A stretch of DNA of 64,000 nt, taken from Crossaster papposus (lineage: Eukaryota; Echinodermata; Asteroidea; Velatida; Solasteridae). The first letter of the stretch is position 1. Each line of letters begins with the position of its first letter. The notes under the pieces were generated by a model. It had not been told where the DNA came from, did not search any database, and worked only from the letters and a program-made list of their open reading frames with translations. Both the position numbers and the translations under genes were made by a program. The stretch lies in contig JBAIAA010000746.1 of the NCBI GenBank assembly GCA_037893245.1, forward strand, positions 248,001 through 312,000, read 5' to 3'. Below are positions 1 through 64,000 of this stretch, one piece after another.

Positions 1-59
1 TTCTTAATAATTTGGTAGTAAATATTTTTGATATCTGCAAATGGTGTATCCTACCTTTA
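1..59 (+). repeat. TTAA-flanked MITE family A, right end only
   Basis: The sequence AATGGTGTATCCTACCT followed by TTAA is the conserved terminus of the family seen in full at 56317-56656. The rest is cut by the window edge. Confidence 0.8.
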
Positions 60-1339
60 ATGTTATCCGATGAATACCACCGGGTAGGTTTAATAGCGCA
101 CCGGATAAGTGAGACCGTTACACCGGAATGAAGGGTGGTAAATAATGGTATTTTGCCATTAGGGTAAGGTGTACTTTTGTCTTGCATATCATGTTTTTAA
201 TAGAACTGTAAGTATGGATGCATGTAAAATCCAGGATGACGTTTACTAAGAGTGTATAGTTTCTCAGGCATTAATGTTAACACAATAGCCCGATGTTTAT
301 TGAAGAGGTCACCCAATGTTTACCGCATGACATTGCAGATTTAAGTGGGAGTCACCGCTCAACGCTCGCTATTATGCCGACAATATTATACGAATGGTTT
401 TCGACCAAAAGACCGTGAAGTTCGCAGTATCGGCCATTTCAGTCGTGGAAGATAACGCGTCGAAAGACTGGGAAAGATTATACGGTGCAGTGGATTTTAC
501 CTCGGAAGCCAGAGTCGAAAAATGAGCATGAAAGTGCTAGTCATGATACGTACATTTACAAATGCGTACGATCCGCAGATGTGACCCCGCTTTCTCCCAT
601 GATACACTGCGGTAAACAGTGCGTATTAAAACGCCATCATATGCATTGTGTGAGAAATGGTGTTTTTTTGGGTGCTCATTTTTTAAGGTCGTAGTGGCGC
701 TCATCAGGTGAAGCGAACTATTACGTCATACCGGAGAGATTTCCCAGGGGTCATTGCGCCACCTGCGCCGCAAGCAAGGTAAAAATGAACCATAACAAAT
801 TCCTCTAAAAATCTTATGAAAGATTTGTTTTAAGGTTTTGACAATTTTTTCTCCCATAGCTAATAGAAATTTGTCAAGATGTCATACCATGGTCATACTT
901 ACGTCATGCGCCATTGTTCTGGTTCACGCGTCGTCTAAAGCTTAGACGTATGCAGTACAAGGTGGTCGTGGCTATATGAATGTATGTTCACCGTCGTCAG
1001 CGTCAAAGAATGCGGTACAGGGATTTTGAGGACCGGGTTTTCTCTTTCCGACAATGAGCGAACCACGTTGCAACTTGACAGAACATTTCCCCTACCTTTC
1101 TTCAATAATTTAGACAGTCATGCATGTTTTATACATCTTAACATTAATTTATCATCCATATTTAGGGCCGTTTCATGGTTCAAGTCTTATAGAAAAAACA
1201 AAATATTATATAGAAAACAAAATTACCCACACGTAAGTCCTATACCCATTGGCTCGATTGTGGCCGAAAGTTGAATCTTTACCTTTATACGCGAGAATTA
1301 CATGGTCTATACATACACAGGACGCCAGCTTACTGGGCT
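60..1339. other. no gene recognised
   Basis: Apart from the end of a TTAA-flanked element at bases 1-59, I see no exon, RNA gene or repeat that I can name. Short open frames here have no protein-like pattern. An upstream TEX26 exon could be hidden here but was not found. Confidence 0.5.
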
Positions 1340-1800
1340 GAGAAAATCTAAATACTTTCATTTGTAATTTACATTTGTCACCAACTCTCACATTCAATTT
1401 CGTCCGAGAAAAAAACAATCCCACGCTTTTAAACCAATTCAATTTCAACATTTGGTCACCTCTTTTAAACGCGGGTTTAAAATATTCTCAAGGGGTTGAG
1501 AATATTTGTCATAAAATACAGACCAAATTCGTCTCAATGCAAAACTTATGTTAAATAAATTAGTCTGATGTGTGCTTGCGTCAAGCACATATTAGACTAA
1601 TTTATTTTGCATAAGTTTCAAATTGATTGATATCAAACGAATTTGATCTGCGAATGCTTGACGAATTGAATCTGTGACCAACATTTAAAATTGAATGGTA
1701 AATGACTATAAATTGGTCAAAATGTGTGTGATTCTCGGACGAAATCGAATGTAAGAGTTGGTGAATTTAAATGAAAAGTGTTTTAAAATATCTATGAAAA
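1340..1800. repeat. palindromic MITE-like element
   Basis: The segment 1353-1460 and the reverse complement of about 1670-1790 share the series CACCAACTCT, ATTCGATTTCGTCCGAGAA and ATGTTGGTCAC. At the centre is a tight hairpin around AAATAAATTAGTCT (1550-1615). This is a non-coding inverted-repeat element. Confidence 0.7.
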
Positions 1801-1919
1801 TCTATATTAAATATTACATTATTTTAGTTAGTCCACATTTTATTTGCAATACGCCTAGTACACATCTGTAAAGGGGTGCAAGTCAACTAGTCTGATTTCC
1901 AAACCTAATAATTTATACC

Positions 1920-2084
1920 CAGCACGATATGTGGCAGAGGGGTACCCCCTCTTATCCCTATACTTTATACGCACTCAACACTATTGTAACCTAACCCATC
2001 CCCCATTAAAAGGAATTCCTGAGATTCCGGGGACACAATGGTCAACACAAAAGAGGGGGGGTTTTCTCTGCCACATATCGTGCT
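1920..2084. repeat. short inverted-repeat element, GATATGTGGCAGAGG ends, copy 1
   Basis: The ends AGCACGATATGTGGCAGAGG and CCTCTGCCACATATCGTGCT (here with a small change) are inverted copies 165 bp apart. A second copy is at 3744-3920. Non-coding. Confidence 0.8.
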
Positions 2085-2261
2085 TCACATGTAATAATTC
2101 CCTGACATAGTACTCTGTTTCTTCCTAAGGAAGTCAAGGAACCAGACTGCCAGCATCTGTGCGGGAAAAACTTTAAAACAGGTCATACGTCAGCCGTCAT
2201 ATTTGAAAAACAAACGTAGCAACTAACAATTTACAATTTCTGCTAAGGCCAAGCTCTACAG

Positions 2262-2413
2262 ATGGTCTATACAAGGCTTCATACGAACGGAACGGACCAA
2301 TAGGAACGCCCACCTACAACAAAGAGTTTTACAACAAGGGGTACTGTCGACCAGAACTTATACGATCGGGCACGTCATCGGGGGACAGGCGCAATAATCC
2401 ACACCCATTTGAG
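2262..2413 (+). CDS. TEX26: TEX26-like exon a
   Basis: The reading frame contains TYNKEFYNKG and an RSGTSSGDRRNN stretch and ends in GAG just before GTACGT, so the donor is phase 0. The acceptor is uncertain: CTCTACAG ending at 2261 gives the start used here, while CTGCTAAG ending at 2247 would add 14 bases and has the better pyrimidine tract. Confidence 0.65.
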
Positions 2414-5400
2414 GTACGTAAACAGCCGTATAATCTCACAATACCCCTATACGGAATCACACACAAAACTTTAGGAACATTTCTTTCCGATCTTGTCATG
2501 TGATCTATAAGTTAAACTTATAATACACAAATCAGCGTGAACACAAAACTAAACACACACATGCAACAGTCGTTGGTTCTAGTATTCCACGTAAATAAAA
2601 TATTTCGATTAACAATGCAGCCAGCGCATCCATAAACATAGAACAGTCGTCGAATTAGCTGCTCTATTGTGTTACGCGCGGCACGTGGTGATTCATTGCT
2701 TATATACAACACAATATCTAACTGTGACGGGTGCTGTGATGGCCGAGTGGTTAAGGCGTTGGACTTGAAATCCAATGGGATCTTCCCGCGCAGGTTCGAA
2801 CCCTGCTCGCAGCGATATTTTTTCCCCGTCATTTTACTTTTTAGAAAGTACCTGTTAATTGTTTCTGTCCACAAAATTGATTACTGATGTTCTTTTTCCT
2901 TTTCTTTGTTCATTTTTATTAATGATGTCATTTTAAATTTCCGTTACATACAGTGTGAACGTCATTTCGCATTACGTTTTCATTTGTTAATCATCAAAAT
3001 AATTCATTATAATTTCGTGGGCTACCACGGCGCATTTTCTTTATAGAAAGCCACATTATCTCTTCAAACCCCGAACGGACATTGATCATTACATTTATTC
3101 AGCTTGAACATTGTTAGTTTTGCTGGTAAGATAGCGAAAAAACGTGTCGGCAGTTTGGAGAATTAGAGATAGTTAAAGAAATGGATTTTAAAGAAAATAA
3201 TTTTCAGAATTGGATGGATTATATTGTATAGCAAAAGCCGTTTTTCTTGCTTTCCTCGGCATCCATGATTGTAAAATTTGCAGTTAAACGATATATTTAC
3301 TATAAAATACAACCCCCCAAATCCACCCATTCTCGATAATTCAAGCAATTACCAATGGTGTATCCTACCTTTAAAATATTACAGTATAGTGCTGTAATTT
3401 TTTACAAGAAAAAATCGTTACAGTCATAATACCATAATATTTGACGTTTTTTCCTTATCCAGTCTTTCATGGTCTGGCGGTTCCCTAAGCACGTGCCCAA
3501 GGATCAACAGATCTACCCCGGGGAGATCACGGATCAGATGATGGAAGAAATACTACGGGACAAGTGCAAGTCGACATACCAAAGCGACTTCCTGGGCGTG
3601 CCCCAAGGTATTTACGCCAAAAGGTACCCGCTAGCGCTGCGGATGACGGGTATACACGACTGACATGTATGGCATACACGCGGTGGACGTGAATATACGT
3701 CGACGTTGCCAAGCATGCTTCGTTGACGCGGTGGACATGTATAGATATGTGGCAGAGGGGTACCCCCCTCTTATCCCTATACCTTATACACACTCAACGC
3801 TATTGTAACCTAACCCACCCCCCCTTGAAACCTAAAAGGAATTCCTGAGATTACGGGAACACAATGGTCAACACAAAAGAGGGGGGGGGGGGGGGGGGTT
3901 CCTCTGCCACATATCGTGCTTCATATGCATGTATACACTATATCATGGTATCACGCTTCAGTGGTTAGGCCTATTCAACACCCTAGTTCCATTGTCTTTA
4001 TTGAATTCAAACTGCCGAGGATTATCAGCTGCGTCCAATAATTTATTGACATTCAAATTTCAGAACTATTGTTTCTTAGTCTCCTTTGAAATTCTTGAAG
4101 GGGTACCTTTCAGCTGGGCTTGCAAATATTTTGTATAATATTACCGCATTGTCCCCGGCCCTGTGCATGTGTGTATTTTCACGGATGACATGTATGTACA
4201 TGTACACGCGCCAAATTGTATTGCGGGTAGCGGTTGGCGTAATACCACACGCCCTGACTGCAGAAAGAAAAAATGCTCTAGGCGACAGAATGTTGGAAAA
4301 AAACATGTTAATAACGGTGCTAATAAACTAAGTGTTTGCATCTTGTAGTAGTTGTATTATCAAAACAAGAATATTTTACTATGTGGAGAGGATTAAATTA
4401 GCGAAAGCCCAAAGTTCAACTTTGCTGACCCACAGCTTCGAGATCCAATCGAGCTTGTTTAAAAGGCGTTTGTGAGATTTGACATCATTGCCAAATGACG
4501 CGTTTCCCGAAAAATAATGTTGTCTCCGTAAAAGACGGTTTTTAATTCTCTCGGAAAGATTTTCTTGCTATAGGCCCAATTTAAAAGCATCTATTACGAG
4601 GTCGGAGGTTCTCACACTTTTGTGCACATACATTCATCATCTCGAAGCCATAACGACGTTGAACTGATCGTTGGGAAGGTGTTACAATAAAATTTATAAC
4701 ACCTCACTCACAGATTCTGTGTCTTGATTGGCCGAGAGCGCGTCACGTGTCACTTGCTATTTTTACTATTTTTTACTTGCGCTCCAAAAAGACTATACCA
4801 CGCAGCCTCGTTCTGAAAAAGTATTATGCGCATAGCAACACACGTACTATGCGCATAGCAACGAAAGCGTGACTGAAACCCAGACGTGTGTTTCGGTGCA
4901 TTGCGTAAACATTGCTCAATCACCCTCGCACCCGTTCATCAAGGCAACAAAGTACACGTATGATCGAGAGACGTATAATTCGGAGATTTTTTTTCATTAC
5001 TATACTTTCAGGAAGCTTAAAATGTGCAGAATCTGTGAGTGAGGTGTTATAAAACAAATATTGACTGCTTTATTTCGCGGTATAGTAAAATATCACCTCG
5101 GGAGGCTAGTTTTACTATACCACTCAAAGCAGTCAATATTTGTATACTATACAACAACACAGGAATTATGTTCCTATTATAACTTGCTTATAGCATACCA
5201 CCTCAGTTTGAATCATAGTAAAAAATTGTGTCATGTTTTCTCTCTATCTGCCATCGTTTTGACAGGTTATCACATGCAATCAGCATTTGAGAATTACGTG
5301 GACTGGCGGGAGAAGGTCCCATACAGTCTCGGCTCTTCCATGCGCTTCTCTTATCAGTGTCCCAAGCAACAGGACACCCTCCGGGGAAACAACAGCCGAT

Positions 5401-8275
5401 ATGGGTGCAATAAGGACAAGCACTGCACAGCGTCAGGAATTGGTAGGCCTATTAACAATTTTCTTTTTCAAATTCAATATAGAATTCTCAAGTATAAAGT
5501 TCGTTGGTAATTTTCTATCTGGTTGTTATTGGTTTTGTTTGTTTGTTTGTTTTGTTTCAAAATTATTAATCAGGTCGCAAAATTGTTATTATGTTGCAAG
5601 AAATAAATGTTGTTTGTACTCGGATTGCGAAGAATATTTACCAGAACCATGCACAATCTGCGTTCAGGGCGCGTTCTTATCCAGCAAATTGCAGCTACTC
5701 GCTACATACCATGCGCGCACTATTTGCAGAAAAAGTGCGTCTCTGAGACGCATCTTTGGAAATGATATTATTTCAAGTGTTAGTTTCTTCAAAATGCCAG
5801 AAGGAATAATTTCAAAAGGAGTTTAGAATCATTAATATCTTTAAAAAAAGCTTTTCAACAATATTTCGGTTGGTTACTTTTTGAATAGCTGCAAAACGTA
5901 TATTCCATCACCTTTAAATGAAACAGAGGGAAATGACTGTTAATCGTCCTCTTCCAGTTTTCTAAGCGTTGATTAAAATGACATGACGTGAAACATGCTG
6001 CAAATATATTAATAAAAATACTACATGTACATTTGCATGTACATGAACTTTTTGTAATAGAAACAAACAATTCCATTCTGTAATATATATATAAATATAA
6101 GTGTAAAAATATATAGACAATCAATCTATAGCTGGTCGACAATTATTGAAGGTATAGTACAGCATTTGAAGCTGTCCAGAATGTTACCAACTAAATTATT
6201 ACTAAAAAGCCTATAGGCCCTACTTGTTGTAAAGATATTAATGACACTGGACTCCCTGTGAAATTATTCCTTTTGACATGCTGCCATTTTTAAGAAAGCA
6301 GTAAAAAAAGTCGTTTCTCAGAGACGGACTCTAGACATTTTTGTTAGTAGGCCTAGTTGTTGCTATAATAATCCGCGAATGGCGCGTCCAGGCGTCAGTG
6401 ACATAGTCGTTGCCAAAGATGACAGTTATCGGATACTGTGTACGTCGCGTGAAATCTTTTCAAGCAGTGCGTCCGAAAACGACACGACGGATTATAGAAC
6501 AGCTTCGTCACCGTTTAGACGAAGTGACACTTCTCCTAATAACCACAGCTGCAAAACCAAGTTTTGAGAAAATTGCCTTCAAAGTTGATCGATTTTGTTA
6601 ATCGCATTTTTGAGTACATTTCTCCCTCAGAATTGAAAAATATATATAGTATTTTAAACGCTATAGACCTAATTTTGCTGCTTCAAACGAAAAACAAACG
6701 CACAAATGACATGGCTAGTAATGCGCCGTATTTCTGGCCGCATGAGGGCGCTGTAAGACGCCATTTTCTGGGTACCCAACACGTTTATTGAAGTAGTTTT
6801 AGTAACTTTACTTTATCTATAAATTGAATATTAGAAAGAAAAACAATTTGGAGCTGAAAGAATATTTAAACACGTAAATTATCTACTAATTACTTTTAAT
6901 TATACATTGTACCCCCAAATATCGTGAGCACAGCGCCCTCTACGTTCAATAAGACGGCCTATTTGGTGATTGTTTCCAGTATGAAAAGGATACTCACAAT
7001 ATCCATTTTTCTTTTTCTTCCTCTGTCAGTCCCTCTGTCGTCCACTCACCAGAAGCATCTGAGGCGCCACACGACCTACGATCGTTTCTTTAACAAACCG
7101 TTCCGTCCCGGCACGGTGGAGGTATCAAAGGCGACAGACGCTGGGAAACTAGACGAGTATCTACAACTGGCATCCGAGAAAGGTAACGAGTCAGATTGGG
7201 GTGGGGGTTGGGAAATGTACAGGGTGTACCCCAAAAAACAACCCCCCAAAAAGTAGGATACACCATTTGCAGATATCGAAAAATAATAATACCGAATTAT
7301 TGAGAAATATATTACTTATTTGAAAGTAAATATTGATTGTAGGCATCCAGCAAAAAGATTGCGCTAGATATCCTGTAATTGTTCCGACAAATATAAATTT
7401 ATTATAAAAAAAACGGCGATCGCGAAAAAACAAGAACAACATAAGAACAACTGCCCGACGCCGTTTGAAAACAAACGCCGTTTGTCTAACTTTTTTTGGC
7501 CATCTATGATTGTAAAACGTCGGACAGGTCAGTTAAACGATATTTACAATAAAATACAACTCCCCAAATCTACCCATATATTATAATTCAAGCAATTACC
7601 AATGGTGTATCTTATAACTATCCTATGTATCCTATTTAGACCTGGGCCCAGAGAGTGACCATCATTTTAGGGGTGTTTTTGGGGAGGGGGGTAAAACAAA
7701 AATTGAGTAGGTCAACCTTAGTAAATTTAAAAGAAAAGTGCCCTAGAACTAGAAGTCTTAATCTTTAATTTCAAGTGAAAAACACATTGCTACTGCTCCT
7801 GAGCGTCGCTAGGCAGCGCTGTTTCTGTCCTATTTTGTATTGTTTCCTAAGTTCAACACAATCAAGTTCTAATCAATGTGGTGTTTTCTGCGGTTCTTGT
7901 GACGAATTTGTTCTCTTATAATTAAGTACGCATGTGCAGACATAGTGAAGATCGTTGCATGCATTCTCCGGATTTACCTGATGCGCATGCGCTTTCGAGC
8001 AAATGGGGCAATCTCACAATACTTCCTGGTGAATATACATGTACATGACTCTATACATGACTCAACATTTACTCGCGTAAAAACTCGCCTGTTATTTTTG
8101 TTTTAATTCAGAGCGCGACGTCCTGGTAAAAATGCTGGAATCTCTGGCCAAAAGTGTACAACCGAGGCCGCCCTCAGCGTCGGGATCTCGACTAAAGTCG
8201 TCTGGCACCTCGAGGAAACCACCCAATCTTTCCTGCCCCCAGTCCTGGATCTCCAAATGGAACGGGCCAATGTAG
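2262..8275 (+). CDS. TEX26: TEX26-like protein, C-terminal five exons (partial gene)
   Basis: Five exons (2262-2413, 3463-3607, 5266-5442, 7030-7182, 8112-8275) join with matching phases 0, 1, 1, 1 into one reading frame of about 262 codons ending in TAG at 8273-8275. I compared it from memory with vertebrate TEX26 (testis-expressed 26). Its order of conserved blocks is the same: an acidic-aromatic block followed by a W-x-F-P segment, a YGC motif followed about a dozen residues later by a G-[IL]-VP segment, a TTY motif, and a final EYLQ helix rich in charged residues. TEX26 is a poorly studied protein of testis and probably sperm flagella; the molecular role is not known. No signal peptide or membrane segment is visible. 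The N-terminal exons were not found and are probably left of the window. Splice signals are GT-AG throughout. The family call is moderately firm; the exon chain itself is firm because four junctions agree in phase. Confidence 0.7.
2733..2814 (+). tRNA. tRNA-Ser (anticodon TGA)
   Basis: This 82-nt class II tRNA has a seven-pair acceptor stem (GCTGTGA with TCGCAGC, one G-T wobble) and discriminator G. The A box reads TGGCCGAGTGG and the B box GGTTCGAACCC. The anticodon arm is TTGGA, loop CTTGAAA, TCCAA, so the anticodon is TGA, reading UCA codons. A variable arm of serine type is present. A run of seven T bases follows within about five bases, a typical RNA polymerase III stop. The gene lies inside the first visible TEX26-like intron, on the same strand. 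It looks intact and functional; no intron is present in the anticodon loop. Confidence 0.95.
3225..3375 (-). repeat. TTAA-flanked MITE family A, partial
   Basis: It carries the family core (ATCCATGATTGTAAAA, CAATTACCAATGGTGTATCC) and ends CTACCT-TTAA. The other half is missing. Confidence 0.75.
3463..3607 (+). CDS. TEX26: TEX26-like exon b
   Basis: The acceptor is TTATCCAG at 3455-3462 and the donor is CCCCAAG followed by GTATTT at 3608. The 145 bases give 48 codons plus one base (phase 1 out). The frame begins SFMVWRFPKH and ends with a TYQSDF motif, matching the part of TEX26 that follows exon a. Confidence 0.75.
3744..3920. repeat. short inverted-repeat element, GATATGTGGCAGAGG ends, copy 2
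   Basis: This has the same ends and interior as 1920-2084, with an expanded run of about 20 G bases at 3879-3898. Confidence 0.8.
4694..5052. repeat. inverted-repeat element with 27-bp ends
   Basis: TTATAACACCTCACTCACAG at the left matches the reverse complement CTGTGAGTGAGGTGTTATAA at the right. Directly beside it, 5057-5147 forms a second hairpin around GACTGCTTT and AAAGCAGTC. Both lie in the TEX26-like intron. Confidence 0.75.
5266..5442 (+). CDS. TEX26: TEX26-like exon c
   Basis: The acceptor is GTTTTGACAG ending at 5265 and the donor is GGAATTG followed by GTAGGC at 5443. The exon is 2 + 174 + 1 bases, consistent with phase 1 on both sides. It carries the aromatic FENYVDW segment and the RYGC motif with the following ASGI. 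A second frame is open across it for 179 residues but has no support. Confidence 0.75.
5443..7029 (+). other. TEX26-like intron, nothing else recognised
   Basis: This 1.6-kb intron is AT-rich. It has two short hairpins around CTCAGAGACG (near 5745 and 6315) but no recognisable gene or named repeat. Confidence 0.5.
7030..7182 (+). CDS. TEX26: TEX26-like exon d
   Basis: The acceptor is CCTCTGTCAG ending at 7029, with a long TTTTTCTTCC pyrimidine tract. The donor is GAGAAAG followed by GTAACG at 7183. The 153 bases are phase 1 to phase 1. The frame reads VPLSSTHQKH, then the TTYDRFF motif and LDEYLQLASEK, which match the C-terminal region of TEX26. Confidence 0.75.
7250..7614 (-). repeat. TTAA-flanked MITE family A, near full length
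   Basis: GTAGGATACACCATTTGCAG at one end and ACCAATGGTGTATC at the other enclose the family interior, including GATATCCTGTAATTGTTC and GCGATCGC. It lies in the last TEX26-like intron. Confidence 0.85.
8112..8275 (+). CDS. TEX26: TEX26-like terminal exon
   Basis: The acceptor is TTTTAATTCAG ending at 8111. The exon completes a glutamate codon and runs 53 codons to TAG at 8273-8275. It starts RDVLVKMLES, continuing the final helix, and ends in a basic Ser/Pro-rich tail. I did not identify a polyadenylation signal with confidence. Confidence 0.75.
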
Positions 8276-8819
8276 CTAACCAGGCCCCCTCCCCCGACTG
8301 TTGCAATATTGTGTTTAAAATTGGTTTAAATGTTGTTTCTATTCGACAGCGAGTTTTACGGTTAATTAATTTAAATAATTGGTAGTTAAGTTTATAGCAA
8401 CATCTATTAAGAATCGATCAGAGTCCGTCACAGATGGGCTTGGGACAGGACAGAATGCAGGGTTCCCACAGAAATCAGAAAACCAAATTCCATGGTTTTT
8501 CAAGGACTTTTCAGGACTAAAATATGACAATTTACATGTCATTTAACGCCATTTGTTTCAGAGAGTATTACTGTGGTGCCACCGCAAACTACTTATCTTA
8601 TTGCCTTTTCGCCATGCAAGCCTTCAACTAGTATTACTGTTACTTTTAGGGACACTGATAAATCACTGATGAATCGCTTATGTTGTTCTAACCATTTATA
8701 TTGCACAAATAAACCACAAGGGAAACTGACTAGGTAAATTTGTATAAATTTCAAGTTACTTGTATAAATTTCAAAGTGACCAAAGGAATATTTAAGGCGG
8801 GACTCGAACGACCAACATA

Positions 8820-8915
8820 GGGCAAGATAGCTCATTTGGTTGAGCGCTGGTCCGGTTTTACGGAGGAAGTAACAGGTTCGAGTCCTGCCTTGCCAATAAA
8901 TTCCTTTGTTCACTT
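8820..8915 (+). repeat. tRNA-derived SINE
   Basis: GGGCAAGATAGCTCATTTGG resembles a tRNA A box region and CAGGTTCGAGTCCTG a B box. The anticodon stem is defective, so this is a SINE head rather than a tRNA gene. The tail TTCCTTTGTTCA recurs in other copies. Confidence 0.6.
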
Positions 8916-8997
8916 TTAAATTTAACCATTAATATGTGAGCTCTTGAAAATGAGTTTTAATTAATAATGGCCTCTGACAGCTATCCGATCCACCCAC

Positions 8998-9372
8998 TTT
9001 AAAGGTAGGATGCACCATTTGCAGACATCGTAAAACAAATTATACCGAATTAATGAGAAATATCTTACTTATTTGAAAGTAAATAATGTTTGTATGCATC
9101 CAGCAAAATGAGTGCGTTAGATATCCTGTAATTGTAACGAAATTTAAATTTTAATAAACATAAATTCACGGACGGCGATCGTGAAAAAACAAGACGACAT
9201 AAGAACCACTGCCCGACGCCGGTTGAAAACGAACGCCGTTTTCTTCCTTTTCTCAGCATCCATGGTTGTAAAACTTCGGACAGGTCACGATATTTGCTAT
9301 AAAATTCAACCCTCTAAATCTACCCATTCCTCATAAGTCAAGCAATTACCAATGGTGTATCTTACCTTTAAT
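8998..9372 (-). repeat. TTAA-flanked MITE family A, full length
   Basis: TTAA-AGGTAGGATGCACC starts the element and ATGGTGTATCTTACCT-TTAA ends it. It is inserted inside a larger element with CAGGGTTCCCACA ends. Confidence 0.88.
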
Positions 9373-9875
9373 AAAACAATTATGTACACAAATACTCCTT
9401 GCATGATCTTGATCATGACTATTCCATGACTTTTGTATTCGCAGTGGCTATCGTTACGGCAGTTGACGATCTGATTCCCCGACTTACCCATGAATTCAGC
9501 CTGGCAATAACAATACTCTGGACTTTTTACTCTTTGAACCCGACTATAAAATAGCCTGGTTCCTAGAGCGATATCTAAATATTATTGTCAAAGTCAGGCT
9601 TTTTATTAAAGTCGGGGAATTAAATCGCCAACTTTCGTAACAATAGCCACTGCGTTTTTTATTTCCCCAATTTTTACGACTTTTTCATGACTTTTTAAGA
9701 CTTTTCAAGGATTGTCCATTATTGTGGGAACCCTGAGTATAAATAATAACTTTCTCATTCGTTAGAAAACAAATAATTAGCAATTTCAGCCAAAACTTAA
9801 GCAGACTAGATGTACAGCAATACCTACATCAATATTTTTATCACTAATTTGTGTCTCAGCTATTTGTTAGATATA

Positions 9876-10242
9876 ATTCGGGCGATTCACAATGCAGTGC
9901 GCCACCAAGCGTTTGACTCAAAAGTGCCACTTTTAAACTTTACGGTCGACTTCTTCCGTGTATCATACTGTAGTGAAATTTCTATTCTTCATTGTTCACG
10001 CGAGGTTTAACACAAACGAAAATGTATCCGGCAGCGTTGTTAATTAAAACATTGTTATTTGCAGAAAAAAAATAAAACTTTAATCGTGCGCGTCCAAAAA
10101 GACGTAAAAACTGATGAGTTCATGCAAAATGAATACTGTTTTTAAAACCGATGTCGACTTTTCCCCATGATGCACTGCGGGGATAGCAGGATTTGCGCCT
10201 CCAACGGCAGCTTCTAGGTATTGTGAATCGCTCGAATTCTTT
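9876..10242. repeat. inverted-repeat element
   Basis: AATTCGGGCGATTCACAAT at the left and ATTGTGAATCGCTCGAATT at the right are near-perfect inverted copies 370 bp apart. Non-coding. Confidence 0.65.
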
Positions 10243-10799
10243 AGTTATAATACAATATAATAGTCGGGGTTTTGTTAGGCTTTTTTAAGCCGATAGACAA
10301 AACAACCGACTCATTTATATTTTTTTTAAATGCTAATATTTTTTTCACTGAATAAGCTTATACCAAAATAATAGAACAACAAAGGGCGTAGTGTTTAGAA
10401 ATTTCCAAAGTGTCGTTAAATTAATTTTAATTTTTTGTAATTTGTTTTTGTATCAAGAAAAAATATGGTGGCTGGTTCGCAAGACCAAGACTCCTAGCAA
10501 TTGCTCGTGTGTGCACTTAATAACGTATTCCTAAGTCTTTCATTTGCTAACATAATGTATTTTGTTTTGAACAATGTTAGATCACAAGCTGTGACATTGT
10601 TGACTTCCAGCATAAAATCATTAATGAGAAAAGAACTTGCAGCTTTCAACATATTTTCGTTTTTTGTGTGTTTCAATGTTATGATTTTATGATAATAGGT
10701 CTTTTATTCATTTTTGTGTGACAGCGCAACCTGTGATTCACGCCGTTGTTCTATGTTAAACACGGACTCGTTGGTAGTATTGTGCATGCCATATTCAGG

Positions 10800-11830
10800 C
10801 GCGGATCTAGAATTCTTTTAGACGGGGGTCACACGCAAAACTTTCAAATGCGAGCGCGAAGCGCGAAGCGCGAAGCACTTACGGCGTGGGGTCCGGGGCC
10901 CGCTTAAGGGCCCCGTGAAATTTTGGATTCGATATGCTTTGTGGTGCAATCTGAGGCGATTCTTGGCCTCTTTCCTCTTTCCTTTTGATTTTTTTAGCAA
11001 AGGTTTTAATAATGATATGGAGATAAAATGAAGAATTATGGAGATTTTAATGAAGAATATATATACAAATAAATATATACTATATATAAATTTATATATG
11101 AATGTGGGGCACACCCAAAACTGGAAAATGCGAGCGCGAAGCGTGGGGTCTGGGGCCCGCTTAATGGCCCCGAAAAATTTCGGACTCTATATGGTTTGTG
11201 GTGCAACCTGAGGCGATTTCTGGCCATTTCCCTCTGAGTTTTTTAGCAAAAATGTAAAATAAATATATGGAGATAAAATGGAGAATTTATGGAGATTATA
11301 ACAGAGAATATCTATCTATATATATATATATTATTGATAAACCATCATTAGCGCGACCGGTCCATAGAGACGCACGCAAAATTTTAGGTTTTTATTTGTA
11401 ACCTAACCCGTTTTTACCTAGAGCTTTTGCCACAAAATTAAAAACCATTAGGATAATGTACCCAAATCTATCGACATATTCAATAAAATTAAAAAAAAAA
11501 TTATCGAGTACTTGGGCGCTCGGACGACCGACAAACGGTCGTCCTAACGACGGTGGTCATCGCAATACTGTAAAATTACTCGAACGGTCGCTCTAAGCGC
11601 GCATAGTCAAAAATATAAATATATATTACATAATACATTTATTGATGAATGTGTGGCACCCCCTAAATTGGAAAATGTGAGCGCGGGGCGCGAAGCCTTT
11701 ACGGCGTGGGGTCCGGGGCCCGCTTAAGGGCCCCGTGAAATGTTGAATTCTATATGCTTTGTGGTGCAATCTAAGGCGATTCTTGGCCTCTTTCCTCAGA
11801 TTTTTTATCAAAAGTTTTAAAGATTAGGCC
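10800..11830. repeat. three imperfect tandem copies of a GCGCGAAGCGC repeat
   Basis: Units starting near 10830, 11107 and 11650 share CACACCCAAAACTGG-like starts, GAGCGCGAAGCG, GGCGTGGGGTCCGGGGCCCG, TTTGTGGTGCAA and a TATA-rich end. A partial inverted copy lies at 39030-39130. The start motif also caps both ends of the palindrome at 14656-16088. Confidence 0.7.
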
Positions 11831-11893
11831 TACTCTTTTTTGTAGAGCCGGTCACATTAATGAGTAACCAAACAATAGCTCACTGACACTCAC

Positions 11894-12055
11894 CTATGTG
11901 GGCAAAGACGGACGCTTCTGTTTTTTCCTCCGCCAGACTTATTGTTGAATCATTGCGTGTCTTCACATTGAAGTCCAGCCGAAACGGCGCCCTCAGCGGC
12001 TGCACGATGAACATGGCACCTTCAGGGTCGGACGCCTCCAAAGTGAACGAGCAAG
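11894..12055 (-). CDS. orphan coding exon, phase 1-1, host gene unknown
   Basis: Read on the minus strand, the acceptor GGTGTCACACAG precedes 12055 and an ideal donor GTGAGTG follows 11894. The 162 bases are open as 2 + 53 codons + 1. Phase 1 on both sides is typical of exchangeable extracellular modules. The frame includes LEASDPEGAMFIVQPLRAP and an N-D-S glycosylation site. I considered a fibulin-type C-terminal module because of the pattern FIVQPL-x-x-P-F-x-L, but this is weak. No companion exon was recognised in the window, so either the gene has very long introns or this is a leftover copy. Confidence 0.55.
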
Positions 12056-12170
12056 CTGTGTGACACCCCAAGATAAAAATACAAAAATGACCAGCCAAAC
12101 CGAATTATATCATAGGACTGTTGTAGTCAACATGTAAACAATAGGCAGGTATATCGTTACGTGTATACAC

Positions 12171-12611
12171 TGTAAAACCAGGTGTTTAACTTCTAAACAC
12201 ATAGTTAAACGCAAATTTGTAACACTTTTTAAACACTTGAACACGTTTATGAATAAACCTTGACGACATGTTTATAACTGAACACATTCGTTAAACACAT
12301 GCGTTTATATAATAAACACACTAACGTGTTTAACAATGGCGTTTATAATCTAAACACTTCTTGTTATATAAACGTGTTTATGTGTTTAAGGGTTGCACAT
12401 GTTGACGTGTATATGGCCTGTAACACTTTTTAAACACATAAACACGTTGATATTAACAGAAGTGTTTAACAATGAACACTACTTTTAAATTGTCTAAACA
12501 CGTGTTTATTGCAGGAAACATAAATGCATAACGTTTAAATTATAACTCTATGCGTTTATGCGTTTAACAATACTGTAATTGTAAACGCGTCATATGTTCA
12601 CTGGTTTTACA
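12171..12611. repeat. TIR element packed with GTTTA/TAAAC motifs
   Basis: The ends TGTAAAACCAG and CTGGTTTTACA are inverted. Between them about 25 copies of GTTTA or TAAAC occur on both strands, mostly as GTGTTTA or TAAACAC, with irregular spacing. Confidence 0.7.
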
Positions 12612-13194
12612 CATGAGGAGAACCTTTCATTAAAACTCCCTTACGTATGATGGCCCTGGAAGGAATACGCAGATCGTGAATACTGACGTCAATATTTACG
12701 CTACTTTCACGACTTTCATGAATATTGGCGTCAAGATTGCCGTCAAATTTCATGACCGGTCATGGAATATTTTGACGCGAATTGTTAGCGCGAATATAGG
12801 TTCTGGTGCGCATTTCTAGAAGTTTGTGATAAGACAAAGACAATAACAAAAAAAGGAATTAAAAACAAGCTTATATTAAAAAGTTACATCACTTAAATTG
12901 TGCAGTGTATTTATTATAGTTCCGATTGAGGGTTAATAGTCTGTTTAGCTATCTTACACTCAATGCATGCATGCTCATCTCTTGCTCTTTGTTGCCAATT
13001 TGGCCAGAAATTTGTGATGATGAAGATGTCGATGAAGATGATTCGGAACCCGAAGTGTGGTGTTGTTTGTATTATTATTTCATGTATACTGAGATTAATA
13101 TATACCTAAGAAAAGTAACGTTATCGATAATATAAATGTAGGTTGTATTTTTATAGTAAATATCGTAACCCTCTTATATACCGTGCAGTTACCA

Positions 13195-13740
13195 TGGAGC
13201 TGTCAGACCTTTCAAAACCTTTCAAGTTTTCTGGACTAAAGGGTTTTGAAAGGTGAGAAAGCTGTCTGACAAAAGAAACCTATGAAAGATTTTGAAAGGT
13301 AAAAAAACTCTCTGAACAAACTGGTGTGAGGTTTTGGAAAGTCTGGCCGTTTTCTGATAGACTTCCCATACCTTTATCATAGGGCATACCATACCAAATA
13401 AAAGTTGAAATGTTTGAAATGTTTAGCTGTTTTCTGTGAGAGATATTCTATATAATGTGCTGGGGAGTAATTCTACCTTTCAAATCATTTCAAAAGGTTT
13501 TGAAAGGTCAAACCATGTATGCATAGCAACTGTACTGATATTTGGTTGAGCAATAGCTCCACCTTTCATTTTCTTTCGCAAGGTTTTGGAAGGTCTGGCC
13601 GTTTTCTGATAGACTTCCCATACCTTTATCATAGGGTATACCAGAGCCCAGTTTTTCTACCTTTCAATTCCTTTCAAAAGGTATTGAAAGGTGTGGTAGT
13701 GCAGTAGCAACAAATTCTGGAGCGTTTTGAAAGCGCAATA
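13195..13740. repeat. CCTTTCAAAA / TTTTGAAAGG motif-array element
   Basis: The motif ACCTTTCAAA or its complement recurs about ten times. A block with TCTGGCCGTTTTCTGATAG occurs twice (near 13350 and 13595). No coding content. Confidence 0.6.
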
Positions 13741-14655
13741 CTTTATGCCCCAGTAACATTTCCGCCGGGCGCCGGGCGGAGAGGGGGTATCGGGCGGTCA
13801 CCCAATGTCCCGGCTATCGGAGACAAATCTCGGATGTCTCTTATCGATTAACCCATTGACCCATGACCTAATCTAGTTTCAGACACACCTCCCTCTCATG
13901 ATCCTCGGCGAGGTTTACCGATCTGATCATCGATAATTATCATGATCCTCCATCCGTCGGAAAATTAGGTTAAATACGCACTCTACACTACTGACTGGGT
14001 TAGGTTCGAATCATGGATGATTAAAACGTGAGAACGAATGATATGAAAAATAGAGATCAAGAATCAGAAATTTAAAAAGTAAGAAAAAGAAGGGAATCAG
14101 ACGATATTATTTACTGTATTGAAAATTGATGAAAAAAACAAAACCTTCGTACAGAAATGGTGTAATTGCTTTCTATATTTACATTTAATAATTACAAATT
14201 ACATTTCTAAATTTAATTCAGAAAAAAAACGCCTTTGTTTTATCCTTTTGAAAAACAATTGTTGATAATGATCCATAAGAACAAAAAGAGTACTCGCCTT
14301 CTAATTTGAATTATTTTTCAATAATGTTGGCAATCGTGGCATTTTAGAAAATCTTGGGTTTTTTTCTGCCGAATTCTGTTATAGAGTTTTAGACTCAAAC
14401 GTCTTACATAATAGTCTTGCGATAAGACTGTTTTATAGTGCCCGCCATGCTTAGCTCCCGATTTGTTATGTATATAGCAACATGCATAATTAACCACTAA
14501 CAATTTCTAGTTTTCTCTGAATTCAGTTGGGCTTGGAATTGCAATTTATTGAAGTGCTTAAGAATCACTTACATTTGGTGTCGTTTAGATTGCCTCGTTT
14601 ACCACGGCACTCGGTTCTAAAAGCAGCATTATGCGGGGCGCGCGTGGCGTGTATT
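13741..14655. other. no gene recognised
   Basis: AT-rich spacer. I see no exon or named repeat, only short homopolymer runs. Confidence 0.5.
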
Positions 14656-16088
14656 ATGGATGTGGGCCACACCCAAAACTGGATATAGCAAAACTGTCGC
14701 CAAAAAGATGAGCTTTCGGACAATGTCCTAGCTTGGGTTGGACAAACCATGAACAAACCAACCAACTAACATTCTTACACAAGGTCATTAACAACATAAA
14801 CGTTCATCCAGATATACAGCAATAAAAAGGTAATTGGCAATAGAGGGGACAGTATACTGCCAATCAATGGCACATACCCACCAAGCGCGGGATTATTTAT
14901 CGAACCTGGATGCCAGGTAGTCCGAGTATCATACATTGGTTTAACGGAGCTACCTCTGATACCAACGAGTGGCTAGATGCGCGCCAGGCGGGTTCAGGTT
15001 GTCTTCTGCGGATAACACCAATGTCCGGCCTCGCTATCTCGCTGCGAGTAGAGACCCTGAGAGGGCTTCATGTGCATGGATAAATTGAACGGGTGCGGGT
15101 CGCAAACTGGGGTTCCATGGATTGATAACCCTTTTTGTCAGTATAGTTTTATGCCAAAAATTAGACACAGCAGATCCTCCGATCCGATCCTCCTTCCTTC
15201 TTTTTCTCTCACCTTCCCCTCTTTCCCCCCACCCCCTTTTTAAATATTTTTTAAAACTCATTTTACGTATATCATGGCATATACCCAGTTTTACAACGCA
15301 CGTATTGTACACGCATACGTACAATGTACATGTACATTCACATGTGGATGTACATGTACATGTACATGTACACATGTACTGTACATGTACATGTACATCC
15401 ACATGTGAATGTACATGTACATTGTACATATGCGTGTACAATACGTGCGTTGTAAAACTGGGTATATGCCATGATATACGTAAAATGAGTTTTAAAAAAT
15501 ATTTAAAAAGGGGGTGGGGGGAAAGAGGGGAAGGTGAGAGAAAAAGAAGGAAGGAGGATCGGATCGGAGGATCTGCTGTGTCTAATTTGGCATAAAACTA
15601 TACTGACAAAAAGGGTTATCAATCCATGGAACCCAAGTTTGCGACCCGCACCCGTTCAATTTATCCATGCACATGAAGCCCTCTCAGGGTCTCTACTCGC
15701 AGCGAGATAGCGAGGCCGGACATTGGTGTTATCCGCAGAAGACAACCTGAACCCGCCTGGCGCGCATCTAGCCACTCTTTGGTATCAGAGGTGGCTCCGT
15801 TAACCAACGTATGATACTTGGACTACCTGGCATCCAGGTTCGATAAATAATCCCGCGCTTGGTGGGCATGTGGCCATTGATTGGCAGTATACTGTCCCCT
15901 CTATTGCCAATTACCTTTTTATTGCTGTATATCTGGATGAACGATTATGTTGTTAATGACCTTGTGTAAGAATGTTAGTTGGTTGGTTTGTTCATGGTTT
16001 GTCCAACCCAAGCTAGGACATTGTCCGAAAGCTCATCTTTTTGGCGACAGTTTTGCTATATCCAGTTTTGGGTGTGGCCCACATCCAT
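14656..16088. repeat. 1.43-kb near-perfect palindrome
   Basis: Two arms of about 710 bp, centred near 15,372, are inverted copies with only scattered differences. Both tips read ATGGATGTGGGCC-ACACCCAAAACTGG. The centre is a run of GTACAT/ATGTAC repeats. Open frames of 135 and 157 codons crossing the centre are mirror images and not genes. Confidence 0.95.
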
Positions 16089-17235
16089 ATATAAACTTAT
16101 ATGTATATATTATATATTTATAATATATTTATAATCTCCATAATTCTCCATTTTATCTCCAAATATGCCTACGTGTTTAGAGTGAGGTAACGTGAATATT
16201 TTATATTAGTGTCCTACGTCGGCATTTTTTTTTAATATGAAATAACTTGGTAAGCAAGTAACCAAAATCGCTAACACTACAGGCCTTTTTGTGTTTTGGG
16301 CATTTTTAGCCAGTTTTAAGGCCGCGAAAACTGTTTTTTAGCTTATTTTAAAAATATTACCCAACCAAAATGCAAAATTAAATCACAAAATCAACTATAT
16401 CATTACAAGTTGACTTTTTGAGGGACAAAAATAGGCTAAAAATTACAATTTTGTCAAGTTCTGAAAACATGCTTTAATGCATGTTCTAAAAATAACATAA
16501 GGGTGATATTTAAAACATTACAACAACATTTTCAAATAAGGGCAAGGATGATACTTTGTAATGATAGTTAATTTTGTAATAACATTTTGTATTTTGGCTA
16601 GGTGATTTTGTTTTATTAAGTATTATTTAAATGTTGGTTACTTGCTTATCAAGTCCTTTCATGTTAAATAATGAAAACAAAATGCCGATGACGCTAAATT
16701 AAATATTTACTTGGACCCACTCCCCAGTGGCTCCACGTAAATATTTCATATAAGTGTCCTCGGCATTTTTTTCAGCAAGTAACCAACATTGAAATATTTG
16801 TTGTTCTATTGCCCGTTGCCATGGTAACAGACCATGTTGTGTATTGGGCATTTTAAACCAGTTTGGGGGCCTAAAAAACAGGGTCTTTTTGCTTATTTTA
16901 CAAAAATCACCCAGTCAAAATACAAAATGGTATTACGAAATCAACTATATCATTACAAGGTATCATTCTTGCCCTTAATTTAGATTTTTTTTTAATGTTT
17001 TAAATGTCAACCTTATGTTATTTTCAGAACATGCATTAAAGCGTGTTTTCAGAGCTTGTAAAATTGTAATTTTCAGCCTATTTTTGTCCCTCAAAAAGTC
17101 AACTTGCCAGAGGTCTCAGAATATTTTCCGTTTGGATTTGATTAGAGCCAACATTGGTCTTTTCATATCTGGTGAGAAAGGTTTGGGGGATCAAAAAACG
17201 TTCAGGCACGTTTCTGATTGGCTATGGCTTGCCAT
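16089..17235 (+). repeat. 1.1-kb direct repeat, copy 1
   Basis: From the TATATTATATATTTATAATA start to TGATTGGCTATGGC the sequence matches 20587-21697 in the same orientation with few differences. The interior contains inverted sub-blocks (AAAGTCAACTT, GTCCTCGGCATTTTT). Copy 1 has a small extra segment near 16720 (CCCACTCCCCAGTGG). It abuts the palindrome on its left. Confidence 0.9.
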
Positions 17236-17870
17236 GGCGTCAGCTTGTTTCGTAGTCTGCGCTTTTGTTGCAGTGGATGGAGCGGCATGGTATGGTGGCC
17301 CTGGAGGGACATCGCAAATTGTAAATAAGTGTTGTAAAATCGTGAATATTGACGTCACTATACTGACGTCAATTTTCACGAATTTTCTTTTTTCAGCAAG
17401 CTAGGTGGTGAATGGTTGACAGGTCAATGTGCGCACGCGCAGAATCCAACACGCATCATTTGCTTCCTGCACACACACACTGTATGTACACTTTAACGTT
17501 AAATTCGTACTGTATCTGCCACCACACATAATTACCTTTATTGCCGGTCGTGAAATTTAACTTAGATATTAACATAAAATATTAACGACTTTTGGGGCGA
17601 GTCGTGAAAAAGTTTGCCCCGAATATTGACGTCAACATTGAGAGTACATGCCACACATGTAGATTTACTGCTACATATTCTGGGTACTCTCTTTCATAGC
17701 CCCACACTTAGTTTGAGGCACCCAGAAGATGGGATGCTGAATTACGAAGGACGAGGCTACAAGTACAAAGTGGTCGAGCAGCTGGCACGTAAAGGCGTCT
17801 ATGGCAGCCGGCCACATCGACTCACATATGACTACGGAGCATGTACAGCCTGAGATCGAAAGTGTTTGAT
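17236..17870. other. spacer upstream of the GPCR
   Basis: It contains two TGACGTCA-like motifs in short inverted repeats (CGTGAATATTGACGTCA and TGACGTCAATTTTCACG near 17340-17385) and the weak exon candidate described separately. Nothing else was recognised. Confidence 0.4.
17721..17853 (+). CDS. possible terminal exon (weak)
   Basis: After CCCCACACTTAG (17700-17711) a frame stays open to TGA at 17851-17853. It includes the segment EGRGYKYKVVEQLARKGVYG and is followed at once by a SINE in the opposite orientation. The composition is protein-like, but no partner exon, family match or conserved motif supports it. The exact acceptor is a guess. It may equally be chance. Confidence 0.2.
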
Positions 17871-17874
17871 TTTT

Positions 17875-18045
17875 CCAGAGGGAGGAAAACCGGAGGACCT
17901 GGAGAAAAACCCTCGTGGCACAGGAGAGAAGTCAGAGAACCAACGCACAACTCTACTCACATAATGGTCCGGGCCGGGAATCGAACCCGGGCCTCACATT
18001 GGTGAGAGGCGAGCGGTTTACGCACAATCCACCCATGCCACCCCT
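17875..18045 (-). repeat. tRNA-derived SINE with conserved core
   Basis: On the minus strand the head GGTGGCATGGGTGGATTG is followed by a B-box-like GGGTTCGATTCCC, then a core with GAGGGTTTTTCTCCAGG and GGTTTTCCTCCC. This core recurs at 41738-41995. It ends about 55 bases before the GPCR start codon. Confidence 0.75.
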
Positions 18046-18100
18046 AGTGTTTTAAAGACACGGGAATTTCACGGACAAGTTCTCAACAGAAGTGTCAGCC

Positions 18101-19111
18101 ATGAATTCAACTCGGCCATTCTTTGACAATGAGGGGCATACAGGAAGCAATTGGGTCAGTCACTTGTTAGTTGCGGAATCAGCCATCGGTGTCTTAGGAA
18201 ACCTCTTAGTGTGCTTCGTCATTCTACGCGTCAAATTCCTGCACAACATGACAAACTATCTGCTGGTGAATTTGGCTGTGGCCGATATGCTGCTATGTCT
18301 ACAAGAGGTGGTCACTTATCTGGCGGCTTCACAATATGCACTCGTTGCTCTTGTGCCAACAAGCAGTGGTGGGAGAGAAATTTTCTGCCGACTTTTTGTC
18401 TCAAAGTGTTTAAACTACGCTTTGAGCTACGCATCAGCTTACAATCTCTGTTTGGTAACACTGGACAGATATGTCGCTATAGTGCACCCGCTGCACTACG
18501 CCAGGACACTCACACCAACACGAATGAAAACGCTGATTGCTCTATCCTGGGTGATATCGTTTCTGAGTTCGTTACCGCTTTTATTTACAATTAAAGCCAG
18601 CACTGATCCGGACAAGGCTTGCTCAGATATAAAATACCCTGATCTGGCATTGTTAATTCTGCTTACGGTAAAAACGCTTCTCCTCTGTTACTTGCTGCCT
18701 ATAACACTGATGGTTTGGGCCTCCTACAAGATGCAACGAACTCTGAAAAGGCAAGCCATTGCTCTCAGATTGGAACACGCGAGTGCAGCAGCCTGTGATC
18801 TTGTGATTGCTAGACAGCGTCTGGTCACCACACTCACAATCGTCTTGGGAGCTATTATCGTCCTATGGACACCAGAATATATAACTATCTTTCTTTGCTT
18901 GTTTCACACAGACACTCGTCTTTTGCCTTACTGTCATTCAGAGACTAATGAATATATCAGCGGAATCTGTCATTTTTTATTTATTTTTAACTCTGTCATT
19001 AATCCAATCATCTATGAGTTGAAATACAAGAAATTTAGACAGGGCCTTAAGGTAGCCTTTTTCAAAAGGCGGGGCAATAATAGAGTTGGCATTGAGATGG
19101 TACCATTGTGA
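18101..19111 (+). CDS. class A (rhodopsin-like) GPCR, single exon, ligand unknown
   Basis: An uninterrupted 336-codon frame encodes a seven-helix plasma-membrane receptor that would signal through G proteins. I start at ATG 18101; the frame extends upstream but without an ATG. N2-S-T is a likely N-glycan site. Family landmarks, numbered from this start: N34 in TM1 (GN-LLVCFVIL), NLAVAD with D62 in TM2, C96 at the top of TM3 paired with C174 in loop 2, LDRYVAI with D122-R123-Y124, W150 in TM4, P200 in TM5, W256-T-P in TM6 (the usual CWxP cysteine is replaced), and NPIIY 301-305 in TM7. A basic C-terminal tail ends in MVPL. No introns are needed, which is common in expanded echinoderm GPCR families. 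The ligand class (peptide versus amine) cannot be read reliably. A SINE lies just upstream, and 1.1-kb repeats and palindromes flank the locus. Confidence 0.9.
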   Translation: MNSTRPFFDNEGHTGSNWVSHLLVAESAIGVLGNLLVCFVILRVKFLHNMTNYLLVNLAVADMLLCLQEVVTYLAASQYALVALVPTSSGGREIFCRLFVSKCLNYALSYASAYNLCLVTLDRYVAIVHPLHYARTLTPTRMKTLIALSWVISFLSSLPLLFTIKASTDPDKACSDIKYPDLALLILLTVKTLLLCYLLPITLMVWASYKMQRTLKRQAIALRLEHASAAACDLVIARQRLVTTLTIVLGAIIVLWTPEYITIFLCLFHTDTRLLPYCHSETNEYISGICHFLFIFNSVINPIIYELKYKKFRQGLKVAFFKRRGNNRVGIEMVPL

Positions 19112-20586
19112 AATTATATAATGGTTCAATGAATTTTTATTACAGTTAGATAACATATTTCAGACCAGTAGTGCTGTGTGGATGTTTCGCAAAGTTTGCC
19201 AAAAATTTTGTTTGGTTATTTAGAGAGACCAAGTGCGCCCTCTGTTTGTGTATGCCTAAAAGTTTTGCAAGTGATTTGCATGTTTGTATAAAACACATAA
19301 GGTGACCTTTGTGCTTCCCGCGCAAAGGCAACTTGTAGCAAGTTTTCATAACCTTCTGCGGGCTTCGAGCAGAGAAGACCAACTATAAATTAGGTCTAGA
19401 ATTTCCTTCGAATTTCTAGGGAGCATGGCTCTGGCCATGCTCCAAATGTAAACCATGTGAGAGGGTAACTATCATAAGAAATTCACAGTGAGTAATGTTG
19501 TAGTTTGTGTGATATTTTTGTGATAGAATTAATTGAGACTTTTCGCGACCGTGTATTTTATTATTCATAATTGTGTTATCAGAGTGTAGCACATGTACAT
19601 GTAATGTGCAGCTAGCCAGGTAACATTTGACCTTCATTGTATTGTACCTAACTTACGGCTTTTGATAATAGTACTGTGTGTTTATAAAATAAGTGTTTCT
19701 TGTAAAATTATATGCAAAAGACAGTCGTCAATGTACATAGCCAATAGTCTCTGGTTTATTGCATATTTTGTTGAATGCTCGTCCGCTTTAACTAGAGGAC
19801 CGTTCCTCCTTCCTTCCCCCTTTAATGACGTGGGTATGGTCCGCTACAGTTAGCAGAAGAATGTTTTTGGAAAAAAAAACATAATTTGTTCATTATTCTT
19901 AACGCAAAAAAGAACATACCCAGAGTTTTTGTTATGAATAGCTCATTTAAATAGTACTTCAACCGGCCCCCTAAAACAAAATTCCAACCTGAATTTTAGC
20001 ATCCCTAAATAATGTTGATGTTGCCAGCGATACAAAAAAATTCTAAATATGTCCTAATTAGCATATTTCCATGATGATTTTTAACAGCAAAAACAGCAAA
20101 AATCGATTCAGCACCCCAACAAATCATAATTTTGCCACCAGTATCACCAACATCGGTTCATTAGGTACTGAGATATTACACTTAATTATGCGCACGGCAG
20201 CCATCTTGGAAATATGCAAATTAAGATATCACGGGGCAATTTTTTCTTCAAAATTCTTTAATAAGATGTCCTAGGGCTGCCAAAAGAAAATCATCTCGGA
20301 GTTTTGTTTTCAATCTATACTCAAGTGTGTGCATTTTCATTTGAAAATAGTGGACACTGGTACTGGTACCAGTGAGATTATTAATCAGAGTAATAATAAT
20401 ATTAAAAAAACCGACACTTGCGATTTTTGCTATTTAGTCCCCAATCTGTCGTTCTAGAGCAAAAACAACTCCCAAGTATTGGTTTTGTTTAATGTAGCTA
20501 GACACTTAGGGAGACAATGAAATGTCTCCCTGAGTGTAGCCTTGGTAAAGGCGCGTTCGTCGTTATCCGTCTGTCGTTATCCGTCC
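19112..20586. other. region 3' of the GPCR, no gene recognised
   Basis: This would hold the GPCR 3' untranslated region. A hairpin GGAGACAATGAAATGTCTCC lies at 20510-20530, and ACACTGGTACTGGTACCAGTG at 20352-20372 is partly self-complementary. No exon was recognised. Confidence 0.5.
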
Positions 20587-21697
20587 AGTATATATTATAT
20601 ATTTATAATATATTTATAATCTCCATAATTCTCCATTTTATCTCCAAATATGCCTACGTGTTTAGAGTGAGGTAACGTGAATATTTTATATTAGTGTCCT
20701 CCGTCGGCATTTTTTTTTTAATATGAAAGAACTTGGTAAGCAATTAACCAAAATCGCTAACACTAACAGGCCATTTTGTGTTTTGGGCATTTTTAGCCAG
20801 TTTTAAGGCCGCGAAAACTGTTTTTTAGCTTATTTTAAAAATATTACCCAACCAAAATGCAAAATTATATCACAATATCAACTATATCATTACAAGTTGA
20901 CTTTTTGAGGGACAAAAATAGGCTAACAATTACAATTTTGTCAAGTTCTGAAAACATGTTTTAATGCATGTTCTAAAAATACCATAAGGGTGACATTTAA
21001 AACATTACAACAAAATTGTCAAATAAGGGAAAGGATGATACTTTGTAATGATAGTTAATTTTGTAATAACATTTTGTATTTTGGCTGGGTGATTTTTTTT
21101 TATTAAGTATTATTTAAATGTTGGTTACTTGGTTATCAAGTCCTTTCATGTTAAATAATGAAAACAAAATGCCGATGACGCTAAATTAAATATTTACTTA
21201 AGTGTCCTCGGCATTTTTTTAAATATAAAAAGGACTTGATAAACAAGTAACCAACATTGAAATATTTGTTGTTCTATTGCCATGGTAACAGACCATGTTG
21301 TGTATTGGGCATTTTTAACCAGTTTGGGGGCCGAAAAAACAGGGTCTTTTTGCTTATTTTACAAAAATCACCCAGTCAAAATACAAAATGGTATTACGAA
21401 ATCAACTATATCATTACAAGGTATCATCCTTGCCCTTAATTTAGATTTTTTTTTAATGTTTTAAATGTCAACCTTATGTTATTTTTAGAACATGCATTAA
21501 ATTTAAAGCATGTTTTCAGAGCTTGTAAAATTGTAAATTTTAGCCTATTTTTGTCCCTCAAAAAGTCAACTTGCCAGAGGTCTCAGAATATTTTCCGTTT
21601 GGATTTGATTAGAGCCAACATTGGTCTTTTCATATCTGGTGAGAAAGGTTTGGGGGATCAAAAAACGTTCAGGCACGTTTCTGATTGGCTATGGCTC
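20587..21697 (+). repeat. 1.1-kb direct repeat, copy 2
   Basis: This is a near-identical partner of 16089-17235. It ends exactly where the second palindrome begins. Confidence 0.9.
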
Positions 21698-22917
21698 GAT
21701 ACCTAAACACTATCTAGACTATTGTTACCTACCGCATCCCTCCCCCCACCCCCCTCCTCCAAAAAAACCTTAAAAACCTGAGAAACTACAACATTCTGCA
21801 AGCACAATGACCACCACAAACGAGAGGGGGCTTCCCTCCGTCTCATATTCTTGCTTCACATGCAGAGCGCTTCGCAGACAATTCGTCTGCTTGTTGCTGA
21901 AATGCCAAAAGATGCGAAAAACAAGTAGCCAATAAAACGGCGAGGTTGGGATTTTGCCAAAATGGTAACAAAACGAGCAGCCAATGAAACGGCGGGGTCG
22001 GGGTTGTGAATTTGCCAATATCAACTGTGTTTACATAGGCCCTACAGCATGCAAATATCGTAGAGCGCGGCTAGGCAGGGTAGGCGCGTGCACGTACACT
22101 CACGTTTGTTTATGGTGTAAATCGAGTAGTTTCCTTTGGTTCCTCTCGAAAATTTCCTTTGTTTGTACTTTGTTTGTTCCGACGGCTCTCATTGGTTTTG
22201 TACACGAATCTCAATCGAGGTCGTCCTCGATTCTAACCCTTACCCCAATTCACCTTCGTGTCGCCAGGTATGTGTCCTCCATTTACACCATAAACAAACG
22301 CAGTACATGTGTGCGTGCGTTTGTTTATGGTGTAAATGGAGGACACATACCTGGCGACACGAAGGTGAATTGGGGTAAGGGTTAGAATCGAGGACGACCT
22401 CGATTGAGATTCGTGTACAAAACCAATGAGAGCCGTCGGAACAAACAAAGTACAAACAAAGGAAATTTTCGAGAGGAACCAAAGGAAACTACTCGATTTA
22501 CACCATAAACAAACGTGAGTGTACGTGCACGCGCCTACCCTGCCTAGCCGCGCTCTACGATATTTGTATGCTGTATGTAAACACAGTTGATATTGGCAAA
22601 TTCACAACCCCGACCCCGCCGTTTCATTGGCTGCTCGTTTTGTTACCATTTTGGCAAAATCGTAACCTCGCCGTTTTATTGGCTACTTGTTTTTCGCATC
22701 TTTTGGCATTTCAGCAACAAGCAGACGAATTGTCTGCGAAGCGCTCTGCATGTGAAGCAAGAATATGAGACGGAGGGAAGCCCCCTCTCGTTTGTGGTGG
22801 TCATTGTGCTTGCAGAATGTTGTAGTTTCTCAGGTTTTTAAGGGTTTTTTTGGAGGAGGGGGGTGGGGGGAGGGATGCGGTAGGTAACAATAGTCTAGAT
22901 AGTGTTTAGGTATCGAG
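21696..22917. repeat. 1.22-kb near-perfect palindrome
   Basis: CTCGATACCTAAACACTATC at the left and its reverse complement at the right begin two arms of about 600 bp, centred near 22,307 at CGCAGTACATGTGTGCGTGCG. Arms differ at a handful of positions. Inner blocks include GTTTGTTTATGGTGTAAAT, repeated four times in alternating orientation. The open frames in each arm are mirror images and not genes. Confidence 0.95.
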
Positions 22918-23375
22918 GACTAGGAGGAGTCCCTCGGTTTCATATTGTGTCTTGTATAGCGTAGCCTTGGCCAAGGCGTTCATCGATACCCGTCCGTACG
23001 TACGGAGCGGCGTAAATCGGAGCTCAACAACGACCTCACGCGGCCACTATTATATGCAAATCAACTGAAGATATATGAACGCCTTGGATCAATCATTAAG
23101 TTGAGGTTTTGGGGGCGGTGCTCATTATGCTAATAGATTATAAGCTGACCCTTAAAGTCGTTTTCTTATTGGTCGATCGTTGCGTAGAAACTGCATAATT
23201 AGAGCTAGCGGTGAAAGGTCATAGCTAGCTCGCAAGTGTTTACACCACTGACATCTACACCGTACCTGGACGGACCATTGTCCATATTCTGCTGCGCTAA
23301 CGCTTGAAGTCGGCGCGAACTGGACGTGCAACATGGCGGACCCACGACGTCACTTCTGTGAGCCAATGAAATGTC
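22918..23375. other. spacer, no gene recognised
   Basis: Nothing recognisable besides short GC-rich stretches. Confidence 0.4.
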
Positions 23376-23632
23376 CAGGGCCCAATTTCTTAGCTCTGCT
23401 TACCGTTAGCGAAAAATCCCTGCTTACTATAGCAGAAAATTCGGTGCTTATACGGTAAACGTATTTCACGTGTTAGCGAGAAATGTTGGTCTCTGAGCAT
23501 GCGTACATCCCGTAACTAAGGATTCTGCGCTTACAGGGTTAGCGCACAAAATTTCTGCTAGCGCGGTTAGCGGAAAATGGTGACCGTAAGCGCAAAATTA
23601 TGTGGTTAGCAGAGCCAAGAAATTAGGCCCAG
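23376..23632. repeat. GGGCCCAATTTC-ended inverted-repeat element, copy 1
   Basis: AGGGCCCAATTTCTTAGCTC and its inverted partner near 23,605-23,632 enclose TTAGCG/CGCTAA-rich sequence. The same type is at 32522-32758. Confidence 0.75.
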
Positions 23633-23699
23633 GTGTAGAGGTCAGTGGATTTACTATTTGCTATTTGCTTGAATGTTGACAATGTTATGGTAAAAACTA

Positions 23700-26202
23700 G
23701 TTGTGTTTAGCTGCAGTTAGTTTTGAGTTTTCAACCGCGGCGACTGGAGAAGGCCGCGACTCTATTGAAACGTGTTGAACTCGGCCCTACATTATATCGC
23801 ACGCATATATAATCAAGCTGAAAAACGTGCCCCGGTGAAACGCGGAACTCTGTTGATATGGAAGTGTTCAAAAGGGACATTTTTTCATCTGATTTGTGTA
23901 ATGCAGATTTAGAACTGCGCAATTCTGACGATCTTGATCATTTTGCCACTTCATATAATAGCATTCTTAGTTCTGTTGTTCATCATCATGCACCGGTTGT
24001 GAAAAAAACTATCACTGCTCGGCCTTGCGTTCCATGGTTCAATAATGATATCAGAACGGCCAAAAAGTTGCGTAGGAAATGCGAACGTAGATGGAGAACA
24101 ACTGGGCGTCAGCACGATTTCGACTTGTTTAAGTTGAATAAAAATAATGTCATCTTTTTGATGAATAGGGCACGTCGGGTTTATTATTCTAACCTGATTA
24201 GCGAAAATAGTCATGATCAGCAGAAATTGTTTAAGCTGAGCAGGTCTCTGCTAAATCTTGACAAGTCTTTCTTGCTGCCTTTACACACGGACGACATAAC
24301 TCTCGCAAATGAGATGGGCAAATTCTTTGTTAATAAAATATCAAATATTAGGTTAAGATTGCGTAATGAGATCTGCTCACCTCTGATAACTGTTCCCATA
24401 CTTCCATTAGTTGATGGTGCCGATAGATTATCTGATTTTAGGCAACTTTCTGAAGACGATGTTTGTAAGCTAATTTTAGGCTCAAGTTAGAAATGCTGCA
24501 TCCTCGACCCTATTCCTATGAAGTTACTTACTGGGTCCTTGGACGTACTTTTGCCTGTGATAACTAGTTTAGTAAATTCATCCTTGCACATTGGTAACTT
24601 TCCAGCATGCTGGAAATCAGCAGTGGTTTTACCTTTGTTAAAAAAACCTGGTCTTGACTTACATTTTAAATTTTTTAGGCCTGTCAGTAATCTGCAATTT
24701 ATCTCTAAACTGGTTGAGAAAGCTGTGTCACTTCAACTACAGTCACATTTATCCTTGAATGGTTTATATCCTATTGCACAATCGGCTTATCGAAAGTGTC
24801 ACAGTACTGAAACTGCTCTATTAAAGGTTACAAATGATCTGTTAATGGCTATGAATAAACAACATGTTACATTATTAGTTTTACTTGATTTAAGTTCAGC
24901 TTTTGATACTTTGAATCATCACACTTTATTGAACACACTCCATTCTAAGTTTGGCATTGATGGGACTGCTCTTCTTTGGTTTAAATCTTATTTGTCTAAT
25001 AGATCTCAACAGGTCTCCATTCGTGGTAAATTGTCTCAGAAATTTGACCTCGACGGTGGTGTACCACAGAGTTCATGTTTAGGTCCCTTGTTGTTCATTT
25101 TATATACTAGTAGTTTGTTCGAAGTAGTTGAAACTCAACTCCCAAATGTTCATTGCTATGCTGATGACACGCAACTTTATCTTTCGTTTTGCCCATATGT
25201 TGCATCAAACCAGGCGTCGGCACTTTCTGCAATGGAGGGCTGTATACATGTCGTACGCAAATGGATGCTTGGCAATGGGCTGATGCTAAATGACGGTAAA
25301 ACTGAATTCATTATCTTAGGTACTCATCAACAACTAGCTAAGGTTAGTATTGATGGTATCAATATCGGAGCATCCAGGGTTTCCACTACCCCTATTGTAA
25401 GGAATCGCGGTGCCTGGTTTGATGCTAACATGACAATGGCTACTAATATAACCAAAACTTGTGCTACTGCTTTTTATTACTTACATAATATTAGACGTAT
25501 CAGGAAGTACCTATCCAGGCAATGCACCGAAACTTTAATTCATTCATTCATTTCCAGCCGATTAGATTATTGTAATAGTATCCTTTATGGATTGCCTGAT
25601 ATTCAAATTAACCAGCTGCAACGTGTTCAAAATTCCTGTGCTAGATTGGTTTGTAATGCTTTAAAGTACTGTCACATTACACCCTTGTTTATCGATTTAC
25701 ACTGGCTTCCGGTTAGGTTCAGGATCGATTTTAAAATTTTGTTAATAACTTATAAAATTTTAAATGGTCTTGCTCCCGCATACTTATGCCAACTTATCAA
25801 AAAAAAGGCATCTTCTTATTACAATCTTAGAAGTTCCATGGATGATATGCTCCTTAGTTACCCGGTGTGTCGGACTAAAATCACGCTCGGTGATAGGGCT
25901 TTTGAGTATGCTGCACCCAAATTATGGAATGCTCTACCATTAAATATTCAGAAGTCGACAAATCTTGCTGTTTTAAAAAAATCACTTAAAACACATCTTT
26001 TTACTATGGCATTTTATTGATACTGTCCTTTTGGATGAGTTGGACTAAAATCATGCTGGGTGTTATGGCATCTTAGTTTGCTGCAAATTATGGAGTAAAA
26101 TGATGTGATTAATGTTTCTGTCATGTTAATGTGTAATTTTTAAATTTGTATATTTGTAATGCGCATTTGAACATCTTTTTATGGAATTTGCGCAATATAA
26201 GT

Positions 26203-26234
<32 letters not shown>

Positions 26235-26236
26235 TG
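23700..26236 (+). mobile_element. CR1/L2-like non-LTR retrotransposon, 5' truncated
   Basis: The element contains the C-terminal coding part of a LINE followed by a short AT-rich 3' untranslated region and a (TAA)n tail at about 26200-26227. The endonuclease domain is missing, so the copy is 5' truncated. The exact 5' edge is uncertain: it lies right of an inverted-repeat element that ends near 23632. The simple-repeat tail instead of poly(A) fits CR1/L2-clade elements. Confidence 0.85.
23858..26020 (+). pseudogene. LINE reverse transcriptase with one nonsense codon
   Basis: One reading frame runs from 23858 to 26020, broken only by TAG at 24488-24490. From the downstream ATG at 24518 (500 codons) the reverse transcriptase core is complete: FRPVSN near residue 53, LLDLSSAFD with D124 and D130 (motif A), GVPQSSCLGP at 181-190 (motif B; most relatives have G where the first S stands), and YADD at 214-217 (motif C). 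The C-terminal part ends with the CR1/L2-type APKLWNALP block. The upstream piece carries the linker between endonuclease and reverse transcriptase. The low decay suggests a fairly recent insertion. Confidence 0.88.
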
Positions 26237-26981
26237 CCTTGCCGGCCGAATTTTGGCAAGAAAATAATTAGAGGAGTTATTGAGGATACAGGGACACTTG
26301 TCCCTGTTAACATTACAATATTGCGATCATTTTGAAGGTTGGTTCTGCAGCCGTAAACATGCCCCTCCCCATAGCGTTGGGCCATAACGCACAGACTGGG
26401 TAAATGCCGATTATGCGGCGATAAGAAACTGACCAAACACGCTGAAAAACGCTGATGTACATGTACATGTACCTGGCCGTACGTACGTGCGAGCTCCGAG
26501 CAAAACGGAGCTGCCTGAAAAATGACGGATTTTCCATAAACCTGTCGGCAAATTCACAAAAATATCGTGACCACAAGAAAAGGATTCTAAGGCCTTTCGC
26601 TGCTCGGGTCTAAAATCTTCGAGGGGTAATATTTTCGCTGCAGAATTCAAACAACACGACAGATTCTCGGACGATAGACGACGCTAAATATCCGCCATTT
26701 TGTCCTAAAATGTCAAGCTGCAAATAAGTAACTGCATCTAATTTGATGACGTCGGGATTCAACCGCGTTGTGATTGGACACTCCACATCTTAGCCCCGCC
26801 TATACTTATCTGTATTCGCATACGAGGTCATGCGCTAGAAATGTGTCGCAAAATATAGGAAAAACATAAGATTTAAAAAATGGTTTATTCAAGGCGCAAA
26901 AGTGGCTTTAGTTGATTTGCATAAATAGTGGCCGTGTGAGGTCGCTGTTCGCGCTGTATCTTTGCACCACAGACATACAGG
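26237..26981. other. spacer with helicase fragment only
   Basis: Besides the helicase remnant at 26480-26650 I see only a TGTACATGTACATGTAC run near 26455. Confidence 0.4.
26480..26650 (-). pseudogene. RecQ-like helicase N-terminal fragment with frameshift
   Basis: Minus-strand translation gives LEDFRPEQRKALESF, then G-H-D-I-F-V-N-LPTG, the pattern before and into a RecQ-type Walker A motif. Right after LPTG the frame slips by one base; the other frame continues Y-GKSVIFQAAP. The fragment ends within about 60 bases. RecQ-like fragments of this kind are often dispersed in marine invertebrate genomes. It is not a working gene. Confidence 0.55.
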
Positions 26982-27220
26982 GCCTTTTCGAAACCTTTGC
27001 TTCGTCTTCGGCTTTGGCTTCGCCTCCGAATTCCGAATTACTGAGAAGCAAATAGAAATTAAAGCAAATATAAATAGTCTAACCTTTGGGTTCATATCAG
27101 TAAATTGAATGTTTCTGAAGCACAACAGGCATCAAAATGTGGCAGGGAATCTCGCAATTGGGAATCTAAAATCGCCTCAAGCCAAAGACGAAAACGAAGC
27201 AAGGGATTCGAAAGGCCCAT
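26982..27220. repeat. GGGCCTTTTCGAAACC-ended MITE
   Basis: GGGCCTTTTCGAAACCTTTG at the left and the inverted AAGGGATTCGAAAGGCCC at the right define a 239-bp element. A related start (GGGGCCTTTTCGAATCCC) occurs at 60089. Confidence 0.75.
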
Positions 27221-27393
27221 AGGCCGAGTTCGGGCGGTCCGTTCTTGACACGCGTAACTTGTTCTTGCAAAACCCTGGTGGATAGGTGGTGTGTGTTCTT
27301 GTTCCGAGTGCAATGTTCACGGGTCGCGTTCCCGCCGTTCGAGCGTAAGAACAGAGTTCGCGTGTCAAGAACAGACCGCCCGAACTCGGCCAG
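27221..27393. repeat. GGCCGAGTTCGGGCGGTC-ended MITE
   Basis: The ends GGCCGAGTTCGGGCGGTC and GACCGCCCGAACTCGGCC are inverted, and GTTCTTGACACGCG / CGCGTGTCAAGAAC extends each. The element directly abuts the previous one. Confidence 0.85.
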
Positions 27394-27557
27394 TAACACA
27401 TAGACCGCCAGGTCCTATTTAAAACTACATGATGATTTCGTGATTTCGCGGCGCCCGACTAAAATACCAACTATGGGCAAATTTAGCCCTCGGTATAGGG
27501 AATTTGTACACACCCGAACTGTTCTAGTCAAATAATTATATGAAAGCATTTATCGAT

Positions 27558-27795
27558 TTAACCAGTTCCGGATGACGTATATAAACGCAAACATTTTCCC
27601 AAATTTAAAACGGATGACGCATAAACACGCCAAGTTCAAGTTCGGAAATGTATGTCAGCAGCGCGCAAGGCCGGAAATGCGTGGGTGTGCTTCCTGGCAC
27701 TATCACACTGAACCCGCTTCGGATCGAGTTTCGTTAAAAATAATCCCGCCCGTCGGCTCGGCGATGTTAAAATAATCCCGGCGCGAACAGGTTAA
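27558..27795 (+). repeat. TTAA-flanked MITE family C, copy 1
   Basis: TTAA-CCAGTTCCGG starts and GGCGCGAACAGG-TTAA ends it. Interior markers are GGATGACGCATAAACACG and GCCGGAAATGCGTGG. Confidence 0.85.
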
Positions 27796-28325
27796 AAGAA
27801 AATTACATAGGGTTATACCATAGGCCATGTAGATTAAGCATATCCAGTGTCAACTTTCAAATAAAGACTTTTAGGCTCATTTTTGTGTTGAGCGCGTTGC
27901 CCGGTATGCGCACAGAACGTAATGAGCGCGCGGGGCGTTGCCCGTCGAACGAAAGATAGTGTACACGATTATACGAACGCGGGTTGCACGATAGGCGCGT
28001 AATTATACGCTCTTTGCTTTTTATAGCTACACGCGCATGCCGTGCAGCCTACGCGTTGTTTTGCCCATACTTTGCAAATCACGGTTTTGTTTTTTTTGCA
28101 CACGACTGGCGGTCTATAGGTTAGGGCTGTTTATATGTCTGTGGAACGCCTGTCTATGTGTTTGCACCGCGCGCGTATATTTTTTTTACACCGCAGCGAA
28201 GGGTTTATTGTCGTAACACTGGCAATTCCACTCTTGAAAGGAGACTCACGAATACGAAGTACAGTGTACACAGCGCGCGCGAAAACATACGATCGTGTAT
28301 GTACGCACATCCACATGCACATTAT

Positions 28326-28468
28326 ACAATTGTTGCCTGCTGTGACATGGTCCATGGCGTTTTGTACACCCGAGGGGGCAAATGGCACCCGAGGCGAAGC
28401 CGAGGGTGCCATTTGCCCCCGAGGGTGTACAAAACGCCATGGACCATATCACAGCAGGCAACAATTGT
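28326..28468. repeat. 143-bp hairpin
   Basis: Arms of about 65 bp (ACAATTGTTGCCTGCTGTGA and its reverse complement at the ends) meet at CGAGGCGAAGCCGAG. A partial repeat of the tip, TTACAGCAGGCAAGAATTGT, follows at 28492. Confidence 0.85.
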
Positions 28469-28513
28469 TTTGTTATACCACGGTAATAGATTACAGCAGG
28501 CAAGAATTGTTTG

Positions 28514-28687
28514 TTATGGGTCCGTTCCCGTTGCGGTGCAAAATTGCCGAAGTAGTCGCACTGAATGTTCCGTGTTTTTCTTCGTACTGGCGCTGTCTTG
28601 CTCAAAAATCAAATTTCTGATCTCCTCTTTTGAACGAGACAGAAATCGCTTCTTTGGAGGTGACTTAATGCTGTCGTCTGCCGACAT
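28514..28687 (-). pseudogene. N-terminal fragment resembling DUF3504/KCTD1-like (Crypton-derived) proteins
   Basis: From ATG at 28687 the minus strand reads MSADDSIKSPPKKRFLSR, then a helix SKEEIRNLIFEQDSAST and SVRLLRQFC. The pattern R-F-L-S-x-S-x-x-E-[IL] followed by D-S-x-x-T-x-x-x-T and a V-R-x-x-x-x-F-C turn resembles the start of dispersed DUF3504-type tyrosine-recombinase-like genes. The frame stops near 28514, next to hairpin repeats, so only a 5' piece remains. The assignment is from pattern memory. Confidence 0.35.
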
Positions 28688-29904
28688 TACGGAGAAAATA
28701 AGGCAAAATTGGAACAGAAAAAAAGCAGACGAACAGCATAAACGAAAGCCGGTGTAAACAACAATGGCGGTCGTCAATCGTTGCCGAAAGTGCTAACTTC
28801 ACTGTTCCCTGTTTACATCGCACAGGAACGTACATCAATTTACGTAGTACCAGCTAATATAACACAGCACCTTGTCAAAGGTTGCTAGACTCTAATATCA
28901 GTCGCTTCCATGGTATTTATCACAGAAATGGCCGGCCAGGCTATGCGCTAGCGTGTAAAAGAAAATTTCGCGGCCTGGAAAAAGAAAGTTCATGTACCCC
29001 GTGGGGTACATGAACTCATGTACCACGCGTACTCAGCGTACATCACTCATACCATGCTCATACATCGGCACACTCGGATACATGCGTTTTTGTGGCATGT
29101 CACGTGAACGCTTCTCGACCAATAAAAATTCACAATCTATTGCCGTGGTATAACAATGTACATTGTACAATTAACGTAAAGCTAGCTGAATTATAGCTCC
29201 ATGGCTAAATTCGTTTTCCTTGCTCTATGGCTGAACTACGCCCATGGCTGAACTGAGTCGAGCACGATGAATATTGGTTTGAAAAATTAAGATTTGTGGC
29301 CACCGTGTATGTATGCCCTGAATAAATAAACGAAATGAAATTAAACTATTGTTTATGAAGTATAATTCACAAGCTGGCTGTATGCATCAGGACGGATCCA
29401 TCCAGGATTTTCAAAAAGGAGGGGTCAGGGGCATTTTCATTTTTTTTTTTTTGTACACTGTCTTTGTATTTGTTGTGGTTTCATGGCCAAATAAATAATA
29501 AATAATACAAACGTATGTGTAATATGATAATATCGAAAACCGCGTCTTGCGCCCTCAGCGCTGCAACTAGTGCCAGCCTACTGAACGTATTCGTAGTCTT
29601 GTTACAAGGCTGTAATGAAGAGTGAACCCTTCGCTGCGGTGTAAAAAAAATATACGCGCACCGCGCGCTATGAGCGCGCGCAAGCTAGCATGCATATTCA
29701 GCACGCGTGGGATGTATTTCTGGACAGATAACGACAGACGGATAACGACGAACGCGCCTTGACAGAGGCTAGGTATGGCGATATCAATGAGTCCGGAAAG
29801 ACTGAAATCCACACATAAAAGAAAATGTCAACTCCAGCTAGGATATCTATTGGGTGTACATGTTTATGTCCCTCTCTCCCCAAGTCTGGCAACAGTCGGG
29901 GGCC
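28688..29904. other. spacer, no gene recognised
   Basis: There is a hairpin AGTTCATGTACCCC/GGGGTACATGAACT at 28987-29015. A 40-bp segment near 29625-29665 is an inverted copy of 28175-28210 (TTTTTTTTACACCGCAGCGA). No gene. Confidence 0.4.
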
Positions 29905-30175
29905 AGGGGGCGATAATTTTATCTGCAGGTAGGTTGGTACATTTATTAGCCAATCAGAACACAGATGGTGTTGACGTCATCGATGATGTTAGAGTTGTCT
30001 GGGATCTGACTAGAGTTAGGGGTTAGGGCATAGAGAAAGGAATTTTCTCTATGGTTAGGGTTAGGGTTAATTTGTCCCAGACAACTCTAACATCATCGAT
30101 GACGTCAACATCATCTGTGTTCTGATTGGCCAATGTACCAACCTACCTGCAGAAAATATTATCGCGGCCGGCGGG
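29905..30175. repeat. inverted-repeat element with telomere-like centre
   Basis: Arms of about 110 bp (TCTGCAGGTAGGTTGGTACA, then TTGACGTCATCGATGATG) are inverted around 30,040. The loop has GGTTAGGGTTAGGGTTA and a small hairpin GAGAAAGGAATTTTCTC. Confidence 0.85.
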
Positions 30176-30581
30176 CATCAACGACTACAAAAGGCTGCAG
30201 CAATGAATTAAGATTCGTTTAATATATCACATTCTGACCTAAACCACTATAAACTTATACTAGATAGTATTCATTTGTGCAAGGTCATCAAGGTCAAGGA
30301 CCCAAATAACTGCCAAATAAAAAGTTTGATTTTATACATTTGGAACTTTCATGAATATGGTTTGTTTCAGTAAATTTCATCCATGGGGTACATGTACTAC
30401 CCCTTTCACGGCCCTTCCCCAGAGGTAATATAATGTTAAATTTATTGTTTAACAATAATCATCTTTTAATCATCAAGTAATTTCATCTTTTATTTTTATA
30501 CCAGCGCATTCTTATATGAGCCAGTTCGAGACGGCGGTTTCGTAGCTCATAGAAAAGTGCACACATACATTGTAAACAAGG

Positions 30582-30824
30582 TTTAAAGGTGGGATAGACC
30601 ATTGGAAATTGCTTGAATTATCATAAATGGGTGGATTTGGGGGGTTGTATTTTATAGTAAATATCGTTTAACTGACCTGTCCGAAGTTTTACAATCATGG
30701 AGGCTAAGAAAAGCAAGAAAAATGGCATTCGTTTTCAACCGGCGTCGGGCAGTTGTTCTTATATTTTTCGCGATCGCCGTCTCGCGATCGTGAATTTTAT
30801 AAAATTGTGTGTATCCTACCTTTA
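30582..30824 (+). repeat. TTAA-flanked MITE family A, internally deleted
   Basis: TTAA-AGGTGGGATAGACCATTGG starts it and GTGTATCCTACCT-TTAG ends it. The usual right half with the GATATC block is missing. Confidence 0.8.
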
Positions 30825-31215
30825 GGTATGTATGTATAAATGGTGTATCCTATTTAATGTCATAAAAGAAAGAAATAAAACAGACAAAAAGGCAATAAAT
30901 GCTGAGCCCCACATTAATGCAAACTACTGCATTTTATTATGTACATGGACTACAGCCAGAGTAGCAAGACTCAAACACAAATGCTGACAAAATAATCATT
31001 GTGAAAAACAATAATTGTCATGTAAAGCTACTAAGCAAACGTTAAGACATAATTCAATTTGATGTTCAATGATGATTGAAACACAAATAGTTATTAGGTC
31101 CTTTTCATTAACGAGGGCATTATTTTCTATTTGTATTCAACTTGCACATTATTGTGTACATCACACACTTTATATTTACACAAAAAGGGTGCAGGTCGCC
31201 ATAAAGCCACCTGCG

Positions 31216-31545
31216 TGTTAAATTTGAATAACATCTGGTACAACGACTTGCTCAACATGTTTGGCACATTTTAACGTTGAATTCCCCAGACTAAAGACAC
31301 TGTTGCTATATCACGTGATTCGGGACAAGCTCTAGTGTAGTCATCGCTTGGCACCAATGCATTGTTCACAATGGGTGAGAGTGGCACAAAGACACCAGAC
31401 TATTCCGGAACTGGTGGTTGCTAGCGTGAATGCTTGCCCCGAATCACGTGATATAGCAACAGCGTCTTTGGTCTGGGGAATTCAAAGTTAAAATGTGCCA
31501 AGCTGTGTGGGCAAGTCAGTGTACCAGATGTTATTTGAATTTAAC
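31216..31545. repeat. inverted-repeat element
   Basis: GTTAAATTTGAATAACATCT at the left is inverted at the right end. Each arm continues with GGCACATTTTAAC and a TATATCACGTGATTCGGG block that contains a palindromic CACGTG. Non-coding. Confidence 0.85.
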
Positions 31546-32521
31546 TCGGGGTCACGCGCAAAGGGCTTATTCATCTAAATGCTGCAGTGATAGACCATCA
31601 AAAAAAAAAGTTTTTTTATGGGATTGCATGGATCCCTTTGAAAGATCTATCATAATTCTTGTAAAAATTTACTTACAAATGTATTAGCATGTTCAATTAT
31701 GTCTGAACAGAAAATTAAACAAAACTTGTTAAAGAAAAGAACAAAAAAGACAACAAATAGTATCAGTTGAGACATTTTCGCAAAAAAGCTGAAAAACAAA
31801 ATTCTATCCAAATATTTACATTTATATAGATCCTTAATTTGGTTGTATATGTTTCATCTGAAACAAAAAACATTCATAAATACCTTAGACAGTTTAGCTT
31901 TTGCTATTGGTCAAGAGCCCATCACATTGGCAGTTAAACGACCTGTTAAATGGGGCCAACGTGGTGTTAATCTCAGACTATGAAATCTGAACTCATTGAC
32001 AGTAGTTACGTGAGAGGGTTTTAACCAATAGGAAAAAGGCATCTGATTTTCATATCACACCGGCTTTAAACTGTTTTTCAGGTGTCGCATGAAATTTGGT
32101 TGCTGCGAAATCCCTTACCCTGTTTTTGGTTGAAATACTACCAACATAATTGTAGCGCCGCGGACGCCAGTATTAGTGGACAATGCGCTTGTAAATATAA
32201 TATCCATTATTATTATTATTATTAAATCGGTATTTCACAGTTCTAAAATTCAAACTGCACCGGCAACGGTGCGTTCTGCTTCACATCATCACTCGACTCG
32301 CGTAGTACGCGCCACCTTGCATTCAAGGATATTTTATTCCAATATCCATGATTTCAGCGCACTCACGCGAGGCACACAATGACAAATAACTGAAGGGTAT
32401 TTTTAAAACAAGTTCACAAAACTGTTGAACAAAATAGTTCGAAATGTATACATTTGTACTTGTTTTGACTTTTTGACAGAAAGGTATTTACAAATGGGAA
32501 CAAAATAATATGTGCTGAGCA
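31546..32521. other. spacer, no gene recognised
   Basis: AT-rich. There is a short (ATT)n run near 32205-32225. Nothing else. Confidence 0.4.
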
Positions 32522-32758
32522 GGGCCCCAATTTCATGGCTCTGCTTACTGTAGCAGGACATTATGTGCTTACGGTAAGCGTATTTAACGGAATAGCGTGG
32601 AATTTTTGCTTCTGCGCGCGCGTGCGTACGTCCCACAACTAAGGATTCTGTATGTGCTTTAATACAGGGTTAGCGCCGATTTATTCTATTAGCGCAGTTA
32701 GCGCAAAATGCTTATCGTAAGCGCATAATTCTGTGGTTAACAGAGCCATTGGGGCCCC
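32522..32758. repeat. GGGCCCAATTTC-ended inverted-repeat element, copy 2
   Basis: GGGCCCCAATTTCATGGCTC and its inverted partner enclose TTAGCG-rich sequence as in 23376-23632. Confidence 0.75.
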
Positions 32759-33010
32759 TGGTTTTAAACAGTTATGTTTAAAATCAGGGCAACACAGATA
32801 GTAGCCGAGCCCCTCCCCCCTTCCTGGTTTTAAAGATGTCATATACTTGTGGTGCATTTTTCATATCATTTAAATCAGCAACATTTCTCAAAATCTACAG
32901 GAATGGTGCTTGACAACTAACCCGATTAACCTTTAGCTCTGTAAATTGCTGTATAATCTGAGATTTCAATTTTAAACCCAATTGAAATTTCCAAAAATGC
33001 GTCTCTGTCG

Positions 33011-33311
33011 TTAAAGGGATCATATATGTTTGGTAATTACTCCAAAAATGTGTGGAAATTAAAACTTACTTGGTAAGAAGTACAGCAGCTTTGTATAGTA
33101 TAATGCATTTTTAGAAACCTTTTACTTCGCAGTACTGCGGTTATTAAAAAAAAAATCACTTTTTATCCCAACAAAATTGAAGCTGATGAAGGTTACTGCA
33201 GTGACGTTTCTTAGATTGTGTATTCCAATGCAGATTATTCTTCCTGCGTGGACATAATAACCGCTCCAGAATTTCGCTACCACCTTTTGAAAACGTATAC
33301 GATCCCTTTAA
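33011..33311 (-). repeat. TTAA-flanked MITE family B, copy 1
   Basis: TTAA-AGGGATCATATATG at one end and ACGTATACGATCCCT-TTAA at the other. Interior markers are GCAGTGACG and TGCAGATTATTCTTCCTGCG. Confidence 0.85.
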
Positions 33312-33657
33312 TATACTATTCTCACCTTTCTCCGGTCAATTTTGTTTAACTTAAAAGTTATCTATGTAATTATAACTGCTTGCGAAGCTGTTCAAAAAGT
33401 AAAGATTTTATTTTCCTAAATGACGCAATCTTTTGATTAAAGTGATGAAAACATGTGCGTGGTTAAAAAACTTTAAAGAATAAACCGGTAATACAGCTGC
33501 TTATTGAAGACATCCAAACACCTTTCTATTTTAACGATGTTATGATCTTTAAAGGAAATATACAGCGTACACCATTTGCAAACATAAAACAAAAAAGCCC
33601 AATTTATTATGAAAAAACGTTACTGGACTGTTAGGGAATGGCAGTCTGAAGCATTCT

Positions 33658-33901
33658 GGGGCCAATTTCATAGAGCTGTTAAGCACACACACAAATTTGC
33701 TTAGCATCAAAATTCTTCCTTGTCAAAAATAGGGTTACAAACCAAATTTGTAGGCAACATATTGTTTCCGACTTATATTCAGTTGGTTTTTGCTTAGCAT
33801 GAAATGCACATAGAGTTTAGGTGGCAACCCGTTATTTCTGAGCAAGACTTTTTGGTGCTTAAGCACATTTTTGTGCTTAACAGCTCTATGAAATTGGCCC
33901 C
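33658..33901. repeat. GGGGCCAATTTCAT-ended MITE (family D)
   Basis: GGGGCCAATTTCATAGAGCT and AGCTCTATGAAATTGGCCCC are perfect inverted ends. Subterminal GTTAAGCAC blocks are also inverted. Confidence 0.9.
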
Positions 33902-34148
33902 TGTAAAACCATGGCTCCTGGTGTGCTGACATTTCCAAATAAAGTGGTATTTTTATATGAATATCCAACGCTGGTAGCCAACCAGTATTGGAAAAAAAAA
34001 CCTGATTTAAAAAAAATACTGCTCCAAATTTGTAATACTTTTTGGTTATTCCGCATTTGGTTTCCAATTGATTTTACACCTGTGATGGACTACAACTGAT
34101 TCTCTGACCTTAAAATTCCTCAACTTCTACAAGTGTCTCCATTTCATC

Positions 34149-34527
34149 TTAAAGGGATCGTATACGTTCGGTAATTGGAACCCACTGTTTGTTTCAATCC
34201 TATATAGTTATAAAACTAACCTGTACAAATTTCATTTCAAAAGGTGGTAGCGATTTGGAGATATTGCCGAAATTCTGGAGCGGTTTTGTCCACGCAGGAA
34301 GAATAATCTGCATTGGAATACACACTCTGAAAAACGTCACTGCAGTAACGCTTCTAAGATTCAAATCTTTAGGGATAAAAAGTGATATCTTTTTCCATAA
34401 CCGCAGTACTTCGAAGTAAAGTTTCTAAAAATGCATTATACTATCCAAAGCTGCTGTACTTCTTACCAAGTAAGTTTGTATTGCCATAATATTTGGAGTA
34501 ATTACCAAACGTATACGATCCCTTTAA
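34149..34527 (+). repeat. TTAA-flanked MITE family B, copy 2
   Basis: TTAA-AGGGATCGTATACG and CGTATACGATCCCT-TTAA are perfect ends. The interior matches 33011-33311 in inverse orientation. Confidence 0.9.
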
Positions 34528-34828
34528 GTAGGGTCCAGGAACTTGACTACAAGAACATGATTGATTTTCTTGTTTTTTTCCCAGCATCTACGAACCCAAA
34601 ACTTCAAATAAGTCAGTGTAACAATATTTGCTACAACATACTAACCCCCCAAATATCTAAAAAGTACAGCCAAAGTGCAAATGATATACATTCCCTTTCA
34701 AAGATAATACACAATATTTGCTTTGTCATTTTCAATGTTGCAATGGATGAACTTGAGCGAGGAAGGGGTTAGTATTCTATAGCAAATATTGTTACACTTG
34801 TATTGCTCGTGACATGTTTATCGGTCAC

Positions 34829-34889
34829 CTGTTTTGAATCGCGGAAAAACTTTGCGTTATATACGTCAACCGACGCGAACTGGTTAAAG
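34829..34889 (-). repeat. family C fragment
   Basis: AACTTTGCGTTATATACGTC followed by CGACGCGAACTGG-TTAA is one end of family C. Confidence 0.7.
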
Positions 34890-35500
34890 CTCTCCCTAAG
34901 TGTAATAAAAATCACACTTGCTTATAAATACACAGCCATTTTTAACTGCAGGAGAAAGCCCTATATGGAGCACCGCTATACCGATTATTCAGCTATATCG
35001 AACACACGATCATTGGCTCCCAATTTTTGTATCCAAACACACCAAACTTTGTTGTTGAAAATTATGTCAACAGATTTTTAGAAATCCACTGAGTACATTG
35101 TATATCAAACGCTATTAAGGCCGTGTTTAATTCCAAAATTCAAACGACTGGTGCTCAATATTAAAAAGTGACGATTGGCTATTATTTCCTTAATGAATTA
35201 ATGAATAGAAGGGACCGGAAAAGCTAACCGTTGCTTTAGAGTTTGGTGTGATAAAAGAAGGTGCACTTGAAGTAGGCTACAAAAGGGCGCTATTTACAAA
35301 GACAGGCAGGTGATGGACCGGCGGCTAACGATTGCTATACTAAAATGATCGATACACTGAACTAAATCTGTGGATTAGTTATAGCAGCGTTCCACTGTAG
35401 TACTCTATAACCATGACGACGAAGGAAAGTTATACCCCATACTGAACGGCGGCTTAGTCATGCTGTTGCCGTCGGCGACATAAAGCAAAGACCCAAGAAG

Positions 35501-35899
35501 TCAGCCGTCGGTCAGCGGCTTGAAGAACGAGCCGGTGCTAGACGTACTGAGCAGTTTCCGCTTCCTCCTTAAACCCCCGCCGTTCTCCCCCACGTCGATA
35601 GACACGTTCTTCTTCCTCGCGATGGCGAGGTACGGGTTCGCCCCGGCGTTGGACACGACAGGCCTGGCGCGCTTGAGGGCGGGCTTCAGCACAAACTCGT
35701 CGCTGCTGGAACTGCCGGATGTGTTGGCGCGGAGCTCGGACAAGGGCTTGCGGGACGGTTTAGGCAGTTTCGTCAGGTTCGCAGCGACAGCTGTCACGTT
35801 TTGCGAGTCCTGCTCGCCGTCCGAGATGACGATCGTCGTATTCATAAGGACGCTGCTGCTGCTGGCTGGGCCGCTCCGAGTGTCGTCAGGGTTGTTCTG
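35501..35899 (-). CDS. KIF4: KIF4 terminal exon (C-terminal tail)
   Basis: The acceptor is TTCTAATTTTGCAG, followed by 132 codons and TGA at 35503-35501. The exon is rich in Ser, Asn and basic residues. It ends with RRKRKLLS, then [12 protein letters not shown], which aligns with the basic-then-SFF ending of vertebrate KIF4A. I did not find an unambiguous AATAAA downstream. Confidence 0.93.
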   Translation of the reverse strand, partial: QNNPDDTRSGPASSSSVLMNTTIVISDGEQDSQNVTAVAANLTKLPKPSRKPLSELRANTSGSSSSDEFVLKPALKRARPVVSNAGANPYLAIARKKNVSIDVGENGGGLRRKRKLLSTSSTGSFFKPLTDG

Positions 35900-38800
35900 C
35901 TGCAAAATTAGAAAAAATCATTAACCCTTTTCTTTACAAATGTCGAGTTTAACCCTAACTCTCTTCAATCCTCCTAAATCCTCATTGCATATTTGGAGGA
36001 TTTTTGAGGGTTGAGGATGAATGGCAAAAAGTGACAGGTAATTTTGGAGGATGCAATGGGTCAAGGTCGGAGGCCATACCCAGCATTCTTGATGTTCAGC
36101 CATGCATCATTATGCTCAATACCACCAACACTTCTTCTAAATGTCATTGGCACCGACTCAACCCATAGCATTGATTGAATGTGGATTTTGGAGGATTGAG
36201 GCAGTCGTTACCCCTCTACTGAACGAATGCCAGAAATAACCGATGATTTTGGAGGATTGAGGATGAATTCCATTTTTATATACTGGCAATATGAGGATTT
36301 ATACACCAAAAACAATGTCTATCTCACCCGATCGGGTCGGTTCACGCATTTGGCAGTATCGCATCGGCAGTTGTCCGAGCAGGGCTGCACACCTTTGACG
36401 CAACTGCACAGTCGAGACTTGCAGAATCCTCGACAACCGCAACCCGCCTAGGACAATTAAGACCAGAATACAATTAAAACTGCTGCTAACTGGAAACTGG
36501 CTGGAATGACGTAAGCCCCAGTCCCACTGAAGCCGGATATGCTACAGATCGCTCCGAATGGCCCCGGTTGAAACAGACGTTTGATCCGGGGTCATCCGGG
36601 GTGGACCGGGAAGGCAATCGAAAAAAAAGTGACATGTTCCCCGGTCCTACTACGGTTATACTACGGTCCGTTTGACTACGGTTTCGCCACGGATCATCCC
36701 GGTTCAAGCCTGTTTTTCCCTCATGACCCCGGATGGTCACGGATGGTTCACTACGGTTCCGCCACGGTTTCACTACGGATGCGCCACGGTTCATCCCGGA
36801 TGTGCCACGGTTCACCCCGGATGACCCCGGATACACTACGGTTCATCCCGGAAAAAACGTAGTGAATCCGTGGTGACACCGTAGTGAATCCGTGGTGAAC
36901 CGTAGTGTATCCGGGGTCATCCGTAGTGGAACCGTAGTGGAACCGTGTATGAACCAACTCCCGTTTCATCCCGGATAAACACGGTTACACTACGGTTACG
37001 CTACAGTTTATCCCGGATACACTACGGATCATCAAGGTCGCACTACGGTTTCACTACGGATCTCCACCGCCGCCTCTCCCTTCCCGGATGGCCCCGGATC
37101 ACCCCGGATGCTAGATGTTAATCCGGGGTGACGCTCGACTTCCCGGACGTACTACGGATGTCCCCGGATGGTCCCGGATGGTCCCGGATTGGCTACGGTT
37201 TATCACGGTTTGACTACGGTTCCACTCCCGGATGACCCCGGATATGAACCGTAGTGCATCCGGGGTGATCCGTAGCGTATCCGGCTTTCGGTGGAACTGG
37301 GGCTTTAACCAGTTCGCGCCGGGATTATTTTAACATCACTGAGCTGAGGCACAGGATAATTTTAAACTAAACTTGATCCGAGGCGGGTTCAGGCTGATGG
37401 TACCAGAAAACACACCCAGGCATTTCTGGCCTTGATCGTGATGTGTTTATGCGTCATGCGTTTTTAATCTGGGAAAAACTTTGCGTGTATATACTAGTTA
37501 AACTATACAAATCAAGTAGATAAAGAGGGCCTGATATTTTTTCTTAACCAGTTCGCGCCGGAGAGCATATATACATGTACACGCAAAAGTTTTTAGAGAT
37601 TCAAAGTGGATGACGCATAAACACGCAACAAGCAAGGTAGGAAATGTCTGTCAGCAGTGAGCAAGGCCGGAAATGTTATGGTTGTGCTTTCCGATACTAT
37701 CGGTCTGAACCCGCCTTGATTCAAGTTTTGTTGAAAATAATCCCACGCCTCGGTGAATGTTACAATAATCCCGGCGCGAACTGGAATAACAAGATCTTTT
37801 TCAGAGGCTGAATTACTGTGTACACGAACTAAACAGGATATACATTGTATAATTTTTACAGGGTTGGGAGGATAAACATAAAGGAGGGATAACAGGAGGG
37901 TATACCCAGCAAGATACGGGACCAAGGGACTCCCCCTAATAGTCCCCCTAATAGTGCCGGGCCGACACGCTATCGAAAAGTTCCGACATGCTATAATTCC
38001 TCCGATACGCTATCGATACGCTTTAAAAATATTAACTTATAATTTTTTTTTATAACGATTTCTCTGTGTTAAATTGTGGATCAATTATTTGTTTTCATAT
38101 TGTAACAAAACATTGTGCAGCGCGATGCCATACGTCATAAGTCAGCTTACCAAATCACGCCGAAGTCGTCACCAACACAGCAAAACGATTACGATCGGTG
38201 TGTGGTTACAAGCAAGCAAGTTGCCCAACTCGACATGTACGTACATGTACATGTACATCAACACGCGCGCTGCCTCACACAACACCCCCCGATACATCTT
38301 TGACATAACAGATAATGCACATGGCCATGTGGGTGCAGGTTGGCTGCATGTCGTGAATCAGGTTACCACTGAAAATCGGCCAAGCACCAGTCAAAATCTG
38401 GGATTTTTTTCATGGGCGCTGTTGTTGCGCTGTGCCGGCGATTTGGCATGGTTTGAGAGAGCGGGGGAAAGGGACTCGGGAAGGGGAGGGGGTTGGGAAG
38501 GGGAGGGGGTTGGGGCGGACGGGAGCAATTTTTAATGGGAACATTTTATTTTTCTAAATAGATCCAAAACAGAGAATCCTTAAAAAAAGGAGGTTTTAGG
38601 GAGGATGTCAATTCTATCTATACCACAGGGACAAAAAGGCGGACGGGGATGATGGGTTGAGCATTTTGTTCTACCGAGGCCCAATTAAATAAAATAAAAC
38701 ACCAAAACAAAATTAAAATTAGTACTCTGAGTCTGTGTGTTTTCTTAGTAACTGATTAACACTCATTTTGTAAAACCATCCCTGTAATTTCAAAAAAAAA

Positions 38801-41800
38801 AAAAAAAAAAAAATAATAATAATTTTACAATAAAACCACTGATGACCAACTGAAAATTTTGTTGTTTATTTGTATTTATTTACCTACAGATTTGTTATCA
38901 CAAAAAAAAGAGTCACAAAATATTATGTGGACTAACTTATAATAAGGCAGTTTCTGCATTGGGTTTAAAATAATTCAGATGAATTTATAGGGTTACCAAC
39001 TTCTCTGAGTGGCCTAGATTGCACCAGAGAGCATCTACGGCTTCAAAATTTTCCGGGGGCCTTAAGCGGGACCCGGACCCCACGCCGTAAAGGCTTCGCG
39101 CTTCGCGCTCGCAAATTTCACGTTTCAGAAATGCCCCTACCCTAAACAATTTTCCTAGCTAGAACCCTGTCCCCATACCTATACACTCTCTAGACTATTG
39201 TAACCTAAAGCACCCCCTCCCTAAAAACCTAACAAGAGTTCCTGAGAAACCACAACATTCTGCAAGCACAATGACCACCACAAAGGAGGGGTTCTCTCTG
39301 TCCCTTTTCTTGTTTCATATGCAGAAGGGAATGGAAGAATCAACAAAAGGAAGATTTGGCCAAGATGGAATAAAATAGTGCAAGGGGGTGAATGGGGGTA
39401 CATACCTGGGTGGAAGACAGACAAAGGAAGGGATAAAACCACAAGGGAAAGAAAGGGGAGGGACCTGGGTAGAGATCAAAGTGAAGAACTGACAAAGGAG
39501 CATTACGTCCTAGAAGGTAGGATACACCATTTGAAGATATCAACATGTTTTACTACCGAATTATTAAGAAATATCCCACTTATTTGAAAGTAAATAATGA
39601 TTCTATTTAAAGGATGGTTGTGTGAATGTTTATATTCTACTTTGAAATGATCTTTCCGATGAACATCTTTTAGTTCAAAATGCGTTTCTGTAGACTAATT
39701 GTGCAATTCCAGGACAGAGTGCCACTCTAACACCTTAAAGCAGAGCTCACTGTGCTTCTATCTTGCTGTATACTCACTGATGTGGCAGTATTATAGTGCG
39801 GCTCTTTATGAACAAGCTCAAAAAGAATTTGAGATATATAATCGTTTTTTTTTTACGGATACCCGTGTTTTTGTAATCGGGTACCAGGTTTCCAAACTAC
39901 CCGTAAACGCACACCCTTCGGTAACACAATCTCTGTTGAGTTGTGCTATTAAAGGGATCGTATACGTTTGGTAATTGGAACCCACTGTTTGTTTCAATCC
40001 TATATAGTTATAGATATATATACCATAAAACTAACCTGTCAAAATTTCATTTCAAAAGGTGGTAAGGATTTTGAGATATTACCGAAAATCTGGAGCGGTT
40101 ATGTCCACGCAGGAAGAATAATCTGCATTGGAACACACAATCTGAGAAACGTCACTGCAGTAACGCTTCTCAGATTCAAATTTTTAGGGATAAGAAATTA
40201 TATTTTTTTTCCATAACCGCAGTACTTCGAAGTGAAAAGTTTCTAAAAATGCATTATGCTATCCACAGCTGCTGTACTTCTTACCAAGTAAGTTTTTGTT
40301 GCCATTAATTTTTGGAGTAATTACCAAACGTATACGATCCTTTTAAACCCCAGCAACCAAGTAAGTTTTTATTGCCATTAATTTTTGGAGTAATTACCAA
40401 ACGTATTCGATCCCTTTAAATCCTAACAGTCTTCAATCGTTTACCTGTTAGAGGATTAAGGACTGTTAGGGTTAAATTCACATGATGTCACCCTTTGAGG
40501 AACTTGAATATAATAACCGACGCAACTCACTTTGTCCAGAGATCTTTTCTTATTATCCTTGGCTACGACAGACGACCGTTTACGCTTGCCCAAGGGCGTC
40601 ATGTGCCAATCCGAATCATTGCCCGTTATGTCCAACTCACTCTCCGATTCAAAGTATTCATCCACCGTGTACCGTTCCACGGGTTTTCTCTGCACACAAA
40701 AATATAAAAAGTAGAAGAATTATTAAAGTTAGATTATTCAGTGCGGAAATTCGGTACCCTCTGGAGACCTGAACATAATGTGTATAATGGAGACAAAACG
40801 TCTCCGGAGGGTAAATTTCTATAGATGAATAGGTCTCCACTGAGAATTTCACGAATTAGATTTTTGGATTGTACTCAAATTACTCAAAAACTAGGATTAG
40901 GATGTGGGTTAGGGTTAGTGTTAGGGTATAATATAGGGTATATTGGGTCGAAATTTCAACCCAGGAAAAAAATTATGGTTAAAATGGGAGCATTTTGAAA
41001 AACGTGCTCGACTTTCTAACCATTTTGTACACGAGAACAAAGCCATGTCTCCACAGTGATACAAAAATGCGAATACATGTTTCTAAATTCGTTACCCTGT
41101 GGAAACCTGGGGCCAATTTCATAAAACATGTAAGCACAAAAAATTGCTTAGCGCAAAAAAGTCTTGCTCAGTAAAAACAGCTTATCTGCCAAAACTTCAC
41201 GTGCTTTTCATTCAAAGCAAAAAACAGCTGAATACCATTTACAAACAAAAAAACATCTGCGGAAATGTTTTTTTCCAAGGAAGAATTTTCATGCTAAGCA
41301 TTAGCAAATTCCTAGTGCTTACACGTTTTATGAAATTGGCCCTGATGACAATGGGGGCAATGGGAGTGAAAAGTTCTTCACAGGTTAATTTTCATAGGTG
41401 AAAAGGTCACCACAAGGTTTTCACAAAAAAAACATTTAGATTTTACTCCAAAACTAGGGTTAGGATTAGGTTTTGGGTTATAGTATAATATAGGGTGTAT
41501 TTGGTCGAAATTTCAACCCAGGAAATTAATTCTGGTTGAAATAGAAGCATTTTAAAAACAGTTTTCGACAGTCCACAAATTTGTGTACATGAGAACAAAG
41601 ATGTCTCCACAAGAATACAAATTTTGGGATATGTGGCAAACTTGGCCTTTGTCTTGGGTGCCATGGTCGACTATAAAACACATGTCCTACTCCACTAGTG
41701 GTCAGCAACTGTAAAATTGAAATCGTTCATGGAAAATTCGAGTCGGGTAGGCGTAGTGGTTCTTTCCTCGCCTTCCACCACTATGACCCGGGTTCGAATC

Positions 41801-44800
41801 CAGCCTGGGCCAATATGTGGATTGGGTTTTCAGTCCTTGCCTGACTCCGTGGGTTTTCCCCAGGATATTCTTCTGGGGTTTTCCTCCCACCTCTAAAACT
41901 GTATTTTCTTCTCATTGTTTTCTCTCTACAGGTTTCTTCAGGCTTTTGAGGGATCCTTGGTTTCATTACCAGAAATATATAATAATAATAATAAAAAAAT
42001 GCCTTTTCAAAGTAAATGCCACTGTATAGCGTGCAAAACTGCCATGCTAATTACTCTTCTGCGGCACTAATACAAACAAGAATTTGGAAATTTCGAAAAA
42101 CTTGTCACGCTTCTGAATTCAGGCAAAGTTGAACCGATTTAAACTCTGCTAATTATCCCACAGAGGTCTGGGGCCAATTTCATGGAACTGCTAAGCACAA
42201 ACAAATTGCTTAGCATAACATTTCTTCCTTGGCAAAAAAACCAAAACCAAATGTTGGATGTGACTGGTATGCAGCTGGGTTTTGCTTTAATAGCATGAAA
42301 AGCACATGGAAAATTGGCTGGTACATGTAACTGTCAGCAGGACTTTTTGTGGTAAGCAAATGTTTGTGCTTAGCAGCACCATGAAATTGACCACCGAGTC
42401 GGGATTGGGATCCAGCGCCACTCTAGTGGGACCAATGCCCCCTACGTCGGTTTGAAGCAGCTAGTGTTGGTATTTTTAAGATTCCTTCGCAAATACCTGT
42501 TTGACGGGCCTTTTCCTGGGAAGTTTCCAGGGCGATGGCTCGGGGGATGATCCGGGGGAGACCAGCGTGGGCATCAGGGACTGCTTGCGACCCGAATAGC
42601 TGACTATCGTCAGTTGCTGTCGACAAACCAAATTGAAACAAACAAATAAACAAATGTTTGTGTTTCTTAATAGCATTTTCAAATAAACTACAAATGTAAT
42701 CTGATTACTGCTGGGCAATAATGCGAGTACAAGTTCTACTCGCAAGACGAACCATTAATCTTATAGAACATTGTGAAGAAAATCCCAGATGTTTTAATTT
42801 CTTAAGAATATTTTTATGTTTCCATGTTGGTGGATGCCGCCCAGATTTCAGTGCGAATTGCAGATTTAATGTATTATTTGTGTTTAATCCACTTTAGTTA
42901 TTTGTAAGATATAACATTCATTCTCGAAGACTGATCAACAACACGTCTTCACTCTTCTATATAATAAATCTTCAAAACGAGATCTGGATTGCCGAATGCC
43001 TTTTTTCTATACTCGGCTCGAATTTGAAGGGCCACATGTACTAACCTGCTTCAATCTTTCTGCTCAGAAATCTGTCAACTACTCCTGAGTAATTTCCTTG
43101 CGAAAACTCGAGTACAAAAATCCACTACTCGCCCAGCACTTCATTATAATATATTTTTTAATCTGAACAAAAGTTAGTGGGTTTCGAACTTGCGACCTTC
43201 GGATTACCATTCCGGTGTTCTACCAACTGAGCTATCCAGCCATATTTGTCAATATCTTAGTCAGAAGCCATCAACCTGTAATTGCCATAAAAAACGGAGG
43301 TTGCAGGTTCAAGTCCCGCTCCTGTCAATTTCTTAACTAAAAAAAGAAAAATATATTAAAATGAACCTAGTAAGTTTCCTCGCATTTTCTTCAAATGTTG
43401 TATTAAAAAACAAAGCTGTATCCTCTCTCAGTGATCCCCGTTTGCTATTTCCCAGGGTTGCAACATTGCTAATGTCCCGACTGGAGCAGTGGCAGAACCA
43501 GCGACCTCCATAGTGCCGTTCCGGTGCAGTCCACCAACTGAGCTTGTCCAGCCCTGTGTTGGCAGTTCGCCAAATGTTGTTCAAATTTCCAAAAAAAGCA
43601 TTTACTGCACCTAGTCACTTTCCCTTTTGGTTCATTTGAAGAAAAAAAGCCGTGTCCTATTTGAATGATCCCCGTTTGTTATTTACCAGGTCAATTAAAC
43701 GTTACTAATGTTGCTTAAAGGGGCACATTGCTTGAAATCTCTGAAAATTGTATGTTTTAGATTGTTTACTTATCCTATTTCAAACATCTGGTTGAAAGAA
43801 AATCAAGCTAGTGTCTTACAGTTCCCCGAAAAAAGACGGGAAAAAACCCCCGTTTTTTGACGCGGCGGACATTTGGGGTTATCTGTAGACGCATTTCCGG
43901 CCGCCATGATGAGCTGTATCTCGTGTAATCAGACTGGTGCCAAAAATTGTGCATTGAATACATGACCGATATCGCACTGGGAATTGAGGTTCCATACCAC
44001 TGTAGCATCTAAATAAAACCTAGACATGACAGTCGTCGTTTTTAGTGCCTTTAATATTGATTCGCGTATAGAACACAGGTGTGATGCGTGCACAAGAGTA
44101 CGCATGCTTGCATTATTACGCGTAAAATAAAATTCAAACTGTGTGTTCAGAGAACAATAACCTGTGTCTAGATTTTATTAGATGTCTATGGTGTCTGCGA
44201 GGTACAATGTAGTAGGCATGAGTATTTGACTGGAAATACGACTAGTGAACACGGTCAATAATTTTTTAGGGTCAACAATTTAGTTCTACAAAATTGTGGG
44301 CTATTTGTCACAAAATTTCACCAAAAAACAGGCAATTTAAAAGGAATAGTTGTGTGAATCTTTGTATTCTTCTTTAAAAGAAAACTTTCTAAACTTTCCA
44401 AACTTAAACATAAAAATGCCTGATTCAAAACAATGTGCCCCTTCAAGTATTGTGACTTTGGAAGTGATTCCTGGCCACATGGCAATTACGAGTGGATGGC
44501 TTCTGACAAACACCTCATTTCAGGAGTCACCAACTACTGCACCCGATTTCACTAAACTCTTCGTAACTTACGATGGATTGCAGCCCTGCGACGCGTCGCA
44601 GCAGTGAAGCGTCGTGAAATCCATTTCACGAAACACGTTGTACGTGCGACGCATCGTAGGTGCATTTATAGCACAAAACAGTGACTGTTGTACCTATTCA
44701 TCGCACAGTAAATAGCCGTCTCATATTCAGCAAAGAGTCGTTGAATCTCTTCTCGGAAAGCTTAACAAATGTTAGTCACAATGGCTGATGTACCGTATGA

Positions 44801-47800
44801 TGCAGTTTCAACAAAAAAACAAGCTTGCTGTGGACCTCTAGCTAATTTGAAATTTCAAGTGCACTATTCAAGGTTTATTCATATGACTACGATAAACTTC
44901 TTCACATTGCACTGAGTATTCTAGTATCGTTTATTTTATTTTTATGGCGTAAAACTGGCTATTAAAAAAAGCATCTTATTTTACGACGCCCCAAAGACAC
45001 GTTGTAACTTACGACGTGTTTCATACCGTTGTCAAGGTAGTTGCGATGTGTTCAGATCAAGGCATCTCAAGTTTCGTGAAATGGATTGTACGACGCGTTG
45101 CGAGATGCGACGAGTTACTCTTTGTAACTCGAGTTGCGACGCGTTGCAACTAGTGCTGGGACTCAAAACCGAATATTCGGTTATTTGAATGTGCTTCCAC
45201 AAACCGGTTTGGAATTTGGAAACCGAATATTCGAAAAAAAAAGAAAAAAAAAAAAGGGAATGCTCTTTTTAGGATTTCTGGGCAGAAAATAAAAAAATGT
45301 TGTTCAGTTTGGAATTCTGATTTGAATTGGTTCCGTGGACGATCGCTCAAGCGCGGCAAAGTTAATGAGCAAGGCTGGCTGTGCGCCATTGTCATCGATT
45401 CAATGGTTACGTGAATAAACACGAGCCACTAGATAAACTCATGAATACAGTCAGCTGGTACGCGGAAAGACGTTCTGTTTGAAGTAGCTGATAGCACGTA
45501 CTGGAGAACGCAACTTCCATGTCACTTAATCCATTAAAATCACTTTTATAAAAATAAATTGAAAAAAAATAAAATAAAAAAAATAAAAAAATAATACATT
45601 TTTGGATTTTGTAAACCGATTAACGAATTCGGAGGATCGATTATTCGATATTTTCAAATTCGGTTATTCGGTTTTGAAAACCTCCGATTTGTCCCAGCAC
45701 TAGTTGCAACGTTTAGTGAAATTGGGGCAGGACTGATAGGTCAGTTGGTCGAGTCCCGGAGCGGCAATCCGGAGGTCTGATCTCTATAAGGATACCATGT
45801 TGAAATCTCCCTGCCTATTATTATTACCTGATGCAGTTCTTCGTTCTCCATGACTGTCTCTTGCAGCTGCTCATGTAGGGTGCTAAGTTCTCGAATCTGG
45901 TTATCCTGAAAGAAAAAAACACCCCAAAAACATGCGAAACAGTGACCATTTTTTATTTTAGCACCGTAATACAATTGTAGGTTCCGATTGTACAATGTCA
46001 GAGTACCATGAGACCATCCAGTTTCCCTGTGACCGGCGCCCACCATTGCAGTAGGCAAGTGTTTGGTAGACAACCATGAGCCTGATTAAGCAGTTCGCGC
46101 CGGAATTATTTGAACATCACCGAGCCGACGCACAGGATTATTCTTAAGGAAACTCTATACAAAGCGGGTTCAGGCCAATAGTGCCGGGAAGCACACCCAC
46201 GCATTTCCGGCCTTGCTCGCTGCTGACAGACATTTCCAGCCTTGCTCGTGACGTGTTTATGCGTCATCTGTTTTGAATCTGGGGAAAACTTTGCGTTTAT
46301 ATACGTCATCCGGCGCATAAAGGCCGTATTACCTTAAATACTGTTTGATGTGCTTCCATCAGACATTACATTAATAAGTACCTGTTTAAAATGTGCATTT
46401 ATTGACAAATTTCTCTTGGCACAAAAACTGGCTGAACAGCATTTGTTGTGGCTGTTTTTGAATTAGAATATTCCATGCTCTTTATCCCTAACCCTAGCTG
46501 CTTAATCCAATAGGATCCAACCAGTTAACATTTCCGTTGGAATCTGTTGGATTTAGCAGGCAAGTCATCTTATTCGGGAATGCATTAAGAATCTCATTCT
46601 GTTGGGTTACCAAGGTTACTGGTATAATATCACCAAGTAGGACTCTGTTCAACCCAGACCTTTGGAAAAAGGCCTTTTATTCATACAAAAATTAATAACC
46701 TTCATATATTTCTGAACAAATAATTGAAAAAAATAATCTGTTTTGAGGTAAATGCTGGACAGCGGCCGTGTCCGCGCCACGCTAATCTGTCCGGAATGCT
46801 GTTGTCAGCTGTATGTGCAATGCCGTAGTACACAGCCTGCGTGATGGGTGTTTGTTTAGGTCCATTGAAGGAAGTATAAACCAGTGGTAATTGCTTGAAT
46901 TATCATGAATGAGTAGATTTGGGGGGTTGTATTTTATAGTAAATATCGTTTAACTGAGCTGTCCGAAGTTTTACGATCATGGATGATGCCGAGAAAAGCA
47001 CGAAAAACAGCAGGTTTTTTCAACCGGCGTCGAGCAGTTTTTCTTATGTTATCGTTATCTTATGTTATCGCGAATTTTTCATTATAAAATTCTAATTCTC
47101 GCACTTCGCTTACCGTCATGCGAGCCGCCATTTTGTTCCGGTTTATCGGTACATATGAGATATTGTGACTGCACCATCAGTACGCGAAGCCCGATCGATA
47201 GCGGCCCTGCACGCGCAAGAAATGCAATTGAACCCTTTTGTGTACGGCATAGTGTGTACATAATGTGTACTATGTGAAAGTGAGCTCAAAATCATCAAAA
47301 TCAAGTCGATATTCTGCACAGAAATACAATGCATGTACTCGCAATAGTCGGGCGCCGTACAACATACGTATGCATAATGTAGTTGGCCGCGTCAAGGTAG
47401 GACACCAGTGCGAACAACATGCAATAAAGCGATGTGCATTGAGGTGCAGACAGTACGTCATAATTTCCCGGATGAGGCGGGAAATTTGAACAATATGGAC
47501 GCGCCCTTGTACTTCTGAATGGCAAGAAATCGTGAATATAATAGGCGCGCAAGTCGTTCTCGACAACAAATCAAAACAAATTCCCTGCAGAGTCAGTATG
47601 TTACCATATATTACTAGGTAAAATATTATTGAGCCTGAAATTTCCCTTTAATACCGGCATCAAGAAGTTCAAGTTCTTCACTAACCTGGAACTTGATTCG
47701 CTTCTGCAACTCATCATTCGCGTTGTCACTACAAGGCGCTGTCTCCTCCTTCTGGTCTCTTGCCTGAGATAGCTGTGTCAGTAGATACAGCACCTATGAG

Positions 47801-50800
47801 GCCAAAGAAAAAAAACCAAACATACATGGATAGTCCAAAGCTATCTGCTATAGATCTAAATGTATAGATTTAAAATTTGTTTGGATGTTCAGGTTGAAAT
47901 GTGGATGAGCTGTTGGTGATTAGGTGCTAAAAAAACGCACGTGTCCAATTTCTAAACATCGATGTTCAATGGCTGAACACTATTCATCCTCGCTACAGAC
48001 AGTTTCTGCAGTGTAGGCCAGGCAATTAACCAAACATAGGCAACTAGCTAGGCTATCGTTGTCCCTAAGACAGCTAAACCGAACCGACCTGAAAACTGCA
48101 AGAGCAAGTGCAAAAACGAAATCAACCCAACCCGACTGAAATAATAGAAAAAGAAAGAAAGACCCGACCCGAAGTCAGTTTAGGGTCGGGTCATTTTTGG
48201 TTTTCAGTCGGGTTAGTTTTGGTTCTGTGTCGGGTTAGTTTTGGTTCTGTGTCGGGTCAGTTTTGGTTTTGCGTCGGGTCAGTTTTGTGTCGTTTTGGCT
48301 TTGTCGGGTCAGTTTTGGTTTTGTGTCGGGTCAGTTTTGGTTTTGCGTCGGGTCAGTTTTGTGTCGTTTTGGCTTTGTCGGGTCAGTTTTGGTTTTGTGT
48401 CGGGTCAGTTTTGGTTTTGTGTCAGGTCAGTTTTGGTTTTGTGTCGGGTCAGTTTTGGTTTTGTGTCGGGTCAGTTTTGGTTTTCAGTCGGGTTAGTTTT
48501 GGTTTTGTGTCGAGTCAGTTTTGGTTTTGTGTCGTTTTGGTTTTGTGTCGTTTTGGTTTTGTGTCGGGTCAGTTTTGGTTTTCAGTCGGGTTAGTTTTGG
48601 TTCTGTGTCGGGCCAGTTTTGGTTTTGCGTCGGGCCAGTTTTGTGTCGTTTTGGCTTTGTCGGGTCAGTTTTGGTTTTGTGTCGGGTCAGTTTTGGTTTT
48701 GTGTCGGGTCAGTTTTGGTTTTCAGTCGGGTTAGTTTTGGTTTTGTGTCGAGTCAGTTTTGGTTTTGTGTCGTTTTGGTTTTGCGTCGTTTTGGTTTTGT
48801 GTCGTTTTGGTTTTGTGTCGGGTCAGTTTTGGTTTTGTGTCAGGTCAGTTTTGGTTTTGTGTCGGGTCAGTTTTGGTTTTGTGTCGGGTCAGTTTTGGTT
48901 TTCAGTCGGGTCAGTTTTGGTTTTGTGTCGGGTCAGTTTTGGTTTTGTGTCGGGTCAGTTTTGGTTTTGTGTCGGGTCAGTTTTGGTTTTCAGTCGGGTC
49001 AGTTTTGGTTTTGTGTCGGGTCAGTTTTGGTTTTGTGTCGGGTCAGTTTTGGTTTTCAGTCGGGTTAGTTTTGGTTTTGTGTCGAGTCAGTTTTGGTTTT
49101 GTGTCGTTTTGGTTTTGTGTCGTTTTGGTTTTGTGTCGGGTCAGTTTTGGTTTTGTGTCAGGTCAGTTTTGGTTTTGTGTCGGGTCAGTTTTGGTTTTGT
49201 GTTAGGTCAGTTTTGGTTTTGTGTCGGGTCAGTTTTGTGTCGTTTTGGCTTTGTCGGGTCAGTTTTGGTTTTGTGTCGGGTCAGTTTTTTGTCGAGTCAG
49301 TTTTGGTTTCGGTTCTGGTTTGCCTACCTTATCCTCATGAGTTCGCTGCATGTTTGTAACCTCCTTCTCCTGGTCACCTTTCAGCTCCAGCATCTCTTCT
49401 TCCAGCCTGTCCGCTTCTGCCACCGTCTCCTGGTGGGACTCCTGCAGGTCACTCAGCTGGCTCTGCACCGTGCTGGTGCTCACCTTGGCTGCCACGCACT
49501 GCATGACGGCGCAAACAAGATTCAAGAAACCAGTCGACATATTGTCAGTATTTATTAAGTATGCGCATGCATACAATGCTTAGGAAATGGGGGCGCCCTG
49601 TGAAATTATGCCCGGCAATCAACTTGTTCATAGAGCTAAATGTTGCAAAGACTAAAGGAGATGATCATTGCTGTTTTGTTATCGATGGGACGGAGGTAAA
49701 AAGGACATCTTGGTTTAAATTTTTAGGTATGTTTATTTCAAATTCTTTGGGATGGGTTGAACACGTTGATTACTATTTGAAGAAGGCCCAGCAGCGGTTG
49801 TATTTTCTTTGTCGTATTGTCTTTGCCTTCGGCTCGGGCATTAACATGTCCAGGGCCCATGAGCCAGTTATAAACATACTTGTTTAAAAGTGGCCAACCA
49901 CATATTTATTCTCTTAATAATATCTCGTTTTTATTTATAATGCACCATGTACAATCAGTCACGGCTGCTGTCGGTTTCTGAATCATGTAACTTCCCTCGT
50001 AATTCTGATTGGTCAACGTAATGATTGCGTTCGTTGTAATCAAAGTGATATCCCGCGTGCCTTTCAAGAGACAGCGGATCCGGTCAAATATGATAAAAAA
50101 AAAAATTAAAAAAAAAATCTAATATGAGACCTGCTTCAACGAAACACGAACAAGGTCGCACAATGTGTTTTACTACAACGAACTGGTGAAGTCATTTCGG
50201 GGTAGATTTTACCATTTGGAGTTTTTTTTTCTTCTCAATAACAAACTAATAATCTACAATCTCCCCAAATTTGAACATTATCCATCACCCAATTTTAGTC
50301 AATTTTCTACAACAATTGTGTATAGAAATAATACGCTTTTCTGAACAATAGCGTTTTATCTCATAATCAGGCTGTCAGGGTTTTATCACTAAATCCTTCC
50401 CCGAGGGGAGATACATGTAGGGTGAGGGTAAATAATGTAAAAATGATACATCATTTTAAAGCTAAGAACCCTTAACTAGTCCGCACCGGAGAACGTACAC
50501 GCAAAGTTTTTTCCATATACAAAACGGATGACGCATAAACACGTCACGAGCAAGGCCGGAAATGTCTGTCAGCAGCGAGCAAGGCCGGAAATGCGTGGAT
50601 GTGCTTCCCGGTACCAACTGCCTGAACCCGCCTCGGATCGAGTTTTGTACAAAATAATACTGCTTCGGCTTGGTGATGTTAAAATAATTCAGGCGCAAAC
50701 TGGTTAAGATGTTTAAAGTAAGTTTTCTCACAAACAAGTTTTGTGAAACCCATGACTTTCTAAAAAGTATTTATCACAAAACCCCCAAGTGTTATGTACC

Positions 50801-53800
50801 ATTGGAAAGCCCCCTTTCTCAAGAATTTGAAAATACTAGTATCTCAATTTTCAATATTTCCGACTTTACTCTCATTTTGTGGTGACAGGTCACAAATGGG
50901 TGCGAACTGGTTAAAAGAATTTTAAAATAAATTGTCAACTTTGTCTGGGTTTTGTGGGAGCTGGTCACATGTTTGATTTCCAGGCGGTTGTCTAGTGTAC
51001 AGTCAGATCGGATTTTGAGCAGACACTGATCCGTAAGTCCGATGGATAAGCCGGCAAAACAGGTACCTACAGGTGAGCCTAAGGCTAGACTTGTTTCCAG
51101 AAGTTCTTTGCACTTACCGTCTGCAGCAGCCATTTGAGTCCACATTTAGCCTCTACCATGCTGGTAATCTCATTCCATCGATTCTTGCCCTTCTCCTCTG
51201 AAAAAGAGATCATTTGAGAAAATGTTAACATTTCATCACCACATTGTTTATTGACTTGGCGGAGGTCCCCAGTTGTGGGGCAGATAGGGACAAATATTTC
51301 GGGGAAATTGTTTAAAGGTATTTACTACCAAATTATTAAGAAACCTCTTACTTATTTGAAAGTAAATAATGTTTTAGGCATCTAGCAAAATGAATGAACG
51401 ATCTAGATATCCTGTAATTGTTCAAAAAAATGTGTCGGAAAAAAACAATAACAACATAAAAGCCACTGCTTGACGCCTGCGGCCTGTTAAAAAAAAACCG
51501 AACACCATTTTTCTTGCTTTTTTCTCGGCATCCATGATTGTAAAATATATTTACCACGATATTTACCAATGGTGCATCCTACCTTTAACTTGTTTTGATT
51601 TTTTTTTACTGAAAGGCAATCACTTGTTAAACATACTTGGTTAAAACCGGTCAACCATATTGACCGGTTTTAACCAAGTATGTTTAACAAGTGATCCTCA
51701 GAACACGAGTGTCGCTTTTTTCCAGCAGTCGATCCCTTTGTTTCGTGTTCTTAAAAAGTCACATTTTGTGCATGTTAAACGACTACCTCAAATGAGGTAT
51801 TTCCATACAAGGGTCACTGCATCTAAGTTTCATCAAAATTCATCAAAGCATGTAAAAGTTAATACATTTTTTCAAAAACTTAACCTGAAACTTGAACATA
51901 TGAACAATAACCTCTAATGACCACTACATGATCTTTGACCTCGGTAATCTGATAAATAATTGTGTCTTTCCACCCAAGGGTCACTGCATCCAAGTTTCAT
52001 CAAAATCCATAAAAGCATTGTACAAGTTACATTTTTTTCTTAAAAACTTATTAACCAGATCGCGCCGGATGACGTATATAAATACAAACATTTCCCCAAA
52101 ATCAAAACGGATGACGCATAAACACGCCAAGTTCAAGTTCGGAAATGTATGTCAGCAGCGCGCAAGGCCGGAAATGCGTGGGTGTGCTTCCCGACACTAT
52201 CAGCCTGAACCCGCTTCGGTTCAAGTTTCGTTAAAAATAATCGCGAACTGGTTAAACCTGAAACTTTAATACACCCACAGTCATACAGTATTTAGGACTT
52301 AATTAGTCCCCCAAAACTACGTTTAGGCGACACAAAAAAAGAATTGGCTCTTGGGCCTAGACATTGTTAATGTTAAATCCAGCCCCCGATTTCACTAAAC
52401 GTTGAAACGCGTCGTAACTCCAGTTACGACATGCAACGCATTGCATCTCGCCGTTTTTTTATAGCCTGTTTTATGCCGCAACAATTAAATAAAAGGAACT
52501 AGAATACCGAGACAATAAGTTAGTAGTTTTACGGACTCGGACTTAGGTACTTGGACTGGACCCAGTACTCGGTCTTGAATGTACTCTTACTCAATGATTT
52601 GGACTCGGACAACTCACTAGTGTACTTGGACTAGGCCTGGGACTCGGCCCCAAAAGTACTCGGGATACTCTGTATTCAGATTTCAGGGCTCAACTCCCAC
52701 ACTGTCATACAGAATTGAACACTGGTAAGTGTCTCCCAAAACGTTGTTTAGTCGACACAGAAACCTCCCTGATTCCTGGATGAAAAATCTGTACCTTGAT
52801 CGGCATCCACAATCTTCTGTTGTAGGTCGCTGATCTGGGCGTTCCTGAGCTCCAGTTCGCCCTGTAACTCTTTGATGCGTTTGTTGGCGTCTCGGTTGTG
52901 TACGTTAATAGCTTTGGTCGGACTTGCAAATTTCTGAAGTAAAAAAAAAGAAGCTAATTACGCTAGAGCTGTGCTGTAAATTTTATTCACATGTTCGATC
53001 ATCCACAGCTTAGGTCTTAAACAATTATTGTGTTGTCCACTGACCAACCGATCAAAATTATTATTTGTAAAATATAAATTACAGCGACTGAAGTAGAGTC
53101 AAGGAACAAAAATACAAAACAGCATTTTTTTCTTTTCTTCAGCTTACACAACACAGCACTGAAATTGATTAGGACAAGCAACAGCTAGGATCGATTTTAC
53201 CAATGCTAAAATCAATCTTATAGAAAAAGTAACTAATCGTAACTTGCAATAGATCCAATGCAAGTTAGAATGAGTTTGATTGATCTTATTAAGATTGATC
53301 ATAGTTTTTGTGAAATCGGCCCTGCAGAAATGTTGTGATCAATTGCCCATTATGCAGTGAGGCGGGTGGTAATGTTACCCTTTGAGGCGAGTGGTAATGT
53401 TACCCTTTGAGGCGAGTGGTAACGTTACCCTTTGAGGCGAGTGGTAACGTTACCCTTTGAGGCGAGTGGTAATGTTACCTTTTGAGGCGAGTGGTAATGT
53501 TACCTTTTGAGGCGAGTGGTAATGTTACCCTTTGAGGCGAGTGGTAATGTTACCTTTTGAGGCGAGTGGTAATGTTACCTTTTGAGGCGAGTGGTAATGT
53601 TACCTTTTGAGGCGAGTGGTAACGTTACCTTTTGAGGCGAGTGGTAACGTTACCTTTTGTGGCGAGTGGTAATGTTACCTTTTGTGGCGAGTGGTAATGT
53701 TACCTTTTGAGGCGAGTGGTAATGTTACCTTTTGAGGCGAGTGGTAATGTTACCTTTTGAGGCGAGTGGTAATGTTACCTTTTGAGGCGAGTGGTAATGT

Positions 53801-56800
53801 TACCTTTTGAGGCGAGTGGTAATGTTACCTTTTGAGGCGAGTGGTAATGTTACCTTTTGAGGCGAGTGGTAATGTTACCTTTTGAGGCGAGTGGTAATGT
53901 TACCCTTTGAGGCGAGTGGTAATGTTACCCTTTGTGGCGAGTGGTAATGTTACCTTTTGTGGCGAGTGGTAATGTTACCTTTTGAGGCGAGTGGTAATGT
54001 TACCTTTTGAGGCGAGTGGTAATGTTACCCTTTGAGGCGAGTGGTAATGTTACCTTTTGAGGCGAGTGGTAATGTTACCTTTTGTGGCGAGTGGTAATGT
54101 TACCTTTTGTGGCGAGTGGTAATGTTACCTTTTGTGGCGAGTGGTAATGTTACCTTTTGAGGCGAGTGGTAATGTTACCTTTTGAGGCGAGTGGTAATGT
54201 TACCTTTTGAGACGAGTGGTAATGTTACCTTTTGAGGCGGCTGGTCCTCGTTCTCCTGTTGTAGTTGACGCAGCTGTTGGGACAGGGTCTTGCGGTCAGT
54301 CAGAAGGGAGCCCAGATGACGCTTGGCCTCGTTGACACTGACCATCACCTCAAGCTCATGGTCAAGCCAGCTCTGGAGAAGAAAAAAAATATCAACAACA
54401 ACCGCTATCAAAAATTATAATGAATGTTTGTGAGTGTGAAAACAATAATGTCATGAGGTGATAGATAAAATGTTCTATTCCGTTTTATACAACGCCTGAA
54501 TAAATCCTCGCTATCCAATTGGTCAGAGCGTGGCCGTGCACCGTTGAATGGAACCACTGAATATAACTTTTTTGTGCTTTGAAACGTACGTCGTTTTCTC
54601 GATACATAAACGAACACGTAAACACGTGTATTTCAGAGAGGAATGCGTGCAAATCTGCCGTATTTCGCATCAACATTTAAAATTGCCTGCTGAACCAGCA
54701 GAGATGTGAGTAGTACAGTCTAAAAGCGTACCTTTTCATCTTTCTAACAAATGAAAAATGTTGACTTCAACTTTCCCGAAACAGTCAGCGTCACTTAAAA
54801 CGTACAGGGGCTTTCGAAAAAGTTCAAGATTCATACCTCATTTCACAAGGCTAACTAATAACTTTAAATCTGAAATTATCATTAAAAAGTTTTACTCACA
54901 GTTCAATTTTATCCTGAAACTGCCACTTAAGAAATTTTATGTTGGTTTTTCGAGGGGCACTACCAAACTGTTGTTAACCTGCTCGCGCCGGAGGACGTAT
55001 ATACAGGCATTTTTTTTCCCAGATTCGAAACGGATGACGCATAAACACGTCATGAGCAAAGCCAGGAATGTCTGTCAGCAGCGAGCAAGACTGGAAATGC
55101 GTGGGTGTGCTTTCCGGTATCATCAATCTGAACCCGCCTCAGATCAGGTTTCGTTACAAAAAATCGGTGATGTTATAATAATCTCCGGGCGAACTGGTTA
55201 AAACCTCGCAAATTCTCGAGCGGCCGGGACTGCCAACTCGCTGCAAATAAAACCCGACTGTACACTTCATTATGGGCAACACTGTGCTCTCACTCAAAAA
55301 GATGTAATTTCAAAAGTATACCACCTATTTGAGTCCACTATAGCTTATTTTAAAGCTTAAAATATTTCGACTTTAGTCTGGTTTTTGGGTGGTGGGTCAC
55401 ATTTGAGATAGTGCTGCCCTCTGACCTTGATTCTCTTGGCCGCTCCCACCATGTTCTTCCCGTCTGGCTTGTCTTCGGAGCGTTTCTGCTGCACAGCTTT
55501 CTGTTTCTCCACGGCCTCCTTCAGCCGTTTGTTGGCGACCGCAGCCTGTGGGTAAAACAAAAAGATTAAATGAGTAAAAATAAAAATAATCATGCTTATA
55601 TGTGACCTGTCACCACAAAATGGGAGTAAAGTCAATGTGATTTGGAGATAAGGCCATCCAAAGTCAAAATATGAAGCGGTGGTCAATTTTGAGATTTTGC
55701 GTAATTTGGAAAGCCTAAGTTCTCCTCTACATATTCCTATTTTTTGGGTGCAATCAGATGATCGAAAACCTCTTAATTTTTGTGATTTTGAGTAGTGTTT
55801 GGGTAGTTAGTGTTTGGATTAAAAGTCCATCAGTGGTCTAATTAACACGGTAATTAAATATGCAAATTAGGTCTTCGTAACTGTCCCACGTTTTCGAAAT
55901 TTTGAGATTTCGTTGATTCTTCAATAGTTTGGATGTGTGGGAAGTTTCAAGAAGAAATAATTACTAGTTGTTATGCTCAACCGAACCTTACTTGTCCTGT
56001 TTGGCAATATTTTGTGTGTTTTGTTTAGGATGTTTATTAGCAAGTTTTCTCACAAACACGTTTTGTGAAACCCGTGACTTTCTTGAGCGCTGTCAAATGT
56101 ATTTATCGCAAAACCCCCAGGTGTTATATACATGTACCATTGGATAGCTCTCTCAAGAAATTGAAAATACCAATATCTCAATTTTTCTGACTTTACTCTC
56201 ATATTGTGGTGACAGGTCACATATAGCGCTTTTCATCGTATCAACGATCTCAAAGCGCTTTACAATTATTACCCCGTTCATCAGGCCCTGGACCACGCGG
56301 CAACCGTTATAGGTGCTTAAAGGTAGTATACACCATTGGTCATTGCTTGAATTATCATGAATGAGTAGATTTGGAGGGTTGTATTTTATAGTAAATATCG
56401 TTTAACTGAGCTGTCCGAAGTTTTACAATCATGGATGCCGAGGAAAGCACGAAAAACAGCGGTTTGTTACAACCGGCGTCGAGCAGTTATTCTTATGTTA
56501 TCTTTGTTTTTTCGGAATAATTACAGGATATCTAGCGCAATCATTTTGCTGGATGACTAGAATCATTATTTACTTTCAGATGAGTAATATATTTCTTAAT
56601 AATTTGGTAGTAAATATTTTTGATATCTGCAAATGGTGTATACATCCTACCTTTAAATGACCTTGACCCCCACAGGTAACCCATTTATACTACTGGGTGA
56701 ATATAGGCAATTGTAGCTAAGTGTCTTGCCCAGGAGCACAAACACCATGTTCCTGGCAGGGTTCGGACCCATGCACATGAGTCAAACGCTGTAACCATTG

Positions 56801-59800
56801 GTAGAGTATAGAGTATACCATTTTGCAGCAATCCAAACAAGTAACCAATCAAATTGTTGTTGAAAAGCTAACTTGTTTTAAGATAGCTCATTGGTATATA
56901 GCACCCAAACAGCAATCCGAAGGTCGCAGGTTCAAGTCCTGCTCCAGTCAATTTCTTTGATCAATTTTCACAATAGTATTAACTGCACCTAGTCAGTTTC
57001 CCTTGTTGTATTAAAAAAAGCTGTATCCTCTTTGAGTAATCCCTGTTTGCTTCATATACAGGGTGGTAAGAAAAAACAAAAAAACAAGGAACGGCCTATT
57101 TCCAGTATCCTCAGACCATAAAATGTAGTTTGGATAGACGGGGAATCCTTCTAGATGAAAAATTGATGGGGGGGGGGGGGGGGGGGGGGGGGGTGGGGGA
57201 TGTGTCAGTTAAACAGTTGATCAACACCAACTTGGTTCCAAAAAAGGCCCCTAAAATGCAAACCTCTGGACCGCATCGGGTGATCTTGGTATAATTGTTC
57301 ATCTAGAAAGATTCCCCGTCTATCCAAACTAGTTTTTCTGGTCGGAGGGTACTAGAATTAGGCTGGTTTTTTTTACCATCCTGTATTATCTCAATGCAGG
57401 TCGATCAGTGCAGAAATGTTGAAAAGCCATGAATCTAGGACTGAGAAACATTTTAAATTTTGTTAATACATTTTTTCTTGAAAATTTCTCGAATCTCCTT
57501 AGACTTTGTACACAACCGCTGAAGTAGCGTCAGGATACCAGGGCCCAATTCCATAAAAGCATTCTAACTTAGTATATTACTAGGTTTTAGCAAGATTCCA
57601 AATGCCTAGTTGGTTGCTTGCTAGCACTCAACTAAATCGCATTCCATAACACCATTTTATGAAATATTCTTACTAGTTGCTTGCTTGCAGCTTGCTAGAA
57701 TGGTGTGGGGTTTGCATAATCGCCAAAGTACATGGTCAGTTTGAGTTAACAATAGGGAAAGAGTTCAAATCAGGTCATGCTGTGGGTTGTATTGTCAATG
57801 CATTCCTCTGTACCCTATTTAGGGTATGTACATTTGTATCGGCCTAAGCACATGTTTCAGAAATGGCTAATTCAGAGGGTGTTTCAACTCCAAAAAGGGG
57901 AAAGAAGCCCAATTACTCGACTCAGGAAAATCTGTTCCAGAACGCTATGAGGAGTTTAAGGTTATCTTTGACTCTGCGCATAAGGATGTCAATACAAATT
58001 CCCAAAAGATAAAAGATTGAAAGTGACTTAGAATGGTGCTAAGGATTTAGACATACCCCAAACCTATTCTAATTTTAGCAAGCAACTAGAGATAGAAAGG
58101 AAGTTAGCAACCAACTAGGCTTAGAATGCTTTTATGGAATTGGCTCCAGGATACTACATTTTTTTCCATAAAATGTGTTCCTGAGAAACCATTCATTAAA
58201 CGGCGACATTTTTACCTCTTCCATCTTCCTGCGCAGGACGTTCTCCTGTTTCTGGTGTTTCGTCGTCATCTTGCTGACCTCGCACTCTCTCTTACGATCC
58301 TTGGCCTTGAGCTGTAAGACCTCTTTGTCCTTCTGGGCCTTCCACTGGCGGAACTTGTCTGATTCCTCCTTCATATTCTTCATCAGCCGCACTCTGGCCT
58401 GCTTCATTAACTACAAGCAAATACAAAATAAAAACGAGGTTGGCTCTCAAACCAAGAGTTTCGCCCACTCTCAAATTGTGATGCGATCAAGCAAAATCAG
58501 TCTGAAGTAGGCCTTGGTCATTTTGGGGATTTTTACATATTCTTTTGTAGCGTACTTCAGGCTCCATTTCAGTGAAAACCCCATGTGAACACGACCTTTG
58601 GTTACAAAATTACAACCATTTGAACACCAGCACGTAAAAAAAAAAGAAACTGAGAAAATTATGTTTTTGTATCACTTCCTTTCTGAATTTGGTTAAAAGA
58701 GTATTTTTATGTAAAAGATAAATATTTTCTCTTCTGTTTTTGTAAAAAAAGGCAATTTTGATTTTTCCACCCCTACGAACATATTTTGGCCCGATCTCAA
58801 AACTAGACTTGCCGAGTTCCGACTGATTTTGCTTGATCGCATCACAATTGACTTTTAATGACCTCTGACCTCGGTATGTGACCTTTAATATCATGCATCC
58901 TCACATGCAAGTTTCCATATTGAATCTATGACTCAAGTTTGCTTGCAATTGAATCTTAGGTTTTCAAATGAGACAAATTTATACAATTCCAGCTTTTTTT
59001 TGCAACTGGACTTCCAATGACCTTTGACATCGGTATGTGACCTTTAATATCATGCATCCTCACATGCAAGTTTCCATATTGAATCTATGACTCAAGTTTG
59101 CTTGCAATTGAATCTTAAGTTTTCAAATGAGACCAATTTATACAATTCCAGCTTCTTTTGCAACTTGACCTTAAATGTGACCTGTTCCAACGAAACCCGG
59201 ACAAAGTCGACATTTTAGTTTTTGCTTTTTTCAAATTCTCTAGGTTCTCAGCTTTAAAATGATGTATCATTTACATATGTACCCCCACCCTATCTTCCCT
59301 GGGGTCTGGATTTAGTGATAAAACCCTGACAACCTAATTATGAGATAAACAGCTTTGAAGTTCAGAAAAGCGTATTATTTCTATACACAAATGTTTCACA
59401 AAATAGACAAAAAAACACACTTCTGGTAGACGGATTTTGTTCAAATTTGAGAAGATTGTAGATTAATAGTGAGCGACTTAGGAAAACCTAAAACCTCAAA
59501 ATGGTAAAATCCATCCAGAAATGACTTCAGGAGTACATTGTGACAAAACACATTGTGCGACTTTGTCCGGGTTTCGTTGGAACAGGTCACAAATGATCTT
59601 TGAACTCACTACTTGACCTTTGACATGACAGGCCTTGCGCTAACTTTTTTTTTCTGGGTAGCCCACCGGGCTAGCAAACTGCAGATTTTACTAGCCCGTT
59701 TACATTTTTGCTAGCCCGTATGCACAATGCACAAAACTATTCGTTTGGCGCCCGCACGTACATGTACGTACCATTGACCTCTAGAGGTCAGTGGTACGTA

Positions 59801-62800
59801 CACGTATGTACATTCGTAGTTATGTACACGGAGCAGTTTTCGCTAGACTTTGTACGCCGGGCTAGTACTATTTCGAGGCCTGCATGAGCATCCTATAAAG
59901 GTTACAATAATTCATGCATGTTAGATTGCTATTAGACCTTACGTTTGCAGTTATAAAAATAACACATTTTTAAAAACTAACCAAAATGACACATGCATAC
60001 CGACGGACTACGTACACGAATGTACGTACACGAATGGTCCGATGGTCAGACGGACGAAATGATTACCTACAGAAATAGTAATGGAATGGGGCCTTTTCGA
60101 ATCCCTGGCTTTAAATAGGGCGATTCTAGACTCTTGACTATGACAACTCCATCCACACTATAATCCATGTTATAAATGCTTCAGAAACATTTATTGGATT
60201 GATATAAACCCAAAAGTTCAAATATTTTTATTTGCAGTCCTTGTTATTTGCTTCTCAGAATGTTGAATACAAAGCAAATGTATAGTCTTCTTTCTGAACT
60301 TCGTTCAGGCAAGCCCAAAACAAAACGGGCAATCGTGATTCCGATTCCAGGTTTGAAATAGATTCTTATCAATTCTGGCATGGAATCACCCAATCCTAGC
60401 GGATAACTTAGGCCGTGTCCGAAACGGCTTCCAGAGTTGCGGCTGCGTCCATTCTGAGCTTGCTCATGCACAGCTGTAATGGGCCAACACCTAGACAATA
60501 GCCATAGACACAACCTTTAGACGCGGACTCACCTGGATCTCCTTGTTGAGTTTGGTGACCGTCAGGTCGCTCTTCTCCTTAAACTTGAGCAGCTTGGATT
60601 GCTCCGTCATTTTCTTTTTCAGCTTGCCGATCTCCGTGCTGAGTTCCTGGAGACGCACTCGACGCTGCTCGCTCACTCTGCGACAAAAGACATTGTGATG
60701 AATTTACCAAGGAAGTGAAGAATACAATTTGAATTTTCAGCGATGGTGCAATAAACAAGTACGAAGGTTAAACCTCAAAACCTCAAGTGGTACGGTATAA
60801 TACTGCGATTTGATTGGTTTTCAGCTTTGTAAAGGTTCGCAGAGTTGAACATTGCTCAACTCGTGCGAAACTGCCTGCGAAGCGAATATGTTTCTGGATC
60901 CGAGGCGACATTTCGCTGCGAAGTTCGCAGCTAAGCAATTGCGAAGGCATGACGCCGTAAAATCCGCTTAAAGATAGGATACACCATTGGTAATTGCTTG
61001 AATTATCATGAATGGGTACGTTGATTTGGTGGGTTGTATTTTACAGTAAATATCATTTACCTGAACTGTCCGAAGTTTTACAATCATGGATACTGAGAAA
61101 AGCAACAAAAAAAAGCGTTCATTTTCAACCGGCGTTGGGCAGTGAGAGGGTTCTTAGGTTGTTCTTGTTTTTTTTAGATCGCCGTCCAGCGATCATGATT
61201 TTTTTCTTCATAAAATTCAATTTTTCGGAACAATTACAGGATATCTAGCGCAATCATTTTGCTGGATGTCTAGAATCATTATTTACTTGCAAATAAGTAA
61301 GAGATTTCTTAATAATTCTGCAGTATTTTTTTTTAGATATCTGCAAATGGTGTATCCTACCTTTTAAGTGCCATCAAAACTTTAGGTGACACAATAATAA
61401 TAATAATAATAATAATAATAATTCATTTTTAATATAGCGTTTTACATTAAAACATCTCAAAACGCTTTACAAAGTGTCACTTACAATTAAAAATATTAAA
61501 AATATGCTACCACACACTAAAAAACATAATACCTTTTAAAAAGAATAATGACCTTGACTGTAATTACTTACTTGTTGCTTGAGGTGTTGGACTTCGCTGC
61601 GTGTAGCGCCGAGGACAGGTTCTCTCTCTCCTTCTGCAAGGTGGATATTTCGCTCTCCAAGCTCTGCACGTTGTTCTAACAAAAAACAAAAAACATTTTT
61701 CGTTCTTTTAGGGGGGTATTATCTAGGTTTGCTTGTATTATCCAAGTTGTTATGGTTTGGTACCAAACCTGCCAAAACCTGCAGTTGGAGTTTGATGGGT
61801 TTTGGGGTAGTTAGGGTTGAAGCTCTTGATAGCATGGGTCATTCCATGAGGTTGGGACACAAAGTGAGGCATTTTGATACATTTCTAGTATTTTGCTATG
61901 TTGGAACATTAGTAGTAGGCAGAGGTTTGCTTGTACAATATATCTTGCAACATGACCAAAAGATGTTAAAGACACACGCATTCCCCTGTTACATCAGAGT
62001 ACTAAATTTGTGATGAAATGTCAAATATCTCAGAAAACTAATGTTTCAAATGTGACCTGTTCCAACGAAAACCGGACAAAGTCGACTTTTTAGTTTTTCA
62101 GATTTTGCTTTTTTTCAAATTCTCTAGGTTCTCAGCTTTAAAATGATGTATCATTTACATATGTACCCCCACCCTATCTTCCCTGGGGTCTGGATTTAGT
62201 GATAAAACCCTGACAACCTAATTATGAGATTTAAACAGCTTTGAAGTTCAGAAAAGCGTATTATTTCTATACACAAATGTTTCACAAAATTGACAAAAAA
62301 AAACACTTCTGGTAGACGGATTTTGTTCAAATTTGAGGAGATTGTAGATTAATAGTGAGTGACTTAGGAAAACCTAAAACCTCAAAATGGTAAAATCCAT
62401 CCAGAAATGACTTCAGGAGTACATTGTGACAAAACACATTGTGCGACTTTGTCCGGGTTTTGTTGGAACATGTCACAAATGGTACAAATCAATTTTGCCC
62501 TTTTCTGTCCAACATCCAAGACAAATATAAGGAATAAATCTTCAAATAATGTTGTTGACAGATGTTAAAAAAGGTAACAAAAGTCACACTTGGCATCCCA
62601 CAAAAGTATAAACACATTTCATGACTTTTCCAGGACTTCCCAGGACTAAAAAAGGACAATTTTCATGACATTTAACACCATTTTGCAGAAAAAGAAGCGT
62701 CCCATCCAAAATAACCTTTGCATGATCATGATTTTCATGACTTTTCCCATGACTTAACATTTCCCCAATTTTCCATGACTTTTCTGTGCGAACATGCGAG

Positions 62801-63529
62801 CGTGGGAACACCCACCTCGTGGTGTATCTTCATGACCTGCATTTTCTCGTCAGAAAATAAACTTTTTGAAAATAAGATTTTAATTAATACCCATTATTCT
62901 GTTATCACATCAGAAGCGGCTCATCAAAAATAACCCTTGCACGACTTTAAAAAAACCAACCAATTTTTCAAGACTTTTTCATGACCTTTCCATAGGAATA
63001 TGCAAGTGTTAAAACCCTGCCTATACACCCACCTCGTAGTGTATCTACAGGACCTGCATTTTCTCGTCATAAAATTTAACTTTTGAAAATAAGTTTCAAG
63101 TAATACCCATTATTCTGTTATCACATCAGAAGCGGCCCATCAAAAATAACCCTTGCATGACTTTTTCCATGACTTAAAAAAAAAATCCCAATTTTCCATG
63201 ACTGTACTGAACCTAACAGTACTAAACCTGCCAAACTCCAACTGCTTGGAGTACCACACAACTTGCACAACTTGCACTTCAAACACCATTAAAGCACTTT
63301 TCAGCATTATTCAGCCTGGGAACCCTGCCTATAGACCCACCTCGTAGTGTATCTTCATGACCTGCATCTTGTCGTCGTTCTGCCCCATGGTCTGAGCCAA
63401 CTCCTGCTTCATGGCCAGGGCGTTGTTCAGCTCCTGTAGTTCGCGGCCTAGCTGGGCCTGGCGCAGGGTGTGGCCGGTGAAGTCCAGGGAAGGGGAGGAG
63501 GCACTCGGGGAATCTAGCTCACCGTTCTC
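35501..63529 (-). CDS. KIF4: chromokinesin KIF4: stalk, CXC domain and tail (15 exons, 5' part outside window)
   Basis: Exons in transcript order: 63529-63341, 61675-61572, 60677-60533, 58410-58216, 55545-55426, 54372-54229, 52933-52795, 51197-51118, 49498-49328, 47793-47686, 45905-45828, 42616-42497, 40689-40531, 36447-36328, 35899-35501. All phases agree and the joined frame is 756 codons plus TGA. The order matches vertebrate KIF4A from about residue 490 to the end: a long coiled coil ([34 protein letters not shown]), then [11 protein letters not shown], then nuclear-localisation-like KRKRSS, a nine-cysteine CXC domain, and a basic tail ending in SFF. KIF4 is a plus-end microtubule motor that binds chromatin and, with PRC1, organises the anaphase midzone; the cysteine-rich region is reported to carry an iron-sulphur cluster. 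The motor domain would lie beyond 64,000. Introns are long and repeat-filled; two carry minisatellites at their 5' ends. Confidence 0.95.
36328..36447 (-). CDS. KIF4: KIF4 exon 14 visible (CXC cysteine-rich domain)
   Basis: The acceptor is AATTGTCCTAG and the donor is GATCGG followed by GTGAGA. The exon is 40 codons with nine cysteines. It begins [15 protein letters not shown], then the remaining four cysteines follow as C-x3-C-x-C-x4-C, ending VNRPDR. This is the CXC module that in KIF4A supports chromatin and midzone targeting and is reported to bind an Fe-S cluster. Confidence 0.95.
36513..37305. repeat. 793-bp TIR element packed with CCGGAT and ACTACGG motifs
   Basis: The ends AAGCCCCAGTCCCACTGAAG and the near-inverted CGGTGGAACTGGGGCTT, each continued by CCGGATA-GCTAC, define the element. 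Between them the motifs CCGGAT, ACTACGG and their complements occur dozens of times in both orientations. It lies in a KIF4 intron beside the CXC exon. Confidence 0.8.
37305..37501 (-). repeat. TTAA-flanked MITE family C, copy 2
   Basis: TTAA-CCAGTTCGCGCCGGG starts it and ATATACTAG-TTAA ends it. It abuts the motif-array element. Confidence 0.8.
37544..37789 (+). repeat. TTAA-flanked MITE family C, copy 3
   Basis: TTAA-CCAGTTCGCGCCGG starts it and CCCGGCGCGAACTGG ends it, in opposite orientation to the copy 40 bp away. Confidence 0.85.
37790..39513. other. KIF4 intron, mostly unrecognised
   Basis: It has an A run of about 22 at 38791-38812. At 39030-39130 is an inverted partial copy of the GCGCGAAGCGC repeat. 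A segment at 39170-39305 (CAATGACCACCACAAA) is related to the tips of the 21.7-22.9 kb palindrome. Confidence 0.5.
39514..39607 (-). repeat. family A fragment
   Basis: AGGTAGGATACACCATTTG followed by GAATTATTAAGAAATAT is one terminus only. Confidence 0.75.
39949..40419 (+). repeat. TTAA-flanked MITE family B, copy 3, with duplicated right end
   Basis: TTAA-AGGGATCGTATACG starts it. The right end GGAGTAATTACCAAACGTAT-CGATCC occurs twice, at 40316-40346 and 40388-40419, the second one intact at TTAA. Confidence 0.85.
40531..40689 (-). CDS. KIF4: KIF4 exon 13 visible (acidic and basic tail)
   Basis: The acceptor is TTTGTGTGCAG and the donor is GACAAA followed by GTGAGT. The exon has 53 codons. 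An acidic patch ([11 protein letters not shown]) and a W precede basic clusters GKRKRSS and NKKRS, the likely nuclear localisation region, just before the CXC domain as in KIF4A. Confidence 0.92.
40740..41650. repeat. duplicated intronic block with a nested family D MITE
   Basis: Two copies of a block with TTAGGGTTAG-like sequence, AATATAGGGT and GGTCGAAATTTCAACCCAGG (near 40900-40975 and 41455-41525) flank a MITE at 41109-41343 with GGGGCCAATTTCAT ends. Confidence 0.65.
41738..41995 (+). repeat. tRNA-derived SINE with conserved core
   Basis: GGCGTAGTGGTTCTTTCCTC resembles an A-box head and CCCGGGTTCGAATCC a B box. The core GTGGGTTTTCCCCAGG and GGGGTTTTCCTCCC follows, then a (TAA)n tail at about 41980-41996. 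Confidence 0.75.
42172..42393. repeat. family D MITE
   Basis: GGGGCCAATTTCATGGAACT and AGCAGCACCATGAAATTG are inverted ends with the family interior. Confidence 0.8.
42497..42616 (-). CDS. KIF4: KIF4 exon 12 visible (end of stalk)
   Basis: The acceptor is TTTGTCGACAG and the donor is AAACAG followed by GTATTTG. The exon has 40 codons. [15 protein letters not shown] and a Ser/Pro-rich stretch followed by basic PRKRPVK match the transition from coiled coil to tail in KIF4A. Confidence 0.92.
43170..43560. repeat. cluster of tRNA-like SINE pieces
   Basis: On the minus strand GGATAGCTCAGTTGGTAGAA with anticodon-like ATGGTAA and a B-box-like AAGTTCGAAACC occurs at 43175-43245, and a related copy at 43485-43560. 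Between them, GGTTGCAGGTTCAAGTCC on the plus strand is a third. Mismatched stems show these are SINE relics. Confidence 0.55.
44540..45730. repeat. inverted-repeat element with nested element
   Basis: The outer ends are CCCGATTTCACTAAAC near 44548 and GTTTAGTGAAATTGGGG near 45727. Inside, 45141-45711 is a second element with ends CTAGTGCTGGGA and TCCCAGCACTAG and subterminal AAAACCGAATA. A partial copy of the outer one lies at 52382-52460. Confidence 0.7.
45727..45785 (+). repeat. tRNA-like SINE fragment
   Basis: GATAGGTCAGTTGGTCGAGT followed by CAATCCGGAGGTCTGATC resembles a tRNA head. It lies 40 bases beyond the KIF4 exon 11 donor. Confidence 0.45.
45828..45905 (-). CDS. KIF4: KIF4 exon 11 visible
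   Basis: The acceptor is TTTTTTTCTTTCAG and the donor is CATCAG followed by GTAATAAT. The exon has 26 codons of coiled coil, [14 protein letters not shown] through MENEELHQ, in the position of the KIF4A ENEIIKQ region. Confidence 0.9.
46086..46319 (-). repeat. TTAA-flanked MITE family C, copy 4
   Basis: TTAA-GCAGTTCGCGCCGG starts it and ATACGTCATCCGGCGC ends it. Confidence 0.8.
46868..47094 (+). repeat. family A MITE, partial
   Basis: It has CCAGTGGTAATTGCTTGAAT through the GTTTAACTGAGCTGTCCGAAG core. The right half is missing. Confidence 0.75.
47686..47793 (-). CDS. KIF4: KIF4 exon 10 visible
   Basis: The acceptor is TGGCCTCATAG and the donor is TTCCAG followed by GTTAGTG. The exon has 36 codons starting [16 protein letters not shown], matching VLYLLSQLQQ of KIF4A. 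Confidence 0.94.
48165..49310. repeat. 22-bp minisatellite next to a KIF4 donor
   Basis: The unit GGTTTTGTGTCGGGTCAGTT plus TT is repeated about 50 times with a few variant short units (GTGTCGTTTT). Because 22 is not a multiple of three, all plus-strand frames are open over long stretches, giving a spurious protein of period 22 residues. In the KIF4 sense it starts about 20 bases after the exon 9 donor. Confidence 0.95.
49328..49498 (-). CDS. KIF4: KIF4 exon 9 visible
   Basis: The acceptor is GCCGTCATGCAG and the donor is GATAAG followed by GTAGGC. The exon has 57 codons in phase 0-0. It starts [15 protein letters not shown], in register with the KIF4A SSKIQVSKLESSL stretch. A 22-bp minisatellite begins about a dozen bases into the following intron. 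Confidence 0.92.
49610..49835 (+). pseudogene. LINE reverse transcriptase fragment (L2/Rex-like)
   Basis: The segment has the typical late reverse-transcriptase signature ELNVAKTK, then [15 protein letters not shown], and [13 protein letters not shown]. This is the thumb region shared by L2/Rex-like LINEs. It covers only about 75 codons, lacks the catalytic motifs and lies in a KIF4 intron just upstream (in gene sense) of exon 9. Confidence 0.75.
50472..50707 (+). repeat. TTAA-flanked MITE family C, copy 5
   Basis: TTAA-CTAGTCCGCACCGG starts and GGCGCAAACTGG-TTAA ends it. Confidence 0.8.
51118..51197 (-). CDS. KIF4: KIF4 exon 8 visible
   Basis: The acceptor is CTCTTTTTCAG and the donor is CAGACG followed by GTAAGTGC. 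Two bases complete the split codon and 26 codons follow. [20 protein letters not shown] aligns with the conserved EAKCALKYLI block of KIF4A. Confidence 0.93.
51312..51598 (-). repeat. TTAA-flanked MITE family A
   Basis: TTAA-AGGTATTTACTACC starts it and CAATGGTGCATCCTACCT-TTAA ends it. Interior GATATCCTGTAATTGTTC is present. Confidence 0.85.
52051..52255 (+). repeat. TTAA-flanked MITE family C, copy 6
   Basis: TTAA-CCAGATCGCGCCGG starts and TCGCGAACTGG-TTAA ends it. The interior is close to copy 1, including CAAGTTCAAGTTCGG. Confidence 0.85.
52795..52933 (-). CDS. KIF4: KIF4 exon 7 visible
   Basis: The acceptor is TTTTTTACTTCAG and the donor is GATCAAG followed by GTACAG. The 139 bases give 46 codons plus one base. 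[18 protein letters not shown] matches the KIF4A segment with SAQIADLQQKL. Confidence 0.94.
53358..54240. repeat. 25-bp minisatellite containing the KIF4 exon 6 splice donor
   Basis: The unit GAGGCGAGTGGTAATGTTAC plus CTTTT is repeated about 35 times with C/T and A/T variants at a few positions. On the KIF4 strand each unit reads CTCAAAAG-GTAACATT, the same junction as the real exon 6 end and donor at 54229/54228. Exon 6 therefore ends inside the first unit. Confidence 0.97.
54229..54372 (-). CDS. KIF4: KIF4 exon 6 visible; donor lies in a minisatellite
   Basis: The acceptor is TTTCTTCTCCAG and the donor is CTCAAAAG followed by GTAACATT. The exon has 48 codons with [20 protein letters not shown], matching the KIF4A WLGNEIEVMVS region. 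The last ten exon bases and the donor are themselves the first unit of the 25-bp tandem array that fills the start of the intron. Confidence 0.94.
54974..55201 (+). repeat. TTAA-flanked MITE family C, copy 7
   Basis: TTAA-CCTGCTCGCGCCGG starts and GGGCGAACTGG-TTAA ends it. Confidence 0.85.
55426..55545 (-). CDS. KIF4: KIF4 exon 5 visible (coiled coil)
   Basis: The acceptor is TTTTACCCACAG and the donor is ATCAAG followed by GTCAGA, a non-optimal donor. The exon has 40 codons beginning [16 protein letters not shown], matching the KIF4A ANKRLKDALQKQ segment. Confidence 0.94.
55601..56222. repeat. TGTGACCTGTCACCAC-ended element
   Basis: TGTGACCTGTCACCACAAAA and its inverted ATTGTGGTGACAGGTCACAT enclose 620 bp. 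A right-end relative lies at 50720-50895. Confidence 0.75.
56223..56316 (+). repeat. LINE 3'-end-like fragment
   Basis: ATATAGCGCTTTTCATCG, then ATCTCAAAGCGCTTTAC is a common 3'-end motif of echinoderm LINE/SINE repeats. A similar piece follows the (AAT)n run at 61390-61480. Confidence 0.5.
56317..56656 (+). repeat. TTAA-flanked MITE family A, full length
   Basis: TTAA-AGGTAGTATACACCATTGG starts and GTGTATACATCCTACCT-TTAA ends it. This is the best reference copy for the family. Confidence 0.9.
56870..56960 (+). repeat. tRNA-like SINE
   Basis: GATAGCTCATTGGTATATAG and GGTCGCAGGTTCAAGTCC are degenerate A and B boxes. The tail CAATTTCTTTGATCA matches other copies. Confidence 0.55.
57058..57386. 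repeat. MITE with nested inverted repeats and a long G run
   Basis: ACAGGGTGGTAAGAAAAAAC and TTTTTTTACCATCCTGT are inverted ends. Inside, TTTGGATAGACGGGGAATCC is also inverted. A run of about 23 G bases lies at 57170-57193. Confidence 0.8.
57540..58147. repeat. GGGCCCAATTCCAT-ended inverted-repeat element
   Basis: GGGCCCAATTCCATAAAAGC and GCTTTTATGGAATTGGCTCC are inverted ends. CTAGTTGGTTGCTTGCTAG-like blocks recur inside. The right end lies about 70 bases from KIF4 exon 4. Confidence 0.75.
58216..58410 (-). CDS. KIF4: KIF4 exon 4 visible (coiled coil)
   Basis: The acceptor is ATTTGCTTGTAG and the donor is GAAGAG followed by GTAAAA. The exon has 65 codons in phase 0-0. [17 protein letters not shown] and [11 protein letters not shown] are hallmark KIF4 stalk sequences. 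Confidence 0.96.
58845..59165. repeat. 160-bp tandem duplication
   Basis: The block GGTATGTGACCTTTAATATC through GCAATTGAATCTTA and ATACAATTCCAGCTT is repeated twice head to tail with few differences. Confidence 0.85.
59176..59590. repeat. TGTGACCTGTTCCAACG-ended MITE, copy 1
   Basis: TGTGACCTGTTCCAACGAAA and its inverted TTTCGTTGGAACAGGTCACA are the ends. The sequence is almost the same as 62051-62476; a partial copy lies at 50122-50459. Confidence 0.9.
60533..60677 (-). CDS. KIF4: KIF4 exon 3 visible (coiled coil)
   Basis: The acceptor is TTTTGTCGCAG and the donor is ATCCAG followed by GTGAGTCC. One base completes the lysine codon, then 48 codons follow. RRVRLQEL and [15 protein letters not shown] are near-identical to the corresponding KIF4A segment. 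Confidence 0.95.
60968..61367 (+). repeat. TTAA-flanked MITE family A
   Basis: TTAA-AGATAGGATACACCATTGG starts and GTGTATCCTACCT-TTTAA ends it (one extra T). Confidence 0.88.
61572..61675 (-). CDS. KIF4: KIF4 exon 2 visible (coiled coil)
   Basis: The acceptor is TTTTTTGTTAG and the donor is AACAA followed by GTAAGTAA. The 104 bases give 34 codons plus two bases. The frame starts [16 protein letters not shown], a heptad-like coiled coil that continues directly from the previous exon as in KIF4A. Confidence 0.92.
62051..62476. repeat. TGTGACCTGTTCCAACG-ended MITE, copy 2
   Basis: The ends and interior match 59176-59590, including CCCCACCCTATCTTCCCTGG. Confidence 0.9.
62590..63325 (-). repeat. 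duplicated block with two extra copies of the KIF4 exon 1 end
   Basis: Copies near 63033-63066 and 62816-62850 (minus strand GACGAGAAAATGCAGGT through the CACGAG/TACGAG end and GTGGGT) repeat the last 12 codons and donor of the exon ending at 63341. The nearer copy has TAG in place of an ATGAAG-region codon; the farther copy is open. Shared flanks include ACATCAGAAGCGGC and CATGACTTTTCC blocks. Confidence 0.8.
63341..63529 (-). CDS. KIF4: KIF4 exon 1 of 15 visible (stalk)
   Basis: The acceptor is TTTAACCCAAAG and the donor is TACGAG followed by GTGGGT. The exon has 63 codons in phase 0-0. It contains [12 protein letters not shown] and [16 protein letters not shown], matching the ELNKAL-x-L-K and Q-N-D region of KIF4A. 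Two further copies of its 3' end lie deeper in the following intron. Confidence 0.92.
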
Positions 63530-63644
63530 CTTTGGGTTAAACAAAGAACAATGAAATCACATTAGAGACCGTTCAAGTACTGGGTGGGAAGAGGCACACC
63601 CGGTAAGTTGCCGCAAGGTACAAACACGGCAGCCACCCAGTTAC

Positions 63645-63978
63645 TTAAGTAGGATACACATTGGTAATTGCTTGAATTATCATGAATGGGTAGATTTGGG
63701 GGGTAGTATTGTATAGTAATTATCGTTTAACTGACCTGTCTGAATTTTTACAAATAATGGATGCAGAGAAAAGCACAAAAAACAGCATTTGTTTTCAACC
63801 GGCGTCAGGCAGTTATTCTTATGCGATTGCGAATGTTGTTTTATAAAATTCATATTTTTCGGAACAATTACAGGATATCTAGTGCAATCATTTTGCTGGA
63901 TGCCTAGAATCAATATTTACTTTCCAATAAGTAAGATATTTCTTAATAATTCGGTAGAAAACATTTTCGATATCTTTA
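63645..63978 (+). repeat. TTAA-flanked MITE family A
   Basis: TTAA-GTAGGATACACATTGGTAATT starts it, and the interior runs to TTTTCGATATCTTTAA. The usual right terminus is missing. Confidence 0.8.
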
Positions 63979-64000
63979 AGCAGGACACTGCTATTCGCAC

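Follow-up and report, generated by a model that had tools for sequence, protein, structure and literature searches.

A Minisatellite of Copied 5' Splice Donors in the KIF4 Gene of Crossaster papposus, Probably of the Mirage Type

Results and Discussion

The KIF4 Locus

The window, that is, the whole stretch of 64,000 nucleotides analysed here (Crossaster papposus assembly GCA_037893245.1, contig JBAIAA010000746.1, positions 248,001 to 312,000), harbors the C-terminal part of a KIF4 gene (Table 1), whose motor-domain exons lie further upstream. The exon of interest, exon f, is the sixth KIF4 exon within the window, and in this sense the label "exon 6" of the first-pass annotation holds; it is not the sixth exon of the gene, at least ten more being located upstream of the window. 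The junction CTCAAAAG/GTAACATT (here and below the slash marks the boundary), which the same annotation had assigned to a KIF4 exon–intron boundary, is indeed the end of this exon (54372–54229), according to both the 15-exon model and a tblastn search with a human KIF4A sequence as the query.

Probing the PDB with exon f did not retrieve anything convincing (three matches up to an E-value of 10, the best, a myocilin chain, at 0.045), and the NCBIfam search assigned it to no family. A second KIF4 copy was sought in the assembly and not found, hence there is no second allele to compare. As for the rest of the assembly, the mitochondrial contig has the echinoderm code and an inverted ND1/ND2, which led us to reject an amphioxus as the host and points most probably to a starfish. 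All the matches listed in a search with the PF00005 profile fall on a single bacterial contig (C8).

Table 1. Features of the KIF4 region; positions are those of the window.
Feature	Positions	Strand	Remarks
KIF4 C-terminal part, 15 exons (a to o) in the window	35501–63529	-	756 codons and stop
KIF4 exon f, 144 nt	54229–54372	-	ends ...EDQPPQK; last 11 nt (54229–54239) are the exonic first part of the array
KIF4 intron f, 1295 nt	52934–54228	-	871 nt belong to the array; the donor at 54228 is the first and in frame
KIF4 exon g	52795–52933	-	in phase 0 with the first donor
25-bp minisatellite, 35.3 copies	53358–54239	-	TRF; AG or GG precedes GTAAC in every unit; 35 donors, from 54228 to 53378
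Exon a, original donor junction (36 nt exon + 20 nt intron)	63321–63376	-	source of a second mirage in KIF4
Exon a junction, first downstream copy	63013–63068	-	offset 308; 91% over 56 nt; same donor 9-mer (GAGGTGGGT)
Exon a junction, second downstream copy	62810–62851	-	offset 525; 93% over 42 nt; same donor 9-mer
22-bp array, 5' end of KIF4 intron i	48178–49305	-	TRF; unit without donor

Structure of the 25-bp Array

Intron f begins with a minisatellite-like array of tandem units (period 25, 97% matches and no indels in TRF), in which 35 minus-strand GTAAC donors follow one another at a spacing of exactly 25 nt throughout. The TRF copy number and these evenly spaced donors agree with the roughly 35 repeats of a 25-bp unit previously annotated, as does the start of the array at 53358, whereas its end has to be moved from 54240 to 54239. 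Each unit consists of 11 nt of exon and 14 nt of intron and thus spans the boundary, with the GT donor inside it, so that the repeat does run across the KIF4 junction as had been proposed. Since the array starts 11 nt inside exon f and its units reproduce the exon end together with the donor, the position of its edge supports the suggestion that it grew out of the splice donor itself. Four donor 9-mers are present: AAG/GTAACA, which is that of the first donor, in 25 of the 35 copies, AGG/GTAACA in six, and AAG/GTAACG and AGG/GTAACG in two each.

An origin from a mobile element or a satellite family, a piece of which would have landed at the donor, is hardly credible. The window does contain other local duplications, but the exonic part of the unit coincides with the reading frame of KIF4, and all 17 exact occurrences of the consensus 25-mer found in the 1.02-Gb assembly lie within this array; this search was limited to exact matches, and absence there is no proof of rarity. 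With up to three mismatches, 34 matches to the 25-mer were observed in the window and none in 100 dinucleotide shuffles of it. The exact whole-genome search and the three-mismatch window search together make a dispersed-repeat origin unlikely. The 25-mer did not match any sequence in the viral_contigs set either.

Relationship with the Mirages of Amphioxus

The tandem copying of a working donor had been regarded in the first-pass annotation as something not yet described; this part of it does not stand, since tandem repeats spanning exon–intron junctions were reported in amphioxus in 2002 and 2010 under the name of "mirages" (PMC3087553, PMC3902484). In the excerpts of these reports, mirages are described in Adh3, in the globin genes BflGb6 and BflGb9, in PGBD5 and in troponin C; their length varies between haplotypes, and the terminal units of the BflGb6 mirage escape homogenisation (PMC3087553, PMC3902484). 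On the basis of the same excerpts, the KIF4 array resembles the Adh3 mirage, whose units of 10–72 bp bracket its 25 bp, and it differs from that of BflGb6 both in size (35 donors versus six and three units) and in the side that is copied, which is the acceptor in BflGb6 and the donor in KIF4. Moreover, the host is an echinoderm rather than a cephalochordate. Limited searches of the literature returned no report of mirages in echinoderms.

Other Junction Copies in the Genome

The array is not the only junction copy in this genome. The exon a junction of KIF4 has been copied as well (Table 1), and three other kinesin arrays in the assembly copy exon ends together with their donors: one of 145-bp units (eight donors on one contig and three on another), one of 133 bp in eight copies and one of 126 bp in 6.6 copies. 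The two contigs of the 145-bp array agree at 196 of 199 bases in their 3' flanks and less well in their 5' flanks, and they may represent either alleles or a young paralog. In the two loci L073 and L074, the first donor is again the only one that keeps the frame (one of eight and one of three, respectively). Intron i of KIF4 carries an array of another sort, with no donor in its unit, which starts about 22 nt past the donor according to one TRF row, or 39 nt according to the main row, the exon ending at 49328.

All five junction-copying arrays found copy the donor and none the acceptor, in a sample that is small and non-random. This excess might arise if surplus donors located past the one in use were better tolerated than surplus acceptors. 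It is conceivable, though doubtful, that donor-side mirages arise continuously and genome-wide in this echinoderm lineage; both the acceptor-side copying of BflGb6 and the nature of the sample count against such a reading.

Reading Frame and Choice of the Donor

Splicing at the first donor would connect exon f to exon g in phase 0. Six of the 34 later donors (donors 2 to 7) were translated individually: donor 2 leads to a stop 51 nt after the true exon end and donor 3 to one at 231 nt, in both cases within a later exon, while each of donors 4 to 7 reads an intronic stop at nt 51. Donors beyond the seventh must encounter this intronic stop as well, because all of them retain the same intron start. 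It follows that the frame is preserved at the first donor and at no other, as had been claimed; the intronic stop postulated at about 55 nt also exists, but it begins at 51 nt.

The first donor does not stand out by its strength, because 24 others share its 9-mer. In addition, this donor is weak, ranking eleventh among the 14 KIF4 donors of the window (as scored with a matrix of human frequencies). Of the three donors in the sister array L074, the first scores lowest (3.17 versus 7.95 and 6.74). In the predicted folding of the exon plus array RNA, neighbouring units pair together; the mean unpaired probability is 0.51 at the first donor and 0.45–0.47 at 24 of the 34 others (0.46–0.47 at 21 of them), the remaining ten being more closed, so that folding barely distinguishes the first donor either. 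A shielding of the later donors by RNA structure was therefore dropped, most of them being nearly as open as the first. The spliceosome is predicted to use most probably the exon-proximal first donor, although the weakness of this donor and the scores in L074 leave room for some use of later copies.

The stronger form of this alternative holds that later donors are used enough to matter, transcripts with extra units and a premature stop being degraded, so that the array length would tune the KIF4 level. The 9-mer shared by 25 donors, the GTAAC present in all 35, the nearly equal predicted openness and the stops that result from later donors all speak in its favour; nevertheless, we consider it rather unlikely, since the Adh3 data and the globin RT-PCR, as given in the excerpts of the amphioxus reports, suggest that regular splicing is undisturbed by the copies (PMC3087553, PMC3902484).

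A further scenario would exploit the acceptor-like bases of the unit. Recursive splicing makes use of ratchet sites, in which AG and GT are juxtaposed. Most units of the array present this arrangement (AAAAG/GT in 27 of the 35 copies, AAAGG/GT in the remaining eight), and if the first donor were spliced to the AG of one of the later copies, an identical donor would be restored and the array would lose length tracelessly. The region from -20 to -5 is 69% pyrimidine, a value shared by five of the window's 15 KIF4 acceptors; however, the acceptor context is weak, with A at -3, where 14 of the 15 acceptors have C or T, and with a longest pyrimidine run of four (though four of the 15 acceptors do no better). 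The products would, in any case, be invisible in mature mRNA. We thus regard recursive splicing as highly improbable.

Origin and Growth of the Array

Of the 33 pairs of neighbouring copies, 16 are alike, more than the mean of 10.2 obtained after shuffling (P = 0.006), with few changes overall. Moreover, base -12 is a T in the 34 inner copies but a C in the two outermost ones, namely the exon copy and the partial copy that closes the array; the ends of the array look as if they were escaping homogenisation, the pattern reported for a globin mirage. That the copy number was inflated by an assembly artefact is very improbable, the unit variants being ordered and clustered rather than uniform and the other junction arrays of the assembly having quite different units.

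Taken together, these data indicate that the array is very probably a mirage-type minisatellite in an echinoderm KIF4 gene, which would have been born by tandem duplication over the donor and be tolerated through the use of the exon-proximal donor. In the scenario that we propose, a 25-bp stretch comprising the end of the exon and the 5' splice site would have undergone tandem duplication, followed by expansion and partial homogenisation through slippage or unequal exchange, leaving 34 extra copies of the gene's own donor at the start of the intron. The first donor would be picked since the acceptor and upstream exonic signals define the 144-nt exon; the use of later donors would lead to a premature stop and presumably to decay. 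The array would thus be near neutral and its length free to vary.

The donor need not have aided the start of the array, since KIF4 boundaries are not enriched in local copies: a near copy (17 or more of 24 bases) exists for two of the 48, versus 131 of 1000 random gene positions (84 of 1000 at a cut of 20 of 24). The probability that the two big arrays of the window sit near donors by chance was also estimated, but this estimate was discarded as post hoc.

A comparable process has been described in Cryptococcus, where CNN00420 gained an intron by tandem duplication, for which replication slippage or unequal exchange was proposed in the excerpts of the reports concerned (PMC2395259, PMC2812944). 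Both in this case and in human variable internal tandem repeats, as in KIF4, tandem copying puts extra splice signals in a gene; according to the same excerpts, theirs create new introns, whereas the KIF4 intron gains only decoy donors, no new exon being seen.

Conclusions

A ladder of 35 donors at constant spacing, 25 of which share a single 9-mer, represents a natural experiment on the choice of the 5' splice site, from which the effect of position alone can be read. That several kinesin genes carry junction arrays in a single echinoderm genome extends a lancelet curiosity to another deuterostome phylum and makes the phenomenon accessible to population studies and to tests with long-read RNA. 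The finding is also relevant to intron gain, since such duplications have been proposed, in the excerpts of the amphioxus reports, as its raw material (PMC3087553, PMC3902484). If donor-side mirages did prove to arise genome-wide, they would amount to a permanent and polymorphic reservoir of decoy donors and of nascent introns.

The KIF4 gene model

The exons of KIF4 were located by tblastn with a human KIF4A sequence as the query. In the window the gene comprises 15 exons (a to o), whose splice contexts gave a first frame of 751 residues; a different acceptor for exon i, chosen by comparison with human KIF4A, gave a model that runs uninterrupted for 756 codons plus a stop. Pfam assigned a KIF21A-like domain (PF25764, E 1.2e-50) to the 751-residue version. 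The name KIF4 was kept because two further parts match human KIF4A: motor-domain exons that lie on C746, the contig of the window, but upstream of it (47-83% identity), and a cysteine-rich piece close to the C-terminus (tblastn). The gene has at least ten more exons upstream of these 15 and, because two of them (u8 and u9) are out of phase, at least one further exon is probably absent from the model; therefore, the array-bearing exon (f) is not exon 6 of the gene, the number it carried in the first-pass annotation. One KIF4 motor exon also occurs in a second, slightly differing copy about 32 kb farther upstream (L053).

Features of the window and of other loci of the assembly
Feature	Location	Structure	Evidence
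KIF4, exons a to o	63529 to 35501	15 exons	tblastn
KIF4 exon f array	53358-54239	period 25, 35.3 copies, 97% matches, 0 indels	TRF
KIF4 intron i array	48178-49305	22-bp unit, ~1.1 kb	
KIF4 motor-exon acceptor arrays	L009:7493-7839	12-bp units	
Second KIF4 motor exon copy (L053)	C746:355761-355982		
L073 array	C1238	8.3 units x 145 bp	every unit is part of an exon with a GTAAG donor at its end
L074 array	C1108	3.2 units, 145 bp	L073 gene or its young copy
L075 array (= L040)	C17	8.0 units x 133 bp	six end ATG/GTAAGT, final two decayed
L033/L044 array (single array)	C893	126 bp x 6.6	6 donors CAGGT[CT]AGT
Rhodopsin-family receptor	18056-19111	single open frame, 351 codons	PF00001, E 6.9e-44
Retroelement reverse transcriptase	24491-26020		PF00078, E 7.8e-26
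tRNA match	2733-2814		Rfam RF00005, 64.5 bits

An array of splice donors at exon f

On the minus strand, the array across the junction of exon f with its intron presents 35 GTAAC donors at a spacing of exactly 25 nt throughout (54228 to 53378); this count and that of TRF confirm the 25-bp array of about 35 repeated KIF4 donors first noticed by inspection. The unit joins 11 exon-like to 14 intron-like nucleotides, the array edge lying 11 nt within exon f, and the reading that the array originated from the splice donor stands. The donor 9-mers are AAG/GTAACA (25 of 35), AGG/GTAACA (6), AAG/GTAACG (2) and AGG/GTAACG (2). From the second copy onward (n = 34), four of the 25 positions vary (-9, -7, -2 and +6). 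The unit core GGTAACATTACC, found in 31 copies, is a near-palindrome, and four copies carry the perfect palindrome GGTAACGTTACC. Allowing up to three mismatches, the 25-mer is matched 34 times in the window and not once in 100 shuffles; a search of the whole assembly (1,023,315,904 bases in 1841 contigs, the window being on C746) retrieved the exact consensus 17 times, always inside this array.

Of the 33 pairs of adjacent copies, 16 are identical, compared with a mean of 10.2 when the order is shuffled 10000 times (P 0.006). G at -2 occurs in eight copies, five of them among the last seven, and the base at -12 is C in the first (exonic) and the last (partial) copy and T in the 34 between them. 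These patterns resemble growth by local slippage or unequal exchange in which the ends are homogenised less, a reading based on few changes.

Donor choice and reading frame

With the first donor, exons f and g connect in phase 0. Frame consequences were computed singly for donors 1 to 7: donor 2 leads to a stop in exon g, 51 nt past the true exon end, donor 3 to a stop in exon h, 231 nt past it, and donors 4 to 7, like full intron retention, to an intronic stop at 51 nt. Since donors 8 to 35 would retain the intron start as donors 4 to 7 do, they should meet the identical stop. The earlier statement that only the first donor keeps the frame stands, all of donors 2 to 7 reaching stops.

By a score based on human donor frequencies, donor f ranks 11th of the 14 KIF4 donors in the window; therefore, strength does not single it out. 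In the predicted folding of exon and array, the first donor has a mean unpaired probability of 0.51. Of the 34 later ones, 24 reach 0.45 to 0.47; the other 10 (0.02 to 0.35) are the copies that have G at -2 or whose palindrome is perfect.

Copied junctions elsewhere in KIF4 and in other kinesin genes

A second KIF4 junction, that of exon a, has also been copied: a segment of 36 nt of exon and 20 nt of intron recurs 308 nt (91% over 56 nt) and 525 nt (93% over 42 nt) downstream. The donor 9-mers of both copies are identical to the original and, by computation, their use would lead to an intronic stop at 9 nt.

The assembly holds at least 132 kinesin motor matches (122 of 243 candidates scored), and several among the matches listed are ladders with constant spacing. 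The first donor alone keeps the computed frame to the next exon at L073 (one of eight) and at L074 (one of three), where it has the lowest score of the three. In their 3' flanks these two loci are identical at 196 of 199 positions; the 5' flanks agree less closely (102 of 125 columns, 17 columns being gaps), and the units agree best at the array ends (0.96 and 0.97). The 126-bp unit of L033 preserves the reading frame; therefore, a second donor, if used, could add 42 residues. Of the 132 matches, 30 kinesin loci were surveyed with their flanks; several of these come from one gene, and two carry KIF4 motor-exon copies. Local repeats overlapped a motor exon at three of the 30 (L033, L044 and L040) and at none of the other 27.

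As a control on whether donors attract arrays, the KIF4 gene plus 30 kb of added upstream sequence was used. Near copies were found close to 2 of 48 splice boundaries versus 131 of 1000 random positions (cut 17 of 24); at cut 20 of 24, 84 of 1000 random positions had one. Near copies at boundaries being no more frequent than at random positions, nothing shows that donors attract arrays; tolerance of the copied donor may be the sole distinction of donor arrays. Nine arrays in this region are at least 100 bp long, and in three of them an edge is no more than 39 nt away from a splice boundary. The 22-bp array of intron i begins 22 to 39 nt past the exon i donor; no GT donor occurs in its unit, and no further GTA or GTG within the first 1180 nt of the intron. 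Upstream of the window, 12-bp arrays end 5 nt before a motor-exon acceptor, with TAAAC/GAAAC plus pyrimidines occurring 15 and 11 times in about 420 nt as a branch-point-like ladder.

Other observations on the window and the assembly

Reading frames at 15034-15597 and 21770-22841, on the plus and minus strands, encode nearly identical peptides, which suggests large inverted repeats. The 5.3-Mb contig C8 is bacterial by gene matches (COX1, ABC transporter genes), a symbiont or contaminant; therefore, the assembly is not pure. The COX1 search also retrieved a mitochondrial contig (C1841, 16,330 bp), whose COX1 reads best, as judged by eye from the conserved protein, with table 9 (AAA Asn, ATA Ile, AGR Ser, TGA Trp); ND1 and ND2, recognised by eye, lie on the opposite strand, and the ND1-COX1 interval holds a cluster of 13 tRNA genes out of 24 predicted. 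The host is concluded to be a starfish, a brittle star being less likely.

Relation to known mirages

Tandem repeats spanning an exon-intron junction are already known as mirages in amphioxus, and the claim that a copied-donor array is undescribed fails. Adh3 mirage units measure 10-72 bp, and Adh3 data together with globin RT-PCR suggest regular splicing despite the mirages (PMC3087553); PGBD5 and troponin C are additional cases (PMC3902484), and repeats and intron gain are treated in PMC2395259 and PMC2812944. An amphioxus globin mirage copies the acceptor side (PMC3087553), whereas the donor is copied in all five junction-copying arrays described here (KIF4 f, KIF4 a, the C1238/C1108 gene, C17 and C893), a small and non-random sample. 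Among the open-licence papers listed in literature searches, no echinoderm mirage appeared. The exon f array is a new, long mirage, in a phylum that appears new for such structures, and it is accompanied by sister arrays in several kinesin genes.
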